NCBI GenBank assembly: GCA_009885795.1
Contig: VFKA01000004.1
Coordinates: 1 to 64,000 of the forward strand
DNA: 64,000 nt
Direction: 5' to 3'
DNA from: Rhodospirillales bacterium
GTDB lineage: Bacteria > Pseudomonadota > Alphaproteobacteria > Dongiales > Dongiaceae
Below are positions 1 to 64,000 of this stretch, piece after piece. Numbering within the stretch: position 1 is the stretch's first letter; each line of letters begins with the position of its first letter. The position numbers were made by a program, and so were the translations under genes. Below the pieces are notes generated by a model, which was not told where the DNA came from, made no database searches, and was given only the letters and a program-made list of their open reading frames with translations.

Positions 1-99
1 GAATTGCGGCGAGCGAATGGTGTCGTGCCGCCTGGCGCGGCGGAGATTCCCATCAGTATCGTGGCCGAGCGCCGAGGCATGGCCCACCTGGTCGCCTGA
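1..99 (+). CDS. 3' end of an unidentified gene
   Basis: An open frame runs in from the left edge and ends with TGA at 97-99, giving the last 32 residues of a protein (ending RRGMAHLVA). Too little is present to assign a family. It lies upstream of and in the same direction as the vitamin B6 genes, so it could belong to that locus, but nothing visible proves it. It could also be a chance open frame. Confidence 0.35.
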   Translation, partial: ELRRANGVVPPGAAEIPISIVAERRGMAHLVA

Positions 100-179
100 T
101 GGCGGCCCTCTACCGGCGCCTCGCCGAGCTGTTGCGTTCTCGCCGCAAGCCAGTAGGGCGATCATGCCAATTTCGCGCT

Positions 180-256
180 AGACCATTGGCTGATCTGTTG
201 GGATCATGCTCGTAACATCCCTGTCATCCCGGCCCCGGCTTTCGCCGGAATGACAG
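180..256. repeat. Dispersed palindromic repeat, family A copy 1
   Basis: The palindromic core at 221-256 runs from CTGTCATCCCGG to GCCGGAATGACAG. It is preceded by a flank (ATTGGCTGATCTGTTGGGATCATGCTC, split here as ATTGGCTGATCTG and TTGGGATCATGCTC) that reappears in reverse orientation beside copy 3 at 8691-8718. Other copies are at 6781-6867 and 40571-40642. Such GTCATYCCGGCGAAAGCCGGG-type repeats are common in alphaproteobacterial intergenic DNA. This copy ends about 20 bases before the Shine-Dalgarno sequence of the first aminotransferase gene. Confidence 0.75.
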
Positions 257-288
257 ACTTGGAACATGAAAGACCAGGGAGCAATGCC

Positions 289-1472
289 ATGGCCGTCAAC
301 GCGGTAAGGGAGCCGGTCTTCACGCTGGCGGCCGGCCCCGTCTCCGTCTATCCGAGCGTATCGCGGGCGATGTCGCGGCCGGTTCACTACGACTTCGACG
401 CCTATTTCCAAGCCTTCTATGAAGAGGTGGTGGGCAAGCTGTCGCGCGCGCTGCGCGTCAAGGAGCCGGCGCTTATCCTGCATTGCGAGCCGGCGCCGGG
501 CCTGGAAGCCGCGGCGGCGTCGCTGATCGGGCGCGGCGACGTGGTGCTCAATCTCGTTTCGGGCGTCTATGGCAAGGGCTTCGGCTTTTGGGCGGCGCGT
601 TACGCCAAGGAGGTCTTCGAGGTCGAAGTGCCCTTCAACGAGGCCATCGATCCGCAACAGGTGGCCGACGCGTTGAAGCGCCGGCCCGAGACCGCCATCG
701 TTTCCGTCGTTCATCACGACACGCCGTCGGGCACCCTTAATCCCATCGCCGAAATCGGCGAGGTTGTGCGCCGGCACGGCGCGCTGTTGCTGGTGGATGC
801 GGTGTCGTCCTTCGCCGGCATGGACATTCACCCCGGTACTTGCGCCGCCGATCTCTTCGTCACCGGCCCCGGCAAGTGCCTGGGCGGCGCGCCCGGCATC
901 ACACTGATGGCGGTCTCGCCCCGCGCCTGGGCCAAGATGGAGAAGAACCCCGACGCGCCCAGGGATTCGGTCCTGAGCCTGCTCGACTGGAAGGATGCCT
1001 GGAGCCGGGAAAAGCCGTTCCCGTTCACGCCCTCGGTGGCCGAGGTGAACGGCCTCGACGGCGCGCTCGATGGCTATTTCGACGAGGGGCCGGAGAATGT
1101 CTGGCGCCGCCACGCGGGCGCCGCGCGCGCCTGCCGCGCCGGCATCAAGGCGATGGGTCTCGCGCTGTGGCCGGCGCGGGAAGAAATCGCGGCGCCGACG
1201 GTGACGGCGGTGCGGGTGCCCGACGGACTCAAGGACACCGACATCCTGGCCGCGGCGCGGGCGCTCTATGGCACCGTGTTTTCCAAGGGGCGCAACGAGA
1301 CCCTGGGCAAGCTTCTTCGCATCGGCCACATGGGTCCGGTGGCGGAGCCCGGCTACGTCATGGTGGCGCTGACGGCGCTGGGCGGGGCGCTCCGGGCGCT
1401 CGGCCGGCCGGTCGATGTCGGCGCCGGCATCGAAGCGGCGATGGCCGAGATCGCGCGCGCCGATAACCGGCC

Positions 1473-1476
<4 letters not shown>
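289..1476 (+). CDS. Pyridoxamine-pyruvate aminotransferase
   Basis: A 395-residue class V PLP-fold aminotransferase. The family member in Mesorhizobium loti transfers the amino group of pyridoxamine to pyruvate, giving pyridoxal and alanine, without PLP as cofactor. The match is residue-level: the Schiff-base lysine is K196 in TGPGKCLGG (K197 in M. loti), with E67 (HCEP), Y94 (GVYGKGFG), D170 (VDAVSSF), R335 and R344 (LRIGHMG) in equivalent places. The ATG at 289 is chosen because AGGGAG lies about 7 bases upstream and M. loti starts similarly; an in-frame ATG at 250 lies in a repeat. The stop overlaps the next start (ATGA). It is the first enzyme of the B6 locus. Serine-glyoxylate aminotransferase is the main alternative name automatic annotation would give. 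Confidence 0.88.
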
Positions 1477-3902
<2,426 letters not shown>

Positions 3903-3914
3903 ACCCCACCGGCC

Positions 3915-4721
3915 TTAGCTGTAATACCCCGGCGCCTTGATGTAGCCGGGCCAGCTTTCGGGATCGTGGGAATAGAACAGCTCGGCGTCGTGCTTCGTCG
4001 CCAGCTCCTTCAACCGCACCAGCGATTGCACGCTCGCCACCGGGTCGAGGTGGAAGCTCGAGATCACCATCATGTCCATGTTCTTCTTGCTGTAGCAGGC
4101 GTCCGCCGTGAACAGCAGGGGGCGCCGGTTGGCCAGCTCGACCATGAGGCTGTAATGGCCGGCCGTGTGGCCCGGCGTCTCATAGAGCCACATGCCCTTG
4201 GCGATCTCCTGATCGCCGGAGATGGTCTCGAATTTCGGCGTGTAGATGTCGAGCGCCGGGTCGGGCGGCAGCTTCTGCCCGCGCGCCTTCACCAGTTCCG
4301 GCGAGAAAGTCGCGTCCGAATATCCCAGATGCTCGAAGGGCTGCGGGTGGCGGGCGGCCTCGAGCTCCTTGGCGTGGCACACCGTGCAGGCGTGGGTCAG
4401 GTGCTTGTTCCCGCCGCAATGGTCGAAATGGTAGTGGGAATTGATGACGAAGTTAATGTCCTTGGGGCGCAGGTTGAGCTTGGCGAGCGCGCCCGGGATG
4501 GTCTGGTCGGGCGTCTGCAACGGCTTTTCGAACGGCAGCACGCGCATGACGTGGGCGTGGTCGTAGCCGGTGTCGAAGATGTAGCGCCCGTCCTTGTGCT
4601 CGATCAGCACGGCATAGCAGGGGAAGCGGAGCTCGCCCGCCGGCCCGCGGTTCCAGAACGCATGGAAGCCGTCGATCACCAGCGAGCCGCCATCGAGCAG
4701 ATAAACCTTGGTGTCGGACAT
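3915..4721 (-). CDS. 4-Pyridoxolactonase
   Basis: A 268-residue metallo-beta-lactamase-fold hydrolase, the same length as the M. loti enzyme that opens 4-pyridoxolactone to 4-pyridoxic acid. The dinuclear zinc ligands fall at the same numbers as in M. loti: H96, H98, D100, H101 (SHYHFDHCGG), H185 (TPGHTAGHY), D207 (FTADACY) and H252 (YSHD). The N-terminus MSDTKVYLLDGGSLV also matches. ATG at 4721 is preceded by AGGAGGGAAAG; an upstream in-frame ATG at 4769 lacks one. It is the last gene of the ten-gene leftward operon and consumes the product of the convergent pyridoxal dehydrogenase gene. Confidence 0.93.
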   Translation of the reverse strand: MSDTKVYLLDGGSLVIDGFHAFWNRGPAGELRFPCYAVLIEHKDGRYIFDTGYDHAHVMRVLPFEKPLQTPDQTIPGALAKLNLRPKDINFVINSHYHFDHCGGNKHLTHACTVCHAKELEAARHPQPFEHLGYSDATFSPELVKARGQKLPPDPALDIYTPKFETISGDQEIAKGMWLYETPGHTAGHYSLMVELANRRPLLFTADACYSKKNMDMMVISSFHLDPVASVQSLVRLKELATKHDAELFYSHDPESWPGYIKAPGYYS

Positions 4722-4749
4722 CGGTCTTTCCCTCCTACTTCTCAAACTA

Positions 4750-5685
4750 TCATCGGCTGCCGCGCACATAGGGCAGCCCCAGCGCCGGGGGCAGGCCGCT
4801 ATGGCGCGCGAACAGCACCAGCATGAGCATGACCATCAGGAATGGCAACATCTGCACCACGTCGGTCGGCACGTTGACGCCGGCGACCTGGAACGCCGTG
4901 GTGAGCGACAGCGAGAGGCCGAAGACGATCGACCCGACCAGCACCCAGCTGGGCCGGCCTCGCGCCAGCATGGCGAGCACGATGCCCATGAACCCGGCCC
5001 CCCCGGTCATGAACGGCACGAAGAGGCCGGCGCCGACATTGGCCATGTAGGCGCCGCCCATGCCGGCCAGGAACCCCGTCGCCAGCACCGCGAAGGTGCG
5101 CGTCGCCAAAACGCCGATTCCGGCCGCGTCGAGCGCCGCCGGCATCTGCCCCGCGGCCTCCAGATTGAGGCCGAGATGGGTCCGCCGGAACACCCAAGCC
5201 AGCAGCGGCACGAGCAGCACCGCCAGATAGACGAGCCAATGGTGGCTGAAGAGCGCCGGTCCCACGATCGGAATCTCGGCCAGCCCCGGCAGAGCCAACG
5301 CCGGGGCGGCGTCGAGGCGGGGATAGGAGCGGGAGAACTGGAAATGATGCAAGAGCGCGGTCAGCCCCTCGGCGCCAAGCGTGAGCGCGATGCCGATGAC
5401 GATCTGGTTCATGCCGAGCCGGACGCAGAAGAGCGCCATCAGGGCCGCGACGCCGGCGCCGCCGAGCCCGCCCGCGACGAAGCCCGCCAGGAACGATCCC
5501 GAGTAATAGGCGGCGACGAAGCCGGCATAGGCGCCCGCCAGCATCATGCCTTCGATGCCGATGTTAAGGACGCCCGCCTTCTCCGACACCTGTTCGCCCA
5601 ATCCGGCGAGCAGCAGCGGCACGCCGGCGGTGACGGCGCCGAAAAGAAGCGCGGTGACGAAGGCCGGGGTAAGGAGCGTTTCCAT
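4750..5685 (-). CDS. BMP-type ABC transporter permease 2
   Basis: About 311 residues, almost wholly hydrophobic with 8-10 predicted membrane segments. It has the EKAGVLNIGIEGMMLAGAY signature of the second permease of ribose/nucleoside-type (BMP-family) importers. ATG at 5685 is one base after the stop of the first permease, so the two are translationally coupled. The protein forms the heteromeric channel with the neighbouring permease. Its position between B6 enzymes suggests a B6-related substrate (inference); the family mostly imports nucleosides and related heterocycles. Confidence 0.85.
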   Translation of the reverse strand: METLLTPAFVTALLFGAVTAGVPLLLAGLGEQVSEKAGVLNIGIEGMMLAGAYAGFVAAYYSGSFLAGFVAGGLGGAGVAALMALFCVRLGMNQIVIGIALTLGAEGLTALLHHFQFSRSYPRLDAAPALALPGLAEIPIVGPALFSHHWLVYLAVLLVPLLAWVFRRTHLGLNLEAAGQMPAALDAAGIGVLATRTFAVLATGFLAGMGGAYMANVGAGLFVPFMTGGAGFMGIVLAMLARGRPSWVLVGSIVFGLSLSLTTAFQVAGVNVPTDVVQMLPFLMVMLMLVLFARHSGLPPALGLPYVRGSR

Positions 5686-5686
5686 C

Positions 5687-6718
5687 TCAGGACTTGGTCC
5701 GTTCGCGCCGGCGGTGATCGAGATATTCGACCAGCGCCAGGAACACCAGCAGCAGCCCCACCAGCACCAGGATAAAGAAAGTCGGCACACCCATGCGCCG
5801 CGAGGCGCTTTCGCCGCCGATCAGCAGCACCGCGAAGAAGAAGACGAAGCCGATGACCGCGATGCCGTTGAAGCGGGCGAGGAACACGAGGGGTATGGCG
5901 AGCAGCCCGAATTTCGGATTCCAGTCGGCGCGCACCGTACCCCACACGCCTAGAATCTCCACCGCCCCGCCAAGGCCGGCGAGCCCGGCGCTCAAAGCGA
6001 AGGTCGCGATCGTGAGCCGGCCGACGTTAAGGCCGGCATGCACGGCGGCGCGGGGGTTGGCGCCCACCACCTGCAGCCTGAGGCCGAAGGCAGTGCGGGT
6101 CATCAGCAGATGGACGAGGAGGATCACGATCACGGCCAGCACCACGCCGGCATGGATGGTGGAATCGAAGAGGCGCGGCAGGCGGTCCGGCACCAACAGC
6201 GTTTCCGTCTGCGGCACGGTCGTCGCCGGATCCTTGAACGGCAACTTGATGAGCACGTTGGCGAGGCTGGTGCCGAGAAAGCTCATCATCAGGGTCGTGA
6301 TGATCTCGTTGAGGCCATAGCGGGCCTTGAGGATCGCCGGCAGCAGCGACCAGGCGGCGCCCACGGCGGCGCCCGCGAGCGCGCAGACGATGAGGGTGGG
6401 ATAGCGCCCGATCGCGCCGACGAGAGCGGGGCCAAGGGCGGCGGTGACGACGGCGGCCAACAGGAATTGCCCATCGACGCCGAGATTCCAGATGCCGGCA
6501 CGGAAGGCGACGATGAGCCCGGCCGAGATGAGAAGGAGCGGCGCCAGTTTGGTGATGGTTTCCTGCAGCCCGCTCCAGGTGAGAAGGCCGCGGCGAAGCA
6601 CGAACGCGTAGTAGTCGATGGGGTCGGCGCCGAGCGCCAGGAGAACGAGCGCGCCGGCGCCGAGCGCGAGCGCGATCGGGATGAGAGTGCGAAGCACGCC
6701 GGCCGCCACCCTGCTCAT
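5687..6718 (-). CDS. BMP-type ABC transporter permease 1
   Basis: A 343-residue multi-span membrane protein with the RAGIWNLGVDGQFLLA motif and the GLNEIITTLMMSFLG helix typical of the first permease in BMP-type importers. The start ATG at 6718 follows GGAGGC; the upstream in-frame ATG at 6769 lies in repeat-rich DNA. It ends one base before permease 2. A repeat-bearing gap of 220 bases separates it from the ATPase gene, which may lower or stabilise downstream transcript. Confidence 0.86.
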   Translation of the reverse strand: MSRVAAGVLRTLIPIALALGAGALVLLALGADPIDYYAFVLRRGLLTWSGLQETITKLAPLLLISAGLIVAFRAGIWNLGVDGQFLLAAVVTAALGPALVGAIGRYPTLIVCALAGAAVGAAWSLLPAILKARYGLNEIITTLMMSFLGTSLANVLIKLPFKDPATTVPQTETLLVPDRLPRLFDSTIHAGVVLAVIVILLVHLLMTRTAFGLRLQVVGANPRAAVHAGLNVGRLTIATFALSAGLAGLGGAVEILGVWGTVRADWNPKFGLLAIPLVFLARFNGIAVIGFVFFFAVLLIGGESASRRMGVPTFFILVLVGLLLVFLALVEYLDHRRRERTKS

Positions 6719-6780
6719 GCCGCCTCCATGCCGCGATCCAATGAATGCAATCCAACAAGAGACTCCCATCCCACCATCAT

Positions 6781-6867
6781 TGTCATCGCCGGGCTTGACC
6801 CGGCGATCCGGAATTCCAGCGCTCTTCGAGTGGGTTGCTGGATGCCCGCGTCAAGCGCGGGCATGAC
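6781..6867. repeat. Dispersed palindromic repeat, family A copy 2
   Basis: Two palindromic blocks: TGTCATCGCCGGGCTTGACC continuing to CCGGCGATCC at the left, and GATGCCCGCGTCAAGCGCGG followed by GCATGACA at the right. The outer ends TGTCAT and ATGACA are complementary, so the element can fold as one long double hairpin. It fills the 6719-6938 gap between the ABC permease and ATPase genes of one operon. No other feature is seen in that gap. Confidence 0.72.
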
Positions 6868-6938
6868 AAGATTAGGGGGTGAACATCGGACTCGATCCAC
6901 TTGCGCGGCCCGGCGGGGCGATAGGCCAAGGGCGGCGT

Positions 6939-8546
6939 TCATGCCGCCGCCCCGGTCATGAGGAGGCCGATCCGCTGCTCGACACCTTCGCGGTTGTCGA
7001 TGATTCCGGCAAGCCGCCCCTGAAACATGACGCCGATGCGGTCGGCAAGCTCGATGAGCTCGTCAAGCTCGGTGGAGATCAGCACCGTCGCCAGGCCGGC
7101 ATCGGCGCCTTCGCGGATACGGTCGCGCGCCAGCTTCGTATTCTGCAGGTCGAGGCCGTAAGTCGGCTTGTTGAAGATGACGACACGGGCCGCCGATCCT
7201 AGCTCCCGCGCCAGCAGCACCTTCTGGATGTTGCCGCCCGACAGCCGCCCTACCGGCGTGCGCTCGGAGGGCGTGCGGATATCGAATTCGCGGATGCGCT
7301 CGCGCGCGTGGCCGTGGATGCGCCCCCACAGGCTCACCCCATGGCGCCACAGGCCGGCAACGCCGATCTCCTTCATCACCAGATTGGTCGCGACCGAAAA
7401 GGGCTGCACCGTGCCCTCGCCCAGGCGCTCGTCGGTGATGTAGCGCAGGCCCATGCGCCGGCGCGCGCCGACATCCGTGCCCCCGATTTCGACGCCGCCG
7501 AGGCGGATGCTCCCTTGAGCGGCCATGCGCTGGCCGGCCAGCACCTCGGCCAGGTGCTTCTGGCCGTTGCCGTCGACCCCGGCGATGCCCAGCACCTCGC
7601 CCGGCCAGAGATCGAAGCCGACCTCGCGCAAGGGGCATTCGCCCGTCTCGGCCACGGTCGAAAGATCGCGCGCGCGCAAAATCGCCTCGCCGCTCCTGTC
7701 GATGATTCCGGCGCGGCGCCGGATGCCGCGCCCGGCCAGGGTCTCGGCCTCGCCCTGGTGGCCGGAGGGCGAGCCGAACATGAGGCGGATTACCTCATCG
7801 GTCGCCTGCTCCTGGTTCATGGCGGAGAGGCGCTCCGGTCCGAGCTGGCCGACGAGCCGGCCCAGGCGCAGGACCGAAATCCTGTCGCCGAATTCGTAAG
7901 CCTCGCGCAGCTTGTGGGTGATGAAGATGACGGCGACCCCCTGGCCGCGCAGCCGGCGCATGACCTCGCCCAATTCGCGCACGCCCTGGGGCGTCAGCAT
8001 CGAGGTGGGCTCGTCCAGGATCAGCACGCCCTCGCCACGCCACAGCGCCCGCATGATCTCGACCTGCTGCTGTTGGCCGAGCGAGAGCGCGCCCAGCTTT
8101 GCCTCGGGATCGAGCGAGACGGCGAGCGCCTGGGACAGATCGTGGAATCGCCTGAGCGTGCCGGCGCGGTCGAGACGGCTCGCGCGGCCCCTGCCCAACA
8201 TGAGATTCTCGAGGACGGTGAGGCTCGGCACCAGCAACACGTGCTGGAACACCGTGCCGATGCCCAAGCCCAGGCTTTCGCGCGGCGAACCGATGCGCAC
8301 CGCCCGGCCATGGGACAGGATTTCGCCCGCATCGGGCTGCTGCATGCCGGCGAGCACGCCGATCAGCGTCGATTTACCGGCGCCATTCTCGCCCAGGAGG
8401 ACATGAATCTCGCCGGCCCGGAAGTCGAGCGAGATGTTGTCGTTGGCGATGACGCCGGGGAAACGTTTGGTGACGCCGCGCAAGGAGAGCACCGGGGCCT
8501 TGCCCATGGCGGTTGGCGATGGGGCGGCTCGGTCGAAGGATGTCAC
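6939..8546 (-). CDS. BMP-type ABC transporter ATP-binding protein (two ABC domains)
   Basis: A 535-residue fused dual nucleotide-binding protein. Domain 1 has Walker A GENGAGKST (52-60), signature LSLGQQQQ and Walker B LILDEPTS. Domain 2 has a degenerate P-loop GVDGNGQKHL, signature LSGGNIQK and a Walker B region IFNKPTYGLD without the usual acidic pair, as is normal in this ribose/nucleoside-type family. The long frame begins at GTG 8546; ATG 8507 just before the first strand is an alternative. It energises the adjacent permease pair. Substrate specificity is not set by this subunit. Confidence 0.86.
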   Translation of the reverse strand: MTSFDRAAPSPTAMGKAPVLSLRGVTKRFPGVIANDNISLDFRAGEIHVLLGENGAGKSTLIGVLAGMQQPDAGEILSHGRAVRIGSPRESLGLGIGTVFQHVLLVPSLTVLENLMLGRGRASRLDRAGTLRRFHDLSQALAVSLDPEAKLGALSLGQQQQVEIMRALWRGEGVLILDEPTSMLTPQGVRELGEVMRRLRGQGVAVIFITHKLREAYEFGDRISVLRLGRLVGQLGPERLSAMNQEQATDEVIRLMFGSPSGHQGEAETLAGRGIRRRAGIIDRSGEAILRARDLSTVAETGECPLREVGFDLWPGEVLGIAGVDGNGQKHLAEVLAGQRMAAQGSIRLGGVEIGGTDVGARRRMGLRYITDERLGEGTVQPFSVATNLVMKEIGVAGLWRHGVSLWGRIHGHARERIREFDIRTPSERTPVGRLSGGNIQKVLLARELGSAARVVIFNKPTYGLDLQNTKLARDRIREGADAGLATVLISTELDELIELADRIGVMFQGRLAGIIDNREGVEQRIGLLMTGAAA

Positions 8547-8603
8547 GCGCTAGAACACGATCCGATCGGATTGCATCGCGCCCCCCGCCCTTCATGTCCC
8601 AAG

Positions 8604-8718
8604 TCCGTCACCCCGGCGAAAGCCGGGGTCCATCGAGCCGTCGTCGCGATGGATCCCGGCTTTCGCCGGGACGACAGGAATGTCGAGGGCATGATTCCAA
8701 CAGTTCGGACAATGCTCT
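8604..8718. repeat. Dispersed palindromic repeat, family A copy 3
   Basis: Two inverted blocks, CCGTCACCCCGGCGAAAGCC at 8604 and GGATCCCGGCTTTCGCCGGG ending at about 8670, followed by GACGACAGG and a flank GGGCATGATTCCAACAGTTC that matches the flank of copy 1 in reverse complement. It fills most of the 8547-8769 gap between the importer's binding-protein and ATPase genes. The conserved flank shows that the mobile or duplicated unit is longer than the palindrome. Confidence 0.75.
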
Positions 8719-8769
8719 AGAGCGGCGGGGGCGGCCGTCGCGACCACCCCCGCCTCGACTCGAAGTCGG

Positions 8770-9819
8770 CTATTCCTGCGCCGACACGGAAGTCATCAGG
8801 GCGCGCACGGCTTGCGCGTCGTAGATTTCCTCCACCTTCAGGCTGCCGTCGATGATCTGCTGGCGCATGCCCCAGATGCCATCCCAGATGTCCTGGGGGA
8901 TGTACTTGGTCTTGAGCAACGCCACCGAATTGTCGGCCAAGCCGATGGTGTAGGCCTTGGTGCCGAACGTGCCGGCCTTCAGGTCGTTGACCATGGCGGT
9001 GTAGACGGGGACCATGTTCCACAGCACCGAGGACAAAAGGTGGCCCTTGTCGATCGTCGATTTGTCGCCGATCACGTCGATGAACCACGCCTTGCCGCCA
9101 TCGACGGCCTTGGTGGTCTCGACCGCCTGGATCATGCCGAAGCTCGATCCGTTGCCCTGGCCGAAGACGATGTCGGCGCCCGCCGCGATCACCTGCTCGG
9201 TCACGCGCCGTCCGCCGGCGGCGTCGCCGTAGGCCGCGGGGCCGATCACGGCATAGACGATCTTGATGTCGGCCTTGGCGGCCTTGGCGCCCAACGCAAA
9301 GGCGGCCGACTGCGAATTCCACGACGGCGGCTCGCCGGAGACGACGATGCCGACGGTGCCGGTGCGCGACATGGTCGCCGCCAGATGCCCGCCGAGATAG
9401 GCGCCCTGATGGCCGGACAAGGTGTAGTCGGCGACGAGGCCGGGCTTGATCGAACCCGGCGCATCGACGATGGCGACGGCCACGTTCTTCTCGACCGCGA
9501 TCTCGGGCGCCGCGGTGTTGTAGCCGCTGGCGTGCGCGATGATGAGGCTTGCCCCTTCGTCCGCCAGTTCGCGCAGCGTCGGGCGCACATCGCCATAGCC
9601 CAGGCCCTCGGCCGGAACGAATTCCAGCCCGAAGCGTTCCGCCACAATGCGCGCGGCGTCGACGCCCTGCTGGTTCCAGCCGAAATCGGTGCCCTGCTCG
9701 GGCACCATCACCGCGATCTTCGTCACTTCGGCGGCACTGGCGGCGCCGATCCCCACGTTGAGCCCGAGCGCGAGCGCGCCAGCGGCCAGGCCCAAGAGTT
9801 GCCGTTTATTGGTCTTCAT
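8770..9819 (-). CDS. BMP-family substrate-binding protein
   Basis: A 349-residue periplasmic binding protein of the basic membrane protein (BMP/PnrA, type 1 periplasmic fold) family. An N-terminal signal peptide (KTNKRQLLGLAAGALALGLN then ASA-AEVTKI) has an A-x-A cleavage site near residue 29 and no lipobox. Core motifs include GTDFGWNQQG and FGQGNGSSFG. It is the specificity subunit of the importer encoded by the next three genes and follows the FHMPC dehydrogenase gene by 85 bases. BMP proteins are best known for nucleosides, so a pyridine ring compound such as a B6 vitamer or 4-pyridoxate is a plausible but untested ligand. Confidence 0.87.
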   Translation of the reverse strand: MKTNKRQLLGLAAGALALGLNVGIGAASAAEVTKIAVMVPEQGTDFGWNQQGVDAARIVAERFGLEFVPAEGLGYGDVRPTLRELADEGASLIIAHASGYNTAAPEIAVEKNVAVAIVDAPGSIKPGLVADYTLSGHQGAYLGGHLAATMSRTGTVGIVVSGEPPSWNSQSAAFALGAKAAKADIKIVYAVIGPAAYGDAAGGRRVTEQVIAAGADIVFGQGNGSSFGMIQAVETTKAVDGGKAWFIDVIGDKSTIDKGHLLSSVLWNMVPVYTAMVNDLKAGTFGTKAYTIGLADNSVALLKTKYIPQDIWDGIWGMRQQIIDGSLKVEEIYDAQAVRALMTSVSAQE

Positions 9820-9904
9820 CGTCGTCGTTCCTCCCTATGGAAGTGTCCGTGGGTCTGGCACCCACACCGCCGCGGCCACCGGCCGCAAATTCGAGTTCCA
9901 GGTT

Positions 9905-10828
9905 CTAGCCGTCGAGCGCCTTGCGGACCGCGACGAGCTTGCGCGCGCGTTCCTGGCGTAGTTGCGCGATCTTCTCGGGCGTATAATCGAAGATGCCGCC
10001 GCCGGTCTTCATGCCGAGCTTGCCCGCCTTCGTGCGCGAGGTAACGAACTCGGCCACGTCGGCACGATTGCAGAGGTCCTTGTTCAGATAGCTGCCGACC
10101 GCCTGATAGATGTCGAGGCCGGCCATGTCCAGAAGCGCCATCGGGCCGATGACGGCGATCTTGTAACCGATGCCCCAGGAGACGCAGGTGTCGAGACCCT
10201 CGGGGTCGATGACGCCTTCGGAGACCAGTTCGACGCTCTCGCGAAGGAGCGCGTAGAGAATCCGGTTCTCGACGAAGCCCGGCACGTCCTTCTTCACCAC
10301 CACGGGAAGAAGCCCCAGCCCCTTCACGATGTCGCACATCCAGGTCACCGTCGCGGGCGAGGTTTCCTTGCCGGCGATCACCTCGATCATGGGGATGATG
10401 TGCGGCGGATTGGACCAGTGCATGCCGACCACGCGCCCCGGCGCCGAATTGCCGGATTGCAGCTTGGTGATCGGGATGCCCGACGTGTTGGAGCCAATGA
10501 CGCAAGCCTTGCCAACGTGCTTGTCGATCTCGGCGAAGACCTGGGCCTTGATGTCGAGTTTCTCCGGCACGGTCTCGACCACCAGATCGACCCCGGCGAG
10601 GCAAGATTTGAGGTCGTCATGGATCTCGATCTCGGCCCCGCCGCTACGGTCGGGCATGCCCAGAGCCGTCAGCACGCCCGTCGCCATGCGGATGGCATCG
10701 GGCGCCTTCTGGCGCTGCTCGGCGAAGGGATCGAACGCGCCGACGCTCATGCCGCCGCGCAAGAGCGTCGCCGCGATGCCGGGGCCCATCGTGCCCAGAC
10801 CCACTACTGCCGCCTTGGTCATCGTCAT
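9905..10828 (-). CDS. 5-Formyl-3-hydroxy-2-methylpyridine-4-carboxylate dehydrogenase homologue
   Basis: A 307-residue member of the 3-hydroxyacyl-CoA dehydrogenase superfamily: N-terminal Rossmann domain with GLGTMGPG, then a helical C-terminal domain. It closely resembles the M. loti FHMPC dehydrogenase, which oxidises the 5-formyl group of the pyridine ring with NAD to give 3-hydroxy-2-methylpyridine-4,5-dicarboxylate. Shared signatures are GMHWSNPPHIIPMIEVIAG, LPVVVKKDVPGFVENR and DTCVSWGIGYKIAVIGPMAL. The start at 10828 (second ATG 10822) lies 12 bases after the GST stop. It places the window firmly in the B6 degradation pathway beyond 4-pyridoxate. Confidence 0.88.
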   Translation of the reverse strand: MTMTKAAVVGLGTMGPGIAATLLRGGMSVGAFDPFAEQRQKAPDAIRMATGVLTALGMPDRSGGAEIEIHDDLKSCLAGVDLVVETVPEKLDIKAQVFAEIDKHVGKACVIGSNTSGIPITKLQSGNSAPGRVVGMHWSNPPHIIPMIEVIAGKETSPATVTWMCDIVKGLGLLPVVVKKDVPGFVENRILYALLRESVELVSEGVIDPEGLDTCVSWGIGYKIAVIGPMALLDMAGLDIYQAVGSYLNKDLCNRADVAEFVTSRTKAGKLGMKTGGGIFDYTPEKIAQLRQERARKLVAVRKALDG

Positions 10829-10840
10829 TCTCCAAAAATA

Positions 10841-11443
10841 TCAGTCGGTCGCTACCTTAGCAAAAGCGGGGCGCGCCGCCAACCTCTGGCGCCAGGCGTT
10901 CACCTTGGGCAGCGGCGGGCGATCGACCGGAAAATCGAGACAGCGGCGCACGATCGGACCCAGGCTGAATTCCGCCAGCGTGATCTCCGCCCCCGCCAGA
11001 TACGGATCGGTCCCAAGCGCGCCTTCGAGGATCAGGAGCTGCTGGCCCAGTTCCGCCACGTCCTTGGCGAGGCTCGCGGGACGCTCGGCCGGCGCCTTCT
11101 TCGCCTCCCTGAAAACCCCGATATAGGAATTGTAGATCGCGGAAAGCTGCCAATCCATCCACTGCTCCACCCGCGCGCGCTTGGCGGCCGCGGTCGGGTA
11201 AAATGAACTGCCGCGCTTGTTGCAGAGATAGCGCAGGATGGTGTTCGACTCCCAGACGACGGTGTCGCCATCCACCAGCGTCGGCACCTTGGCGTTGGGG
11301 TTGAGGCGGCGGTACTCCGGCGTCTCGGTATTGTCGAACAGGCGGCCGTAATCCTCGCGCTCGTAGGGCTCGCCCATCTCCTCGAGCAGCCAGATGATTT
11401 TCTGCACGTTGCCCGAGGTCTTGCGGCCCAGAAGTTTCAACAT
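10841..11443 (-). CDS. Glutathione S-transferase family protein
   Basis: A 200-residue two-domain GST: thioredoxin-like N-terminal half with GRKTSGNVQK (residues 6-15), the cis-proline KVPTLVDGD and the WESNTILRYL glutathione-binding segment, then an all-helical domain. Cytosolic GSTs of this class include GSH-dependent cis-trans isomerases acting on ring-cleavage products such as maleylpyruvate. Its place between the FHMPC dehydrogenase gene and ridA, and downstream of a ring-cleaving-type cupin, makes an isomerase role attractive (inference). A general detoxification role is the alternative. Confidence 0.82.
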   Translation of the reverse strand: MLKLLGRKTSGNVQKIIWLLEEMGEPYEREDYGRLFDNTETPEYRRLNPNAKVPTLVDGDTVVWESNTILRYLCNKRGSSFYPTAAAKRARVEQWMDWQLSAIYNSYIGVFREAKKAPAERPASLAKDVAELGQQLLILEGALGTDPYLAGAEITLAEFSLGPIVRRCLDFPVDRPPLPKVNAWRQRLAARPAFAKVATD

Positions 11444-11462
11444 CGCATTCTTCCCCTACCGT

Positions 11463-11867
11463 TCAGCTTCGCGGCGCATAGGCGACCGCGTCCATCTCGA
11501 TCCTGGTGGCGATCACGGCGCGCGCCTCGACCGTGGTGCGCGCCAGCATGCCGTCCGGAAAGTACTCCGCGAACACCTTGTTGTACCGCCCAAAATCACG
11601 GGCGTCATCCAGGTATGTCGTGACCCGGACGATATGTTCGAGGCCGATCCCCTCGAGCGCCAGAATGCGGCGGATGGCCTCGATGGTCCAGCGCGTCTCT
11701 TCCTCGATCGTGCCGGCGAGCATGGTTCCGGCCTCGTCCTTGGGCACCTGGCCGGAGACGAACACGAAATCCCCTGCCCGCACCGCCGGATGAAACGGCA
11801 GGTTCGGGTTTTTCTTGCCGATGGCACGGATGCCGGCCGGGCGGGCGGCGGCGCTCTTGTCGTTCAT
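11463..11867 (-). CDS. RidA family protein (enamine/imine deaminase type)
   Basis: A 134-residue YjgF/YER057c/UK114 protein with the HPAVRAGDFVFVSGQVPKD opening, the T-T-V-E-A-R-A-V strand carrying the conserved arginine and a C-terminal EMDAVAY. RidA proteins hydrolyse reactive enamine/imine intermediates to keto acids and ammonia, and subfamily members occur in many nitrogen-heterocycle catabolic operons. Here it lies between the GST and LVIVD genes, 10 bases from the latter, so removal of an enamine from a cleaved pyridine ring is a sensible guess. Confidence 0.85.
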   Translation of the reverse strand: MNDKSAAARPAGIRAIGKKNPNLPFHPAVRAGDFVFVSGQVPKDEAGTMLAGTIEEETRWTIEAIRRILALEGIGLEHIVRVTTYLDDARDFGRYNKVFAEYFPDGMLARTTVEARAVIATRIEMDAVAYAPRS

Positions 11868-11877
11868 GATGGCGTCC

Positions 11878-13002
11878 TCACTTGACCGAGATTTCGACGA
11901 TATCGACGCCGCGCTGGCGGTCGATCAGGTAGCAGAGGCCGCGATCGTCCATGGTCACGTCGTTCGAGGACGCCATGGCGCAGCCTTCGGGCGGGTCGGG
12001 CTCGAACGAGGCCACTTCGCGTGGGTGGAACGGATCGGCGATGTCGACGATACGAAGCCCTTTGGCGAACCAGGCGAAGGGGATCCTGGTGCCGGTGAAA
12101 CGCTCGGAGGGCTGGTGGCAGCCCATGAACGCGGCTTGCGGCGCGCCGTCGGGGTCGAGCCCTTCGACCTGAAAGGTGGCGATGGGCGTCGGGGTGGCTT
12201 CCGCCGTGATGTCGTAGATCCAGGCGAAGGCCGGCGCCGCCGGCCAGAGCTTGGCCACGTCCTCGTCCGCCACCACCATGATGCGCCGGCCCTTCAGCGT
12301 CTCGGGGATCGGCAGGCAGGTGTGGGTCGGATGAGGGAATGCCGGCGTGGTGTTGACCCCGGCGACGGCCTTGGGCCGCGCCATGTCGGCGATGTCGAGG
12401 ATGTAGAACCCATGATGCCAATAGCTGACATAGAGCCGGTCGCCGGCCCGCAACGGGTGATGGCAGCGCGGCGGCGTCCAGTTCTCCCAGGGGTAGTCCT
12501 CGCCGCCGGCCCGCCACTGACCCGGTATCCACCAACGCCCGACTTCCTCGGGCCGGGCCGGATCGGCGAGGTCGAGGATCATCATGATGTTGCCGACATA
12601 GCCCTCGGCGGTGGGCGATATATAGGCATGGCGGCCGTCGAAGTCGTAGCGGTGCACGCCCTTGCCATGGGTGCGCCACTTGGCGATGAGGCGGGGCCTG
12701 GCCGGCGCCGACACATCGTAGATGCCGAGCCCGCCGCCGAATTCCACCGCCCCCTCGCCATGGCGCTCGTGGTTCACGATCATGATGCCGTTGGCGACCC
12801 GGACCTTATGGGAATGCCAGCCCACGGGCATGTCGATGCGCGCCAGCTCGCGCGGATGGGACGGGTCGGCCACGTCGTAGATCGTGGTGCCGACGGGCGC
12901 GCGCATGTGGCCGACATAGAGCGTTGTGCCATCGACCCACACCTGCCCGCCGCCGGGACAGTCGATATGCGCGATGTGCTTGGTATTCCGGGACTTGGGC
13001 AT
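11878..13002 (-). CDS. LVIVD-repeat beta-propeller-like protein
   Basis: About 374 residues made of repeated blocks ending in strand motifs such as IYDVADPSHPRELARI, IYDVSAPARPRLIAKW, ILDLADPARPEEVGRW, ILDIADMARPKAVAGV and IVDIADPFHPREVASF. Spacing of about 45-60 residues is as in LVIVD-repeat propellers. It contains many conserved His residues and no signal peptide. The ATG at 13002 is used because sequence beyond it in the open frame is a shadow of the cupin gene 24 bases upstream. The function of such proteins is poorly known; as part of a catabolic operon it may be a scaffold or a lactonase-like propeller enzyme (inference). Confidence 0.75.
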   Translation of the reverse strand: MPKSRNTKHIAHIDCPGGGQVWVDGTTLYVGHMRAPVGTTIYDVADPSHPRELARIDMPVGWHSHKVRVANGIMIVNHERHGEGAVEFGGGLGIYDVSAPARPRLIAKWRTHGKGVHRYDFDGRHAYISPTAEGYVGNIMMILDLADPARPEEVGRWWIPGQWRAGGEDYPWENWTPPRCHHPLRAGDRLYVSYWHHGFYILDIADMARPKAVAGVNTTPAFPHPTHTCLPIPETLKGRRIMVVADEDVAKLWPAAPAFAWIYDITAEATPTPIATFQVEGLDPDGAPQAAFMGCHQPSERFTGTRIPFAWFAKGLRIVDIADPFHPREVASFEPDPPEGCAMASSNDVTMDDRGLCYLIDRQRGVDIVEISVK

Positions 13003-13025
13003 CGGGCAACAGGCAGGCGGCGGAA

Positions 13026-14192
13026 TCAGGCGAGCCGCACGACTTCGCCGGAGGGCCGGCGGCCGTGCTTCTGGTAGAAGGCGAGCGCCTTCAGCGTGGG
13101 CTCGTCGCTGGCGACGAAGAGAATGACCGGGTCCTTGTCGGAGCCGTTGACGTGTTCGCACCATGTCCCGCCCGGCACGGCGAAGGTGTCGAACTCCGCC
13201 CAGTCGAGCCGCGTGCCGTCGATGATGCTGTGGCCCATACCTTCGAAGGGCGCGCACAAGAGGCTCGCGTTCTGCTTCAGTGGCGCGGTGCGCTCGCCCG
13301 GCCGCAGCATCTGGGCGAAGAAGGTCATGGTCTTGTACACCGGGCCGCCGGTGGTGGGGTCGACATACTCGATCATCAGCGCCTCGTGCGGATCGCCGTC
13401 CCAATCGCGGAACTTCTCCAGGAGCGCCCGCATCGCGTCCCAGCGATAGACGTACATCGGCGAGGCGTTGCCGGTGCCGCGATCGTGCGCCAGGAATCTC
13501 GGCCTAAGACCGCCGGTGCCATAGGCGCGGGCCGAATAGTCGGCGGGGAAGCGCTCGGACTGGACCGCCTTCCTCACGCGCTCGCCCTTTTCCACCTCGG
13601 TGTAGTCATGCTCGAAATAGGTGGCGTTGAGGGTCTCGCACAGCGGCAGGTCGAGCACGCTCAAATTGATGGCCGGCTCGTCGCCAAGGTTGCCGTGGTT
13701 GTGCCAGGTGTCGTGCGGCGTCAGCACTAAATCGCCGGGACCGAAGGTGATGTTCTCGCCCTCGACGCCGGTAAAGTTCTGCTTGCCGGTGAGGCCGAGG
13801 CGGATGGCGTTCGGCGAATGGCGGTGCGGCGGCATGATCTCGTTGGGGTCGTTGAGGCGGTAGGCGGTGTAGAGGGTGCCGACCGTGGCGCGGCGCGGCG
13901 CCAGGCCGGGATTGACGAGGATGAGCGAGCGACGCTCGGAGGATTCGGCTGTAATGAGTTCGGCCGAGCGGTGCAGCAGCGGCAGGATGTCGGCCTGGTA
14001 GTTCCAGCGGAAGGGCAGCGCTTTCCGCTTGTCCATGACCTGGCGGTCCTCGTCATGCGCATTCGCGCGGTCGACGACCCAGAACGGCGCCATGTCGCGG
14101 CTGTAAACGTCCTCGTGCAGCCGGTCGAGGGCGCGCTGAAGGTTGTGGTCGCCGGCGGGACTTGGCTTGGGGGTTGGCTTCGGGGCGGTCAT
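13026..14192 (-). CDS. Gentisate/salicylate 1,2-dioxygenase-type double-cupin protein
   Basis: A 388-residue bicupin. The N-terminal cupin keeps a full Fe(II) triad: H123 and H125 in PPHRHSPNAIRLGLTG and H164 in TPHDTWHNHGN. The C-terminal cupin is degenerate, as in gentisate, salicylate and 1-hydroxy-2-naphthoate dioxygenases. These enzymes open aromatic rings next to a carboxylate ortho to a hydroxyl. B6 catabolites (4-pyridoxate, FHMPC and the 4,5-dicarboxylate) have exactly that 3-hydroxy-4-carboxy pattern, so pyridine-ring cleavage is proposed. It is the first gene of the leftward operon; ATG at 14192 starts the recognisable protein, though no strong Shine-Dalgarno is seen. Confidence 0.8.
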   Translation of the reverse strand: MTAPKPTPKPSPAGDHNLQRALDRLHEDVYSRDMAPFWVVDRANAHDEDRQVMDKRKALPFRWNYQADILPLLHRSAELITAESSERRSLILVNPGLAPRRATVGTLYTAYRLNDPNEIMPPHRHSPNAIRLGLTGKQNFTGVEGENITFGPGDLVLTPHDTWHNHGNLGDEPAINLSVLDLPLCETLNATYFEHDYTEVEKGERVRKAVQSERFPADYSARAYGTGGLRPRFLAHDRGTGNASPMYVYRWDAMRALLEKFRDWDGDPHEALMIEYVDPTTGGPVYKTMTFFAQMLRPGERTAPLKQNASLLCAPFEGMGHSIIDGTRLDWAEFDTFAVPGGTWCEHVNGSDKDPVILFVASDEPTLKALAFYQKHGRRPSGEVVRLA

Positions 14193-14270
14193 GGGCGGCG
14201 ACAGTAGCGGCGGGGTGGGCGGCCGGCAATAGCGCATTGGCCCGGGCTGGGCTTCCTCGGCTTATGATGC

Positions 14271-14299
14271 TTTACATGCTACACGTGGCGTACTAGTTT
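14271..14299 (+). promoter_or_regulatory. Possible higBA promoter
   Basis: TTTACA at 14271-14276 and TAGTTT at 14294-14299 are separated by 17 bases. The spacer contains CACGTG within TACACGTGGCGTA, a partly symmetric stretch that could bind the HigA antitoxin. The toxin ATG at 14305 would lie almost at the transcription start, implying a leaderless message. Matches to consensus are only fair. Confidence 0.4.
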
Positions 14300-14304
14300 C
14301 GATC

Positions 14305-14583
14305 ATGATCCGAAGCTGGGCGAGCGGCGCCGCGCGGCGGCTGTATGACACCGGGCGCTCGAAGTTTTCCGGTCTCGACGCCGACAAGGCCCTTGAACTA
14401 CTGACGGCGCTGGACGAGGCGGTCTCATTGACCGAACTCAGTCCCTTGAAGAGCATCGGGCTGCACAAACTCAAGGGCGACCGGAAAGGGCAGTGGGCGA
14501 TGACCGTCAACGGTCCCTGGCGACTGTGTTTTCGCTTTCGCGATGGCGACGCCTTCGATGTCGAGATCGTCGATTACCATTGA
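14305..14583 (+). CDS. higB: HigB-type toxin (RelE superfamily mRNA interferase)
   Basis: A 92-residue RelE-superfamily toxin of the HigB type, shown by LHKLKGDRKGQWAMTVNGPW followed by RLCFRF and the C-terminal VEIVDYH. HigB cleaves mRNA on the ribosome. As usual for this type, the toxin gene precedes its antitoxin, here by 9 bases including a GAAGGAGGAG ribosome site. The pair lies between the B6 operon and a repeat-rich, gene-decay region, suggesting mobile gain. Confidence 0.88.
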   Translation: MIRSWASGAARRLYDTGRSKFSGLDADKALELLTALDEAVSLTELSPLKSIGLHKLKGDRKGQWAMTVNGPWRLCFRFRDGDAFDVEIVDYH

Positions 14584-14592
14584 AGGAGGAGA

Positions 14593-14871
14593 ATGATGAT
14601 TCCCGTTCACCCCGGCCGGCTCTTAAAGCGAGAAATGGAGGCGCGCGAACTCTCCGCCAATGGGCTTGCCCGCGCCTTGCGCGTTCCGCCCGGCCGGATC
14701 ATCGATATCGTCAACGGCAAGCGCGCGATCAGCGCGGAGACGGCGCTGCGGCTCGGCCGTTACTTCGGCAATGGCGGACGGTTCTGGCTGGCGCTGCAGA
14801 GCCGTTACGACCTGGCGCTGACGGAGCGCAAGACCGGCGCACGCATCGTCAAGGAAGTAAACGCGGCTTGA
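14593..14871 (+). CDS. higA: HigA-type antitoxin (XRE helix-turn-helix)
   Basis: A 92-residue HigA/VapI-type antitoxin with a complete HTH_3 domain (about residues 5-60, HPGRLLKREMEARELSANGL then RIIDIVNGKRAISAETALRL). The C-terminal helix ends RFWLALQSRYDLALTE. It neutralises HigB and normally represses its own operon. The start follows a strong AAGGAGGAGA sequence, so it is probably translated better than the toxin. A REP-like repeat array starts about 40 bases after the stop. Confidence 0.88.
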   Translation: MMIPVHPGRLLKREMEARELSANGLARALRVPPGRIIDIVNGKRAISAETALRLGRYFGNGGRFWLALQSRYDLALTERKTGARIVKEVNAA

Positions 14872-14912
14872 GAAGCTCTTGTTGGCGCGGCCATCGAATA
14901 GTGCGAATTTCG

Positions 14913-15081
14913 GAATTTCGGTGACAGTGCACTTAATTCGAATTTCGGTGCGATTTCGGTGACAGTGCACTTAATTCACCATTTGAATCTTGAAAATTTC
15001 CAAGCGTGACATAATGGGCATTTTGTCCGAGGCTCGCTCTTGCCTGCTTCGAATGAATTTAGTGCACTGTCACCGAAATTC
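14913..15081. repeat. REP-like array, family D (GGTGACAGTGCACTTAATTC)
   Basis: Two direct copies of ATTTCGGTGACAGTGCACTT followed by AATTC (14914-14939 and 14953-14977) and one inverted copy, GAATTTAGTGCACTGTCACC then GAAAT (15055-15080). Shorter GAATTTCG and CCCCGAAATTCCC echoes flank them. The inverted pair can form a large hairpin with about a 77-base loop. The structure resembles REP elements mobilised by IS200-like (RAYT/Y1) transposases; no transposase gene is in the window. It occupies most of the 14872-15112 gap. Confidence 0.78.
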
Positions 15082-15112
15082 CCCGAAATTCCCGTGACGC
15101 TGCCGGAAAAAA

Positions 15113-16054
15113 CTACTGACTGTCACCGGTTTCCATTAGCGAATAGCTTGTGCTGCGCCCGCCGGCGGAGTCCTTCCCGAGTACGCCACGGCTCACCAGA
15201 TCCATGATGTCGCGGTGGGCGGTATCCTGCGAGCATTTGGCAAGCCTTGCCCATTTCGAGGAATTGAGCTTTCCTTCGAATCCGCCGAGCAGGCGGTTCA
15301 GGACTATTTTCTGCCGCTGGTCGAACGATTCGCCGACATGCGTTTCCCGGAAACGGGCTTTCCGGACGACGGCGGCCAGTGTGTCGCCCGCCCGATCGAT
15401 GGCGCGGGAAAGGCACCCCGCGAACCATTCCATCCATACGGTGATGTCGAGCGAACCTTTCTGGGTCTGCTCCAGCACATCGTAGTAGGCGTCGCGCTCC
15501 CGTCGTATCCGCGCCGACATGCTGTAAAAGCGTTGGCTGCTGTTTTCGGAGCGGGCCAGCACCATGTCGGCGATGGCCCGCGCGATACGGCCGTTGCCGT
15601 CGTCGAAGGGATGGATGGTCACGAACCGGAAATGGGCGAGCGCGGCCTTGAGGACGGCATCGATGCCGTCCTCGCGGTTGAACCATTCGAGGAACCGCGA
15701 CATCTCGGCCTCGAGCCGATTCGCGGGCGGCGCCCGGTGGTGAACGCGCTCTTTCCCGATCGGTCCCGAAACGACCTGCATGGGATCGGCGCTTTCATCG
15801 CGCCACGCCCCGACGCGAATCTTGGTCATGCCGGCGCGGCCGCTCGGAAAGAGAGCCGCGTGCCAGGCAAATAGTCGCCCCTCGGTCAGCGCCCGGTCGT
15901 AATGCCGCGTGGCATCGAGCATCATCTCGACAACGCCTTCGACGTTGCGATCGGCGGGAGCGAGAGCGCCGATATCCATGCCGAGGCGACGGGCAATGGA
16001 TGTCCGTACTTGCGCCGGGTCCAGCTTTTCGCCTTCGATTTCGCTGGACTTATT
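15113..16054 (-). pseudogene. 5'-truncated Fic-family AMPylase (DUF4172-Fic type)
   Basis: The frame from ATG 15979 gives 288 residues with an intact Fic motif HPFDDGNGRIAR, a preceding flap (DPMQVVSGPIGKERVHHRAPP) and a C-terminal winged-helix-like part (KWARLAKCSQDTAHRDIMDL). Family members are about 360-380 residues. Upstream of the ATG the same frame continues with recognisable family sequence (SSEIEGEKLDPAQVRTSIAR, 16048-15989) that includes the autoinhibitory S-x-x-x-E-G motif. A TAG at 16102-16100 precedes it, and no start codon lies between. The gene has therefore lost its N-terminal DUF4172 part. If still translated from 15979, the product would be a Fic domain without its inhibitory helix. 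Confidence 0.75.
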
Positions 16055-16431
16055 GGCATGGTGGCCTGGAATGACGGCGAAAACCGTTGACTTTTTCGGC
16101 TATGTTCCTGTAATGTTCGATTATCCCGCTTCGGCGGGACCGGTGTGGTTCCTTGACACCGTGAATAGGACTGCCAGGAAACCCTTTGCGCGCCTCTCGC
16201 GGAAGGGCGTCGAAGCGATTCCGGTTCGATTCCTGCCCTTTGCGATGGCCAGGCGCGCGATAATTGTTCCTCCAAAATCAGTAGGGGGATACCCCTCCCC
16301 AACCGGGAACCGCCAGCGGATACTTGGTACCCGGTGCCTATCCGCCCAGCGGCAATTCCCGCTGGACATGGGGTGCATCGCCCGCTTTTCGTTTTTGTTT
16401 CTTCGTGCCGACCCTAGGGCCGGCCGGCCTA
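16055..16431. other. Gene-free stretch with strong predicted hairpins
   Basis: No credible gene is seen here. It holds the decayed junction of the Fic gene and an imperfect nested hairpin at 16188-16258: outer arms GCGCGCCT/AGGCGCGC, inner AAGGGC/GCCCTT and TCGC/GCGA. A TTCG-loop hairpin CCCGCTTCGGCGGG lies near 16126-16139, and a pair of stems (GCGGATA/TATCCGC and CCAGCGG/CCGCTGG) near 16315-16366 is followed by a T-rich run (CGCTTTTCGTTTTTGTTT). It could encode a small structured RNA or be degenerate repeats. Confidence 0.5.
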
Positions 16432-16505
16432 TGGAGCGGGTGAAGGGAATCGAACCCTCGTCGTAAGCTTGGGAAGCTTCTGCTCTACCATTGAGCTACA
16501 CCCGC
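16432..16505 (-). tRNA. tRNA-Gly (anticodon CCC)
   Basis: Read on the minus strand from 16505: acceptor GCGGGTG pairs with CACCCGC, D-arm TAGCTCAATGGTAGAGC, anticodon loop TTCCCAA giving anticodon CCC, T-arm AGGGTTCGATTCCCT, discriminator T and an encoded CCA. It is 74 bases with the CCA. The base pair at the top of the anticodon stem is mismatched (G-A), which is tolerable. It reads GGG codons. It sits beside decayed DNA, and tRNA 3' ends are frequent integration sites, but no attachment duplicate is seen. Confidence 0.93.
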
Positions 16506-16652
16506 GCCTCGATCGACTCTATGTCCGGTGCCCAGTCCGGCGCAAGGCGCCGTTGACCTTGCTGGTGGGAAGTGCAAACCTACCGTCATAATCGCCGCCC
16601 AAAAAAGGCGGCTGCGGTCCAAAAATGGCGACCCAACCAGGAGGAGGCACTG

Positions 16653-18239
16653 ATGGAATTGGAGAAGATGAAGCACCTCGCCACCAAGGGCAAGGTATCC
16701 CGGCGCGAGTTCATCCAGTTTGCGGTGACGACCGGCATGACGATCGCGGCGGCGCAGACGATGTTCTCGAAGGTCGCCAAGGCCGAACCCAAGCGCGGCG
16801 GCTTTGCGCGCATCGGCGTGGCGCATGGCTCGACCTCCGACACCATGGACCCCGGCAACTATCTCGACACCGGTACCCAGGTGCCGTTCTGGGGCGCCAT
16901 GTCGAACAGCCTGACCGAGGTCGATGCCAAGGGGAACGTGGTCGGCGACCTGGCCGAGAGCATGGAGCCCGCCGACGACGGCAAGTCGTGGGTCTTCAAG
17001 CTGCGCAAGGGCCTCACCTTCCATGACGGCAAGGACGTGACCTCGGAAGACGTCGTGGCCTCGTTCCGCTATCACATGGGCGCCGATTCGAAATCGGCGG
17101 CGAAGTCGCTGTTGGAAGCGGTCGCCGACATCAAGACCGACGGCAAGGAAACCGTCATCTTCAACCTCTCCGGCGGCAACGCCGACTTCCCCTACATCGC
17201 CAGCGACTATCACATCCCGATCATGCCGTCGAAGGACGGCGTCGTCGACGCCAACGGCACCGTGCGCTCCGGCGCCTTCACGTTCGAGAAGTGGGAGCCG
17301 GGCGTCAGCGCCAAGCTGAAGCGCAACCCGAACTATCACAAGAGCGGGATGCCGTATTTCGACGAGATCGAGGTCGTCTCCGTCGCCGACAACGCGGCGC
17401 GGATGAACGCCCTCATCACCGGCGAACTGCACTGGATCGGCCGCGCCGATCTGAAGACGCTGAACCTGCTGGAGAAGAATCCCGACATCCAGATCACCGA
17501 AGTGACCGGCTACGGCCACTACGTCTATCCGATGCTCACCACCGTGGCGCCCTTCGACAACGTGCACGTGCGCCAGGCGCTCAAATACGCGATGAACCGC
17601 GAGGACATCGCCAAGAAGGTGTTCTTCGGCCATGCCGCGCCCGGCAACGACAACCCGATCGCGCCGGGGATCAAGTTCGCGACGAACCCGGAGCCGATCT
17701 ATGCCTACGACCCCGACAAGGCCAAGTTCCATCTGGGCAAGGCCGGCCTAACCTCGCTCAAGGTCGACCTCTCCGTCGCCGACACCGGGTTCACCGGCGC
17801 CGTCGAGGCGGGCGTCCTCTACCAGGAGCACGCCAAGGCGGCGGGCATCGACATCAACCTGATTCGCGAGCCCAATGACGGCTATTGGGACAACGTCTGG
17901 CTGAAGAAGGGCTGGTGCGCGTCCTATTGGAGCGGCCGGCCGACCATCGACTGGATGATGACCACGGTCTATGCCGCGGGCGCGGCCTGGAACGAGACGG
18001 CGTGGAGCAACGCCCGCTTCAACGAGCTGCTGGTCGCGGCCCGGGGCGAGCTCGACGAAGCCAAGCGCGCCGGGATGTACGCCGAGATCCAGCAGTTGGT
18101 CCATGACGATGGCGGCGTGGTCGTCGTCGTGTTCAACAACTATGTCGAGGCGCACTCGAAAAAACTCGCGCACGGCGACGTCGCGCCGAACTGGGAAGCC
18201 GACGGCCTCAAGCTGGCCGAACGTTGGTGGTTCGCGTAA
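16653..18239 (+). CDS. Family 5 (peptide/opine-type) ABC transporter substrate-binding protein
   Basis: A 528-residue extracytoplasmic binding protein of the DppA/OppA class. The N-terminus carries a twin-arginine signal (SRREFIQ, residues 16-22, then a hydrophobic stretch ending AKAEP), unusual for binding proteins but common for this subfamily in alphaproteobacteria. Later motifs include DGKSWVFKLRKGLTFHDGKD and VRQALKYAMNREDIAKKVFF. The ATG at 16653 follows AGGAGGAGGC. It heads an operon with two permeases and a fused ATPase. The substrate (di-/oligopeptide, opine or similar) cannot be read from sequence. Confidence 0.9.
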   Translation: MELEKMKHLATKGKVSRREFIQFAVTTGMTIAAAQTMFSKVAKAEPKRGGFARIGVAHGSTSDTMDPGNYLDTGTQVPFWGAMSNSLTEVDAKGNVVGDLAESMEPADDGKSWVFKLRKGLTFHDGKDVTSEDVVASFRYHMGADSKSAAKSLLEAVADIKTDGKETVIFNLSGGNADFPYIASDYHIPIMPSKDGVVDANGTVRSGAFTFEKWEPGVSAKLKRNPNYHKSGMPYFDEIEVVSVADNAARMNALITGELHWIGRADLKTLNLLEKNPDIQITEVTGYGHYVYPMLTTVAPFDNVHVRQALKYAMNREDIAKKVFFGHAAPGNDNPIAPGIKFATNPEPIYAYDPDKAKFHLGKAGLTSLKVDLSVADTGFTGAVEAGVLYQEHAKAAGIDINLIREPNDGYWDNVWLKKGWCASYWSGRPTIDWMMTTVYAAGAAWNETAWSNARFNELLVAARGELDEAKRAGMYAEIQQLVHDDGGVVVVVFNNYVEAHSKKLAHGDVAPNWEADGLKLAERWWFA

Positions 18240-18259
18240 TCGCCACCTGCTAAAGGGCG

Positions 18260-18287
18260 GGGTCGCCGTTCCAAGGGACGGCGGCCC
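18260..18287 (+). promoter_or_regulatory. Intercistronic hairpin after the binding-protein gene
   Basis: GGGTCGCCGT pairs with ACGGCGGCCC (one G-T wobble) around an 8-base loop, 20 bases after the binding-protein stop. There is no T-run, so it is more likely to stabilise the upstream message than to terminate. Such stems between binding protein and permease genes commonly give excess binding protein over channel. Confidence 0.55.
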
Positions 18288-18335
18288 TGTTACCCGCGAA
18301 TCATAGATGACTGACATGCGCCATCATCCTTCGTC

Positions 18336-18395
18336 CTTCGACAGGCTCGGGACGAGGAGGCTCAGGAGGAGCCCCTCATGCTGAGCCTGTCGAAG
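18336..18395. repeat. Dispersed inverted repeat, family B copy 1
   Basis: CTTCGACAGGCTC (18336-18348) and its exact inverse GAGCCTGTCGAAG (18383-18395) bracket a GA-rich centre. The same motif occurs at 44169-44213. TTCGACAGGCTCAG-type repeats are widely scattered in alphaproteobacterial genomes. It lies in the 18240-18460 gap between binding-protein and permease genes. Confidence 0.8.
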
Positions 18396-18460
18396 CACGA
18401 GAGGCGGGAACCCGCGATTCCGCCTGTCGCGAAAGCGGGCCCTGGCAGGTTGTCCGCCAC

Positions 18461-19438
18461 TTGAACGCCATCCTCGTCACCGTCCTCAAACGCCTGGGTC
18501 TGGGCGTCATCACGCTCTTCGTCGTCTCCATCATCATCTCCTTCGTCTTCGAATTGCTGCCGGGCGACTTCGCCAAGGCCATTCTCGGCCAGTCGGCGAC
18601 ACCCGAGACGGTGGCCGCGTTCCAGCGCGAGAAGGGCCTCGACCGCCCGCCGGTCGAGCGCTACCTCAAATGGATCGGCGGCGTGGTCGTGGGCGATTTC
18701 GGCGAATCCTATTCCGGCGCCGGCAGCCTCGGCGGATCGAAGAGGCCGGTGGCCAAGCTCATCGCGCCGCGCCTTAGCAACACGCTGTTCCTGGCCGCGA
18801 CCGCGGCGATCGTCGCCGTGCCGCTGGCGTTGGTGCTGGGCCTGCTGGCGGCGCTTTACCGCAACAGCCTGTTCGACCGGGTCGTGAACGTCGTCACCCT
18901 CACCTCGATCTCGACGCCCGAGTTCTTTGTCGCCTACATCCTGATGCTGTTCCTCGCGGTGAAGCTGCCGTGGTTCTACGCGCTCGCCAACGTCTCCAGC
19001 GACACGCCGTTCCTGGAGCACCTCGCGCGCATCGCGCTGCCGGTGCTGACACTGGTGCTCGTCACCGTCGCGCAGATGATGCGCATGACGCGGGCCGCGA
19101 TCATCAACCTGCTGGCCAGCCCCTATATCGAGATGGCGCGGTTGAAGGGCGTGCCGCCGCGCCGCATCATCGTCCACCACGCGCTGCCCAATGCCTGGGC
19201 GCCGATCGCCAACGTCATCGCGCTCAACCTCGCCTATCTCGTGGTCGGCGTCGTCATCGTCGAGGTCGTCTTCACTTATCCGGGCATCGGCCAGCTCATG
19301 GTCGATGCGGTCTCCAAGCGCGACATGCCGGTGGTGCAGGGCTGCGCGCTCATCTTCGCCGCCACCTACATCCTGCTCAATCTGGTGGCCGACATCGTCG
19401 CCATCGTCACCAACCCGAGGCTGTTGCACCCGCGATGA
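18461..19438 (+). CDS. DppB-type ABC transporter permease
   Basis: A 325-residue inner-membrane permease with six predicted segments. Its binding-protein-dependent transport motif EMARLKGVPPRRIIVHHALP contacts the ATPase. The N-terminal hydrophobic VITLFVVSIIISFVFELLPG is typical of DppB/OppB. The start appears to be TTG at 18461; no better in-frame ATG precedes the first helix. Its stop overlaps the next start (ATGA). Confidence 0.88.
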   Translation: MNAILVTVLKRLGLGVITLFVVSIIISFVFELLPGDFAKAILGQSATPETVAAFQREKGLDRPPVERYLKWIGGVVVGDFGESYSGAGSLGGSKRPVAKLIAPRLSNTLFLAATAAIVAVPLALVLGLLAALYRNSLFDRVVNVVTLTSISTPEFFVAYILMLFLAVKLPWFYALANVSSDTPFLEHLARIALPVLTLVLVTVAQMMRMTRAAIINLLASPYIEMARLKGVPPRRIIVHHALPNAWAPIANVIALNLAYLVVGVVIVEVVFTYPGIGQLMVDAVSKRDMPVVQGCALIFAATYILLNLVADIVAIVTNPRLLHPR

Positions 19439-20325
19439 CCGCAACCCCGACCAGCCAACTTGCCGAGCGCGCTCCCACGATCGTCCGCGCCAGCGCCGGA
19501 CAACGGGCGTGGCGCGCGCTCATGAAGGCGCCGCCGACCGCCTGGTTCGGACTCGTCGTGGTGACGGCCTATATTCTTATCGCGGTCCTGGCGCCGGCGA
19601 TCGCGCCCTACCCCGAGACCGAGCTTGTGGGCAATGCCTATGAGGAATGGAGCGAGGTCTTCCCTCTCGGCACCGACCAGCTCGGCCGGGACATGCTGTC
19701 GCGGCTCATCTACGGCGCGCGCAACACCATCGGCATCGCCTTCGTGACCACGGCGCTGTCGTTCGTACTCGGCGGGTTGCTCGGGCTGCTGGCGGTGGTG
19801 CTGGGCGGCTGGATCGACCAGGTCCTGGGGCGCGCCATCGACGTCCTCATGGCGATCCCGCAGCTCATCTTCGCGCTGGTGCTGCTGTCGATCCTGGGCG
19901 CCTCGGTGGTCAACCTCATTCTCATCATCGCGGTGCTCGACTCGACACGCGTCTTCCGCCTGACCCGGGCGGTCGCCATGAACGTCGTCGTGCTCGATTT
20001 CGTCGAAGCGGCGCGGTTGCAAGGCGAGAAGCTCGGCTGGATCATGACCCGCGAGATCCTGCCCAACATCCTGCCGCCCCTGGTGGCGGAGTTCGGCTTG
20101 CGCTTCTGTTTCGTCTTCCTCACCATCAGCGCGCTTTCCTTCCTCGGCCTCGGCATCCAGCCGCCGACCGCCGATTGGGGATCGATGGTGCGCGAGAATG
20201 CCACCCTCATCAATTACGGCGACATCACCCCGCTTCTGGCGGCGGGCGCGATCGCGCTGCTGACGGTCTCGATCAATTTCATCGTCGACTGGTTCCTCCA
20301 TAAGACCAGCGGGCTCAAGGAATGA
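19435..20325 (+). CDS. DppC-type ABC transporter permease
   Basis: A 296-residue partner permease. It has the N-terminal helix, the periplasmic HPLGTDxxGRD-like motif (here FPLGTDQLGRDMLSRLIYG), and the coupling motif EAARLQGEKLGWIMTREILP. ATG at 19435 overlaps the DppB-type stop and its own stop overlaps the ATPase start (ATGA), so three genes are translationally chained. Confidence 0.9.
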   Translation: MTATPTSQLAERAPTIVRASAGQRAWRALMKAPPTAWFGLVVVTAYILIAVLAPAIAPYPETELVGNAYEEWSEVFPLGTDQLGRDMLSRLIYGARNTIGIAFVTTALSFVLGGLLGLLAVVLGGWIDQVLGRAIDVLMAIPQLIFALVLLSILGASVVNLILIIAVLDSTRVFRLTRAVAMNVVVLDFVEAARLQGEKLGWIMTREILPNILPPLVAEFGLRFCFVFLTISALSFLGLGIQPPTADWGSMVRENATLINYGDITPLLAAGAIALLTVSINFIVDWFLHKTSGLKE

Positions 20326-21938
20326 GCGCCGGCGACGCCCTGCTGCGCATCCGAGGGCTTAGGATCGAAGGCCAGAGCGAGGACACTTGGCACGAGATCA
20401 TCAAGGGCATCGACCTCGATCTGAAGCGCGGCGAAGTTCTCGGCCTCATCGGCGAATCGGGGGCCGGCAAATCGACCATCGGGCTCGCCGCCATGGGCTA
20501 CGCGAGGCCCGGCTGCCGCATCACCGCCGGCACCATCGAGTTCGACGGCGTCGACCTCGCCCGGCTCGACGAGGCGGCCAAGCGCAAGATTTGGGGAGCC
20601 CGCATCTCCTACGTCGCGCAATCGGCGGCCGCCGCTTTCAACCCGGCGCACCAACTGGCCGACCAGTTCGCCGAGGCGCCGCTGTGGCACGGCCGCATGG
20701 GCGCGGACGAATGCCGTCGCGCGGCCGTGGACCTCTACCGGCGCCTGCAACTGCCCACGCCCGAGACCATCGGCGACCGCTATCCCCACCAGGTATCGGG
20801 CGGACAATTGCAGCGCGCGATGACGGCGATGGCCATGTCGTGCCGCCCCGATCTCATCGTGTTCGACGAGCCGACGACGGCGCTCGACGTGACGACGCAG
20901 ATCGAGGTGCTGGCCGCCATCAAGGACACGATCAAGCAATACGGCACCGCCGCCCTCTACATCACCCACGATTTGGCGGTGGTGGCGCAGATGGCCGACC
21001 GGATCATGGTCCTGCGCTATGGCGAGCTGGTGGAAGAGGCGCCGACGGCCCAGATGCTGTCGAACCCGCAAAAGGCCTATACCAAGTCGCTGTGGGCGGT
21101 GCGTTCGCTCAGGAAGGACGAGGAGCGCGGCGAACAGCCGCTGCTGTCGGTGAAGGGCGTCAGCGCCAGCTACGGCGCGGTCCAGGTCCTGCATGACGTG
21201 AGCGTCGAGGTGCCGCGCGGGCGCACCGTCGCCGTCGTCGGCGAATCGGGATCGGGCAAGTCGACGCTTGCCCGCGCCATCACCGGCTTGCTGCCGCCGA
21301 CTCAAGGGACCGTCGTCTTCGACGGCAAGCCGCTGCCGCCCGCGCTCAAATCCCGTTCGAAGGATTTGCTGCGGCGCGTGCAGATGATCTACCAGATGCC
21401 CGATACCGCGCTCAATCCGCGCCGGCGCGTGCGCGACATCATCGGCCGGCCGGTGAAACATTTCCTTGGCCTGGGCGGAGCCGCGCTCGACCGGCGCATC
21501 GCCGAACTATTGGCCATGACCGAGCTCGACGAGCAATTCATGGAGCGGCTGCCCAGCGAATTGTCGGGCGGACAGAAGCAGCGCGTGTGCATCGCCCGGG
21601 CGCTGGCGGCCGAGCCGGAGCTCATCATCTGCGACGAGGTGACCTCGGCGCTCGACCAGATCGTGGCCGAGGAGATCCTGAAGCTGCTGCTGCGGCTGCA
21701 AAAAGAACTCAAGGTCTCGTATCTCTACATCACCCACGATCTGGCGACCGTGAAGGCGATCGCCGACGAGATCGTCGTCATGTATCGGGGCCGCGTGGTG
21801 CAGAGCGGCATGAAGAGCCGCGTCTTATCGCCCCCGCATCACGAATACACCGACCTGCTGCTGTCCTCGGTGCCCGAGATGAAGGTCGGCTGGCTCGACG
21901 ACGTGCTGGCCAGGCGGCGGCCGGGCGCGAACGCTTAA
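20322..21938 (+). CDS. Fused DppD-DppF-type ABC transporter ATPase
   Basis: A 538-residue protein with two complete ABC domains in tandem: Walker A GESGAGKST (44-52) with signature VSGGQLQRAM and Walker B LIVFDEPTTALD; then GESGSGKST (about 306-314) with LSGGQKQRVC and LIICDEVTSALD. The peptide-transporter ATPases are usually two genes (dppD, dppF); the fusion guarantees one-to-one stoichiometry. It completes the transporter begun at 16653. Confidence 0.92.
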   Translation: MSAGDALLRIRGLRIEGQSEDTWHEIIKGIDLDLKRGEVLGLIGESGAGKSTIGLAAMGYARPGCRITAGTIEFDGVDLARLDEAAKRKIWGARISYVAQSAAAAFNPAHQLADQFAEAPLWHGRMGADECRRAAVDLYRRLQLPTPETIGDRYPHQVSGGQLQRAMTAMAMSCRPDLIVFDEPTTALDVTTQIEVLAAIKDTIKQYGTAALYITHDLAVVAQMADRIMVLRYGELVEEAPTAQMLSNPQKAYTKSLWAVRSLRKDEERGEQPLLSVKGVSASYGAVQVLHDVSVEVPRGRTVAVVGESGSGKSTLARAITGLLPPTQGTVVFDGKPLPPALKSRSKDLLRRVQMIYQMPDTALNPRRRVRDIIGRPVKHFLGLGGAALDRRIAELLAMTELDEQFMERLPSELSGGQKQRVCIARALAAEPELIICDEVTSALDQIVAEEILKLLLRLQKELKVSYLYITHDLATVKAIADEIVVMYRGRVVQSGMKSRVLSPPHHEYTDLLLSSVPEMKVGWLDDVLARRRPGANA

Positions 21939-21952
21939 GATAGAGCATCGCG

Positions 21953-23161
21953 TTGCGGCCTTCGATCGCCCGTCTGTTCGCTCTTGCCGTCTTGGCCATC
22001 GCCGGCGACGCGCACGCCGATTCGTTGCCGGCGCGCTTCGAGGACGCGGCGGCGGCGGCGCGCGGCCAGACGGTCTATTTCAACGCCTGGGGCGGCAACG
22101 AGCGCATCAACGCCTACATCGCCTGGGCCGGCGAAAGGGTGCGGGCGCTTCATGGCGTCCGGCTTCGCCATGTGAAGCTCGCCGATACCGCCGAGGCCGT
22201 CGCCCGCGTACTCGCCGAGAAGACGGCCGGACGCGACGATGGCGGCTCGGTCGATCTCATCTGGATCAATGGCGAAAACTTCGCGGCGATGAAGCAGGCG
22301 GGCCTTCTGGCCGGCCCGTTCGTCCACCTGTTGCCCGGATTCGGTATGGTCGATGTGGAGACCAAGCCCACGACCACGGTCGATTTCACCATTCCCGTCG
22401 AGGGGCTCGAAGCGCCCTGGGGCATGGCCCAACTCGTGTTCCTGCACGACAGGGCCCGGGTACCTAAGCCGCCGCGGCGCATCGCCGATTTCCCGGCCTG
22501 GGCCGCGGCCCATCCCGGCCGGTTCACCTATCCGGCGCCGCCGGACTTCACCGGGACGACGTTCCTCAAACAGGCGCTCCATGCGACCATCGGCGATCCG
22601 TCCGTGCTGCAACGGGCGCCGGCGCCGGGCGAGGCGGCGACCCTGTCGCGGCCGCTGTGGGATTTCCTCGAGGCGCTTCACCCCTATCTGTGGCGGGCGG
22701 GGCGAAGTTTTCCGCTGAGCGATCAGCACCTGCGCCAACTGCTCGACGACGGCGAAATCGATATCGCCTTCTCCTTCAACCCCGGGGAGGCCTCGTCGGC
22801 CATCGCCGCAGGTCTGCTGCCGGAAACGGTGCGCACCTATGTCCTCGACGGCGGCACCATCGCCAACACGCATTTCCTCGCCATCCCCTTCAACGCCAGC
22901 GCCAAGGCCGGCGCCATGGTCGTCGCCGATTTCCTGCTGTCGCCGGAGGCGCAGGCGCGCAAGCAGGATCCGCGCATATGGGGCGATCCGACCGTGCTCG
23001 CCATGGACAAGCTGCCGGCGGCGGCCCGCGCGCTGTTCGACGCGCTGCCGCTGGGCGTGGCGACGCTGACGCCGGCCGAGCTCGGCCCGGCCTTGCCCGA
23101 GCCGCATCCGGCCTGGATGAGCGAGATCGAATCGCTGTGGCGCCAGCGTTACGGCACTTGA
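21953..23161 (+). CDS. YnjB-like ABC transporter substrate-binding protein
   Basis: A 402-residue extracellular solute-binding protein related to E. coli YnjB. A signal peptide (RPSIARLFALAVLAIAGDAH-AD) supports the TTG start at 21953, even though no clear Shine-Dalgarno is visible. Motifs include VYFNAWGGNERINAYIAW and DLIWINGENFAAMK. It overlaps the permease gene at TTGA and is the specificity subunit of a YnjBCD-type importer, whose natural substrate is not established in general (thiamine/polyamine-like ligands have been guessed for relatives). Confidence 0.8.
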   Translation: MRPSIARLFALAVLAIAGDAHADSLPARFEDAAAAARGQTVYFNAWGGNERINAYIAWAGERVRALHGVRLRHVKLADTAEAVARVLAEKTAGRDDGGSVDLIWINGENFAAMKQAGLLAGPFVHLLPGFGMVDVETKPTTTVDFTIPVEGLEAPWGMAQLVFLHDRARVPKPPRRIADFPAWAAAHPGRFTYPAPPDFTGTTFLKQALHATIGDPSVLQRAPAPGEAATLSRPLWDFLEALHPYLWRAGRSFPLSDQHLRQLLDDGEIDIAFSFNPGEASSAIAAGLLPETVRTYVLDGGTIANTHFLAIPFNASAKAGAMVVADFLLSPEAQARKQDPRIWGDPTVLAMDKLPAAARALFDALPLGVATLTPAELGPALPEPHPAWMSEIESLWRQRYGT

Positions 23162-24864
23162 GCGGCGGCGGGGCGGACCGCCAGGGCTGGCTGAGGCTTG
23201 CCCCCGGCGTCACGCTGGCGATGTCGCTGACGCCGATTGGCGCCGGATTGATCGGCACCATCCTGCCGGCCTTCGGATGGATGCCGGCGATCGGCGCCGT
23301 CGATCCGGGTCTGGGCGCGTGGGTGGCGCTCTTGGCCCAGCTGGAATTGCCGGGCGCGGTCATGCTCACGGTTTGGACCGGGCTTGCCGGCACCGGCCTG
23401 TCGCTCGCCCTGGCACTCGGCTTCGTCGCCACCAGCCATCACCGGCCGCTGTTCCGGCGGCTTACCGGCTGGCTCGCCCCGGTCCTCTCGTTGCCGCATG
23501 CGGCGCTTGCCATCGGTCTCGCGTTCATGATCGCGCCCAGCGGCTGGATCGCGCGCCTGCTGTCGCCGTGGGCGACCGGCTGGGGCGTGCCGCCCGACCT
23601 TTGGACCGACCGCGACCCCTTGGGGCTCGGCCTCATCCTCGGGCTCGTGCTCAAGGAGACGCCTTATCTTCTGCTCGCGATCCTGGCGGCGCTCAGCCAT
23701 CTCGATCCGGCGCGCGATCTCGCCGCGGCGCGCACGCTTGGCTATACCCCGGCGAAGGCTTGGCTGAAGGTCGTCGGCCCACGGCTTTACCCGCTGTTGC
23801 GCCTTCCGCTCTATGCGGTGCTGGCCTACGCGCTCTCGGTCGTCGACATGGCGCTCATCCTCGCACCCGCGACTCCGCCGCCGCTGTCGGTGCTGATCTT
23901 GCGCTGGTTCCATGACCCGGATTTGGCGCTGCGGCTGCAGGCGGCGGCGGCATCCTGCCTGCAGCTCGGCCTGGTCGGCGCCGCGATCCTGGGTTGGGCG
24001 GCCATGGAGACGATCGTGACGCGGCTGGCCCGCCCGTGGCTGACCGACGGAAAGCGCGGGCGAGCCGGCGCCGCGGCGCGGCGATTCTTGGCCGCGCTCC
24101 AGGTCGCGACCCTGGGCTTGAGCGCGGCGTCGATCGCTGCCCTTGCACTCTGGTCGGTGGCCGGGCGCTGGCGGTTCCCGGACGATCTGCCAGCCGTGCT
24201 GTCGATGAATGCCTGGGCGGCACAGGGCCGGCGCCTGGCCGAACCCGCGATCGCGACGCTCGCTCTCGGGCTTCTCGCCACCGCGATCGCGCTCGCGCTG
24301 ACGATCGCCTGCCTCGAGAACGAGCAGCGCCGCGGCATCAGGCTTGGGTCGCGCGGCCTGATTCTACTTTATCTTCCGCTGCTGGCGCCGCAGATCGCCT
24401 TTCTGCCCGGCGCGCAGATCGTCATGATCGCGGCCGGCATTGATGGCGGCGCCTTGGCGGTCTTGTGGTGCCATCTGCTCTACGTCCTGCCCTATGTGTT
24501 CCTGTCGCTGGGCGACGCCTACCGGCGGCTCGACATGCGCCACGTCGATGCGGCAAGCAGCCTCGGCGCCGGCCCGTGGACGATCCTGTGGCGGGTGAAG
24601 CTGCCGCTGCTGCTGGGGCCGCTCCTCGCCGCCGGCGCGGTCGGCTTTGCCGTCAGCGTCGCCCTTTACGTGCCGACGGTCTTCGCCGGCGGCGGGCGAA
24701 TCTCGACGCTTGCCATCGAGGCGGTCAACGCCATGGCCGGCGCCGATCGGCGTGCGATCGGCGTTGCCGCTTCGCTGCAGGCCTTTCTGCCGCTCGTTGC
24801 CTATGCGCTGGCGATTCTCGTCCCGGCGGCCATCGGCCGGCGCCGAGTCGGGCGTGCGCCATGA
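23158..24864 (+). CDS. YnjC-like fused ABC transporter permease
   Basis: A 568-residue membrane protein consisting of two permease halves in tandem (about residues 20-285 and 305-565), each with the coupling loop: AAARTLGYTPAKAWLKVVGP in half 1 and DAASSLGAGPWTILWRVKLP in half 2. This is the ThiP/FbpB/YnjC architecture. The start is a TTG at 23158 that overlaps the binding-protein stop (TTGA). Two successive TTG-initiated genes suggest deliberately low, coupled expression. Confidence 0.82.
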   Translation: MSGGGADRQGWLRLAPGVTLAMSLTPIGAGLIGTILPAFGWMPAIGAVDPGLGAWVALLAQLELPGAVMLTVWTGLAGTGLSLALALGFVATSHHRPLFRRLTGWLAPVLSLPHAALAIGLAFMIAPSGWIARLLSPWATGWGVPPDLWTDRDPLGLGLILGLVLKETPYLLLAILAALSHLDPARDLAAARTLGYTPAKAWLKVVGPRLYPLLRLPLYAVLAYALSVVDMALILAPATPPPLSVLILRWFHDPDLALRLQAAAASCLQLGLVGAAILGWAAMETIVTRLARPWLTDGKRGRAGAAARRFLAALQVATLGLSAASIAALALWSVAGRWRFPDDLPAVLSMNAWAAQGRRLAEPAIATLALGLLATAIALALTIACLENEQRRGIRLGSRGLILLYLPLLAPQIAFLPGAQIVMIAAGIDGGALAVLWCHLLYVLPYVFLSLGDAYRRLDMRHVDAASSLGAGPWTILWRVKLPLLLGPLLAAGAVGFAVSVALYVPTVFAGGGRISTLAIEAVNAMAGADRRAIGVAASLQAFLPLVAYALAILVPAAIGRRRVGRAP

Positions 24865-25538
24865 GCCCGGGCGCGACCGGCGGCCGGCTCGATCTCGACA
24901 AGGTGACGCTCTGGATCGGGCCGCGACAGTTGTTCGAGCCGCTGACGCTTTCGCTCGCCGCCGGAACCATTGCTTCCATCATGGGGCCGAGCGGCAGCGG
25001 AAAATCCGCCCTTCTCGCCTGGATCGCTGGCGTCCCCATTCCGGCCTTTCGAGCCACGGGCCGCGTCGTACTCGATGGCCGCGATGTCACGGACCTGGCG
25101 CCCGAGAATCGCCGAATCGGGCTGGTCGCGCAGGATGACCGGCTTTTCCGGCACCTCCGAGTCGGCGAAAACCTAGAAATGGCGCTGCCTGCCGGCGAAC
25201 CTGTGGCAAAACGGCACCAGTTGGCGGAAAAATCGCTGACCCAGTTGGGCCTTGCCGGCTTCCAGCACCGCGACGTGGCCGGGCTTTCGGGGGGCGAACG
25301 GGCCCGGGTCAGCCTGTTGCGGGCGATGCTGGCGGAGCCCTTGGCGGTGCTTCTGGACGAGCCGTTTTCGAAGCTGGATTTGCCCCTTAGATCCCAGATT
25401 CGACAAGGATTCCTGGACTATATCCGAAACCGTTGCGTGCCCGCCCTGATCGCCACCCATGACAGCGCCGACGCCCAAACCGCCGGCGGACCGGTTCACA
25501 TTCTGGCGGGTCCGCCGGGCATTCTCGACGGCTTCTAA
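24861..25538 (+). CDS. YnjD-like ABC transporter ATP-binding protein
   Basis: A 225-residue single ABC domain: Walker A GPSGSGKSA (the last residue Ala rather than the usual Thr/Ser), Q-loop LVAQDDRLFRHL, signature LSGGERARVS, Walker B AVLLDEPFSKLD and switch His in IATHDS. The ATG at 24861 overlaps the permease stop (ATGA). It is short, without regulatory C-terminal domain, as in YnjD and ThiQ. Confidence 0.86.
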   Translation: MSPGATGGRLDLDKVTLWIGPRQLFEPLTLSLAAGTIASIMGPSGSGKSALLAWIAGVPIPAFRATGRVVLDGRDVTDLAPENRRIGLVAQDDRLFRHLRVGENLEMALPAGEPVAKRHQLAEKSLTQLGLAGFQHRDVAGLSGGERARVSLLRAMLAEPLAVLLDEPFSKLDLPLRSQIRQGFLDYIRNRCVPALIATHDSADAQTAGGPVHILAGPPGILDGF

Positions 25539-25552
25539 TGGCCCTGGCGGCT

Positions 25553-25581
25553 TTTGACTTTTTTGTGTCCATCCACTAAGG
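25553..25581 (+). promoter_or_regulatory. Predicted sigma70-type promoter of the OmpA-like lipoprotein gene
   Basis: TTGACT (25553-25558), a 17-base spacer containing a T-run, and TAAGGT (25576-25581). It lies 15 bases after the YnjD-like stop and about 130 bases before the lipoprotein ATG, leaving a long 5' leader. Confidence 0.6.
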
Positions 25582-25709
25582 TAGTTGCACTTCCAGCTTG
25601 GTCGTCGTAATTATTTCGGCGGGGCGGGAATCCGTTGGGGGGTTTGGGCCCTTTCGTGATCGAGGCGTTCCGACGCTCGCAAATTTTGGGGATTGAGGGA
25701 GAGGGATCT

Positions 25710-26555
25710 ATGTTCAAATTGAAAGTTTTGGGTGTTCTGGCGGCATTCGGCCTGCTTACGGCCTGCGCGTCGGACATCGAGCAAGTCCGCACAGTCGAGG
25801 CGACCGGCTCGCCATTCACCCGCGCGCTGACCGAGGAATACCGTCAGTTTACGATCTTCGAAGCCGACGAGATGTATGACTGGACCGACGCCAGCTACTT
25901 CGCCCGCAAGGGCTTGGCCGCGGCGGGCGGCGAGGTCGTTCTGCCCGAGGATACGGCTGCTTGGGATCTGCCGGCCGATAAGGTCGACGAGATCACGGCC
26001 GCCCGCGCCCGCCTCATAGCGGCGCTGGATGGCGGTGGCCGCGATCAGGCGCCCGAACTTGCGGCGCGCGCCCAAGGTCGTTTCGACTGCTGGGTCGAGC
26101 AGCAAGAAGAGAATCACCAGCCCGATCACATCGCGGCCTGCCGCGATGAGTTCTTCAAGGCCCTCGAGGAGCTCGAGGCGGCGCTGGCGCCGAAGGAAGC
26201 CATGGCCGAACCCGCAATGGCTCCGGAGACCTACCTGGTGCTGTTCGATTTCGACAAGTCCGACCTCAACGATGCCGGGCGCGCCGTGGTCGATCAGTTG
26301 CTCGCCGACGTGGCGGCTGGGGGCGCGGCTCCGGGGATCTCGCTCACCGGCCACGCCGACCGCGTCGGTCCGGAAGACTACAACATGGGGCTGTCGCTGC
26401 GCCGCGCGGATACCGTCCGCCAGGCGTTGATCGACGGCGGCGTCACGGCCGACCAGATCACGGTGTCGGGCCGCGGCGAATCCGAGAACGCGGTCCCGAC
26501 GGCCGACGGAGTCAAGGAACAGGCCAACCGTCGCGTCGAGATCATCGTTCAATAA
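25710..26555 (+). CDS. OmpA-family lipoprotein
   Basis: A 281-residue envelope protein. The N-terminus is a lipoprotein signal with lipobox LLTAC (C19). Residues 20-165 form a specific region of unknown function with a W-rich part and conserved WVEQQEENHQ. Residues about 170-281 form an OmpA-like peptidoglycan-binding domain (YLVLFDFDKSDLNDAGRAVV, then SLTGHADRVGPEDYNMGLSL and the closing ANRRVEIIV). The ATG at 25710 follows GAGGGAGAGGGA. It is probably anchored to the outer membrane and non-covalently bound to the wall. A strong terminator follows. Confidence 0.9.
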   Translation: MFKLKVLGVLAAFGLLTACASDIEQVRTVEATGSPFTRALTEEYRQFTIFEADEMYDWTDASYFARKGLAAAGGEVVLPEDTAAWDLPADKVDEITAARARLIAALDGGGRDQAPELAARAQGRFDCWVEQQEENHQPDHIAACRDEFFKALEELEAALAPKEAMAEPAMAPETYLVLFDFDKSDLNDAGRAVVDQLLADVAAGGAAPGISLTGHADRVGPEDYNMGLSLRRADTVRQALIDGGVTADQITVSGRGESENAVPTADGVKEQANRRVEIIVQ

Positions 26556-26582
26556 CCATACCGATCCTTCTTTAGGAAACTG

Positions 26583-26616
26583 GCGGCGCCGAGGCAACTC
26601 GGCGCCGCTTTGTTTT
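26583..26616 (+). terminator. Rho-independent terminator
   Basis: An 11-base perfect stem, GCGGCGCCGAG and CTCGGCGCCGC, with a GCAA tetraloop followed by TTTGTTTTT, 28 bases after the OmpA-like lipoprotein stop. Confidence 0.93.
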
Positions 26617-26708
26617 TCGGCCGGCGGCGGGTAGAATGAATTCGGGTTCCCCGCGGGCGCCGGACCGGTGTTCTCGGCCCCCTGGCCCCTCGGAGGTCGC
26701 CCGCCCCC

Positions 26709-27101
26709 ATGTACAGTAAGACGACCCGTTCCATCACGGTTACCGTCAAGCCCTTCTACCTCGAGGAGCAGTCCGAGCCGGAGGATGCGCGCTTCGTTTG
26801 GGCGTATCACGTTCGCATCGAGAACGGCGGCAAGGAGACCGTGCAGCTGCGCCATCGTTACTGGCGCATCACCGATTCAATGGGACGCGTGCAGGAGGTT
26901 CGCGGCGCCGGCGTCGTGGGCGAGCAACCGACCCTGAGACCGGGCGAGTCGTTCGAATACACGAGCGGCACGCCGCTTCCCACGCCATCGGGCATCATGG
27001 TCGGGAGCTATCGGATGGAAAGCACGGTCGGAGAGGTTTTCGACATCGACGTGCCGGCCTTTTCGCTCGACAGCCCGCACCAGCAAGCCCGGCTGAATTG
27101 A
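26709..27101 (+). CDS. apaG: ApaG (DUF525) protein
   Basis: A 130-residue FnIII-like single-domain protein with ApaG hallmarks: an [18 protein letters not shown] opening, [34 protein letters not shown] and [20 protein letters not shown]. Its biochemical role is uncertain; E. coli apaG is linked to cobalt resistance and magnesium efflux. It is near-universal in alphaproteobacteria, usually close to arg genes, here 2 kb away. Confidence 0.95.
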
Positions 27102-27178
27102 TCGCCATCGCCGCCGGTTCCTTGGCGCCATCCGAACGTCCGAACCCGACATTCCCAAAAAAAGGCGGAAACCGGCCC

Positions 27179-27832
27179 ATGTCCCAACGACCCGAAGCCC
27201 CGAAGACGGCTCTCAAGATTCATCGGCTGCACGCGACCAAGCGGCCCAAGCGCGCCGAAGCCGAGGCGGCGGTACGGACGCTGATCCGTTGGGCCGGCGA
27301 CGACCCGGACCGGGAGGGATTGGCCGGCACGCCGGCGCGAGTCGCGCGCTCGTTCGAGGAATTCTTCTCCGGCTACGGCGAGGATCCCGTCGAACTCTTG
27401 CAGCGGACATTCGAGGAAACCGGCGGCTATGACGAGATGGTCGTCTTGCGCGACATCCGCTTCGAATCTCATTGCGAGCATCACCTGGCGCCGATCATCG
27501 GCCGGGCGCATATCGCCTATCTGCCGCGCAGCCGCGTGGTGGGTATCAGCAAGCTCGCCCGCGTGCTCGAGGTTTACAGCCGGCGCATGCAGATTCAGGA
27601 GAAACTGACGGCGCAGGTCGCCAACACCATCGAACAGGTCTTGCAGCCCAAGGGCGTCGCGGTCGTCATCGACGCCGCCCATCAGTGCATGACGACGCGC
27701 GGCGTCCATAAACCCGGCATGTCCATGGTGACGAGCCGCATGTTGGGGGCCTTCCGCACCGATCCGGCGACAAGGCGCGAGTTCCTCGCCATCATCGCCA
27801 GCCCATCGACGACGCAACTCGGAAACGTCTGA
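27179..27832 (+). CDS. folE: GTP cyclohydrolase I
   Basis: A 217-residue type I GTP cyclohydrolase, first step of tetrahydrofolate synthesis (GTP to 7,8-dihydroneopterin triphosphate). Zinc and active-site residues are visible: C and H in [20 protein letters not shown], and the second cysteine in [16 protein letters not shown]. The start ATG at 27179 follows GGCGGAAA. THF production is relevant to the C1 locus further right, though that link is only general. Confidence 0.95.
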
Positions 27833-27861
27833 CGGCCGGTACCGGCCCGGCCTACCTTCCC

Positions 27862-29313
27862 ATGCCCGATTTCCGACCGGTTCTGTATATCCTCGGCATT
27901 CTGCTGTTGGCGCTCGCGGGCACGATGCTGCTGCCGCTTGTCCTCGATGCGGCACAAGGCGATGACGACTGGCAGGCCTTCGCCTATGCCGCCATCGTGA
28001 CCGGCACCATCGGCGGCGGACTGCTCCTAGGTTTTCGCCAACCGACCTGGCTTGGGTTCACGGCGCGCGAAGGATTTCTGCTGACGACGGTGGCGTGGGT
28101 GGTTCTGAGCGCCTTCGCAGCATTGCCCTTCATGCTATCGGCCCGGCGACTCGACTTCGCCGGGGCGTTTTTCGAGTGCATGTCGGGCCTGACCACGACC
28201 GGCGCCTCGGTCTTCAGCGGTCTCGACACCATGCCCCAGGGGCTGCTGCTGTGGCGGGCGCTGCTGCACCTCATCGGCGGTATCGGTATCGTCGTCTTGG
28301 CGGTCGCGGTGCTGCCGATGCTGCGGGTGGGCGGCATGCAATTGTTCCGCGCCGAATCGTCGGACAAGTCGGAGAAGATGCGCCCGCGCATTTCGCAGAT
28401 TTCGTCGATCCTGGTCCTCGTCTACATGTCCTTGACCGTGCTTTGCGCGGTGTTTCTCTATGTCGCCGGCATGTCGCTCTTCGATGCCGCCACCCACGCC
28501 ATGGCGGCGGTTTCGACCGGCGGGTTTTCGACCCATGACGCCTCGGTCGGATTCTTCCAGAGCCCGCCCATCGAATGGATCCTGACGCTCTTCATGTTTC
28601 TCGGCGGCATGACGTTCCCACTTCTGGCCCGCGCCGCCCAGGGCGAGCCCGGAATCTTGTGGCGCGACACCCAGACGCGCGGGTATGCCGGATACATTCT
28701 TGCTTTCATCGGCGCGATCGCGCTGTGGCAGATCGCCGTCAATGACCGCCCGGCGATGGAGGCCATTCGCTCCAGCGCCTTCAACGTCGTGTCGCTGGCG
28801 ACGACGACGGGATTCGCCTCGGAGGATTTTCTTAAATGGGGGACTTTCCCGGTCGTCGCCATCATGTTTCTCCTGTTCGTCGGCGGCTGCACCGGATCGA
28901 CCTCGGGCGGCATCAAGGTGTTCCGCTTCATTATCTTGGCCGGCGCCGCACTGCAGCAGATCCGCCATCTCGTCCACCCGCATCGGGTGTTGCCGTCCAA
29001 TTACAACGGGCAGGCGATCTCCGAGGACGTGGTGCGGTCGGTCTTGAGTTTCTTCGTGTTCTACATGATGGCCTTCGCGCTCATCAGTATCGCCGTCGCG
29101 GCATTCGGCATCGATTTGGTGAGCGCGATGAGCGCGGTGGCCCAGGCGCTGGGCAATGTCGGGCCCGGCCTCACCGATGCGATCGGGCCCATCGGCAATT
29201 ACGGCGCGATGCCCGATGGCGTCAAATGGCTGCTGTCGCTCGCCATGCTGCTCGGGCGACTTGAACTCCTGACCGTTCTGGTATTGTTGAGCCCGACCTA
29301 CTGGCGTGGATGA
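27862..29313 (+). CDS. trkH: Trk potassium uptake protein, TrkH family
   Basis: A 483-residue potassium translocator with about ten membrane segments and the four selectivity-filter loops of the SKT superfamily: MSGLTTTGASVF, AAVSTGGFSTHD, SLATTTGFASED and a last loop around LGNVGPGLTDAIG. It works with a cytoplasmic TrkA regulator that is not in this window. The start is 29 bases after folE and the stop overlaps the upstream argE ATG candidate. Confidence 0.93.
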   Translation: MPDFRPVLYILGILLLALAGTMLLPLVLDAAQGDDDWQAFAYAAIVTGTIGGGLLLGFRQPTWLGFTAREGFLLTTVAWVVLSAFAALPFMLSARRLDFAGAFFECMSGLTTTGASVFSGLDTMPQGLLLWRALLHLIGGIGIVVLAVAVLPMLRVGGMQLFRAESSDKSEKMRPRISQISSILVLVYMSLTVLCAVFLYVAGMSLFDAATHAMAAVSTGGFSTHDASVGFFQSPPIEWILTLFMFLGGMTFPLLARAAQGEPGILWRDTQTRGYAGYILAFIGAIALWQIAVNDRPAMEAIRSSAFNVVSLATTTGFASEDFLKWGTFPVVAIMFLLFVGGCTGSTSGGIKVFRFIILAGAALQQIRHLVHPHRVLPSNYNGQAISEDVVRSVLSFFVFYMMAFALISIAVAAFGIDLVSAMSAVAQALGNVGPGLTDAIGPIGNYGAMPDGVKWLLSLAMLLGRLELLTVLVLLSPTYWRG

Positions 29314-29324
29314 AGGGGAGAGTC

Positions 29325-30494
29325 ATGGTTTTCAAGCAACCGACGCCGACCCAGATGATCGAACGGCTGGTGTCGTTCGACACGGTTTCGGCGAAGTCCA
29401 ATTTGGCGCTCATCGATTTTGCCGCCGCATATTTGAAGGAGCACGGCATCGAGGCCCGAATCGGCCACAATCCGGAGAAGACCAAGGCGTTCCTGCTGGC
29501 GAGCGTCGGGCCGAATCGCCCCGGCGGCGTGGTGCTGTCCGGGCATACCGACGTGGTGCCGGTGGAAGGCCAGCCCTGGAGCAACGACCCGTTCCGCATG
29601 GTCGAGCGCGACGGGCGCCTCTATGCCCGCGGCACGTCCGACATGAAGGGCTTCATCGCCATAGCGCTGGCGCTGGTGCCGGACATGGTGAAGCGCGAGA
29701 TGACGGTGCCCATCCATTTCGCCCTGTCCTACGACGAGGAGGTGGGCTGCACCGGCGCGCCGCCATTGCTGGCCGATCTCGGAAAGAGCCTTCCGGCGCC
29801 GGCGCTGGCCATCATCGGCGAGCCGACCGAGATGGGAATCGGCGACCGCCACAAGGGCTTTGCCGCCTTCGACACGGTGATCACCGGGCGCGACGGCCAT
29901 TCGAGCGCCACGCATCGCGGCGTCAACGCCATCGCGGCGGCGGCCGCAATCGTTCAGTTCCTGGAATCGCTCGCCGAGGAGTTTCGCGCGCATGGGCCCT
30001 TCGACGACCATTTCGACCCGCCTTACACGACCATCAACATCGGCACGATCGACGGCGGCCAGGCGCTCAACATCATCGCCCGGCGCTGCCGGGTCCAGTG
30101 GGAGACGCGCCCCGTCGCCGGGGTGACGCCCGATGACGTGCGCGGGCGCCTCGACGCCTTCATCGAGCGCGACCTGCTGGCGCGCATGCATCGCGTCGCG
30201 CCGGAAGCCACGATCGCGATCGAGAGTCTCTGCGCGGTGCCAGGTCTCCTGCCCGACGAGTACTCGCCGGCCGTGGCGCTCATGCGCCGGCTGACCGGCG
30301 CCAACGCGACAACCGGCCTTGCCTATGGCACCGAGGCGGGCATGTTCCAGGCGGCCGGCATGTCGGCGGTGGTGTGCGGACCGGGCAGCATCGCCCAGGC
30401 GCACCAGCCCGACGAGTTCATCGCGATCTCCCAAGTGGCCGCTTGCACCGCGATCCTCGGCCGGCTGATCGACTGGGCCGTGGAGCCGAGCTAG
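29325..30494 (+). CDS. argE: Acetylornithine deacetylase
   Basis: A 389-residue M20-family metallohydrolase that deacetylates N2-acetylornithine. Metal-site motifs are LSGHTDVVPVEG, ARGTSDMKGFIA and SYDEEVGCTGAP; the dimerisation domain begins near GRDGHSSATHRGVNA, and the last ligand His is in GSIAQAHQPDEF. ATG at 29325 is preferred because AGGGGAGA precedes it; ATG 29310 overlaps the trkH stop. argF and argD follow on the other strand. Confidence 0.9.
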   Translation: MVFKQPTPTQMIERLVSFDTVSAKSNLALIDFAAAYLKEHGIEARIGHNPEKTKAFLLASVGPNRPGGVVLSGHTDVVPVEGQPWSNDPFRMVERDGRLYARGTSDMKGFIAIALALVPDMVKREMTVPIHFALSYDEEVGCTGAPPLLADLGKSLPAPALAIIGEPTEMGIGDRHKGFAAFDTVITGRDGHSSATHRGVNAIAAAAAIVQFLESLAEEFRAHGPFDDHFDPPYTTINIGTIDGGQALNIIARRCRVQWETRPVAGVTPDDVRGRLDAFIERDLLARMHRVAPEATIAIESLCAVPGLLPDEYSPAVALMRRLTGANATTGLAYGTEAGMFQAAGMSAVVCGPGSIAQAHQPDEFIAISQVAACTAILGRLIDWAVEPS

Positions 30495-30501
30495 AGCAGG
30501 A

Positions 30502-30547
30502 AAAGGGGTCGGGAGTCGTTTCTCGAAAAACGACTCCCGACCCCTTT
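30502..30547. repeat. Perfect 20-base inverted repeat, family C copy 1
   Basis: AAAGGGGTCGGGAGTCGTTT and its exact reverse complement, separated by six bases (CTCGAA). It sits precisely between the convergent stops of argE (30494) and hslO (30549), with T-runs on each side, so it may act as a two-way terminator. One arm recurs without change at 55321-55340. The sequence type resembles REP elements associated with IS200-like transposases. Confidence 0.85.
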
Positions 30548-30548
30548 A

Positions 30549-31445
30549 TCAGGCGGCGCCGTCGCCGACGATCTCCGACGGCTTGAAATCATAGCGCGCG
30601 TTGCAGAACTCGCAGGTGACGACCACGCGTCCCTCGACCGTGACGCTTTCGAGATCATCGGGCCCGAAAGAACGAAGAACGGTTTCGACGCGCTCGCGCG
30701 AGCAGCGGCAGCCGGGCCGAAAGGCGGCTGGCGTGAAGACCCTGACCCCGTCCTCGTGGAACAAGCGATAGAGCAGGTCGTTCGCGGGCAGCTCGGCGTC
30801 GACGAGCTCGGCCGCGGTGGCGCTGGCCATGAGGATGAGCGCGTCGCGCCAATCCTCGTCGCCGTCGCCGTCCTCGGCCAATCCGCCTCGCGGCAGGCGC
30901 TGCAACATGAGGGCGCCTGCCCGCCAATGGCGCTCCCCCTCGCCGCCCGCCACGGCGAGCTTGATGCCGGCGCGAATCTGCTCCGATTGCCTGAAGTAGT
31001 GATGCACGCAATCGACCAGGCTGGCGCCCACAAGTTCGACGATGCCTTGGTAGCGTTCGCTGTGCTCGCCCTGATCGACGGTGAAAGCGAGATAGCCCGC
31101 GCCCAGCGCGCGCGGCACCGAGGGCAGCGCATCGAGACCTTCGAGGAGATCTCCATCGAACTGCGCGAAGCCGCGCATGTCGCCGCCGCTGGTCACGTCC
31201 GCCACCATGAGGCGGATCGGTCCGGCGCCTTTGACCTGCAAGGTGAAGACGCCGTCATATTTGAGGGCGCTTGCCAGCACCGCCGCCAGCGCCAGCATCT
31301 CCGCCAGAAGATTTGCGACCGGCTCAGGGTAGGCGTGACGGCCAAGGACGGAATCGATCACCGGACCCAGCCGCACCAGGCGGCCGCGCAGGCCGCTCGC
31401 CTCGATCTGAAACGGCTGAACGAAATCGCCCAATGGGGTCGTCAA
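30549..31445 (-). CDS. hslO: Redox-regulated chaperone Hsp33
   Basis: A 298-residue Hsp33: N-terminal substrate-binding domain (FVQPFQIEASGLRGRLVRLG) and C-terminal redox switch with four zinc cysteines (CRC in RPGCRCSRERV and CEFC in VTCEFCNARYDF). Oxidative loss of zinc activates the holdase. The start is probably TTG at 31445, which overlaps the argF stop (TTGA); the longer open frame upstream is a shadow of argF. argD-argF-hslO is a common alphaproteobacterial order. Confidence 0.93.
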   Translation of the reverse strand: MTTPLGDFVQPFQIEASGLRGRLVRLGPVIDSVLGRHAYPEPVANLLAEMLALAAVLASALKYDGVFTLQVKGAGPIRLMVADVTSGGDMRGFAQFDGDLLEGLDALPSVPRALGAGYLAFTVDQGEHSERYQGIVELVGASLVDCVHHYFRQSEQIRAGIKLAVAGGEGERHWRAGALMLQRLPRGGLAEDGDGDEDWRDALILMASATAAELVDAELPANDLLYRLFHEDGVRVFTPAAFRPGCRCSRERVETVLRSFGPDDLESVTVEGRVVVTCEFCNARYDFKPSEIVGDGAA

Positions 31446-32356
31446 ATCTTGCCCAGGCACCACATGAGGATGCCCTTCTGCGCGTGCAGCCGGTTCTCGG
31501 CCTCGTCCCAGACCACCGAGCGCGGCCCATCGATGACCGACGCGGTCACTTCCTGGCCGCGATGGGCCGGCAGGCAGTGCAGGAAGATCGCGTTGGGGCC
31601 GGCCGCGGCCATGACGCGATCGTCCACCTGGAACGGGCGCAGCAGATTGTCGCGCACGATCCCCGGCTCGTCGCCCATCGACACCCAGGTGTCGGTGACC
31701 ACGACGTCGGCGCCGCTGACGGCGGATGAAAGATCGGCGTCGACCGACACGCGGCCGCCTTGCGCGCGCGCCCAAGCGAGCGCGCCGGCCGGCGGGTGAA
31801 GCTGGTCGGGACAAGCGAGCCGCAGCTCGAAATCGAAGCGCACCGCGGCGTGGATCCACGTCGTCGCCATGTTGTTGCCATCGCCGCACCAGGCGACGCG
31901 CTTGCCGGCGATCGGCCCGAGATGCTGCTCCACGGTCATGACATCGGCCATGACCTGGCAGGGATGCGTACGGTCGGTCAGACCGTTCACCACCGGGACC
32001 GTCGCGTGCTCGACCATTTCCATCAGCTTTTCCACCTTGGTGGTGCGAAGCATGATGATATCGACGTAGCGGGAGAGAACGCGGGCGGTATCGGCCACGG
32101 TCTCGCCGCGCCCGAGCTGGGAGGATTCGCGCTCCAGCACGATCACGTCGCCGCCGAGCTGGAGCATGCCGACCTCGAAGGAAACGCGCGTGCGCGTCGA
32201 GGGTTTCTCGAAGATGAGGGCGAGCGTCTTGCCGGCGAGAGGTTTCGATTCAGCCGTCGGCGGCGTCCCCGCCTTGAAGGCCTTGGCCGCATCGAGCATG
32301 CGCCGGAGCGTCGCCCGATCATGGGTGTCGAGATCGAGGAAATCGCGCCGGTCCAT
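31442..32356 (-). CDS. argF: Ornithine carbamoyltransferase
   Basis: A 304-residue transcarbamylase making citrulline from ornithine and carbamoyl phosphate. The carbamoyl phosphate loop STRTRVSFE, the HPCQ motif (RTHPCQVMAD), the ornithine-binding segment DTWVSMG and the HCLPAHRG motif are all present. It lies 11 bases after argD and is coupled to hslO. Confidence 0.96.
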   Translation of the reverse strand: MDRRDFLDLDTHDRATLRRMLDAAKAFKAGTPPTAESKPLAGKTLALIFEKPSTRTRVSFEVGMLQLGGDVIVLERESSQLGRGETVADTARVLSRYVDIIMLRTTKVEKLMEMVEHATVPVVNGLTDRTHPCQVMADVMTVEQHLGPIAGKRVAWCGDGNNMATTWIHAAVRFDFELRLACPDQLHPPAGALAWARAQGGRVSVDADLSSAVSGADVVVTDTWVSMGDEPGIVRDNLLRPFQVDDRVMAAAGPNAIFLHCLPAHRGQEVTASVIDGPRSVVWDEAENRLHAQKGILMWCLGKI

Positions 32357-32367
32357 CGCGCTCCCCG

Positions 32368-33543
32368 TCACGCCTTGGGCCAGGCGGCGGCGGCGGCATC
32401 GATGATCCCGACCGCCTCGTCGATCTCCTTCTCGGCGATGATGAGCGGCGGCAGCAGGCGCAGCACGTTTTCGCCGGCGCCGACCGTCAGCAGGCCTTTT
32501 TCGCGCAAGGCCGCCTGAAGGTCGAGATTGGGGACCGCGCATTTGAGGCCGAGCATCAGGCCCTTGCCGCGCAATTCGGTGAAAACGCGGGGGTGCCGGC
32601 CGATCAGCTTCTCGACCTTGTTCTTGAGATAGCGGCCGGCCGCCTCGACCCGCGCCATGAATCCGTCTTCGAGCATCACGTCGAGGGTCGCATTGGCCGC
32701 GACCATGGCCAGGGGATTGCCGCCGAAGGTGCTGCCATGCGATCCCGCGACCATGCCGCTGGCGGCACGCTCGGTCGCGAGGCAGGCGCCCACCGGGAAG
32801 CCGCCGCCCAACGCCTTGGCCGTGGCGACGATGTCCGGCTTGATACCCGCCCATTCATGCGCGAACAGCCGGCCGGTGCGGCCCATGCCGCACTGGACCT
32901 CGTCGAGGAAGAGCAGCAGCCCGAATTCGTCGGCCACCTGGCGCAAGCCCCGCAGATACTCGACCGGGGCCGCCTGCATGCCGCCCTCGCCCTGGACCGG
33001 TTCGACCAGGATGGCGGCGGTCGCCGGGCCGATGGCGGCGCGCAACTCGTTGAGGTTGGCGAAGGCGACGTGATCGAAGCCATCGACCTCGGGAGTGAAT
33101 CCCTTCAGCAGCTTTTCCTGGCCGGCCGCCGAAATGGCGGCAAGCGTTCGCCCGTGGAACGCGCCGGCGCAGGTGATGACCCGGAAGCGGTCCGGCTCGC
33201 CGTTCTCGTCGTGGAACTTGCGCGCCATCTTCAGGCCGCATTCGACGGCCTCGGCGCCCGAGTTGCAGAAGAACACGGTGTCGGCGAAGGTCGCATCGAC
33301 GAGGCGTTGGGCCAGTCGCTCTTGCCCCGGCACGCGATAGAGATTCGAGCTGTGCCACAGTTTGCCAGCCTGTTCGGTGAGCGCCTTCACCAGGTGGGGA
33401 TGTGAGTGGCCGAGGCCGGTGACGGCGACGCCGCTGGCGAAATCCAGGTAGCGCCTTCCGTCGGCGGTATAGAGCCAGGCGCCCTCGCCGCGCTCGAACG
33501 CCAGATCGGCGCGATTATAGGTGGGCATCAGCGCTGGGATCAC
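32368..33543 (-). CDS. argD: Acetylornithine aminotransferase
   Basis: A 391-residue class III PLP aminotransferase converting N-acetylglutamate semialdehyde to N-acetylornithine. Motifs include FCNSGAEAVECGLKMAR, FLDEVQCGMGRTG, the PLP lysine in ATAKALGGGFPVGA and GSHGSTFGGNPLA. The GTG at 33543 (VIPALMPTYNRADLAFERGE) is used from family comparison; ATG 33528 is possible. It is the first gene of the argD-argF-hslO unit. Confidence 0.95.
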   Translation of the reverse strand: MIPALMPTYNRADLAFERGEGAWLYTADGRRYLDFASGVAVTGLGHSHPHLVKALTEQAGKLWHSSNLYRVPGQERLAQRLVDATFADTVFFCNSGAEAVECGLKMARKFHDENGEPDRFRVITCAGAFHGRTLAAISAAGQEKLLKGFTPEVDGFDHVAFANLNELRAAIGPATAAILVEPVQGEGGMQAAPVEYLRGLRQVADEFGLLLFLDEVQCGMGRTGRLFAHEWAGIKPDIVATAKALGGGFPVGACLATERAASGMVAGSHGSTFGGNPLAMVAANATLDVMLEDGFMARVEAAGRYLKNKVEKLIGRHPRVFTELRGKGLMLGLKCAVPNLDLQAALREKGLLTVGAGENVLRLLPPLIIAEKEIDEAVGIIDAAAAAWPKA

Positions 33544-33713
33544 GGGGGGTGGGATCCTTGTTCCTTCGGCCGGCCGTCCGGCGAAGGGGCGAGAATATCG
33601 GGATATTCGGCGAGGCTGTCAACGAAGGGGGCGAAACCCTAAAAGCCTGTTTCGGCTTGCGGATGGCGCATCGGCATGCATAACAATCGTATCGCGGGAA
33701 ACGGGTGTCTTCC

Positions 33714-34757
33714 ATGACGGACGCACAAGAGCAAACGGGAGGCGTACTCGGCGCCAGGCGCCTGCCATTCAGCGCCATTCCGGTGATCGACATTGGGCGG
33801 ATGCTGGCGGGCGAACCGGCCGCCATGTTGCGCGTCGCCGAGGAAATCGGCGATGCCTGTCGCCATGTGGGCTTCTTCTACGTCAAGAATCACGGTATTC
33901 CCCGGCCGCGGATCGCCCGGTTGATCGCGCAGACGAAGAAGTTCTTTGCCCTGCCGCTCGAAACCAAGATGGCCTATGACATCGACCGGGTTCAGCGCCA
34001 ACGAGGCTATGTGCCGTTCGGCGGGGTCGTTGCCGACGTAAACGCCCTGCCGGACCTCCAGGAGGGTTATGAAATCTCCGTCGAACTGCCGGCGGACGAT
34101 CCGGATTACCTGGCCGGCAACATCATGTACGGCCCCAATCCATGGCCCAGGGAATTGCCGGGCTTCCGGGACGGCGTTTACGACTATCACCAGTCGGCGG
34201 TGGCACTCGGCCGGGTGCTGTTCCGGGCATTCGCGAGCGCGCTCGGCGTGCCGGAGGATTACTTCGAGGACAAGACCGACAAGCCGATGGCGCAGTTGCG
34301 GCTGATCCACTATCCGCCTCAGGATGGCCGGATCCGGGCGCGGCGGATCGGCATCGGCGCCCACACGGATTATGAATGTTTTACGATCCTGTTGCAGACG
34401 GCGGCGGGCCTGCAGGTACGCAATCCGGCCGGCGACTGGATCGAGGCGCCGCCCATCCCCGGCACGCTCGTCATCAATATCGGCGACATGATGATGCGCT
34501 GGACCAATGGCGAGTTTGCCTCGACGCCCCACCGCGTCATCAATACGTCCGGCGCGGCGCGCTATTCCTTCCCGCTGTTTTTCGGCGCGAATTACGACAC
34601 GGTGGTGCGCCCGCTGCCGAAATTCTGCTCGGCGGCCAATCCGCCAAAGTATCCGCCGACCAAGTGCGGCCCCTGGACGGTCATGAACATTACCCAAGTC
34701 TATGGCTACCGCCGGGCCTACCGCGACAAGATCGAGAATCCGGAATTGGTCGACTAG
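33714..34757 (+). CDS. Isopenicillin-N-synthase-like 2OG-Fe(II) oxygenase
   Basis: A 347-residue member of the isopenicillin N synthase/plant 2-oxoglutarate dioxygenase family: DIOX_N part (PVIDIGRMLAG to KNHGIPRPR) and catalytic jelly roll with iron ligands H217, D219 (IGAHTDYEC), H273 (STPHRVINT) and the R283-x-S285 cosubstrate motif (ARYSFPLFF). It is a single gene divergent from argD. The substrate is unknown; relatives oxidise small metabolites and do not make penicillin. GTG at 33705 is an alternative start. Confidence 0.88.
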   Translation: MTDAQEQTGGVLGARRLPFSAIPVIDIGRMLAGEPAAMLRVAEEIGDACRHVGFFYVKNHGIPRPRIARLIAQTKKFFALPLETKMAYDIDRVQRQRGYVPFGGVVADVNALPDLQEGYEISVELPADDPDYLAGNIMYGPNPWPRELPGFRDGVYDYHQSAVALGRVLFRAFASALGVPEDYFEDKTDKPMAQLRLIHYPPQDGRIRARRIGIGAHTDYECFTILLQTAAGLQVRNPAGDWIEAPPIPGTLVINIGDMMMRWTNGEFASTPHRVINTSGAARYSFPLFFGANYDTVVRPLPKFCSAANPPKYPPTKCGPWTVMNITQVYGYRRAYRDKIENPELVD

Positions 34758-34761
34758 CGCC

Positions 34762-35574
34762 CTACGCCTTCACCCGCCAGCCGGATTGGAGCAGCCGGTG
34801 GAGCAGCACGGCGAGCGCCGCGTTCACCGCGAGAACGAGGAGAACACCCAGCGCCAGCGACCCTTCCGAGACCCCGGTGAAGCCATGGCGAATGCCGTTG
34901 ATGACATGGAAGACCGGGTTGAAGGCGACGAGCGACCGGGCCAAGGGCGGCAATGCCTCGATCGACCAGAACGCGCCTGACAGGAAATTGAGCGGGATGA
35001 CGAAAAACATCACCGCCGCCGTGTAGTGGTCCCAGCGCTTCGCCCAGATTCCAGCTATGGCGCCCATGAGACCGTGCATGGTGGCGCCGGCGACGGCAAA
35101 GAAGATCAGGACCAGCGGGTGCGCCGGCACCAGGACGATGAACGGCAGAAAGACGACGACGACCGTGGCGCCCGCCATGAGACCGCCGATGGCGGCGCTC
35201 GCCGCATAACCGAAGGTGCGCTCGGCCGCGGTCAAGGGCGCCATGATCACGTCCGCCAGCATGCCTTCGAGCCGGTCGAACACGATCGAGGACGCCGAGG
35301 TCTCGAACGCCCGCTGGCAGCAGGCGATGCTGACGAGGCCGGGCGCGACGAACGCAACGAGCGCCACGCCCGGCACCACCTGCCAGTCGCCGCCCAGCGC
35401 CAACTGGAAGACCAGCAGGTAGAGAACGCTGGAAACCGCCGCGCCCAGCACCGTATGCCGATAGCCCTTGATCACGCGCGCGACGTCGCGCCGGATCATG
35501 GCGCCGAGCCCGACCCCGTTCACCAACCCGAAACGCCTCGGCAAGGGCTGGGCCGCTGGCACGGCTTGGCGCAT
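34762..35574 (-). CDS. ABC-2-type transporter permease (copy 2)
   Basis: A 270-residue membrane protein with six predicted segments of the ABC-2/NodJ-like exporter permease family, shown by IVFDRLEGMLADVIMAPLTA and FFVIPLNFLSGAFWSIEALP. Its ATG at 35574 overlaps the preceding paralogue's stop (ATGA). No ATP-binding subunit lies next to the pair, and the oxygenase gene ends convergently only four bases away. Confidence 0.83.
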   Translation of the reverse strand: MRQAVPAAQPLPRRFGLVNGVGLGAMIRRDVARVIKGYRHTVLGAAVSSVLYLLVFQLALGGDWQVVPGVALVAFVAPGLVSIACCQRAFETSASSIVFDRLEGMLADVIMAPLTAAERTFGYAASAAIGGLMAGATVVVVFLPFIVLVPAHPLVLIFFAVAGATMHGLMGAIAGIWAKRWDHYTAAVMFFVIPLNFLSGAFWSIEALPPLARSLVAFNPVFHVINGIRHGFTGVSEGSLALGVLLVLAVNAALAVLLHRLLQSGWRVKA

Positions 35575-36380
35575 CAGGCTTTCAGCTTGTAGCCGCGGGC
35601 GAGCATCCGGTGGGCAACCCAGCATAGCGCCGCGTTGACGCCGAGCATGACCAGGACGCCACCCACGAGGGACCCGTCGGCATGGCCGATGAAGCCGTAG
35701 CGGAAACCGTCGATCATGTAGAAGAACGGATTCAAGTGGGCGATGAAATCCCAGGCCGGCGGCAAGCGCTCGACGGAATAGAACGTGCCGGAGAGGAACG
35801 ACAAGGGTGTCACCACGAAGTTGGTGATCGCCGCCATGTGATCGAATTTCTCGGCCCAGATGCCGCCGATGAGGCCCAGCAACGACATCATGAGGCTGGC
35901 GGCCAGGGCATGAAAGACGATGAAGCCGGCATGATGAATGGTCAAAGGTACAAAAATCGCCATGGCCGGCAGCACCGCCGCGACGACGACGATCCCGCGC
36001 GTCATGCCCCCGCCGGCCAGCGCCGCCGCCAATTCGCCCGGCGACAGCGGCGGCATCAGCATGTCGACGACGTTGCCTTGCACCTTGGAGATGACGAGGG
36101 AGGACGCGGTATTGGCGAAGGCGTTCTGCACCATCACCATCACCGCGAGGCCCGGCACCAGAAACTCGAGAAAAGGCACGCCGGCGACGGCCTCGGCCCG
36201 GGCGCCGAAGGCAAGGGCGAAGATGGCGAGAAAGAGCAGCGTCGTGACCAGCGGCGCCACGATCGTCTGGGTCGCCACCTTGGCGAAGCGGCGCACTTCC
36301 TTGACGTAGAGCGTCCACAGGCCAAGCCAGTTGACCGCCCCCATCGGGCGCGGTCGGGGCGATTGCAAGGGAGTGGGCAT
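35574..36380 (-). CDS. ABC-2-type transporter permease (copy 1)
   Basis: A 268-residue paralogue of the next gene with the same layout (SLVISKVQGNVVDMLMPPLS; NFVVTPLSFLSGTFYSVERL). The two probably form a heterodimeric exporter channel. ATG 36380 is used, with ATG 36344 (MGAVNWLGLW) as alternative; the open frame beyond 36380 is non-coding shadow. The exported compound and the ATPase are unknown. Confidence 0.82.
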   Translation of the reverse strand: MPTPLQSPRPRPMGAVNWLGLWTLYVKEVRRFAKVATQTIVAPLVTTLLFLAIFALAFGARAEAVAGVPFLEFLVPGLAVMVMVQNAFANTASSLVISKVQGNVVDMLMPPLSPGELAAALAGGGMTRGIVVVAAVLPAMAIFVPLTIHHAGFIVFHALAASLMMSLLGLIGGIWAEKFDHMAAITNFVVTPLSFLSGTFYSVERLPPAWDFIAHLNPFFYMIDGFRYGFIGHADGSLVGGVLVMLGVNAALCWVAHRMLARGYKLKA

Positions 36381-36504
36381 GGCGGGCACGCCAAAACCAT
36401 AGCCGAGGGAAGCGGCAAGGACTATAATTTCAACAACCGCGCATCCCAGCGCCCGGCGCCATCGTAACATCGATAAGCGCCGCCCGATCGATCGGAGGAC
36501 CGAC

Positions 36505-37020
36505 ATGACGAAATTTTCTCGCTCGTTCGACGCCCTTGCCCTTGCCGCGACCGCCGGCCTGGTGCTGGCGTCGATGGCGCCGCTCTCCAGCGGCACGGCG
36601 CTGGCGGCGGCCAGCGGCGGCAGTTCCAGTTCCAGCACCAGTAGCAGCACGTCGGGCGCGGCGGACATCGGCGCGGCGCAGGCCAAGATCGACGCCGGGA
36701 ACTACCGCGGCGCCGTCGACGTGCTGAAAGCCATTCTGGCGGACCAGCCCATGAACCCCGACGCCCTCAACCTGATGGGCTACAGCCATCGCAAGCTCGG
36801 CAACAAGGACAAGGCGCTCGACTACTACACCCAGGCGCTGGCCGCCGATCCCAAGCACAAGGGCGCCAATGAGTATCTGGGCGAGCTTTATCTCGAGATG
36901 GACGATCTCGCCAAGGCCGAGGAGCGCCTGTCGGTGCTGGCGGCGGCCTGCGCCTCGTCGTGCGAGGAGTACGCGGACCTCAAAGCGGCGATCGACGACT
37001 TCAAGGCCAAGCAGGGCTAG
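36505..37020 (+). CDS. Exported TPR-repeat protein
   Basis: A 171-residue protein with a signal peptide (to about residue 35, ending ALAAAS) and a low-complexity Ser/Thr linker (GGSSSSSTSSSTSG). Three tetratricopeptide repeats follow (residues about 55-150; NPDALNLMGYSHRKLGNKDK is the clearest). It is probably a periplasmic scaffold; the partner is unknown. It starts with ATG at 36505 after CGGAGG and is divergent from the permease pair. Confidence 0.85.
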   Translation: MTKFSRSFDALALAATAGLVLASMAPLSSGTALAAASGGSSSSSTSSSTSGAADIGAAQAKIDAGNYRGAVDVLKAILADQPMNPDALNLMGYSHRKLGNKDKALDYYTQALAADPKHKGANEYLGELYLEMDDLAKAEERLSVLAAACASSCEEYADLKAAIDDFKAKQG

Positions 37021-37048
37021 TACTCGCCTTCAAGGACTGGTGCGGCGG

Positions 37049-38494
37049 CTACGCGCGGGCGCCGCAACAGGCCTTGTACTTCTTCCCGCTACCGCAAGGG
37101 CAGCGCTCGTTTCGCCCGACCTTCCGGCGGCGCGGTGGCTTCTCGCCGAGGGCGGCGCGCCGCTCGGGGTCGTTCCAATAGACGTGGATGCCCGCGATCG
37201 AGATGGGAAGATCGTCTATGAGCTCGCTCCGCGTCCGCCGGGCCGCCGCCTTCCCGACGATTGCCGGGGGGCGTTCGATGAGCCCCGCGATCGGGGCCAG
37301 TAAGGCGCCGAACTTCTTGTCCTCGATCAAGGGCCGCCAGGCGTCCAGGCGCAGATTCATGCCCAGACCGAAACCATGCGCCCAGGCCCGGCCATCCTCT
37401 TCGTCCCCGAAAATTTCGATGAACGGAATTTGCGGAAAGGACTCGGCGAGGCGGCGGGCGATCGAGTTCCAGTGCCGCATCAATAGGGCCAACGTAAACT
37501 CCGCCTGCTCGGTGCTGTCGAAGATCGGGCCCTCGCCGCCCCACACGCGCGGCATGTATTCGCTGGGCAGGATCGTCTCGGGGCCGACGGCGATGGCCGT
37601 GAAGAAACCGTCGAGCGCTTCGAGCGACATGGCCGCATCGGGCAACTGTTCGCTGTCGAGAAAACCGCCGAGCCAGAGCATTTCCTCCTCGTCGAGCGTC
37701 ATGTCGCTGGCCGGATCCAAATGTTCGGTCATGTCGCTTGCAGGCGCCGGCGCCGATGTCTCGATCCGGTCCATCCAGCGAAGGATCTCGACCGGGTCGG
37801 CAAGCGGGACGATGTTCGCCGCCTCGAACCGGGCCGGGTTGGTGGGATCGGCACAGGCGTCCTTCAATCTTTCTCCCCAGTCCTGTTGGTCGATTTCCCG
37901 CTCCTGATTGCGGCCCGCAGCCCAGGACGCCCGCACGCGCGGGGCAAGCTCCGCCAAACCAAGAAGCATGATCGCTTCCTGCCAGCCTTGCCATGCCAAG
38001 TCCCCATCGTCGGCCATGGCTTCCCGGTCGAACCGATCGATGAGGGCGAGCGTCCGCTCGATCGGCACGGCCCCATCGAAAGTCAGCCTCGTGAGCGCGC
38101 TGAAGAAACCCCAACGCAACACGCCTTCGACCGCGCGATCCTCGACGGCGGCGACCAGCGGGCCGGCGTCGCCGTCGAAGGTCGCCAGCAGGATGCGCGG
38201 CACGGTCTCGGTTATCGTGTCGCCAAAGAGCAAGTCGAGCTCGCGTTCCGGCCGCCGCAGCAGCCGCAGCAGAGGGCGGTGCAAATCGGTGCGGCGCGCG
38301 GCGGCCAGGGCGTGCAAGCCGAAGAACAACAGGCGATCCTGCTTGGGCAGGAGAAAGACGCCATCGGCGGCCTTCTCCATGATTTCGATGACGGCGGGGG
38401 CCAGCGCGTCGGCCTTTTCAGCGGCGAAACGCATTACCTCGTCGGAAGGTCGTTCGGACGCCTCGAGCGCGGCCCGGATTTCACCTGGTTCCAT
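37049..38494 (-). CDS. SEC-C motif protein with UPF0149 (YecA-like) domain
   Basis: A 481-residue cytoplasmic protein. Residues 1-250 resemble DUF1186-type repeat sequence (LLRRPERELDLLFGDTITET); residues about 290-420 are a UPF0149/YecA-like helical domain (EEEMLWLGGFLDSEQLPDAA). The C-terminus is a zinc-binding SEC-C motif, RNERCPCGSGKKYKACCG, as on SecA and other chaperone-linked proteins. ATG 38494 overlaps the stop of the phytochelatin-synthase-like gene (ATGA), so they are co-translated. Confidence 0.8.
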   Translation of the reverse strand: MEPGEIRAALEASERPSDEVMRFAAEKADALAPAVIEIMEKAADGVFLLPKQDRLLFFGLHALAAARRTDLHRPLLRLLRRPERELDLLFGDTITETVPRILLATFDGDAGPLVAAVEDRAVEGVLRWGFFSALTRLTFDGAVPIERTLALIDRFDREAMADDGDLAWQGWQEAIMLLGLAELAPRVRASWAAGRNQEREIDQQDWGERLKDACADPTNPARFEAANIVPLADPVEILRWMDRIETSAPAPASDMTEHLDPASDMTLDEEEMLWLGGFLDSEQLPDAAMSLEALDGFFTAIAVGPETILPSEYMPRVWGGEGPIFDSTEQAEFTLALLMRHWNSIARRLAESFPQIPFIEIFGDEEDGRAWAHGFGLGMNLRLDAWRPLIEDKKFGALLAPIAGLIERPPAIVGKAAARRTRSELIDDLPISIAGIHVYWNDPERRAALGEKPPRRRKVGRNERCPCGSGKKYKACCGARA

Positions 38495-39162
38495 CACGGC
38501 CACGGCGCGCGCAGGCGAAGAAACCCGCGCGGCTCGCCATCGACGGGGCTGGTCGTCGCCATGCCCCGCAACATGATGTCGACTGGGATCCAATAGGGCT
38601 CGTACCAGCTACGGTCGACGTCGAGCACGAGAAGCCTCGCGTTCGCCTCGTCATAGGCCCCAACCGGCGAGAAATGGCCGTAGTCGCCGGCGCCGTAGAC
38701 GGTGGCAGCATGAAAATTGACGACGACGAGGCCGCTGCCTTCCTCCATCGCCGTCAGGGCGGAGAGAAAGGCATCCTTCCCACGCCCATCGGCCGCGTCC
38801 ATCCACATCGCCTCGATGGCGCCGGGCTCCATCCCATAAGCGACAAGGCTTCGACGGGTCAGGTCGGCCAGCTGGCGCAAGGACACGCCGCGCCCTTCGT
38901 TGGTGCCGCATCCGGCCGACCAGACCGGATCGGCGATGCGAGCAAGCAGCGCCGGCGGCGTCACGATGGGTTCGGGGCCGGCCAGCACCGCGCCGCCGCG
39001 AACCGCGTTTACGAGCATGGTCGCCGTCGCGACCGAACACGACGTGTCGTTATGCTGTCCGACGTAATAGGGGGCGAGTCGCCAATAGGCGGGAGACTCG
39101 GCGCGGCGCAGGTAAGCCGGATCGTCGGCCAATCGCGTCAGCCAGGGTCCGAACCGTCCCAT
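38494..39162 (-). CDS. Bacterial phytochelatin synthase-like protein
   Basis: A 222-residue papain-like peptidase of the phytochelatin synthase family, consisting only of the catalytic domain, as in cyanobacterial and proteobacterial forms. The catalytic triad is visible: C42 in HNDTSCSVATATMLVNA, His in DYGHFSPVGAYD and Asp in LLVLDVDRSWYEPYW. Such short forms mainly deglycylate glutathione or its conjugates. It lies 16 bases after rsfS and is coupled to the SEC-C gene, in the place where rlmH is normally found. Confidence 0.88.
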   Translation of the reverse strand: MGRFGPWLTRLADDPAYLRRAESPAYWRLAPYYVGQHNDTSCSVATATMLVNAVRGGAVLAGPEPIVTPPALLARIADPVWSAGCGTNEGRGVSLRQLADLTRRSLVAYGMEPGAIEAMWMDAADGRGKDAFLSALTAMEEGSGLVVVNFHAATVYGAGDYGHFSPVGAYDEANARLLVLDVDRSWYEPYWIPVDIMLRGMATTSPVDGEPRGFLRLRAPWP

Positions 39163-39178
39163 CAATCCCCGACTCGGC

Positions 39179-39613
39179 TCACGCCGACGCGGCCTCGTGC
39201 CCGGAGTCCGGCAGGTGCATGCCCCACATCTTCTCGAGATTGTAGAGGCGGCGCACGTCGGGACGGAACAGGTGGACGACCACATCGCCGCCATCGATCA
39301 GCACCCAGTCGCCCTGCTTCGCGCCTTCGACGCCAACGCCCTTGATGCCCACCGCGTTCAGCTTCTCGCCGACATGGCGGGCCATGGCGCCCAACTGGCG
39401 CTGGGAACGCCCGGTGGCGATGACCATGAAATCGGCGATGGAGGATTTTCCTGAAAGGTCGATGACGACGATGTCTTCCGCCTTGTCGTCATCCAGCGAC
39501 TTCTCGATGAGGCCGAGAAGTTTCTTGGGCACGGCGCGCTTTCGGCCGGCACCGCGCGGAGTGCTCCGACGGGACCGGCCCGGGATCCGAGGCTTGGTTG
39601 CTATGGCGATCAT
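39179..39613 (-). CDS. rsfS: Ribosomal silencing factor RsfS
   Basis: A 144-residue RsfS/Iojap protein binding ribosomal protein uL14 and blocking subunit joining in slow growth: DIVVIDLSGKSSIADFMVIA, GRSQRQLGAMARHV and GDWVLIDGGDVVVHLFRPDV. It has a basic N-terminal extension of about 30 residues. ATG 39613 overlaps the nadD stop (ATGA). Confidence 0.95.
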   Translation of the reverse strand: MIAIATKPRIPGRSRRSTPRGAGRKRAVPKKLLGLIEKSLDDDKAEDIVVIDLSGKSSIADFMVIATGRSQRQLGAMARHVGEKLNAVGIKGVGVEGAKQGDWVLIDGGDVVVHLFRPDVRRLYNLEKMWGMHLPDSGHEAASA

Positions 39614-40287
39614 CCTTTCTTGGTTGACGAACGAATAGCCGTGGCCGAGAGCGGATTGAGCCGGCCACGCACGAACACCCAGGCCGGCGGCCGCCGCGAC
39701 GCGAGGAGCCGGCTGTCGCTGTCCCGCAGCCGAACCCCGGCGAAGCGCCGGGCCGCCTTGGCGGCCAAGGCCCGGGAAGAATAGGAAGGCCTGGCGAAAA
39801 CCGCAATGGACACAAGGTGAAATATCCGCGTCCACCGGCGCCAGAGGCCGATCTGCAGCAAGTTGTCGGCGCCCATGATCCAGACGAATTTGGCGCGGGG
39901 GAAGCGGCGGACAAGGCGGGCGAGGGTATCGGCCGTGAACCTTGTGCCGAGCCGGGCCTCGATGTCGGTGACCGCAATGCGGCGCTCGACGGAAGCGAGC
40001 CGGCGCGCGCCGGCCAGCCTTTGCCGGAACTCCGCCATTCCGGCCCTTTTCTTCAACGGGTTCTGCGGGCTTACCATCCACCACAGGCGGTCGAGGCCGA
40101 GGCGCTTCAACGCCTGGCGGCTGATGTCGAGGTGGCCGCCATGGGCCGGGTTGAACGAGCCGCCGAGGATGCCGATGCTCGGGCCGGGGCGGCGGACCTC
40201 GGGCTCGGCGGCGCGGGGGCGGGGAAATCCGCGCTTGCGCTTCGGGTAGGGAAGGCGGGGGTGGGCGGCAACGACCGGTGCGTTCAT
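39610..40287 (-). CDS. nadD: Nicotinate-nucleotide adenylyltransferase
   Basis: A 225-residue NadD, making deamido-NAD from nicotinate mononucleotide and ATP: nucleotidyltransferase motif GILGGSFNPAHGGHL and C-terminal SATAIRSS. A 37-residue Arg/Pro-rich extension precedes the catalytic fold if the ATG at 40287 is correct. The gene is normally between proA and rsfS, as here. Confidence 0.94.
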   Translation of the reverse strand: MNAPVVAAHPRLPYPKRKRGFPRPRAAEPEVRRPGPSIGILGGSFNPAHGGHLDISRQALKRLGLDRLWWMVSPQNPLKKRAGMAEFRQRLAGARRLASVERRIAVTDIEARLGTRFTADTLARLVRRFPRAKFVWIMGADNLLQIGLWRRWTRIFHLVSIAVFARPSYSSRALAAKAARRFAGVRLRDSDSRLLASRRPPAWVFVRGRLNPLSATAIRSSTKKG

Positions 40288-40305
40288 TCCAACACGCCGC
40301 CTGCG

Positions 40306-40506
40306 TCAGCCGCTCGACTTTGATGCGGCTGGAGGCATGACCACGTGGGCATCCTTCCAAAATTCTCGATCGGTCGGCGGCGCATCCGGATCGGAGGCGG
40401 CAAACCGGTCGATCTCGGCATCGGTCGAGGATCCGATCCGCGACCAGTTCGTCCTGCCCTTGGGCAGCCGTTCACGGGAATATCGCACGGTATGCTTTGC
40501 GCTCAT
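40306..40506 (-). CDS. Short BrnA-like (COG3514) antitoxin remnant
   Basis: 66 residues with the N-terminal signature of BrnA-type antitoxins (YSRERLPKGRTNWSRI, DPDAPPTDREFWKDAHVVMP). The protein stops just after VVMP, where family members continue into a ribbon-helix-helix DNA-binding part, and no BrnT toxin gene is found upstream. It may be a truncated orphan or a short stand-alone family member. It lies between nadD and proA, next to a family A repeat. Confidence 0.55.
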   Translation of the reverse strand: MSAKHTVRYSRERLPKGRTNWSRIGSSTDAEIDRFAASDPDAPPTDREFWKDAHVVMPPAASKSSG

Positions 40507-40570
40507 GTTTGTTCGCCATTCTAGCGCGGATTCAAGCTAACTGGAAACCACCTGCGCACCCTTACCCAAT

Positions 40571-40642
40571 GTCGCCCCGGCGAACGCCGGGGCCCATCGA
40601 GACATCGGCGGCATGGGTCCCGGCTTTGCGCCGGGACGACAG
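40571..40642. repeat. Dispersed palindromic repeat, family A copy 4
   Basis: GTCGCCCCGGCGAACGCCGG followed by GGCCCATCGAGAC, then an inverted block GGGTCCCGGCTTTGCGCCGG and GACGAC. It has the same two-hairpin organisation as copy 3, in the gap between proA and the BrnA-like gene. Confidence 0.72.
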
Positions 40643-40657
40643 ACCGGGGAGCGCCCA

Positions 40658-41934
40658 CTACCCGCGCACCTGGCCGCTGCCGCGCACGGCGTATTTGTAG
40701 GAGGTGAGTTCGTTCGCCCCCACGGGCCCGCGCGGCGGCAGGCGCGAGGTCGAGATGCCGATCTCGGCACCGAAGCCGAATTCGCCGCCGTCGGCGAATT
40801 GGGTCGAGGCGTTGGTCATGACGATCGCGGCATCGACCTCCCGCAGAAAACGCTCGGCGGCCGCCTTGTCTTCCGTCACGATGGCCTCGGTGTGTCCCGA
40901 TCCGTGGCGGGCGATGTGGGCGAGCGCCTCGTCGATTCCGGCCACGAGTTTCACCGCGAGGATGGCGTCGAGATATTCGGTGTCCCAATCGGCGTCGCTG
41001 GCCGGGCGCACGCGGGCGTCGAGCGCGCGCGTGCCCTCGTCGCCCCTGAGTTCGCACCCGGCCGCAGCAAGATCGCCGAGGATCGCCGGAAGGAGCGCCG
41101 GCGCCGCGCCGCGGTCGACCAGCAGGGTTTCCGTGGCGCCGCACACGCCCGGCCGGCGCATCTTGGCGTCGAGCACGATCGCCCTCGCCTTCGCCGGATC
41201 GGCGTTGGCGTGAAGGTAGGTGTGATTGACGCCCTCGAGATGGGCGATGATCGGCATGCGCGCCTCGCGCCTGACGCGCTCGATGAGCCCGCGCCCGCCG
41301 CGCGGAACGATCGCGTCGATATCCTCGCCCATGGCCAGCAGATAGCCGATTGCGGCGCGGTCGCGCGTCGGCACGAGCTGGATCGAGGCCGCCGGCAGGC
41401 CGGCCGCGGCAAGGCCCGCCGCCAGGCACGCCGCGATCGCGGTCGAGGAATGAAAGCTTTCCGAGCCGGCGCGCAGGATGGCGGCGTTGCCGGCCTTGAG
41501 GCAGATGGCGCCGGCGTCGGCGGTCACGTTAGGCCGCGATTCGTAGATGATTCCGACCACGCCCAGCGGCACGCGCACGCGCTCGATGACGAGGCCGTTG
41601 GGGCGCGTCCAGCGCGCCAGCACGGCACCGATGGGATCCGGGAAAGCGGCAACGTCTTCGATCGCCTTCGCCATGGCCTCAACGCGCGCTTCGTCGAGGC
41701 GGAGCCGGTCGAGGAAGGCGTTGCTCTCGGCCACGGCCGCCGCGAGGTCCCGCGCGTTGGCCTCGAGGATGGCCTCGGCGCCATGGCGAAGTGCCACCGC
41801 CGCCGCGATCAGCGCCTTCGCCTTCGCCTCGGCCGGCGCCCGGGCCAAACCCCGCGCCGCCGCCCGCGCGGCCTTGGCCATGGCGCGCATGTCGGCGGCC
41901 AGATCGGGGGGCGTCGAGGCGGCGGCTCGTGCGC

Positions 41935-41938
<4 letters not shown>
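40658..41938 (-). CDS. proA: Gamma-glutamyl phosphate reductase
   Basis: A 426-residue ALDH-superfamily enzyme of proline synthesis reducing glutamyl-5-phosphate to the semialdehyde. The catalytic cysteine is in [15 protein letters not shown]; also [17 protein letters not shown] and [13 protein letters not shown]-like ([12 protein letters not shown]). The GTG start at 41938 overlaps the proB stop (GTGA), coupling the two steps whose unstable intermediate is passed on. Confidence 0.95.
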
Positions 41939-44120
<2,182 letters not shown>

Positions 44121-44168
44121 CTAACAATCGCTTTCACAAGAGGCTGATTTGCGACTGTGATCCTCATG

Positions 44169-44213
44169 CTTCGACAGGCTCAGCATGAGGACCTCGTCGT
44201 GAGCTTGTCGAAG
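44169..44213. repeat. Dispersed inverted repeat, family B copy 2
   Basis: CTTCGACAGGCTCA and TGAGCTTGTCGAAG (one mismatch in the arms) flank a 17-base centre. It is the same family as the repeat at 18336-18395. It lies between rpmA and obgE and may separate their transcript levels. Confidence 0.8.
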
Positions 44214-44268
44214 GACGAAGTCCGACTCGCCTTCTTGCTATAGCGAGTACTGGAGCGCCCTTGGCGGC

Positions 44269-44529
44269 TCAATCCGCCTTCGGCAGGACCGAAACGACGA
44301 CGCGCTCGCCCGTCGTGCGGTGGAACCCGACGGCGCCGTTCGAGGTCGCGAACAGCGTGTGGTCGCGCCCGATGCCGACGTTGCTTCCGGGGTGGAACTT
44401 CGTGCCGCGCTGGCGCACGAGCACGTTGCCCGAGACGACGATCTCGCCGCCGAATTTCTTCACGCCCAGCCGTTGGCCCGGTGAATCGCGCCCGTTCCTG
44501 GAACTGCCGCCTGCTTTCTTGTGAGCCAT
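44269..44529 (-). CDS. rpmA: 50S ribosomal protein L27
   Basis: An 86-residue bL27 with the typical [21 protein letters not shown]-terminus, directly at residue 1, so no N-terminal cleavage extension, and [18 protein letters not shown]. It is five bases downstream of rplU. Confidence 0.98.
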
Positions 44530-44534
44530 GATCG

Positions 44535-45002
44535 TTACTCCTTGGACTTCCTGGCGGGCTTCCTGGCGGACTGTTTCGCCGCGGGCTTTCTGGCGGCGGG
44601 CTTCTTGGCGGCGGGCTTCTTGGCGGCCGGCGCCTTGGGCGCTTTCGCCGGGGCCGGGGCAACTTCCGCCACCGGTGTCGGCTTGCGGCCGTCGGTCAGA
44701 ATCTCGGTCACATGAAGCACGGTCAGCAACTGGCGATGGCCGCGCTTGCGCCGGTAATTGTGGCGGCGCTTCTTCTTGAAGATGATGACCTTGTCGCCGA
44801 GCTTGTGCTCGACCACGGTCGCGGCGACGGCGGCGCCGGCCACCAGCGGCTGGCCGAGCGTCGTCGAGGCGCCCTCGCCCACCATCAGCACCTCGGAGAG
44901 CGCGATCAGCGCGCCGGCGGCGTCGGGCAAACGCTCGACAACGATCTTGTCCCCGGCGGCAACGCGATACTGCTTACCGCCGGTCTTGACCACTGCGTAC
45001 AT
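44535..45002 (-). CDS. rplU: 50S ribosomal protein L21 with C-terminal extension
   Basis: A 155-residue bL21. Residues 1-103 are the standard protein ([34 protein letters not shown]). The last 50 residues are an Ala/Lys/Pro-rich tail built of KKPAA-type repeats, as in several alphaproteobacteria, probably disordered and RNA-binding. It is the first gene of the rplU-rpmA-obgE-proB-proA-nadD-rsfS run. Confidence 0.97.
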
Positions 45003-45064
45003 GGCTAATGTCCGATACTTGAACGGAAAATCGGGCGCTGGGTGGCCCGAATGAAACCGGGCGG

Positions 45065-45092
45065 ACTATAGCGTCAGGCCCCAAACTGTCAA
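45065..45092 (-). promoter_or_regulatory. Predicted strong promoter of rplU-rpmA
   Basis: On the minus strand, TTGACA (45092-45087), a 16-base spacer and TATAGT (45070-45065), 63 bases upstream of the rplU start. Both hexamers are near consensus. Confidence 0.75.
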
Positions 45093-45152
45093 CACGAATT
45101 GACCCTCGGGCCAGGGGTCGGGCCTCACGGCCTGCTCATGGCGGTACACGGC

Positions 45153-45833
45153 CTATTGGCCGGTTACAATGGGCCTTGGCTTGCCCTCCCAGCGAAAGAC
45201 GTAAGACAGCGCCTTGCGCACGTTGGTGACGAGCGCCGGGCGAAAGCAAGCCAGGCACGTTCCTTGCGGTCTTCGCACGCTTGGGTAGACAACGCCAAGG
45301 GAACCGGCCTGGAGCAATTGTCGAGCGAGACCCTGCGACGCCACGTAGCTGCCGGGATCCAGGCACATCGCGAACGTCTTGTCGTTTCGGATGTCGTGAA
45401 ACTCGGCGCTGAAATCGGCCAGGTAATCGTCATAGGCGACCTCTTCTTCGACCCAATCGATCTCGACAAGCTCCAGCCATTTGTGGAATGCCACTTCGGC
45501 TTGCGCCGCCTTCAGCTCAAACGCCGCGTACCAGGCGCCACGGTCCGGATCGTTGAACCGGCTGCCAAGCGGATGGGGATGACAGAACGCCGCATTGACG
45601 ATCCGATCGTACGGGACGCCGAACACCAGCTCGTGGATGCCGATACCCGGCAGCAGATTGTTTTCGCCGAGCAATCGACCGTTCGTCGCGCGATCGAGAT
45701 CGAGGATGTCCCGCATATCGGCGTCGCTATCGGCGACGCGCGCCAACACGCTCTTGCCTCCCTCGATGTACTTCGAGGGAATCAGGCGATGCGTGTCGTA
45801 CCGTCGAACAAGCCTAACCGCCGGCAGCGTCAC
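45153..45833 (-). CDS. RES-domain toxin
   Basis: A 226-residue RES (ParT-like) toxin. The defining residues are R92 (GSRFND), E113 (AEVAFHKW) and S185 (YPSVR), with Y102. Known RES toxins consume NAD or ADP-ribosylate host enzymes. It overlaps the antitoxin stop (start 45833, antitoxin end 45830), the usual order for this class. It lies between rplU and the corrinoid locus. Confidence 0.88.
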   Translation of the reverse strand: MTLPAVRLVRRYDTHRLIPSKYIEGGKSVLARVADSDADMRDILDLDRATNGRLLGENNLLPGIGIHELVFGVPYDRIVNAAFCHPHPLGSRFNDPDRGAWYAAFELKAAQAEVAFHKWLELVEIDWVEEEVAYDDYLADFSAEFHDIRNDKTFAMCLDPGSYVASQGLARQLLQAGSLGVVYPSVRRPQGTCLACFRPALVTNVRKALSYVFRWEGKPRPIVTGQ

Positions 45834-46267
45834 AGTCCGCCCTGCCGCGCATCGAGGAGCCGGCGAACGGTTTGCATTGCCGGCAGGCCGCCCTTGATCA
45901 TGTAGGCGAGCGGCGTCCGTCCGCCGAACAGGCGGTTGCTGTTAGGGAGTTGAATCCAAGCGTCCGCCAGTTTCTCGGCGTAGAGGACGTTGAGCGCCTT
46001 GAAGATACCGATCAGATACGAGGCGCGAATCAACCTATCGGCATCGAGGATCCGGTCCGGGTTCTTTTTCATGTCGTAGAACGGCCCGTTCGACATGCCG
46101 CCAAGCAGCACGCGCGCGTCTTCGTCGCGGATGTTCCAGCGGTTCATGATGTTGAAGAACGTGCGCACAGCCGCCGGGCTGAGCCGCGCCCGCTCGGCTT
46201 TGGCCGTCAGGTCGATGAGAGGAGGCGGCTCGTGGAGCGTCGCGGGATAGGTGGAAAAAGACGCCAT
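45830..46267 (-). CDS. Xre/MbcA/ParS-type antitoxin
   Basis: A 145-residue antitoxin for the RES toxin: N-terminal HTH-like region (LSPAAVRTFFNIMNRWNIRD, VLLGGMSNGPFYDMKKN) and a C-terminal MbcA/ParS toxin-binding domain ending NRLFGGRTPLAYMIKGGLPA. It is expected to repress its own promoter through the inverted repeats just upstream. ATG at 46267 follows TAGGAGGC. Confidence 0.88.
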   Translation of the reverse strand: MASFSTYPATLHEPPPLIDLTAKAERARLSPAAVRTFFNIMNRWNIRDEDARVLLGGMSNGPFYDMKKNPDRILDADRLIRASYLIGIFKALNVLYAEKLADAWIQLPNSNRLFGGRTPLAYMIKGGLPAMQTVRRLLDARQGGL

Positions 46268-46272
46268 GAAGC

Positions 46273-46315
46273 CTCCTACTTAGGAGACTATACACTCCTG
46301 AACAGGAAACAGCAA
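46273..46315 (-). promoter_or_regulatory. RES/Xre promoter with overlapping inverted repeats
   Basis: Minus strand: TTGCTG (46315-46310), a 17-base spacer and TATAGT (46292-46287). The -10 lies inside overlapping inverted repeats: AGGAGACTATACACTCCT (46282-46299) and CTCCTACTTAGGAG (46273-46286, plus-strand reading). One arm doubles as the Shine-Dalgarno sequence. This is the expected operator for self-repression. Confidence 0.65.
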
Positions 46316-46349
46316 TAATCGTTTCTTACGTGCTATCCGGCAATCGTCT

Positions 46350-48344
46350 TCACGGCCCGCGCCGTCGGCGCCGCCCCGTATCCGCCCCTACCTTGGGCAC
46401 CGGCAGGTCGACGGCGGCGCGCAGGTTCCAGAACGACGCCGTCTTATGCGGGATGGCCATGGCCTCGACGAAATGTTGCTGAAACATGGGTTCGACCGCC
46501 GTCTCGACCTTCTCCACCTGACGGACCACCTTGGCGATCTCGACCCGGGCCTGGCGATTCAAGAGCGCGATCCTGGCACCGGTGCCGGCGGCATTGCCGG
46601 CCGAGGTCACCTTGGCGAGGTCGCAGTCGGGGAGCATGCCTAGCACCATCGCGTATTTGACATCGATGTGGCTGCCGAAGGCGCCGGCGAGCGTGACGCG
46701 GTCCACTTTCTCGACCCCCATGCGGTCCATGAGCAGCCGCGCCCCGGCATAGAGCGCCGCCTTGGCGAGCTGGATCGCGCGCACGTCGTTCTGGGTCACC
46801 CGCAGAACTTGCGCCCCTTCATGCAGCAGATAGGCGAAGGTGCGGCCATCGGCCTCGATGCGCCGGCTGCGCGCGGCCATGGCGCCATCGACGACGCCGT
46901 CCTGGGTGATGATGCCGGCGAGGTACATTTCCGCCAGCGCCTCGATGATGCCCGAGCCGCACACGCCGGTGACGCCGAACTTGGCCGTCTCCTCGGCGAA
47001 GCCCGGTTCGTCCGACCACTTGTCGCTGCCGATGATCTTGAAACGCGGCTCCAGCGTGTCGCGGTCGATGCGCACGCGCTCGATGGCGCCGGGCGCGGCG
47101 CGCTGGCCGCAGGAGATCTGCGCGCCCTCGAAGGCCGGGCCGGTGGGCGAGGACGCGGCCAAGAGGCGGTGCCGGTTGCCCAGCACCAGCTCGGCGTTGG
47201 TGCCGACATCGACGATGAGCGTCATCTCCTCGGAGAGATGCGGGGATTCCGACAGGATCACGCCCGCGGTGTCGGCGCCGACATGCCCGGCGATGCAAGG
47301 CAGCACGAAGATGCGCGCGTTGGGATGGATCCGAAGGGCGATCTCGCTTGCCCACACCGTGATCGCGCCGTCGGTCGCCAGCGCGAAGGGCGCGCCGCCG
47401 AGCTCCACCGGATTGATGCCGAGAAGCAGGTGATGCATGATCGGATTGCCGACGAAGGTGACTTCCAGGATGTCCTCGGGCGCCAAGCCCGCCTCGACCG
47501 TCACCTGCCGGGCCAGTTGGTTGACGGCTTCGCGCACGGCGTTGGTCAATTCGACTTCGCCGCCCGGGTTCATCATCAGGTAGGAAACCCGGCTCATCAA
47601 ATCCTCGCCGAAGCGGATTTGCGGGTTCATCAGTCCGGCGGAGGCGACGACCTCGCCGCTCCCCAGGTCGCAGAGGTGGCCGGCGATGGTGGTCGAGCCC
47701 ACGTCGACGGCGAGCCCATAGGCCTTGTCGTGGAAGCCCGGCCATACGGCGGTGATCTGCCGGCCGAGATGCACGGCGACGGTGACGGTCCACTCGCCGC
47801 GGCGCAGCGCCTCTTGCAGGCCCTGGATGACGCGCAGGTCGGTGTCGAGGCCGGAGAGGCCCCATTGCGCCTCCAGCGCCTGCTCCAGGCGCCGAAGGTC
47901 GCCGCTGGGATCGTGCATGTCGGGTTGAATGACCTCGACATAGTGGAGGCGCACGACGGGATCGAGCTCGATCGCCCGCATCTCCGGGCGTTTGCGCACC
48001 ACTTGCTTGTGCACCTGGCTGTCCGGCGGCACGTCGATGACGATGTCGCCCTGGAGCAGGCTCGAGCATGAAAGCCGCCGCCCGGATTTCAACCCCCGCC
48101 GCTCGGCGTAGCGCTTCTCGACCTCGCCGAAGGCGCTGAGATGCTCGCTTCGGGATGTAAGCCCGAGCTTGGCGAACTGCCCTTCGCTGACTTCCACCTG
48201 GCAGCGCCCGCAGATGCCGCGCCCGCCGCATACCGAATCGATATCGACGCCGAGGCTGCGCGCCGCCTGCAAGACCGGCGTGCCGATCGGGAATCGGCCG
48301 CGCCGGCCCGATGGCATGAACACGATGAGGGAGTCGGTTGTCAT
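46350..48344 (-). CDS. Corrinoid-activating ASKHA/ferredoxin protein (DUF4445, RACE-type)
   Basis: A 664-residue reductive activator of corrinoid enzymes. The N-terminal 2Fe-2S ferredoxin domain has C39, C45, C48 (VCGGRGICGRC) and C93 (RLSCSS). A linker follows, and the DUF4445 ASKHA ATPase begins at about residue 210 (YGLAVDVGSTTIAGHL, PCIAGHVGADTAGVIL, LIVDVGTNAELVLGN, CGSGIIEALAEM). Such proteins use ATP to return inactive cob(II)alamin to cob(I)alamin. It is last in the leftward C1 operon, nine bases after the methyltransferase, matching its partner role. Confidence 0.9.
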   Translation of the reverse strand: MTTDSLIVFMPSGRRGRFPIGTPVLQAARSLGVDIDSVCGGRGICGRCQVEVSEGQFAKLGLTSRSEHLSAFGEVEKRYAERRGLKSGRRLSCSSLLQGDIVIDVPPDSQVHKQVVRKRPEMRAIELDPVVRLHYVEVIQPDMHDPSGDLRRLEQALEAQWGLSGLDTDLRVIQGLQEALRRGEWTVTVAVHLGRQITAVWPGFHDKAYGLAVDVGSTTIAGHLCDLGSGEVVASAGLMNPQIRFGEDLMSRVSYLMMNPGGEVELTNAVREAVNQLARQVTVEAGLAPEDILEVTFVGNPIMHHLLLGINPVELGGAPFALATDGAITVWASEIALRIHPNARIFVLPCIAGHVGADTAGVILSESPHLSEEMTLIVDVGTNAELVLGNRHRLLAASSPTGPAFEGAQISCGQRAAPGAIERVRIDRDTLEPRFKIIGSDKWSDEPGFAEETAKFGVTGVCGSGIIEALAEMYLAGIITQDGVVDGAMAARSRRIEADGRTFAYLLHEGAQVLRVTQNDVRAIQLAKAALYAGARLLMDRMGVEKVDRVTLAGAFGSHIDVKYAMVLGMLPDCDLAKVTSAGNAAGTGARIALLNRQARVEIAKVVRQVEKVETAVEPMFQQHFVEAMAIPHKTASFWNLRAAVDLPVPKVGADTGRRRRRGP

Positions 48345-48353
48345 GGATGCCTC

Positions 48354-49274
48354 TTACGAGCCCGGCGCGCGCCGGCGCCGGCCCTCGCGCCCGCCGCGCC
48401 GCCCGCCCACCGGATCGTCGCCGGTGGCCAAGGGCTCGCGGTATTTCTGGATCCAGCGCATGCAGTTCGGGTCGTGCCCCATGGCGACGTCGGCGCCGAG
48501 TACCGCGGTCATTTCCTCGAGGTGCAGCGGATTGGTGATGGCCGAGGTCATGCCGGCGCCGATCAGCATGGACAGGAACGAAGCGTTGAGACCGTGCCGG
48601 TTCGGCAGTCCGAAACTGAAATTGGAAGCGCCGCAGGTCGTGTTCACCTTCAACTCCTCGCGCAGTCGGCGTACCAGGCGGAACACCGCGCGGCCCGCGT
48701 CATTGAGCGCGCCCACCGGCATGACCAGCGGGTCCACCACCACGTCGCTATGGTGAATGCCGTAATCGGCGGCGCGGTTCACGATCTTCCTGGCCACCTC
48801 GAAGCGCACGTCCGGGTCCTCGGAAATGCCGGTTTCGTCGTTCGAGATCGCGACCACGGCGGCGCCGTATTTCTTCACCAGCGGCAGCACGATCTCGAGG
48901 CGCTCCTCCTCGCCGGTCACCGAATTGACCAGCGCCTTGCCCTTGTAAACGGCAAGCCCGGCTTCGAGCGCCGCCACGATCGAGGAATCGATCGACAGCG
49001 GCGCGTTGGTCAGCGACTGCACCAGTTGCACCGCTTCGGCGAGAATGCGCGGCTCGTCGGCCATGGGGATGCCGGCGTTCACGTCCAGCATCTGGGCGCC
49101 GGCCTGAACCTGCGCCAGCGCATCGGCCTTGACCCGCGAATAGTCGCCGGCCGCCATCTCCGCCGCCAACTGCTTGCGGCCGGTGGGGTTGATGCGTTCG
49201 CCGATGATGACGAAGGGCCGCTCGAAGCCGATGACGACCTCCTTGGAGGCCGAGCTGATGATGGTGTCGGTCAT
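48354..49274 (-). CDS. Methyltetrahydrofolate:corrinoid methyltransferase (pterin-binding)
   Basis: A 306-residue TIM-barrel pterin-binding enzyme, with IIGERINPTGRKQLAAEM, DVNAGIPMADEP, PLSIDSS, NSVTGEEER, ISNDETGIS and CGASNFSFGLPNR. It moves methyl groups between a corrinoid protein and tetrahydrofolate. The last 20 residues are Gly/Arg-rich. The start overlaps the MetF-like stop (ATGA). It presumably works with the B12-binding protein encoded at 62237. Confidence 0.88.
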   Translation of the reverse strand: MTDTIISSASKEVVIGFERPFVIIGERINPTGRKQLAAEMAAGDYSRVKADALAQVQAGAQMLDVNAGIPMADEPRILAEAVQLVQSLTNAPLSIDSSIVAALEAGLAVYKGKALVNSVTGEEERLEIVLPLVKKYGAAVVAISNDETGISEDPDVRFEVARKIVNRAADYGIHHSDVVVDPLVMPVGALNDAGRAVFRLVRRLREELKVNTTCGASNFSFGLPNRHGLNASFLSMLIGAGMTSAITNPLHLEEMTAVLGADVAMGHDPNCMRWIQKYREPLATGDDPVGGRRGGREGRRRRAPGS

Positions 49275-50287
49275 GCGTTACTGCTTTCCTTGACGGCCGG
49301 CGGCCTGGGCCGGCGCTGGCGGTTTCCTAGAATCCCCGAAGCGGTGATGATGTCGGATACGAGTTCTTCCTGACGGTAGGCCATGACGTGAACGCCGGCT
49401 ATGCCGTCGATCTCGCGGATCTCCTGGATCAGCTCGATACACAGGTTCCTGCCTTCCCGCTTCTGGTTTTCAGCCCCGTCCAAGCGGGCGATCACGGCGT
49501 CGGGGATATGGATACCCGGCACATGGGCGCGCATCCAGCGCGCGCCCTTGGCCGAGGCCAGCGGTCCCACGCCGACCAGGATGAAGCATCGTCGGTCGAG
49601 ACCGAGATCGCGCACGCGCGCCATGAACTGGCGCAACAGCGCCATGTCGAAGCAATACTGGGTCTGGATGAACTGGGCGCCGGCGGCGACCTTCTTGCCC
49701 AGGTGCTGGGGCCGATAGTCGAGCGGCGGCACGAACGGATTGGCGGCGGCGCCGATGAAGACCTGGGGCGGGACCGTGATCTTGCGCCCCGACAGGAACC
49801 GGCGCTCGTCGCGCATGATACGGATGGTCTCGAGCAGCGAAATGCTGTCGAGGTCGAAGACGGGCTTTGCCCCCGGCTGGTCGCCGGCCTGCACGCCGTC
49901 GCCGGTGAGGCAGAGGATGTTGGCGACACCCATCGCGGCGGCGCCCAGCACGTCGCCCTGGATGGCGATGCGGTTGCGGTCGCGGCAGGAAATCTGCATC
50001 ACCACGGCGTAGCCGACGCGGGTCAAGAGCGAGCAGATGCCGACGCTCGACATGTGCGTATTGGCGCCCGATGCGTCGGTGGCGTTGATGGCGTCGCAGA
50101 CTTCGGAGAGTACGAGCGCGCGGTCGTAGGCGTCGCGCGGATCGGCGGAATCGGGCGGGTTCAGCTCCGCCGTCACCGCGAACTTTCCCGAACGCAACAC
50201 CCGTTCCAGACGGCCGCGCGACGAGTGGCCGGGGAGCGGCGACAGCGGGTCGCCGGGGTCGACGAGGTGCGCCGGGTCGGCGCTCAT
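49271..50287 (-). CDS. MetF-like methylenetetrahydrofolate reductase 1
   Basis: A 338-residue MTHFR TIM barrel: KFAVTAELNPPDSADP opening, DASGANTHMSS, QISCRDRNRIAIQGDVLGAA (the R-N-R-x-x-L/I-Q-G-D-L motif), LCLTGDGVQAGDQPGAK, FIQTQYCFDM. It belongs to the branch found with corrinoid methyltransferases rather than biosynthetic MetF. In catabolism it would oxidise methyl-THF to methylene-THF. The start is ATG 50287; ATG 50302 is possible. A TA module separates it from MetV-like and MetF-like 2. Confidence 0.85.
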   Translation of the reverse strand: MSADPAHLVDPGDPLSPLPGHSSRGRLERVLRSGKFAVTAELNPPDSADPRDAYDRALVLSEVCDAINATDASGANTHMSSVGICSLLTRVGYAVVMQISCRDRNRIAIQGDVLGAAAMGVANILCLTGDGVQAGDQPGAKPVFDLDSISLLETIRIMRDERRFLSGRKITVPPQVFIGAAANPFVPPLDYRPQHLGKKVAAGAQFIQTQYCFDMALLRQFMARVRDLGLDRRCFILVGVGPLASAKGARWMRAHVPGIHIPDAVIARLDGAENQKREGRNLCIELIQEIREIDGIAGVHVMAYRQEELVSDIITASGILGNRQRRPRPPAVKESSNA

Positions 50288-50320
50288 GGCACTGTCCCCC
50301 ATCCGTCCCCCGGAACCAGC

Positions 50321-50349
50321 TTGACAATTCTATATATAGAATCTATAGA
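50321..50349 (+). promoter_or_regulatory. RelE/Xre promoter with 16-base palindromic operator
   Basis: TTGACA (50321-50326), a 17-base spacer and TATAGA (50344-50349). The spacer is almost entirely the perfect palindrome ATTCTATATATAGAAT (50327-50342). Binding there would block RNA polymerase between both hexamers, so it is an ideal auto-repression site for the Xre antitoxin. Confidence 0.82.
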
Positions 50350-50355
50350 AGCGCC

Positions 50356-50607
50356 TTGAAAACCATTCGCTGGTCCCACACTGCCCTGAAGCAGTTCATG
50401 GCGCTGCCAGCTGCGGCCCAGGTGGTGGTCGAAGACAAGCTCGATCTGCTGGCGGTCAAGCCGTCGGCATTGGCGAACCAAGTGAAGGCGCTGCGGGGCA
50501 TCGCGGCATTCCGTCTGCGGGTGGGTCGCTACCGCGTTATTTTCAACGACGCCGGCACGGTCCTCGCCATTCTCGCCGTTGGGGACCGCAAGAACATCTA
50601 CGATTGA
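50356..50607 (+). CDS. RelE/ParE-superfamily toxin
   Basis: An 83-residue RelE-type toxin: IRWSHTALKQFMALPAAAQ, VKALRGIAAFRLRVGRYRVI and the C-terminal VGDRKNIYD. The only plausible start is TTG at 50356, seven bases after the -10, so the message would be nearly leaderless. The antitoxin follows 24 bases later. The pair lies on the opposite strand inside the C1 operon. Confidence 0.85.
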   Translation: MKTIRWSHTALKQFMALPAAAQVVVEDKLDLLAVKPSALANQVKALRGIAAFRLRVGRYRVIFNDAGTVLAILAVGDRKNIYD

Positions 50608-50631
50608 GTACGAAGAGGGAGGCATGACCCC

Positions 50632-51042
50632 ATGATCAAGATGCAGTCGATCAAGACCCCCGCCGGCGAGGAACTGGTCGTGATGCCGCGCGCGGAGTTC
50701 GACCGACTCCTCGCCGCCGTCCGTGGCAGGCCGAGCGGCGATGATCCCGACGCCATCGCCGCGCGCGACACCATGGCGCGTATCGACCGAGGCGAGGAAG
50801 AGACGTTCCCCCACGAAATCGCAAAGCGTTTGCGCAAGGGCGAGGACCACCCCATCAAGGTCTTCCGCGAGTACCGCGGTCTGACCCAAGAGAAGCTGGC
50901 GATCGCCGCCGGCATCCATCCGCAGTACGTTTGGCAGCTCGAACATGGGCGCGCCAAGGCCGGCGAAAAAACCCGGCGGCGTCTGGCCCGGATCTTGGAG
51001 ATCGATTCCGAACTGTTGCGCCGGAACGCGGCGCGCGCGTAA
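50632..51042 (+). CDS. Xre-family antitoxin
   Basis: A 136-residue antitoxin. Residues 1-70 are a toxin-binding/PHD-like segment (TPAGEELVVMPRAEFDRLLA) and residues about 78-130 an HTH_3 domain (IKVFREYRGLTQEKLAIAAG, then ARILEIDSELL). It partners the preceding RelE toxin and probably binds the palindrome at 50327-50342. It ends convergently five bases from the MetV-like gene. Confidence 0.85.
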   Translation: MIKMQSIKTPAGEELVVMPRAEFDRLLAAVRGRPSGDDPDAIAARDTMARIDRGEEETFPHEIAKRLRKGEDHPIKVFREYRGLTQEKLAIAAGIHPQYVWQLEHGRAKAGEKTRRRLARILEIDSELLRRNAARA

Positions 51043-51047
51043 GGCGC

Positions 51048-51509
51048 TCATGGCTTGGCGCCTTCGCCGGATTTCTCCCGCGCCACCCTGAGCCAGGACG
51101 AGCTGTCCTTCAGGCGGTGATCGACGGGCGGCTGCACGGCGAGGATTTTCATGCCGCCCTCCATGCGCCGGGCGCCGGCCCAGGCCTCGACCCAGACGCA
51201 AACCATCTCCGGCTTCACCTCGCAATGGCCGTTTTCGCGCACGCCGCCGCAAGGGCCGTTGCGCAGGGATTTGGGGCAGTTCATCGAGCACGACATGCCG
51301 GTCGAGGAAAGCGCGCACGCCCCGCACATCCGGCAATCGAAGAAGAGTCCCTTGAGACTCTTTTCCACGGCCGCGACAGGACGCTCCAGCCGGGCGTAAC
51401 CGATACGGCTGATCCAAGGGTGGACAGCCACGAGAACGCGCTCCAGGCCCCGGTAGGCAAGCTCCAGGGCGCGAGCATGACGCACCGACCATAGGCGGAC
51501 GGCGTACAT
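51048..51509 (-). CDS. MetV-like zinc protein (MTHFR C-terminal domain, PF12225 type)
   Basis: A 153-residue protein whose centre is a cysteine-rich block (FFDCRMCGACALSSTGMSCS, MNCPKSLRNGPCGGV, GHCEVKPEMVCVWVEAW), with about ten Cys. In acetogens MetV carries this domain and forms the MetVF methylene-THF reductase with MetF, coupling to non-flavin electron carriers. The next gene, eight bases upstream in the operon, is a MetF-like protein, which supports such a complex here. Confidence 0.85.
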   Translation of the reverse strand: MYAVRLWSVRHARALELAYRGLERVLVAVHPWISRIGYARLERPVAAVEKSLKGLFFDCRMCGACALSSTGMSCSMNCPKSLRNGPCGGVRENGHCEVKPEMVCVWVEAWAGARRMEGGMKILAVQPPVDHRLKDSSSWLRVAREKSGEGAKP

Positions 51510-51516
51510 AACTTCG

Positions 51517-52473
51517 TCAGCGCGCGCGGGCGCGGCCGCGCACGCCCGATTCCACGATGGCTTCGGCGATGGCGGCTTCCTGGCGCGGCGCCATCAGATG
51601 CGCGCCGGCCACGTGCTTCATAGCCGCGAATTCCCGCATCAGTTCGACACAGATCCGCCTGCCCTCTTCGCGCTGGTCGGCGGCCTTCTCCAGCCGCGCG
51701 ACGGTGGCGTCGGGAATGTGCACGCCAAAGAGATGCTCGTTCATCCAGCGCGCCGACTTCGCCGAGGCGAGCGGCCCCACGCCGACGATGATGAAGAGCC
51801 GTTCGGTCAGGCCGTGATCGGCGAGGCAATCGAGATAGCGGCGCAAGATCCCGGTGTCGAAACAGTACTGGGTCTGCACGAAATCGGCGCCGGCTTCGAT
51901 CTTGGCGGCGAGGCCGTCGGGCTTCCATCCCGGCTTTGGATCCTGCGGGCTGTCGGCGGCGCCGATGAACAGGCGCGGCCGCGGGTCGATCGGCCGGCCG
52001 GAGGGAAAAGCGCCTTCGTCGCGCATGCGCCGCGCGGTGCGCATCAGCTCGCGGCTGTCGATGTCGATCACGGCCTTCGCTTCCGGCTGATCGCCGACTT
52101 TCGGGTCGTCGCCATGCAGGCAAAGGATGTTGGGAACGCCCAGCGCCGCCGCCCCCAGCAGATCGCCCTGGAGCGCCAGCCGGTTGCGGTCGCGCACGGT
52201 GAATTGCAGCACCGGTTCGATGCCGTGGCGCGCCAGCAGCGCCGCCGCCGCCAAGGCCGACATGTGCGCCTTGGCGCCGGCGCCATCGGTCACGTTGACC
52301 GCGTCGGCGACGCCCTTCAAGCAACCGGCGCGCGCCATCAGCGGGATCTCGCTGGCGGCGTCGGGGGGCGAGGTCTCGGCGGTGACGACGAAGCGCCCGG
52401 CGCTCAACGCCGATTCCAGGCCGCCGGTCGAGCGCAGCGACGGCGGAACGGGAGCGCGCGCGGCGTCGTTCAT
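51517..52473 (-). CDS. MetF-like methylenetetrahydrofolate reductase 2
   Basis: A 318-residue MTHFR barrel paralogous to the protein at 49271: RFVVTAETSPPDAASE, TDGAGAKAHMS, FTVRDRNRLALQGDLLGAAA, LCLHGDDPKVGDQPEAKAV, FVQTQYCFDT. It is directly upstream of the MetV-like gene and coupled to the virulence-factor-domain gene by ATGA overlap. Two different MetF-like proteins in one locus suggest distinct partners or directions. Confidence 0.86.
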   Translation of the reverse strand: MNDAARAPVPPSLRSTGGLESALSAGRFVVTAETSPPDAASEIPLMARAGCLKGVADAVNVTDGAGAKAHMSALAAAALLARHGIEPVLQFTVRDRNRLALQGDLLGAAALGVPNILCLHGDDPKVGDQPEAKAVIDIDSRELMRTARRMRDEGAFPSGRPIDPRPRLFIGAADSPQDPKPGWKPDGLAAKIEAGADFVQTQYCFDTGILRRYLDCLADHGLTERLFIIVGVGPLASAKSARWMNEHLFGVHIPDATVARLEKAADQREEGRRICVELMREFAAMKHVAGAHLMAPRQEAAIAEAIVESGVRGRARAR

Positions 52474-52778
52474 GACGATTTGGCTTCCAAGCCGCCGGCA
52501 AGGACGAGCGCGTGAAGCCGCTCATCGGGATAGTCGGCCTCGAAGCGCTGGGCGGCCTTCTCGGCCTCGGCCTCGAGATCGTCGCTACAAGGTATCGCCG
52601 CGGCGCGGCGCCACTGGGCCAGATAGGAATCGGTGTCGCGGAGCTGCGCGCGCATGGCGGCGCGGTCGATCGCTTTTTCGAAGCGCTCCGACAATTGCCG
52701 CTTCGCGGCCTGGCGGCCCTTCTTGACGATCACTTGCGCCGGCATGTCGCGCCAATAGACGATGAAGAGGTCCGCCAT
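52470..52778 (-). CDS. Small virulence-factor-domain protein
   Basis: A 102-residue protein of the family labelled virulence factor (PF13769-like): FIVYWRDMPAQVIVKKGRQA and LRDTDSYLAQWRRA. Despite the name, members occur in alphaproteobacterial corrinoid/methyltransferase clusters and have no known activity. It overlaps the DUF1638 stop by one base (TGATG) and MetF-like 2 by four. Confidence 0.75.
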   Translation of the reverse strand: MADLFIVYWRDMPAQVIVKKGRQAAKRQLSERFEKAIDRAAMRAQLRDTDSYLAQWRRAAAIPCSDDLEAEAEKAAQRFEADYPDERLHALVLAGGLEAKSS

Positions 52779-53392
52779 CAGGATGCTTCCGCAAGGCTTA
52801 GGAAACGTCGCAGCTCGCCATAGCCGACGAAACGATACTCGTAGGCGAGGCCGAGCCGATCCGCCGCCGCCGCGGCCCGCCGGGCGAGATCGGCTTCCTC
52901 GGTCTGGGCCAGATAGATCAGCTTCTTGTAGGCGCCGAAATAGTCGTCGCGAAGCTCGGGATGACGGTCGAGCCCCAGCCCTTCCACGATCAGCCGGTCG
53001 AAATGCCGCGCCAGATAATCGGTGAGGAAGAACGTGCCGGGCTCGTCATTCATCATCCGGGCAAAATCCTTCTCCCCGGCGTAAAACTCATAGCAATGCG
53101 GCCCCGCGATGCGCTCGACTTTTTCATCCGCCAGAACGCGATCGAGTTCGCCGCCGGTGCCGCAATCGCCATAGACGACCAGGATGCGGTCGTACTTGTC
53201 GCGGTTGTCGCGAATCTTGCCGCGCACCGCCTCGGGGATTTTTTCCGGCCGGTTGTGATAGATCGCCGGCAGGCACGTGAGCGCGTAGCAGCCCCATCCC
53301 TGACGCTCGTTGAGCGCGAGGATCTCCCGCGCCAGCGCGCCGCAGGCGATGAGAAGCGTGGTGGGCGCCCTGGCCGCGGATGGACTTGTCAT
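52778..53392 (-). CDS. DUF1638 family protein
   Basis: A 204-residue DUF1638 protein: LLIACGALAREILALNERQG, YALTCLPAIYHNRPEKIPEA, VVYGDCGTGGELDR, GPHCYEFYAGEKDF. Conserved Cys and His could bind a metal. The family is known mainly from its neighbourhood with corrinoid methyltransferases in methanogens and alphaproteobacteria; its function is unknown. It is the first gene of the leftward C1 operon. Confidence 0.85.
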   Translation of the reverse strand: MTSPSAARAPTTLLIACGALAREILALNERQGWGCYALTCLPAIYHNRPEKIPEAVRGKIRDNRDKYDRILVVYGDCGTGGELDRVLADEKVERIAGPHCYEFYAGEKDFARMMNDEPGTFFLTDYLARHFDRLIVEGLGLDRHPELRDDYFGAYKKLIYLAQTEEADLARRAAAAADRLGLAYEYRFVGYGELRRFLSLAEAS

Positions 53393-53511
53393 GGAGGGAG
53401 TCTAGGCCTCGGGACTTTTTCGGGACTGCCGCCCTTGCGACTGGCGATGACGCGATTGCGACAGTTTCCTGTCGCAAACCGGAAATATCAAGAGTCTTGG
53501 CGATAGCCGGG

Positions 53512-53937
53512 TTAGATGGCCGGGCCGGCGTAGAGCCTTTCGCAGTCCTCCAAGACCCGCCAGATCGCCCCGGCCGAATAGCGCGGCGGCATGGTCTCGG
53601 GGTAGGTCACGAGATCGACCTCTGCCTGGCCTGACGCGAGGGCGCGGGCATCCAGGCTCCAGAAAGTAGGATTCGCCTCGCGGTTGGGGCCGACCAGCAT
53701 CGAGAGATGGTCGAGCGCGCCAGGGCTGGCCGCGGCCTCCCCGGCGGCGGCCCCGGTCGAAAGCAAGAAGCTGTCGTGCCGCTGAGCCGACGAGAACTGA
53801 ACGGCCACGCAGGCGACAAGCTCGGCGGGCGGGACGGCGAACACGCCATGGCGGGTTTGGGGCGGGGCGCCGGTCAGCGCCGACACGGCGGCGCAACCGC
53901 CCAGCACCGCCAGGACAGGGATCAAGGCCAGTCTCAT
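53512..53937 (-). CDS. Small predicted lipoprotein
   Basis: A 141-residue protein with a lipoprotein signal RLALIPVLAVLGGCAAV (C15 in the LGGC lipobox). The mature part has no recognised domain; it contains PTFWSLDARALASGQAEVDL and YPETMPPRYSAGAIW. ATG at 53937 gives a clean signal peptide; the longer open frame reads antisense to the cupin gene. Function unknown. Confidence 0.65.
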   Translation of the reverse strand: MRLALIPVLAVLGGCAAVSALTGAPPQTRHGVFAVPPAELVACVAVQFSSAQRHDSFLLSTGAAAGEAAASPGALDHLSMLVGPNREANPTFWSLDARALASGQAEVDLVTYPETMPPRYSAGAIWRVLEDCERLYAGPAI

Positions 53938-54042
53938 CGCGCGCGATCTGACCACAAGACGGTTCGGCGCGGAAGCGGCCTTGCGTTGAAAGCGCCGGTC
54001 GTGTGCAATGGGAAACATCACGAGAGCGGAGAGCAGAGACCC

Positions 54043-54510
54043 ATGCCCAAGATCGACGTTGCCAATGTGCCGGTCGAAACCAAGACCACCTACCCGCCGC
54101 CCTTCGACGAGCCCTGTAAGAAGCGGGCGGTGCAGCGGCTCGGCCTGGCCTCGGGCCTGACGCAGTTCGGGGTCAATCTCGTCCGCTTGGCCCCTGGCGC
54201 ATGGTCGTCGCAGCGCCATTGGCACGAACGCGAGGACGAGTTCATCTATGTGCTGGAGGGCGAGGCCGTGCTGGTCACGGATTCGGGCGAGCAAGTATTG
54301 CGCGCCGGCGACTGCGCGGGTTTCAAGGCCGGCCTGCGCGACGGGCACCATTTGCAGAATCGCTCGGGAGCCGACGCCGTCATCTTGACGGTGGGCACGC
54401 GCGACGACGCCGACCGGGGCGAGTATTCCGACATCGACATGATGTTCAGGCCCGGCCGGTACACCGCGAAGGATAGCTACTACGCCCACAAAGACGGCAA
54501 GCCGTATTGA
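54043..54510 (+). CDS. Single-domain cupin protein (copy 1)
   Basis: A 155-residue small cupin. Metal-ligand motif 1 (SSQRHWHEREDEFIYVLEGE) supplies H, H and E, and motif 2 is GDCAGFKAGLRDGHHLQNRS. Its N-terminus PKIDVANVPVETKTTYPPPF is repeated in the next gene, so the two are tandem duplicates. Such proteins are often enzymes or sensors of sugar or ring compounds; the substrate is unknown. Confidence 0.85.
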   Translation: MPKIDVANVPVETKTTYPPPFDEPCKKRAVQRLGLASGLTQFGVNLVRLAPGAWSSQRHWHEREDEFIYVLEGEAVLVTDSGEQVLRAGDCAGFKAGLRDGHHLQNRSGADAVILTVGTRDDADRGEYSDIDMMFRPGRYTAKDSYYAHKDGKPY

Positions 54511-54542
54511 GCCAGGCATCGGCAAATCCGAAGGAACAACCC

Positions 54543-55007
54543 ATGCCCAAGATCGATGTCGCCGGCATACCGGTGGTGAAGGGATCGGCGTATCCCGCCC
54601 CCTTCGACGTGCCCTGCCGGGCGCGCGAAAGGAAACCGCTCGGGGACGCCGCCGGCCTCACGCAGTTCGGCGTCAATTTGCTGCGCCTGAAACCCGGCGC
54701 GTGGTCGTCGCAGCGCCATTGGCACGCGCTCGAGGACGAGTTCGTTTACGTGCCGGAAGGCGAGCTCGTGCTCGTGACCGATGCCGGCGAAGAAGTCATG
54801 CGCGCGGGCGATTGCGCCGGCTTCAAGGCGGGCGTGCGCGATGGGCATCACCTACAGAACCGTTCGGGGCGCGATGCGGCTTTCCTCGTGGTCGGCACCC
54901 GCGACGACAATGATTGGGGCGAGTACCCGGACATCGACATGGCGTTCACGCCCGAGACCAGCCCCGGCGGCAGCGTCTTCACCCGCAAGGACGGGAGGCC
55001 GTACTGA
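54543..55007 (+). CDS. Single-domain cupin protein (copy 2)
   Basis: A 154-residue tandem paralogue of the preceding cupin, 32 bases downstream: MPKIDVAGIPVVKGSAYPAP, SSQRHWHALEDEFVYVPEGE and GDCAGFKAGVRDGHHLQNRS. The metal ligands are kept. ATG 54543 is preferred by alignment with copy 1; ATG 54507 overlaps the end of copy 1. Confidence 0.85.
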   Translation: MPKIDVAGIPVVKGSAYPAPFDVPCRARERKPLGDAAGLTQFGVNLLRLKPGAWSSQRHWHALEDEFVYVPEGELVLVTDAGEEVMRAGDCAGFKAGVRDGHHLQNRSGRDAAFLVVGTRDDNDWGEYPDIDMAFTPETSPGGSVFTRKDGRPY

Positions 55008-55069
55008 GGGGCGGGGACGGAAAGCGCCGGCGGGATCGCCGCCTTGCGCGAAACGGGAGAGGCCTCGAC

Positions 55070-55300
55070 ATGGCAAGGATGATCGCGACCGCGAAGGCCA
55101 CCAGCAGGGGCCGGATCGTCCTTCCGAAGAGAGTACGTCAGCACATGGGCATTCACCCCGAAGACCGTGTGCGCTTTGTCGTGCGCGACAAGGCGGTCGT
55201 GATAGAGAAAGTGGCGTTGGGCGCGCCCGCGGAGGATCCGTTCGTGACGTTCGTGGAGTGGAACAGCGAGGCCGACCGGCGTGCCTATGACAATCTATAG
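55070..55300 (+). CDS. AbrB/PrlF-like antitoxin (no toxin partner)
   Basis: 76 residues with a swapped-hairpin AbrB fold (MIATAKATSRGRIVLPKRVR, then MGIHPEDRVRFVVRDKAVVI) and the PrlF-type tail FVTFVEWNSEADRRAYDNL. PrlF normally overlaps a YhaV toxin gene; here no toxin follows. A family C repeat arm begins 21 bases after the stop, where the toxin gene would be expected. It may be an orphan regulator or a relic. Confidence 0.75.
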   Translation: MARMIATAKATSRGRIVLPKRVRQHMGIHPEDRVRFVVRDKAVVIEKVALGAPAEDPFVTFVEWNSEADRRAYDNL

Positions 55301-55320
55301 GCGATAAGAGGAAGTGAAAG

Positions 55321-55340
55321 AAACGACTCCCGACCCCTTT
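55321..55340. repeat. Family C repeat, single arm (copy 2)
   Basis: AAACGACTCCCGACCCCTTT, identical over 20 bases to the right arm of the perfect hairpin at 30528-30547. Only one arm is present. It lies between the PrlF-like gene and the convergent DUF433 gene. Confidence 0.85.
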
Positions 55341-55344
55341 TCCC

Positions 55345-55599
55345 TCAACCGGCGGCGCCGGCGACCGGCGGTTCCACGCGCTCATGCGCGACGAGGCGAT
55401 GGGCGTAGGCGATGCACGCCTTGATATCGTCCGGCTCGAGCCAATCGTAGCCGCGAAGAATCGTCGCCGCGTCGTCCCCGGCCGCCAGCATCGCCAGCAC
55501 GTGCTCGACCGCGAGGCGCCGGCCACGAATGATCGGCTTTCCCCCGAATATGCGGGGGTCGATGGCGATCCTCTTCAACAGCTCGTGATCGTTTGTCAT
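55345..55599 (-). CDS. DUF433 (VapB45-like) antitoxin
   Basis: An 84-residue DUF433 protein: LLKRIAIDPRIFGGKPIIRG and LEPDDIKACIAYAHRLV. Members are usually antitoxins of VapC45-like or DUF5615 PIN-type toxins, but none is adjacent. It is eight bases downstream of the large flavoprotein and could simply be co-transcribed. The first base of the start is 55599 (ATG). Confidence 0.82.
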   Translation of the reverse strand: MTNDHELLKRIAIDPRIFGGKPIIRGRRLAVEHVLAMLAAGDDAATILRGYDWLEPDDIKACIAYAHRLVAHERVEPPVAGAAG

Positions 55600-55607
55600 C
55601 GCGTCCC

Positions 55608-58600
55608 CTACTCCGCCGCCGCCGGGCGGCGGTCGAGGCGGATGAGGCAGCGGTCGATCCACTGCGCGGTCAGCTTCTCCTGCACCGAGTTCTGCGCCAG
55701 GCGGTCGGCGAGGCAGGCGAAATCGACCTTGTCCATCGGCTGATCCTGATCGAAGCAGGAAAAGACCACCCGTTCCTCGCCGGTTGCGGGATCGCGGTGG
55801 CGCTGCAGGCACTGGGCGCACACTTCCTTCATCATGCACTGCATCGGCGAGTTGATGGAGGCGATCGCCGCGTGGCCGGGCTTCAGCCATGGTTTCAGCG
55901 GGCCGTGCCGGGCGCGTGCCACCGCCGCCATCATCGCGTTGGAGCCGATGGCGATGATGCGATCGACATCGCCGAGCTGGATCGGCCGCACGCCCAGCCG
56001 CCCTTCGCCATAGGCGACCAGCGCCTCGACGATGTTGCCGACATGGGTTCGATCTTGGCTCCGGTCGGGAACGAAACCCGGCGCCTCGTCGCAGGTCCAG
56101 ATGACGGCGTCGGACGCGGCCTCGATTTCGTCCACCTTGTAGCGATCCTGAATGCGCTTGTAGCCGGCGACGTAGAGGACGCGCGACCCCGCCTCCCTGA
56201 GCGCCCGGCCGATGGAGAAGAGCACGGCATTGCCCAGGCCGCCCCCCACCAGCAGCACGGTCTCGCCGCCGGGCGTTGCCGTCGGGTGGCCGGTCGGACC
56301 CATGAGTACGACCGGTTCGCCCGGCTTCAGCATGGCGCAGAGATCGGACGACCCGCCCATTTCGAGCACGATGGTGCCGACCAGCCCCCGTTCGCGGTCC
56401 ACCCAGGCGCCGGTCAGCGCCAATCCCTCCATGGCCAGAATCGTGCCATCGACGCGCGGCGCCAGCGCCTCGTAATTCTGCAAGCGGTAGAACTCGCCGG
56501 GGTGGAATTTCCGCGCGGCTCGCGGCGCCTCGACGACCACCTCGACGATCGTCGGCGTCAGGCGGTTCACCCGATGCACGCGCGCGCGTAGATCGCGCTT
56601 GAGGCGCGCGAAGAGATCGCCGGCGTCGGCGGCGGGTGGGCGCGCCATGAGCGCCTTCGCCACGTATGGCCAGCCCTGCTTGGCGCTGCCCATGGCCTTC
56701 ACCACGTTGCCGGCGAAGGACGGATGGAGATCGCCGAAATAACTGACGGCGCGGCCGTCGGCGCGGATCTGTTGCAGGACGTGGATTTGGGAAGGCTTGG
56801 CGAGCTTTTCGGGCCGAATCGCATGGCCGGCTTCGTCCACCGCCTCGAAATAGTTGCCGTCGAGGCGCACATTCGTGTCCTCGCGCGCCAGTACCGTATT
56901 GGGACGGGTGCCGGCCGCCACCAGCACCGCGCGCGCCGGCAGCACCGCCAGGCCATCGGCGTAGGTGAAGCGAACCGCCTTGGCGTGTCCGGTTTCGTCC
57001 ACCTCGATCTCGATCGGCGTCAACCCTTCGGCGAAGCGGATGCCTTCCTCCAACGCCTTGCCGACTTCCTCGTGATTGAGCGTATAGCTCGGCGCATCGA
57101 CAAGGCGGCGGCGATACGCGATGGCGACCCCGCCCCAGCCCTGCACGAGTTCGCGTAAACCGGGCGCCCGGCCCTCCTTGGCCGCCCGCGCGCGCTCGTC
57201 GCGGATGGCGCTTGCATGGGCGAGGAACTCGTCCGCGATCAGGGCTTCCGCCGCGTTCCATCGGCCGCGCACCGCCGCGACCCCCCGTTCGGCCGCGAGC
57301 GTTTCGAAACGCCGGGCGAATTTCTCGACCTGCACCGGATAGTAGGCCATCGCCTCGGTGGCGGCGTCGATCGCGGTCAGGCCGCCGCCAATCACGACCA
57401 CCGGCAAGCGCAGTTGAAGATTGGCGACGGAGGATTTCTTGGCGGCGCCGGTCAACTGCAATGCCATGAGGAAGTCCGAGGCCGCGCGCACGCCGCGAGC
57501 GAGCCCTCCGGGGAGATCGAGGATCGTCGGCTTGCCGGCGCCGAGCGCCAGCGCCACATGATCGAAGCCGAACTCGAAGGCTTCGTCCAGCGTCACCGTG
57601 CCGCCGAGGCGCACGCCCCCGAACATGGCGAAGCCTTCGCGCCGCTCCAGAAGAAGGCGCACGAGTTTCAGGAAATTCTTGTCCCAGCGCACGGTGATGC
57701 CGTATTCGGCGACGCCGCCGAAGCCCGCCATCATCCGGTCGTCCAGACTCTCGTAGAGCGTCGTCACGTCCTCGATGGCTGCGAACTTCACCCGCGCGCC
57801 ATGCGCATCGACGCCCGAGATGTCCGCCGGCAGTGGCTCGATCTTCAGGCCGTCGATAGCCGCGACCGCGTGGCCGTCATTCAGCAGGTGATGGGCAAGG
57901 GTGAAGCCGGCGGGGCCGAGGCCGACCACCAGGACCGTGCGCCCGGATGGCGGTTTTGCCGCCGGTTGGCGAAGATTGAGCGGGTTCCACCGCGTCAGCA
58001 GGCCATAGATCTCGAAGCCCCAGGGCAGCGCCAGCACGTCCTTCAAGACTCGCGTTTCGGCCTGGGGGATATCGACCGGCTCCTGCTTCTGGTAGATGCA
58101 GGATTTCATGCAGTCGTTGCAGATGCGGTGGCCGGTGGCCGCCACCATCGGATTGTCGACGACGATCATGGCGAGCGCGCCCAGGGCCGCGCCTTCGGTT
58201 TTCAGCAGATGCATCTCGGAGATCTTCTCCTCGAGCGGGCAGCCGGCGAGCGTCACGCCGAACGGGCTCTTGCGGAAGCCGCCGGATTTCTCCTTGATGC
58301 CGTGGGAGCAGGAATCTTTTCCCTGATTGTGGCAGAAGATGCAGTAATGCGCCTGGTCGAGGGCAAGGGCGAGATCGGCGCCGGCATCGGTGAGGGCGAA
58401 GCCGTCGCGCCGGCGCAGGCGCCCTTCCGGATAGGCCACGGTCTCGACGCCGGCATGGTCCTCGCGCTCAAGCGGCAGAAGGCCCGAGGGGTCGATCCTG
58501 TGCGGCGCCTTGAAGAGGATGCCGTCCTTGTGCAAGAGGCGGCCGGCGTCGCTAAGCGCCGCCCACGCGGCGTAAGCCTCGGCGTCCTTCAGGGCCTGGG

Positions 58601-59078
58601 CGTTCGCCGCCTCGTCCGCGAGCCAGCCCATGACCGCCGTGGCGAAGGCGAGTTCGTCGAAGGCGCCGCCGAAGCGCCCGGCGAGCGACCGGCGCAAGGT
58701 CTCGGCATCGACATGGGCGGCTTCTTCGGCCTTCACGGCCTTCATGGCGCGGCGCTGAACGAACAGTCTCTTGCAGGCATAAAGCGGCGCCAACCGATGG
58801 TGGCGTGAGACCAGCGTTTTCAACGCCGCTTCGATGCCGAAAAGCCGGGCGATGAACCCTTCGAGATAGGGGGCGAGCGCCAAGAGGAGCTCGGATTCGT
58901 CCTTCTTCGGCAAGGCGCCCGGATTTCCGCGGCCGCCCTGAAGCCGCGCCGCGAGATCGCCGTCGCGCACGGCTAGCTCCGCCAGGAACAACCCGTCGAG
59001 TCGCGCCAGCCCCTCCGGCCGATAGAGATCGGCGAAGGCGAGGCCATGCGCCAGGTTCAATGGGGCGGCGGGCGTCAT
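55608..59078 (-). CDS. Large fused flavo-iron-sulfur oxidoreductase (GltD/NfnL-like plus PyrK/NfnS-like)
   Basis: 1156 residues in four parts. Residues 1-240 match no family I recognise. Residues 241-340 are a GltD-type iron-sulfur domain with C246, C249, C257, C280 (AGCPLEEKISEM), C320, C323 and C327. Residues 380-830 are an FAD/NAD(P)H disulfide-oxidoreductase-type part (VVGLGPAGFTLAHHL; VVVIGGGLTAIDAATEAM). Residues about 885-1156 are a PyrK/NfnS-like FAD/NAD reductase (VLLVGGGLGNAVLFSIGRAL) ending in a 2Fe-2S set (CMMKEVCAQC and a later Cys). This is the arrangement of NfnL and NfnS in one chain. In this C1 locus it may link NAD(P)H to low-potential carriers (inference). Confidence 0.82.
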   Translation of the reverse strand: MTPAAPLNLAHGLAFADLYRPEGLARLDGLFLAELAVRDGDLAARLQGGRGNPGALPKKDESELLLALAPYLEGFIARLFGIEAALKTLVSRHHRLAPLYACKRLFVQRRAMKAVKAEEAAHVDAETLRRSLAGRFGGAFDELAFATAVMGWLADEAANAQALKDAEAYAAWAALSDAGRLLHKDGILFKAPHRIDPSGLLPLEREDHAGVETVAYPEGRLRRRDGFALTDAGADLALALDQAHYCIFCHNQGKDSCSHGIKEKSGGFRKSPFGVTLAGCPLEEKISEMHLLKTEGAALGALAMIVVDNPMVAATGHRICNDCMKSCIYQKQEPVDIPQAETRVLKDVLALPWGFEIYGLLTRWNPLNLRQPAAKPPSGRTVLVVGLGPAGFTLAHHLLNDGHAVAAIDGLKIEPLPADISGVDAHGARVKFAAIEDVTTLYESLDDRMMAGFGGVAEYGITVRWDKNFLKLVRLLLERREGFAMFGGVRLGGTVTLDEAFEFGFDHVALALGAGKPTILDLPGGLARGVRAASDFLMALQLTGAAKKSSVANLQLRLPVVVIGGGLTAIDAATEAMAYYPVQVEKFARRFETLAAERGVAAVRGRWNAAEALIADEFLAHASAIRDERARAAKEGRAPGLRELVQGWGGVAIAYRRRLVDAPSYTLNHEEVGKALEEGIRFAEGLTPIEIEVDETGHAKAVRFTYADGLAVLPARAVLVAAGTRPNTVLAREDTNVRLDGNYFEAVDEAGHAIRPEKLAKPSQIHVLQQIRADGRAVSYFGDLHPSFAGNVVKAMGSAKQGWPYVAKALMARPPAADAGDLFARLKRDLRARVHRVNRLTPTIVEVVVEAPRAARKFHPGEFYRLQNYEALAPRVDGTILAMEGLALTGAWVDRERGLVGTIVLEMGGSSDLCAMLKPGEPVVLMGPTGHPTATPGGETVLLVGGGLGNAVLFSIGRALREAGSRVLYVAGYKRIQDRYKVDEIEAASDAVIWTCDEAPGFVPDRSQDRTHVGNIVEALVAYGEGRLGVRPIQLGDVDRIIAIGSNAMMAAVARARHGPLKPWLKPGHAAIASINSPMQCMMKEVCAQCLQRHRDPATGEERVVFSCFDQDQPMDKVDFACLADRLAQNSVQEKLTAQWIDRCLIRLDRRPAAAE

Positions 59079-59165
59079 GAGGCAGGCTCGGGCAGGGCTG
59101 TTCCTTAGGACCGACCGTTCTTAAGGCGAACCGGCGGCCCCGGCAAGGCCGGCGCCAACCTTCGC

Positions 59166-60503
59166 TCACACCCAGGGCGAGTTCGAATTGGTCTTGCCGA
59201 AGGTGCGCCCCTGCGCGTAGCGCGAAAAACCGAACGGGGCGAGTTCGCCCACCGGATCGCCGGTCGCCAGATGATGCGCGACCAGCTTGCCGACCCCGGT
59301 CAGCTTGTAGCCGTGGTTCGAATCGGCGATCAGATAGACGTTGTCCTTGATCCAGTCGATCACCGGCAGGTTGTCGGGCGTGAAGGCGCCGATGCCGCCA
59401 TTGCGCCGCTCGATGTAGTTTTTCCGGATGTCCTTGAAGCGGGTCATGAACATGGCCATGGCGGCGCAGAAATAATCGCGGAAGGCGTCGCCCGACTGGT
59501 AGAGGTCGCTGGCATGGCCGTAAGGGTCGACCATGGCGCTCGGGCCGATTTTCACCGGCACGCTGCCGCCCTGGATGCCCGGCGCCCGCGTGCGCTCGGC
59601 CGCGTACTTCCAATAGACATAGGTGAAGTCGCCTTCCTTCTTGCCGGTCGTCGGATCGACCACGGGCGTGTTCATGAGCTCGGCCTTGAAGATCGGCGGG
59701 TCTTTCTTCTCGGACGTGAGATAGGGTTCGTCGACCAGCACCTCACCCTCGACCAGGCGCCAATAGGTCCACATGTCCTTGGCCTTGGCGACGGCGCCGT
59801 CGGCGTAGCGGCAGTCGATTTTGTCCGAGAGGCCTAGCATGGCCCAATGCCTGGGCGTCCAGGCGCCCAGGCCCAGCACCACCGCGTCGCAGGCGATGTC
59901 GCCACGATTGGTGCGGACTTTCTTCACCACGTCGCCGGTCATGTCGTAGCCGGTCACCTCGACGCCGGAATATATTCTCACCCCATGCTCCTCGCATTTC
60001 TCGGCCAGGCCGCGCATCGCCTGGCGCGTGCCGGAATAGCCGGACATTTTCTCGTGCAGCACCACGTCGATGCCGTTCACGTTGAGGTCGGGCCAGATCT
60101 TGCGCAGGAAAACGGCCGCTTCCTTGCCGGTGTAGAGGTCGGACGGGTAGTCGTTGGCGTTCTGGCTCTTGTGGATGCGCTCGTAGTCGGGAAGCTGGTT
60201 CTTCTCGCCGCAGGACACGTAGCCGACCTGCTGGAAGCCGAAGGTCACGCGATCATAGGTCCACACGTCGAGCGAATGGCGGATCAGGGGGTGCATGGCC
60301 TCGGTCATGTAGAAGCCGCGCAACAGCCCGCAGGCGATGCCGCTGGCACCCGCGCCGGGCGCCGATTTGTCCAGCACCACGATGTCGGCGCCCGAGCCCT
60401 TGCCCTTGGCCTTAAGCTCCATGGCCAGGTGCCAGGCGGTGGAGAGTCCGTGAATGCCGGCGCCGATGATGACAAAGCCGGCCGAAGCGGGAAGCGGGGT
60501 CAT
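59166..60503 (-). CDS. FAD-dependent oxidoreductase, sarcosine oxidase beta/DAO type
   Basis: A 445-residue DAO-family flavoprotein with FAD motif VIIGAGIHGLSTAWHLA (residues 10-26), VVLDKSAPGAGASGIACGLL, and the C-terminal FTPDNLPVIDWIKDNVYLIA and NHGYKLTGVGKLVAHHL. Relatives oxidise sarcosine, dimethylglycine or other N-methyl amines, releasing C1 units. ATG 60503 starts the protein. Between HutH and the large flavoprotein, and near folate/corrinoid genes, N-methyl-amine oxidation is a good hypothesis. Confidence 0.83.
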   Translation of the reverse strand: MTPLPASAGFVIIGAGIHGLSTAWHLAMELKAKGKGSGADIVVLDKSAPGAGASGIACGLLRGFYMTEAMHPLIRHSLDVWTYDRVTFGFQQVGYVSCGEKNQLPDYERIHKSQNANDYPSDLYTGKEAAVFLRKIWPDLNVNGIDVVLHEKMSGYSGTRQAMRGLAEKCEEHGVRIYSGVEVTGYDMTGDVVKKVRTNRGDIACDAVVLGLGAWTPRHWAMLGLSDKIDCRYADGAVAKAKDMWTYWRLVEGEVLVDEPYLTSEKKDPPIFKAELMNTPVVDPTTGKKEGDFTYVYWKYAAERTRAPGIQGGSVPVKIGPSAMVDPYGHASDLYQSGDAFRDYFCAAMAMFMTRFKDIRKNYIERRNGGIGAFTPDNLPVIDWIKDNVYLIADSNHGYKLTGVGKLVAHHLATGDPVGELAPFGFSRYAQGRTFGKTNSNSPWV

Positions 60504-60579
60504 GGCGAATTCCTTTGGTTCATGTTTCAAGCAGTACCCTTTGAGCCGGACACGCCAGCGACGCCCTTGCCCTTCGCCA

Positions 60580-62112
60580 TCAGGCAAATAAGCTTAGCGG
60601 TGTCAACGCCGCCACCTCGCCCGAGGTGACCAGGTCCTGGCCCGCGGCGATGTCGGGCGCCATCTGGCGGTCGTCTTGCCAGAAGGGGACGCGCGCGCGG
60701 ATGAGGTCCATCGCCCGTTGCAGCGCGGGGCTGGTCTTGAGGGGCCGGCGCAGCTCCACCCCTTGCGCCGCCGCCAGAAGCTCGATGGCGACGATGGCGG
60801 CGGCGTTCTCCGCCATGTCGGAAAGGCGGCGCGCGGCATGGGTCGCCATGCTGACATGGTCTTCCTGGTTTGCCGTGGTCGGAATCGTATCGACGCTCGC
60901 CGGGTGGGCCAGCGCCTTGTTCTCGGAGGCGAGCGCCGCGGCCGTGATCTGCGCAATCATGAAACCCGAATTGAGGCCAGGTTCGGGCACCAGGAACGCC
61001 GGCAGCCCGCTCATATGCGCATCGACCAGGAGGGCGATGCGCCGCTCCGACATGTTGCCGATCTCACAGAGCGCGATCGCGGCGGCGTCGGCGGCGAAGG
61101 CCACCGGCTCGGCGTGGAAATTGCCCCCGGAAAGGATTTCACCGGTGTCGGCGAACACCAGGGGATTGTCGGAGACGGCGTTCAACTCGCGCTCGACAAT
61201 TCCGGCGGCGAAGCGAAGCGTATCCAGGACGGCCCCCATCACCTGCGGCATGCAGCGCAGGGAGTAGGGATCCTGCACCCGGTCGCAATCGACATGCGAG
61301 GCGCGGATCGGACTGTCGGCGGTAAGCGCCCGCAGCGCCTCGGCAACGGCTTCCTGGCCCGGCTGGCCGCGCACCGCCTGGATGCGCGGATCGAAGGGCA
61401 TGTCGCTGCCGGCGGCGGCGTCGAGCGAGAGCGCGCCCGCGACAAGCGCGGCGCGAAACACCCGGTCGATGGCGGCAAGGCCGTCCAGCGCCAAGGCCGC
61501 CGAGACCTGCGTGCCGTTCAGCATGGAGAGGCCTTCCTTGGCCCCAAGCGTCACCGGCGGGATGTCGGCTTGCCGCAGCGCCGCCGCGGCCGGCATGACC
61601 AGGCCGGCGACCCGTACGTCCCCTTCGCCGATGAGCGCGCCGGTGAGATGGGCGAGCGGCGCCAGATCGCCCGACGCGCCCACCGAGCCCTTGGCCGGAA
61701 TGCAAGGGATTATGCCGGCGTTGACGAGCGCGAGAAGCGTCTCGATGACGATCCGGCGCACGCCGGAATGCCCGCGCGCGAGGGTGTTCGCCTTGGCGAT
61801 CATGACCAGGCGCACCACGCGATCCGGCAGCAGCTTTCCGACGCCGGCCATGTGCGATAGCACCAAGCGGCGCTGCAATTCATTCACCTGGTCGGCCGGG
61901 ATGCGGGTCTTGGCGAGTGCGCCGAACCCGGTATTCACCCCATAGACGGCGCCGCCCTTTTCGATCACGGCCTCGACCGTGCGCCGGGCGGCCTCGACCT
62001 TGGACCATGCCGCCGGATCGAGCGCCACCTTGCGGCCGTCGGCGCCAAGGCCCGCCAGATCGGCCGCCCTAAGCCGGCCCGGTTTCAGGATGAAGGGCGT
62101 GGTCGGTGCCAT
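60580..62112 (-). CDS. hutH: Histidine ammonia-lyase
   Basis: A 510-residue aromatic ammonia-lyase with the MIO-forming triad A146-S147-G148 ([16 protein letters not shown]), the catalytic loop YGVNTGFG and [11 protein letters not shown]. It converts histidine to urocanate. No hutU, hutI or other hut gene is present, so either the rest of the pathway is elsewhere or the enzyme acts on another aromatic amino acid or histidine betaine-derived compound. It is divergent from the corrinoid protein gene. Confidence 0.88.
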
Positions 62113-62236
62113 GGCCGAAGTCTATCTCAATGTCGCCCCATGGCAAATCCATGTCGCGGATAGTCTTAGCCAGGCGGCGGATTTTCGGTTAGGTTCCCGC
62201 TGGCGCGCCACCGCAGCCAATGAGGACCAAGGGGCC

Positions 62237-62953
62237 ATGGCCGAGGAAGCCGAACTCGATCTCAATTCATTGAACGACGACGAACTCGTGCAGCAGATGC
62301 ACGACGATCTCTATGACGGTCTCAAGGATGAGATCGAGGAGAGCGTCAACATCCTGCTGAAGCGCGGCTGGACGCCCTACGACACGCTCACCAAGGCGCT
62401 GGTCGAAGGCATGCGCATCGTCGGCATCGACTTCCGCGACGGCATCCTGTTCGTGCCGGAGGTTCTGCTGGCGGCCAACGCCATGAAGGCCGGCATGTTC
62501 ATCCTGCGCCCGCTCCTGGCCGAGACCGGCGCGCCGCCGATCGGCAAGATGATCATCGGCACGGTGAAGGGCGACATCCACGACATCGGCAAGAATTTGG
62601 TGGCGATGATGATGGAGGGCGCCGGCTTCGAGGTCATCAACCTCGGCATCAACAACCCGGTCGAGAATTACCTGAAGGCGATCGAGGAGCACAAGCCCGA
62701 CATCGTCGGCATGTCGGCGCTGCTCACCACCACCATGCCCTACATGAAGGTCGTCATCGACGCCATGATCGAGAAGGGCATCCGCAACGACCACGTCGTG
62801 CTGGTGGGCGGCGCGCCGTTGAACGAGCAATTCGCGCAGAGCATAGGCGCCGACGCCTATTGCCGCGACGCCGCCGTGGCGGTGGAAACCGCCAAGGCCT
62901 TCATGGCCAAGCGCCAGGGCTCGGTCGCCGCGCGCCAGGCGGGCAGGTCGTAA
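62237..62953 (+). CDS. Corrinoid (B12-binding) methyl-carrier protein
   Basis: A 238-residue two-domain corrinoid protein of the MtbC/MtvC type: N-terminal helical cap (residues about 15-95, VNILLKRGWTPYDTLTKALV) and a Rossmann-like B12 domain with the lower-ligand motif D113-I-H115-D-I-G118 and GMSALLTTTMPYMKVVID. It would accept a methyl group from a substrate methyltransferase and pass it to THF through the enzyme at 48354. ATG 62237 follows AAGGGG; the longer open frame is a shadow of hutH. Confidence 0.92.
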   Translation: MAEEAELDLNSLNDDELVQQMHDDLYDGLKDEIEESVNILLKRGWTPYDTLTKALVEGMRIVGIDFRDGILFVPEVLLAANAMKAGMFILRPLLAETGAPPIGKMIIGTVKGDIHDIGKNLVAMMMEGAGFEVINLGINNPVENYLKAIEEHKPDIVGMSALLTTTMPYMKVVIDAMIEKGIRNDHVVLVGGAPLNEQFAQSIGADAYCRDAAVAVETAKAFMAKRQGSVAARQAGRS

Positions 62954-62957
62954 TAAT

Positions 62958-63048
62958 TGGTGACAATAATTGGTGACGGTATATAATTAATTTTCGACCG
63001 AAACTATATACCGTCACTGATTTCCCCGTCACTGATTTCCCTGATTTC
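62958..63048. repeat. REP-like inverted repeat, family E (GGTGACGGTATATA)
   Basis: Two copies of AATAATTGGTGAC at the left and two GTCACTGATTTCC at the right. The core inverted arms GTGACGGTATATA (62973-62985) and TATATACCGTCAC (63005-63017) are perfect. Its layout parallels family D (GGTGACAGTGCAC). It separates the corrinoid gene from rlmH and runs right up to the rlmH start codon. Confidence 0.8.
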
Positions 63049-63049
63049 C

Positions 63050-63508
63050 GTGCGCATCATGATCATCGCCGTGGGCCGAGCGCGGCAGGGGCCCGAGGCG
63101 GCGCTGTTCGAGGAATACCGGCGTCGCCTTACCTGGCCGTTTCAGCTGAAAGAGGTCGAGGAGCGCCGCAAGCTGCCGGCCGCCGCCTTGCGCGCGCGAG
63201 AGGGCGAGCTGTTGCTGGCGGCCCTGCCCAAGGGCGCCACCGTCGTGGCGCTGGACGAGCGCGGCAAGGCGTTAACAAGCGAAGCCTTCGCCACCCGGAT
63301 CGGCGCCTGGCGCGACGGCGGCGTCGAAACCCTTGTCTTCCTCATAGGTGGCGCCGGCGGGCTGGACGACAAGGTTCGGGCCAAGGCCGATCTGGTACTG
63401 TCTCTCGGGCCCATGACCTGGCCGCACCTCATGGCCCGCGCGATGATGGCCGAACAGCTCTACCGCGCCCAAACTATCCTAGGCGGCCACCCCTATCACC
63501 GGACCTGA
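63050..63508 (+). CDS. rlmH: 23S rRNA (pseudouridine1915-N3)-methyltransferase RlmH
   Basis: A 152-residue SPOUT methyltransferase: IIAVGRARQGPEAALFEEYR, VVALDERGKALTSEAFA, VFLIGGAGGLDD and the trefoil-knot end LSLGPMTWPHLMARAMMAEQ. The GTG at 63050 fits family N-termini (RIMIIAVGR); ATG 63059 is an alternative. The repeat immediately upstream leaves no clear Shine-Dalgarno site. It is usually next to rsfS, which is here 23 kb away. Confidence 0.94.
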   Translation: MRIMIIAVGRARQGPEAALFEEYRRRLTWPFQLKEVEERRKLPAAALRAREGELLLAALPKGATVVALDERGKALTSEAFATRIGAWRDGGVETLVFLIGGAGGLDDKVRAKADLVLSLGPMTWPHLMARAMMAEQLYRAQTILGGHPYHRT

Positions 63509-63581
63509 ATGGCGTAGCCCGGCGAGCATTCTTGGCATCCCGGCCGTTCGGCCTCATATTGCCGGCCATGGTGATTCGCCC

Positions 63582-64000
63582 ATGGTGACGCGCAAAGGCC
63601 CGCGCCCGGTCGTGCTCTGCATCCTCGATGGCTGGGGCGAGGCTTCGCCCGCGGACGACAACGCCATCGCCCGGGCCAGGAAGCCGAATTGGGACCGGTT
63701 GATGGCCTCCTCCCCCCATGCCCTCATCGACGCCTCCGAGCTTCACGTCGGGCTGCCGCGGGGCCAGATGGGGAATTCGGAGGTCGGGCACATGAACATC
63801 GGCGCCGGCCGCGTGGTGATGCAGGACCTGCCGCGCATCGACCGGGCCATCGCCTCGGGCGAGTTCGCGCGCAACCCCCGCTTGCGCGCCTTCATCGAGG
63901 CGCTGAAAGCATCGCGCGGCGCCTGCCACCTGATCGGGCTGCTGTCGCCCGGCGGCGTCCACGCGCATCAGGACCACATGGCGGCACTCGCGCGCCTGGT
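63582..64000 (+). CDS. gpmI: 2,3-Bisphosphoglycerate-independent phosphoglycerate mutase (5' part)
   Basis: The first 139 codons of GpmI, running off the right edge. LCILDGWGEASPADDNAIAR and the phosphoserine motif GNSEVGHMNIGAGRVVMQDL are diagnostic; SPGGVHAHQDHM follows. It interconverts 3- and 2-phosphoglycerate using two manganese ions. ATG 63582 is chosen by family N-terminus. rlmH-gpmI is a standard alphaproteobacterial pair. Confidence 0.95.
   Translation, partial: MVTRKGPRPVVLCILDGWGEASPADDNAIARARKPNWDRLMASSPHALIDASELHVGLPRGQMGNSEVGHMNIGAGRVVMQDLPRIDRAIASGEFARNPRLRAFIEALKASRGACHLIGLLSPGGVHAHQDHMAALARL

Follow-up and report, generated by a model that had tools for sequence, protein, structure and literature searches.

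The window, i.e. the whole stretch of 64,000 nucleotides that was analysed, carries a ten-gene operon on the minus strand (positions 3915-14192), which comprises the genes for a bicupin, an LVIVD propeller, a Rid protein, a GST, an FHMPC dehydrogenase, a B6-type ABC transporter and 4-pyridoxolactonase. The genes for pyridoxamine-pyruvate transaminase (PPAT) and pyridoxal dehydrogenase adjoin this operon. The features are listed below.

13026..14192, minus strand: B6 cupin, 388 aa; putative Fe(II) ring-cleaving bicupin dioxygenase of the salicylate/gentisate family with a conserved iron site
11878..13002, minus strand: LVIVD-repeat beta-propeller, 374 aa; suspected metal-dependent hydrolase, invariant partner of the cupin
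11463..11867, minus strand: Rid-superfamily protein, 134 aa; putative imine/enamine deaminase
10841..11443, minus strand: GST-like protein, 200 aa; putative isomerase
9905..10828, minus strand: FHMPC (5-formyl-3-hydroxy-2-methylpyridine-4-carboxylate) 5-dehydrogenase; NF042925, 495.4 bits (cut-off 500); 61% identity to M. loti 4om8
8770..9819, minus strand: BMP-family substrate-binding protein of a putative B6 ABC transporter; NF047927, 467.2 bits (cut-off 400)
6939..8546, minus strand: ATP-binding protein of the putative B6 ABC transporter; NF047930, 775.9 bits (cut-off 670)
5687..6769, minus strand: permease 2 of the putative B6 ABC transporter; NF047929, 527.5 bits (cut-off 400)
4750..5640, minus strand: permease 1 of the putative B6 ABC transporter; NF047928, 512.2 bits (cut-off 465); the open reading frame extends upstream and its start is not fixed
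3915..4721, minus strand: 4-pyridoxolactonase; NF047925, 464.8 bits (cut-off 325); nearest solved protein 3aj3
2659..3399, plus strand: pyridoxal 4-dehydrogenase, SDR type; NF047923, 411.9 bits (cut-off 325); start at about 2659
250..1476, plus strand: PPAT; NF046070, 626.7 bits (cut-off 600)
1473..2624, plus strand: second PPAT-like gene; NF046070, 586.8 bits (cut-off 600)

The first five genes are tightly spaced, with gaps of 23 (cupin-LVIVD), 10 (LVIVD-Rid), 19 (Rid-GST) and 12 bases (GST-FHMPC dehydrogenase). Their order had been given in the preliminary description, and all five are present at the positions reported there on the minus strand. The names that it had assigned hold at the level of the family, but not of the specific function for the cupin, Rid and GST proteins, because in NCBIfam all three score far under the cut-offs of the respective equivalogs or subfamilies (gentisate dioxygenase, Rid detoxifying hydrolase and MaiA). 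A scan for sigma-70 promoters yielded no match above chance, and an Rfam search of positions 1-20000 of the window detected no element inside the operon. The sole Rfam match in this range is a tRNA at 16435-16505.

The degradation of vitamin B6 has been described as the best understood breakdown of a cofactor, for which two routes exist (PMC3538738). Of the upper part of pathway I, PPAT, pyridoxal dehydrogenase and 4-pyridoxolactonase all score above their cut-offs in the window. The FHMPC dehydrogenase falls slightly short of its cut-off; the next best family reaches only 182.7 bits and the nearest solved protein is 4om8. The cluster thus shares the transporter, the transaminase, the lactonase and the FHMPC dehydrogenase with pathway I of Mesorhizobium loti MAFF303099 and Pseudomonas MA-1, and in Mesorhizobium the 4-pyridoxate dehydrogenase and the genomic position are shared as well. 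However, the 3-hydroxy-2-methylpyridine-4,5-dicarboxylate (HMPD) decarboxylase, the MHPC flavin oxygenase (MHPCO) and the AAMS hydrolase of pathway I are missing from the cupin type, in which the cupin and LVIVD genes, often together with those for Rid and GST, stand in their place.

The preliminary description had proposed that the cupin module replaces the flavin oxygenase and the hydrolase, and had suggested a survey of co-occurrence. Of 80 independently fetched FHMPC-dehydrogenase loci, the cupin module is found in 46 and the set of HMPD decarboxylase, MHPCO and AAMS hydrolase in 34, while none has both and none has neither, although this exclusivity does not amount to 80 independent events since the FHMPC-dehydrogenase tree requires only two changes of type. 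The presence of the cupin gene next to or near the FHMPC-dehydrogenase gene in 46 of these loci is an arrangement far beyond chance. Neither the HMPD decarboxylase nor the AAMS hydrolase is encoded in any of the 46 cupin-type loci, and the decarboxylase and MHPCO are absent genome-wide: all MHPCO-type genomes that were searched contain orthologs of MHPCO (at least 66% identity) and of the decarboxylase (at least 73%), but none of those of the cupin type does. Conversely, a cupin ortholog was found in 0 of 15 MHPCO-type genomes, as compared to 63% in both controls. Annotated reference loci came from genome contigs and from sequences of M. loti that had been verified with PDB entries, because no relatives of the FHMPC dehydrogenase or the lactonase were found in plasmid records. 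Several cupin-type genomes possess distant MHPCO-like flavoproteins (38-44%) elsewhere. In Mesorhizobium, the cupin module and the MHPCO cassette occupy the same place, and the flanking transporter, lactonase and PPAT are 93-99% identical between the two types. The proposed replacement is therefore strongly supported, and the loss extends to the HMPD decarboxylase, which the preliminary description had not named.

A flavin ring-opening oxygenase encoded elsewhere in the window's genome would have spoken against the proposal. This genome, which is 99.9% complete, yielded no MHPCO homolog at E<=1e-15, and the single full-length FAD_binding_3 protein in it resembles UbiH; the search for a hidden flavin-dependent ring-opener was negative. 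Moreover, three separate searches of 385 alphaproteobacterial genomes recovered the lactonase, the FHMPC dehydrogenase and the cupin in exactly the same six genomes, and the idea that the genes are chance neighbours was dropped for this reason. The same co-occurrence makes it very unlikely that the module is only a companion of the B6 genes and serves a different substrate, be it aromatic or heterocyclic, even though the cupin family is versatile and wider relatives of the LVIVD protein adjoin other catabolic genes. Within the B6 cluster, the module stands where the other type has its MHPCO cassette; were it a passenger, no known step of ring opening would remain in these genomes. The exclusivity, the in-place swap and the co-occurrence in the same six genomes rather indicate that the module very likely replaces all steps after HMPD.

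The cupin has the features expected of an enzyme that could open such a ring. Its putative iron ligands H123, H125 and H164, which the preliminary description had described as an intact site, align with H119, H121 and H160 of salicylate 1,2-dioxygenase (SDO) and are invariant in the orthologs, as are R87, R131 and H166, the equivalents of SDO R83, R127 and H162 in the sequence alignment. In SDO, the latter residues contact the carboxylate and the hydroxyl group of the substrate, and Gln108, Trp172 and Asp174 are the residues that read gentisate (PMC11264262; PMC10306065). In the cupin, these three are replaced by Arg112, Asn176 and Ser178, and the replacements are invariant in every aligned ortholog. 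The residues were mapped by sequence alignment, since AlphaFold predicted the structure of the cupin with only fair confidence (mean pLDDT 74.8). With its three-His site and the R83/R127/H162 equivalents, the protein would belong to the class III bicupin dioxygenases. It shares this architecture with the SDO of Pseudaminobacter salicylatoxidans and gentisate 1,2-dioxygenases (3bu7, 2d40), but differs from them in the three substituted positions, in an identity of only about 25-31% (fold search) and in its linkage to B6 genes, which all the orthologs examined share. It does not qualify as a gentisate 1,2-dioxygenase proper, given the substitutions and a score of 200 bits against TIGR02272 (cut-off 442.1). 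The best NCBIfam match is the 5-aminosalicylate 1,2-dioxygenase MabB (NF049978); however, the score of 217.3 bits is far below the cut-off of 650, and mab-type genes are absent beside the cupin gene. Among the 385 genomes, the identity drops from 65% for the B6 cupins to 44% for the next cupins.

Judged by the gene content, HMPD is the most likely substrate of the cupin, ahead of 4-pyridoxate and FHMPC. The loss of the decarboxylase fits a salicylate-type mechanism, because the 4-carboxylate must stay. However, the 3-hydroxy-4-carboxylate pair is also found in 4-pyridoxate and FHMPC, and the cupin could cleave one of these two directly, with the homolog of the FHMPC dehydrogenase, a member of the 3-hydroxyacyl-CoA dehydrogenase family, oxidising a ring-opened alcohol or aldehyde. 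Such an order of events would agree with the score of the window's FHMPC dehydrogenase just under the equivalog cut-off and with the 4-pyridoxate dehydrogenase, of which no ortholog was found near 22 of the 46 cupin loci or in the window's genome (best match 47%); because of this gap, the cupin might act before HMPD in this organism. We nevertheless regard direct cleavage as improbable, since a 4-pyridoxate dehydrogenase ortholog is kept within 10 kb of the cupin gene in 24 of the 46 loci, including all those of Mesorhizobium, and the motifs of the FHMPC dehydrogenase are conserved across cupin-type and MHPCO-type loci. Moreover, the missing activity could be supplied by other GMC oxidases (43-47%) that the window's genome encodes.

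The preliminary description had combined the cupin with GST and Rid proteins. The cupin module as such was recovered, but its universal partner is the LVIVD protein, which is encoded in all 46 cupin loci and is 70-81% identical to the copy in the window, whereas Rid is missing from nine (present in 37) and GST from eight (present in 38). The LVIVD protein has the highest mean pairwise identity (0.76) among the five proteins compared and contains many invariant His, Asp and Cys residues with His-rich motifs. Because of these invariant polar residues, a purely structural role was judged unlikely. The best fold match is the phosphotriesterase of Sphingobium TCM1 (5hrm; E 1.5e-16, TM 0.71), and the only profile matches among solved structures are 5hrm and 5ioj, which represent the same enzyme. 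The identity is about 20%, and a phosphotriester context is absent. In Pfam, SBP56 appears weakly. It is conceivable, as a tentative refinement, that the LVIVD protein is an essential second catalyst, a metal-dependent propeller hydrolase splitting the product of ring cleavage, and that Rid and GST are accessory. Its strict occurrence, its conservation, the match to 5hrm and the loci that do without Rid or GST point in this direction; however, many propellers also match at lower scores and the 5hrm alignment spans repeat stretches.

For the Rid protein, there are precedents in ring-cleavage catabolism, namely RutC (PMC8113886) and the 2-aminomuconate deaminase (6izh; PMC4433059). As in these systems, the ring-opening enzyme is encoded together with a Rid-fold protein, whose presumed task is the removal of an enamine or imine. 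The window protein matches the Rid family in Pfam, but remains below the RutC and TIGR00004 cut-offs; its R116 aligns with the position of the catalytic Arg105, which is occupied by Lys in 14 of 38 orthologs. The GST-like protein reaches 48.6 bits against the MaiA equivalog (cut-off 171.05), and its role as an isomerase is putative. A pyruvate carboxylase gene lies beside the cupin gene; it was rejected as support for pyruvate as a product because it occurs in only one of seven related loci.

The gene content, the conservation of the iron site, the in-place replacement of the cassette and the genome-wide exclusivity are direct observations. The cluster probably holds the genes of a third lower branch for the catabolism of vitamin B6, in which HMPD would be opened by an Fe(II) bicupin. 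The upper branch would correspond to pathway I, i.e. PPAT or pyridoxine oxidase, pyridoxal dehydrogenase and 4-pyridoxolactonase, followed by the oxidation of 4-pyridoxate and FHMPC to HMPD. The bicupin may bind HMPD via the 3-hydroxyl and the 4-carboxylate, as SDO binds salicylate, and split the C3-C4 bond with O2, with neither a decarboxylation nor a flavin monooxygenase being required. The product would be an N-vinyl 2-iminopropanoate bearing an alpha-keto acid, whose C=N bond could be hydrolysed by Rid and/or the LVIVD propeller to give pyruvate and aminomethylene-oxaloacetate. The latter would lose ammonia, and the remaining double bond is possibly isomerised by GST. We lean towards this full scheme, in which a non-heme-iron cupin cleaves HMPD without prior decarboxylation, an LVIVD hydrolase with Rid and GST helpers converts the product into a C4-C5 keto acid along with pyruvate and ammonia, and, in the genus Mesorhizobium, this cassette and that of the flavin oxygenase have been swapped at the same site.

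To our knowledge, both known B6 routes rely on a flavin monooxygenase for ring opening, and no report of a cupin-type route was found in the open literature searched. Since the genus Mesorhizobium comprises species with either cassette in an almost identical genetic background, a third route is directly testable. If the proposal is true, the salicylate/gentisate class of enzymes would gain a vitamin-derived pyridine as a substrate, a function would be assigned to an LVIVD propeller, and the 46 of 80 FHMPC-dehydrogenase loci that lack a ring-opening flavoprotein would be explained.

Ten consecutive genes on the - strand of the window run from a bicupin to a 4-pyridoxolactonase, with intergenic gaps of 10-23 bases among the first five, from the bicupin to the dehydrogenase of 5-formyl-3-hydroxy-2-methylpyridine-4-carboxylate (FHMPC):

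13026-14192, - strand: bicupin
11878-13002, - strand: LVIVD propeller protein
11463-11867, - strand: Rid protein
10841-11443, - strand: GST
9905-10828, - strand: FHMPC dehydrogenase (495.4 bits; cut-off 500)
after the FHMPC dehydrogenase, - strand: four-gene transporter, NCBIfam name 'putative B6 ABC transporter'
last in the row, - strand: 4-pyridoxolactonase

The + strand carries a pyridoxal 4-dehydrogenase of the SDR type, which scores above its cut-off, and two tandem, overlapping genes for pyridoxamine-pyruvate transaminase (PPAT)-type enzymes (250-2624; 626.7 and 586.8 bits, same equivalog). Contig C20 of the same genome carries, starting at base 378, a gene resembling pyridoxine oxidase (62% to the copy in Dongia), which probably sits just past the edge of the window's contig. 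Judged by the presence of the pyridoxal dehydrogenase, the PPATs, the lactonase and this gene, the upper B6 pathway is real, and the FHMPC dehydrogenase is almost certainly named correctly despite its score. Divergent from the cupin operon lies a HigBA-type toxin-antitoxin pair (14305-14871, + strand; HigB-like Pfam match, HigA TIGR02607), in a position taken by a 4-pyridoxate dehydrogenase or a GntR-type regulator in several other cupin-type genomes. A Fic/DOC-family protein is encoded at 15113-15979 (- strand), and a tRNA gene (16435-16505, - strand) separates it from an oligopeptide-type ABC transporter.

The preliminary description had proposed that the cupin module replaces the known flavin oxygenase and hydrolase. 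Using the FHMPC-dehydrogenase profile, 80 loci were retrieved from species-representative genomes and probed with the M. loti MHPC oxygenase (MHPCO), HMPD (3-hydroxy-2-methylpyridine-4,5-dicarboxylate) decarboxylase and AAMS hydrolase, whose identities were checked against the PDB. The counts strongly supported the proposal: 46 loci carried the cupin and 34 MHPCO, none both and none neither. The decarboxylase and 4-pyridoxate dehydrogenase were present in 34/34 MHPCO loci and the hydrolase in 33, the remaining locus being interrupted by a contig end, while decarboxylase, MHPCO and hydrolase were found in none of the 46 cupin loci. The expected companionship of cupin, GST and Rid was incomplete: in the cupin loci, GST (38/46) and Rid (37/46) are not universal. 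LVIVD was found in 46/46 cupin loci and 4-pyridoxate dehydrogenase in 24/46, among them every Mesorhizobium locus of this type. When whole genomes were searched, each MHPCO-type genome had an MHPCO ortholog (at least 66% identity) and none of the cupin-type genomes did; decarboxylase orthologs followed the same pattern. No cupin ortholog was detected in 15 MHPCO-type genomes searched genome-wide, both positive controls being recovered.

In Mesorhizobium, both cassettes occupy the same genomic place. When three cupin-type loci are compared with the MHPCO-type locus L066, identity is 93-99% for the transporter, lactonase and PPAT, about 85% for the FHMPC dehydrogenase and about 82% for the 4-pyridoxate dehydrogenase, with the centre exchanged; by this comparison, the cassettes are swapped in place. 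The Fisher value for exclusivity (2e-23; 80 loci) overstates the evidence because only two changes on the FHMPC-dehydrogenase tree explain the cupin/MHPCO label. Furthermore, separate searches for FHMPC dehydrogenase, cupin and 4-pyridoxolactonase in a single, evenly sampled set of 385 genomes of Alphaproteobacteria returned the same six genomes and no others at high similarity. The chance of two given six-genome sets coinciding is 2e-13, a figure inflated by kinship (three of the six belong to one family). Linkage alone is insufficient for this coincidence because in one genome (G289) the lactonase lies on a separate contig. The case for replacement rests on the Mesorhizobium swap, on the absences seen across whole genomes and on the three genes marking the same six genomes.

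The locus types also vary in other respects. In 34/34 MHPCO-type loci (e.g. L066:6372-7452), MHPCO and the decarboxylase are separated by genes for a PEBP and for a protein of the AA_synth family (PF06684); no cupin-type locus shows this. One clade (L048, L049, L050, L051, L053, L058, L104) has the order cupin-FHMPC dehydrogenase-LVIVD, with Rid, GST and transporter not nearby and hyuA/hyuB-like genes (caprolactamase/acetophenone carboxylase family) downstream (7/7). Most of these genomes encode MHPCO-like flavoproteins (about 41-43% identity) elsewhere, frequently in tandem.

Twenty-two cupin orthologs were aligned with salicylate 1,2-dioxygenase (SDO) and two gentisate enzymes. The intact iron site described previously was confirmed: H123/H125/H164 correspond to the SDO ligands H119/H121/H160 and are invariant among the orthologs. 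Equally invariant are R87, R131 and H166, the counterparts of SDO R83, R127 and H162, which touch the carboxylate and hydroxyl of the substrate (PMC11264262, PMC10306065). Gln108, Trp172 and Asp174, kept in gentisate enzymes, are replaced by Arg112, Asn176 and Ser178 in 22/22 orthologs; Asp174 is the residue that recognises gentisate by its 5-hydroxyl (PMC10306065). As read from the alignment, the catalytic machinery is retained and the substrate differs. The additional Arg112 would fit an additional carboxylate, as HMPD has.

Salicylate-type enzymes require a neighbouring hydroxyl and carboxylate. The decarboxylase, which is the missing step, would strip the carboxylate that such a cupin needs. 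Because the cupin module stands in for decarboxylase, MHPCO and hydrolase while the FHMPC dehydrogenase remains, we infer from gene content that HMPD is the natural substrate. It is possible that the cupin attacks 4-pyridoxate or FHMPC directly, in keeping with the lack of a 4-pyridoxate dehydrogenase ortholog in genome searches of the window's genome and several relatives.

With HMPD as substrate, cleavage at C3-C4 would give an N-vinyl 2-iminopropanoate, C=N hydrolysis of which would release pyruvate; the leftover enamine would yield an acid of the formyl-oxaloacetate type plus ammonia. Imines of the 2-iminopropanoate type are hydrolysed by Rid proteins, for which RutC and 2-aminomuconate deaminase are precedents from pathways that open rings (PMC8113886, PMC4433059). 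The catalytic Arg of Rid aligns with R116 in the window and is Lys in 14/38 orthologs. The window's genome (G000, 3.46 Mb) has eleven Rid-domain matches, three of them within one 416-codon open frame on C102; at G000:C6:110975-114547 (L129), a further Rid gene lies together with an aldehyde dehydrogenase and the genome's GMC oxidase nearest to 4-pyridoxate dehydrogenase (47%). The GST, judged by score, is not MaiA. LVIVD has the top mean conservation among the five proteins compared, many invariant His, Asp and Cys residues and a propeller phosphotriesterase as best match; with moderate confidence, it is a putative hydrolase of the ring-cleavage product. LVIVD relatives (59%, 41% and 40%) occur in other catabolic neighbourhoods (L172 in G086, L173 and L174), beside a TPP enzyme and a MaiA-like GST, TauD- and MmgE/PrpD-like genes, and a flavin monooxygenase, which suggests a broader enzyme family.

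Two B6 degradation routes have been described (PMC3538738). A cupin route for B6 was not found in the open literature searched, and NCBIfam holds no equivalog for the B6 cupin or LVIVD. The locus is predicted to encode a catabolic pathway that is known except for its lower branch, where a known enzyme class would act on a new substrate.
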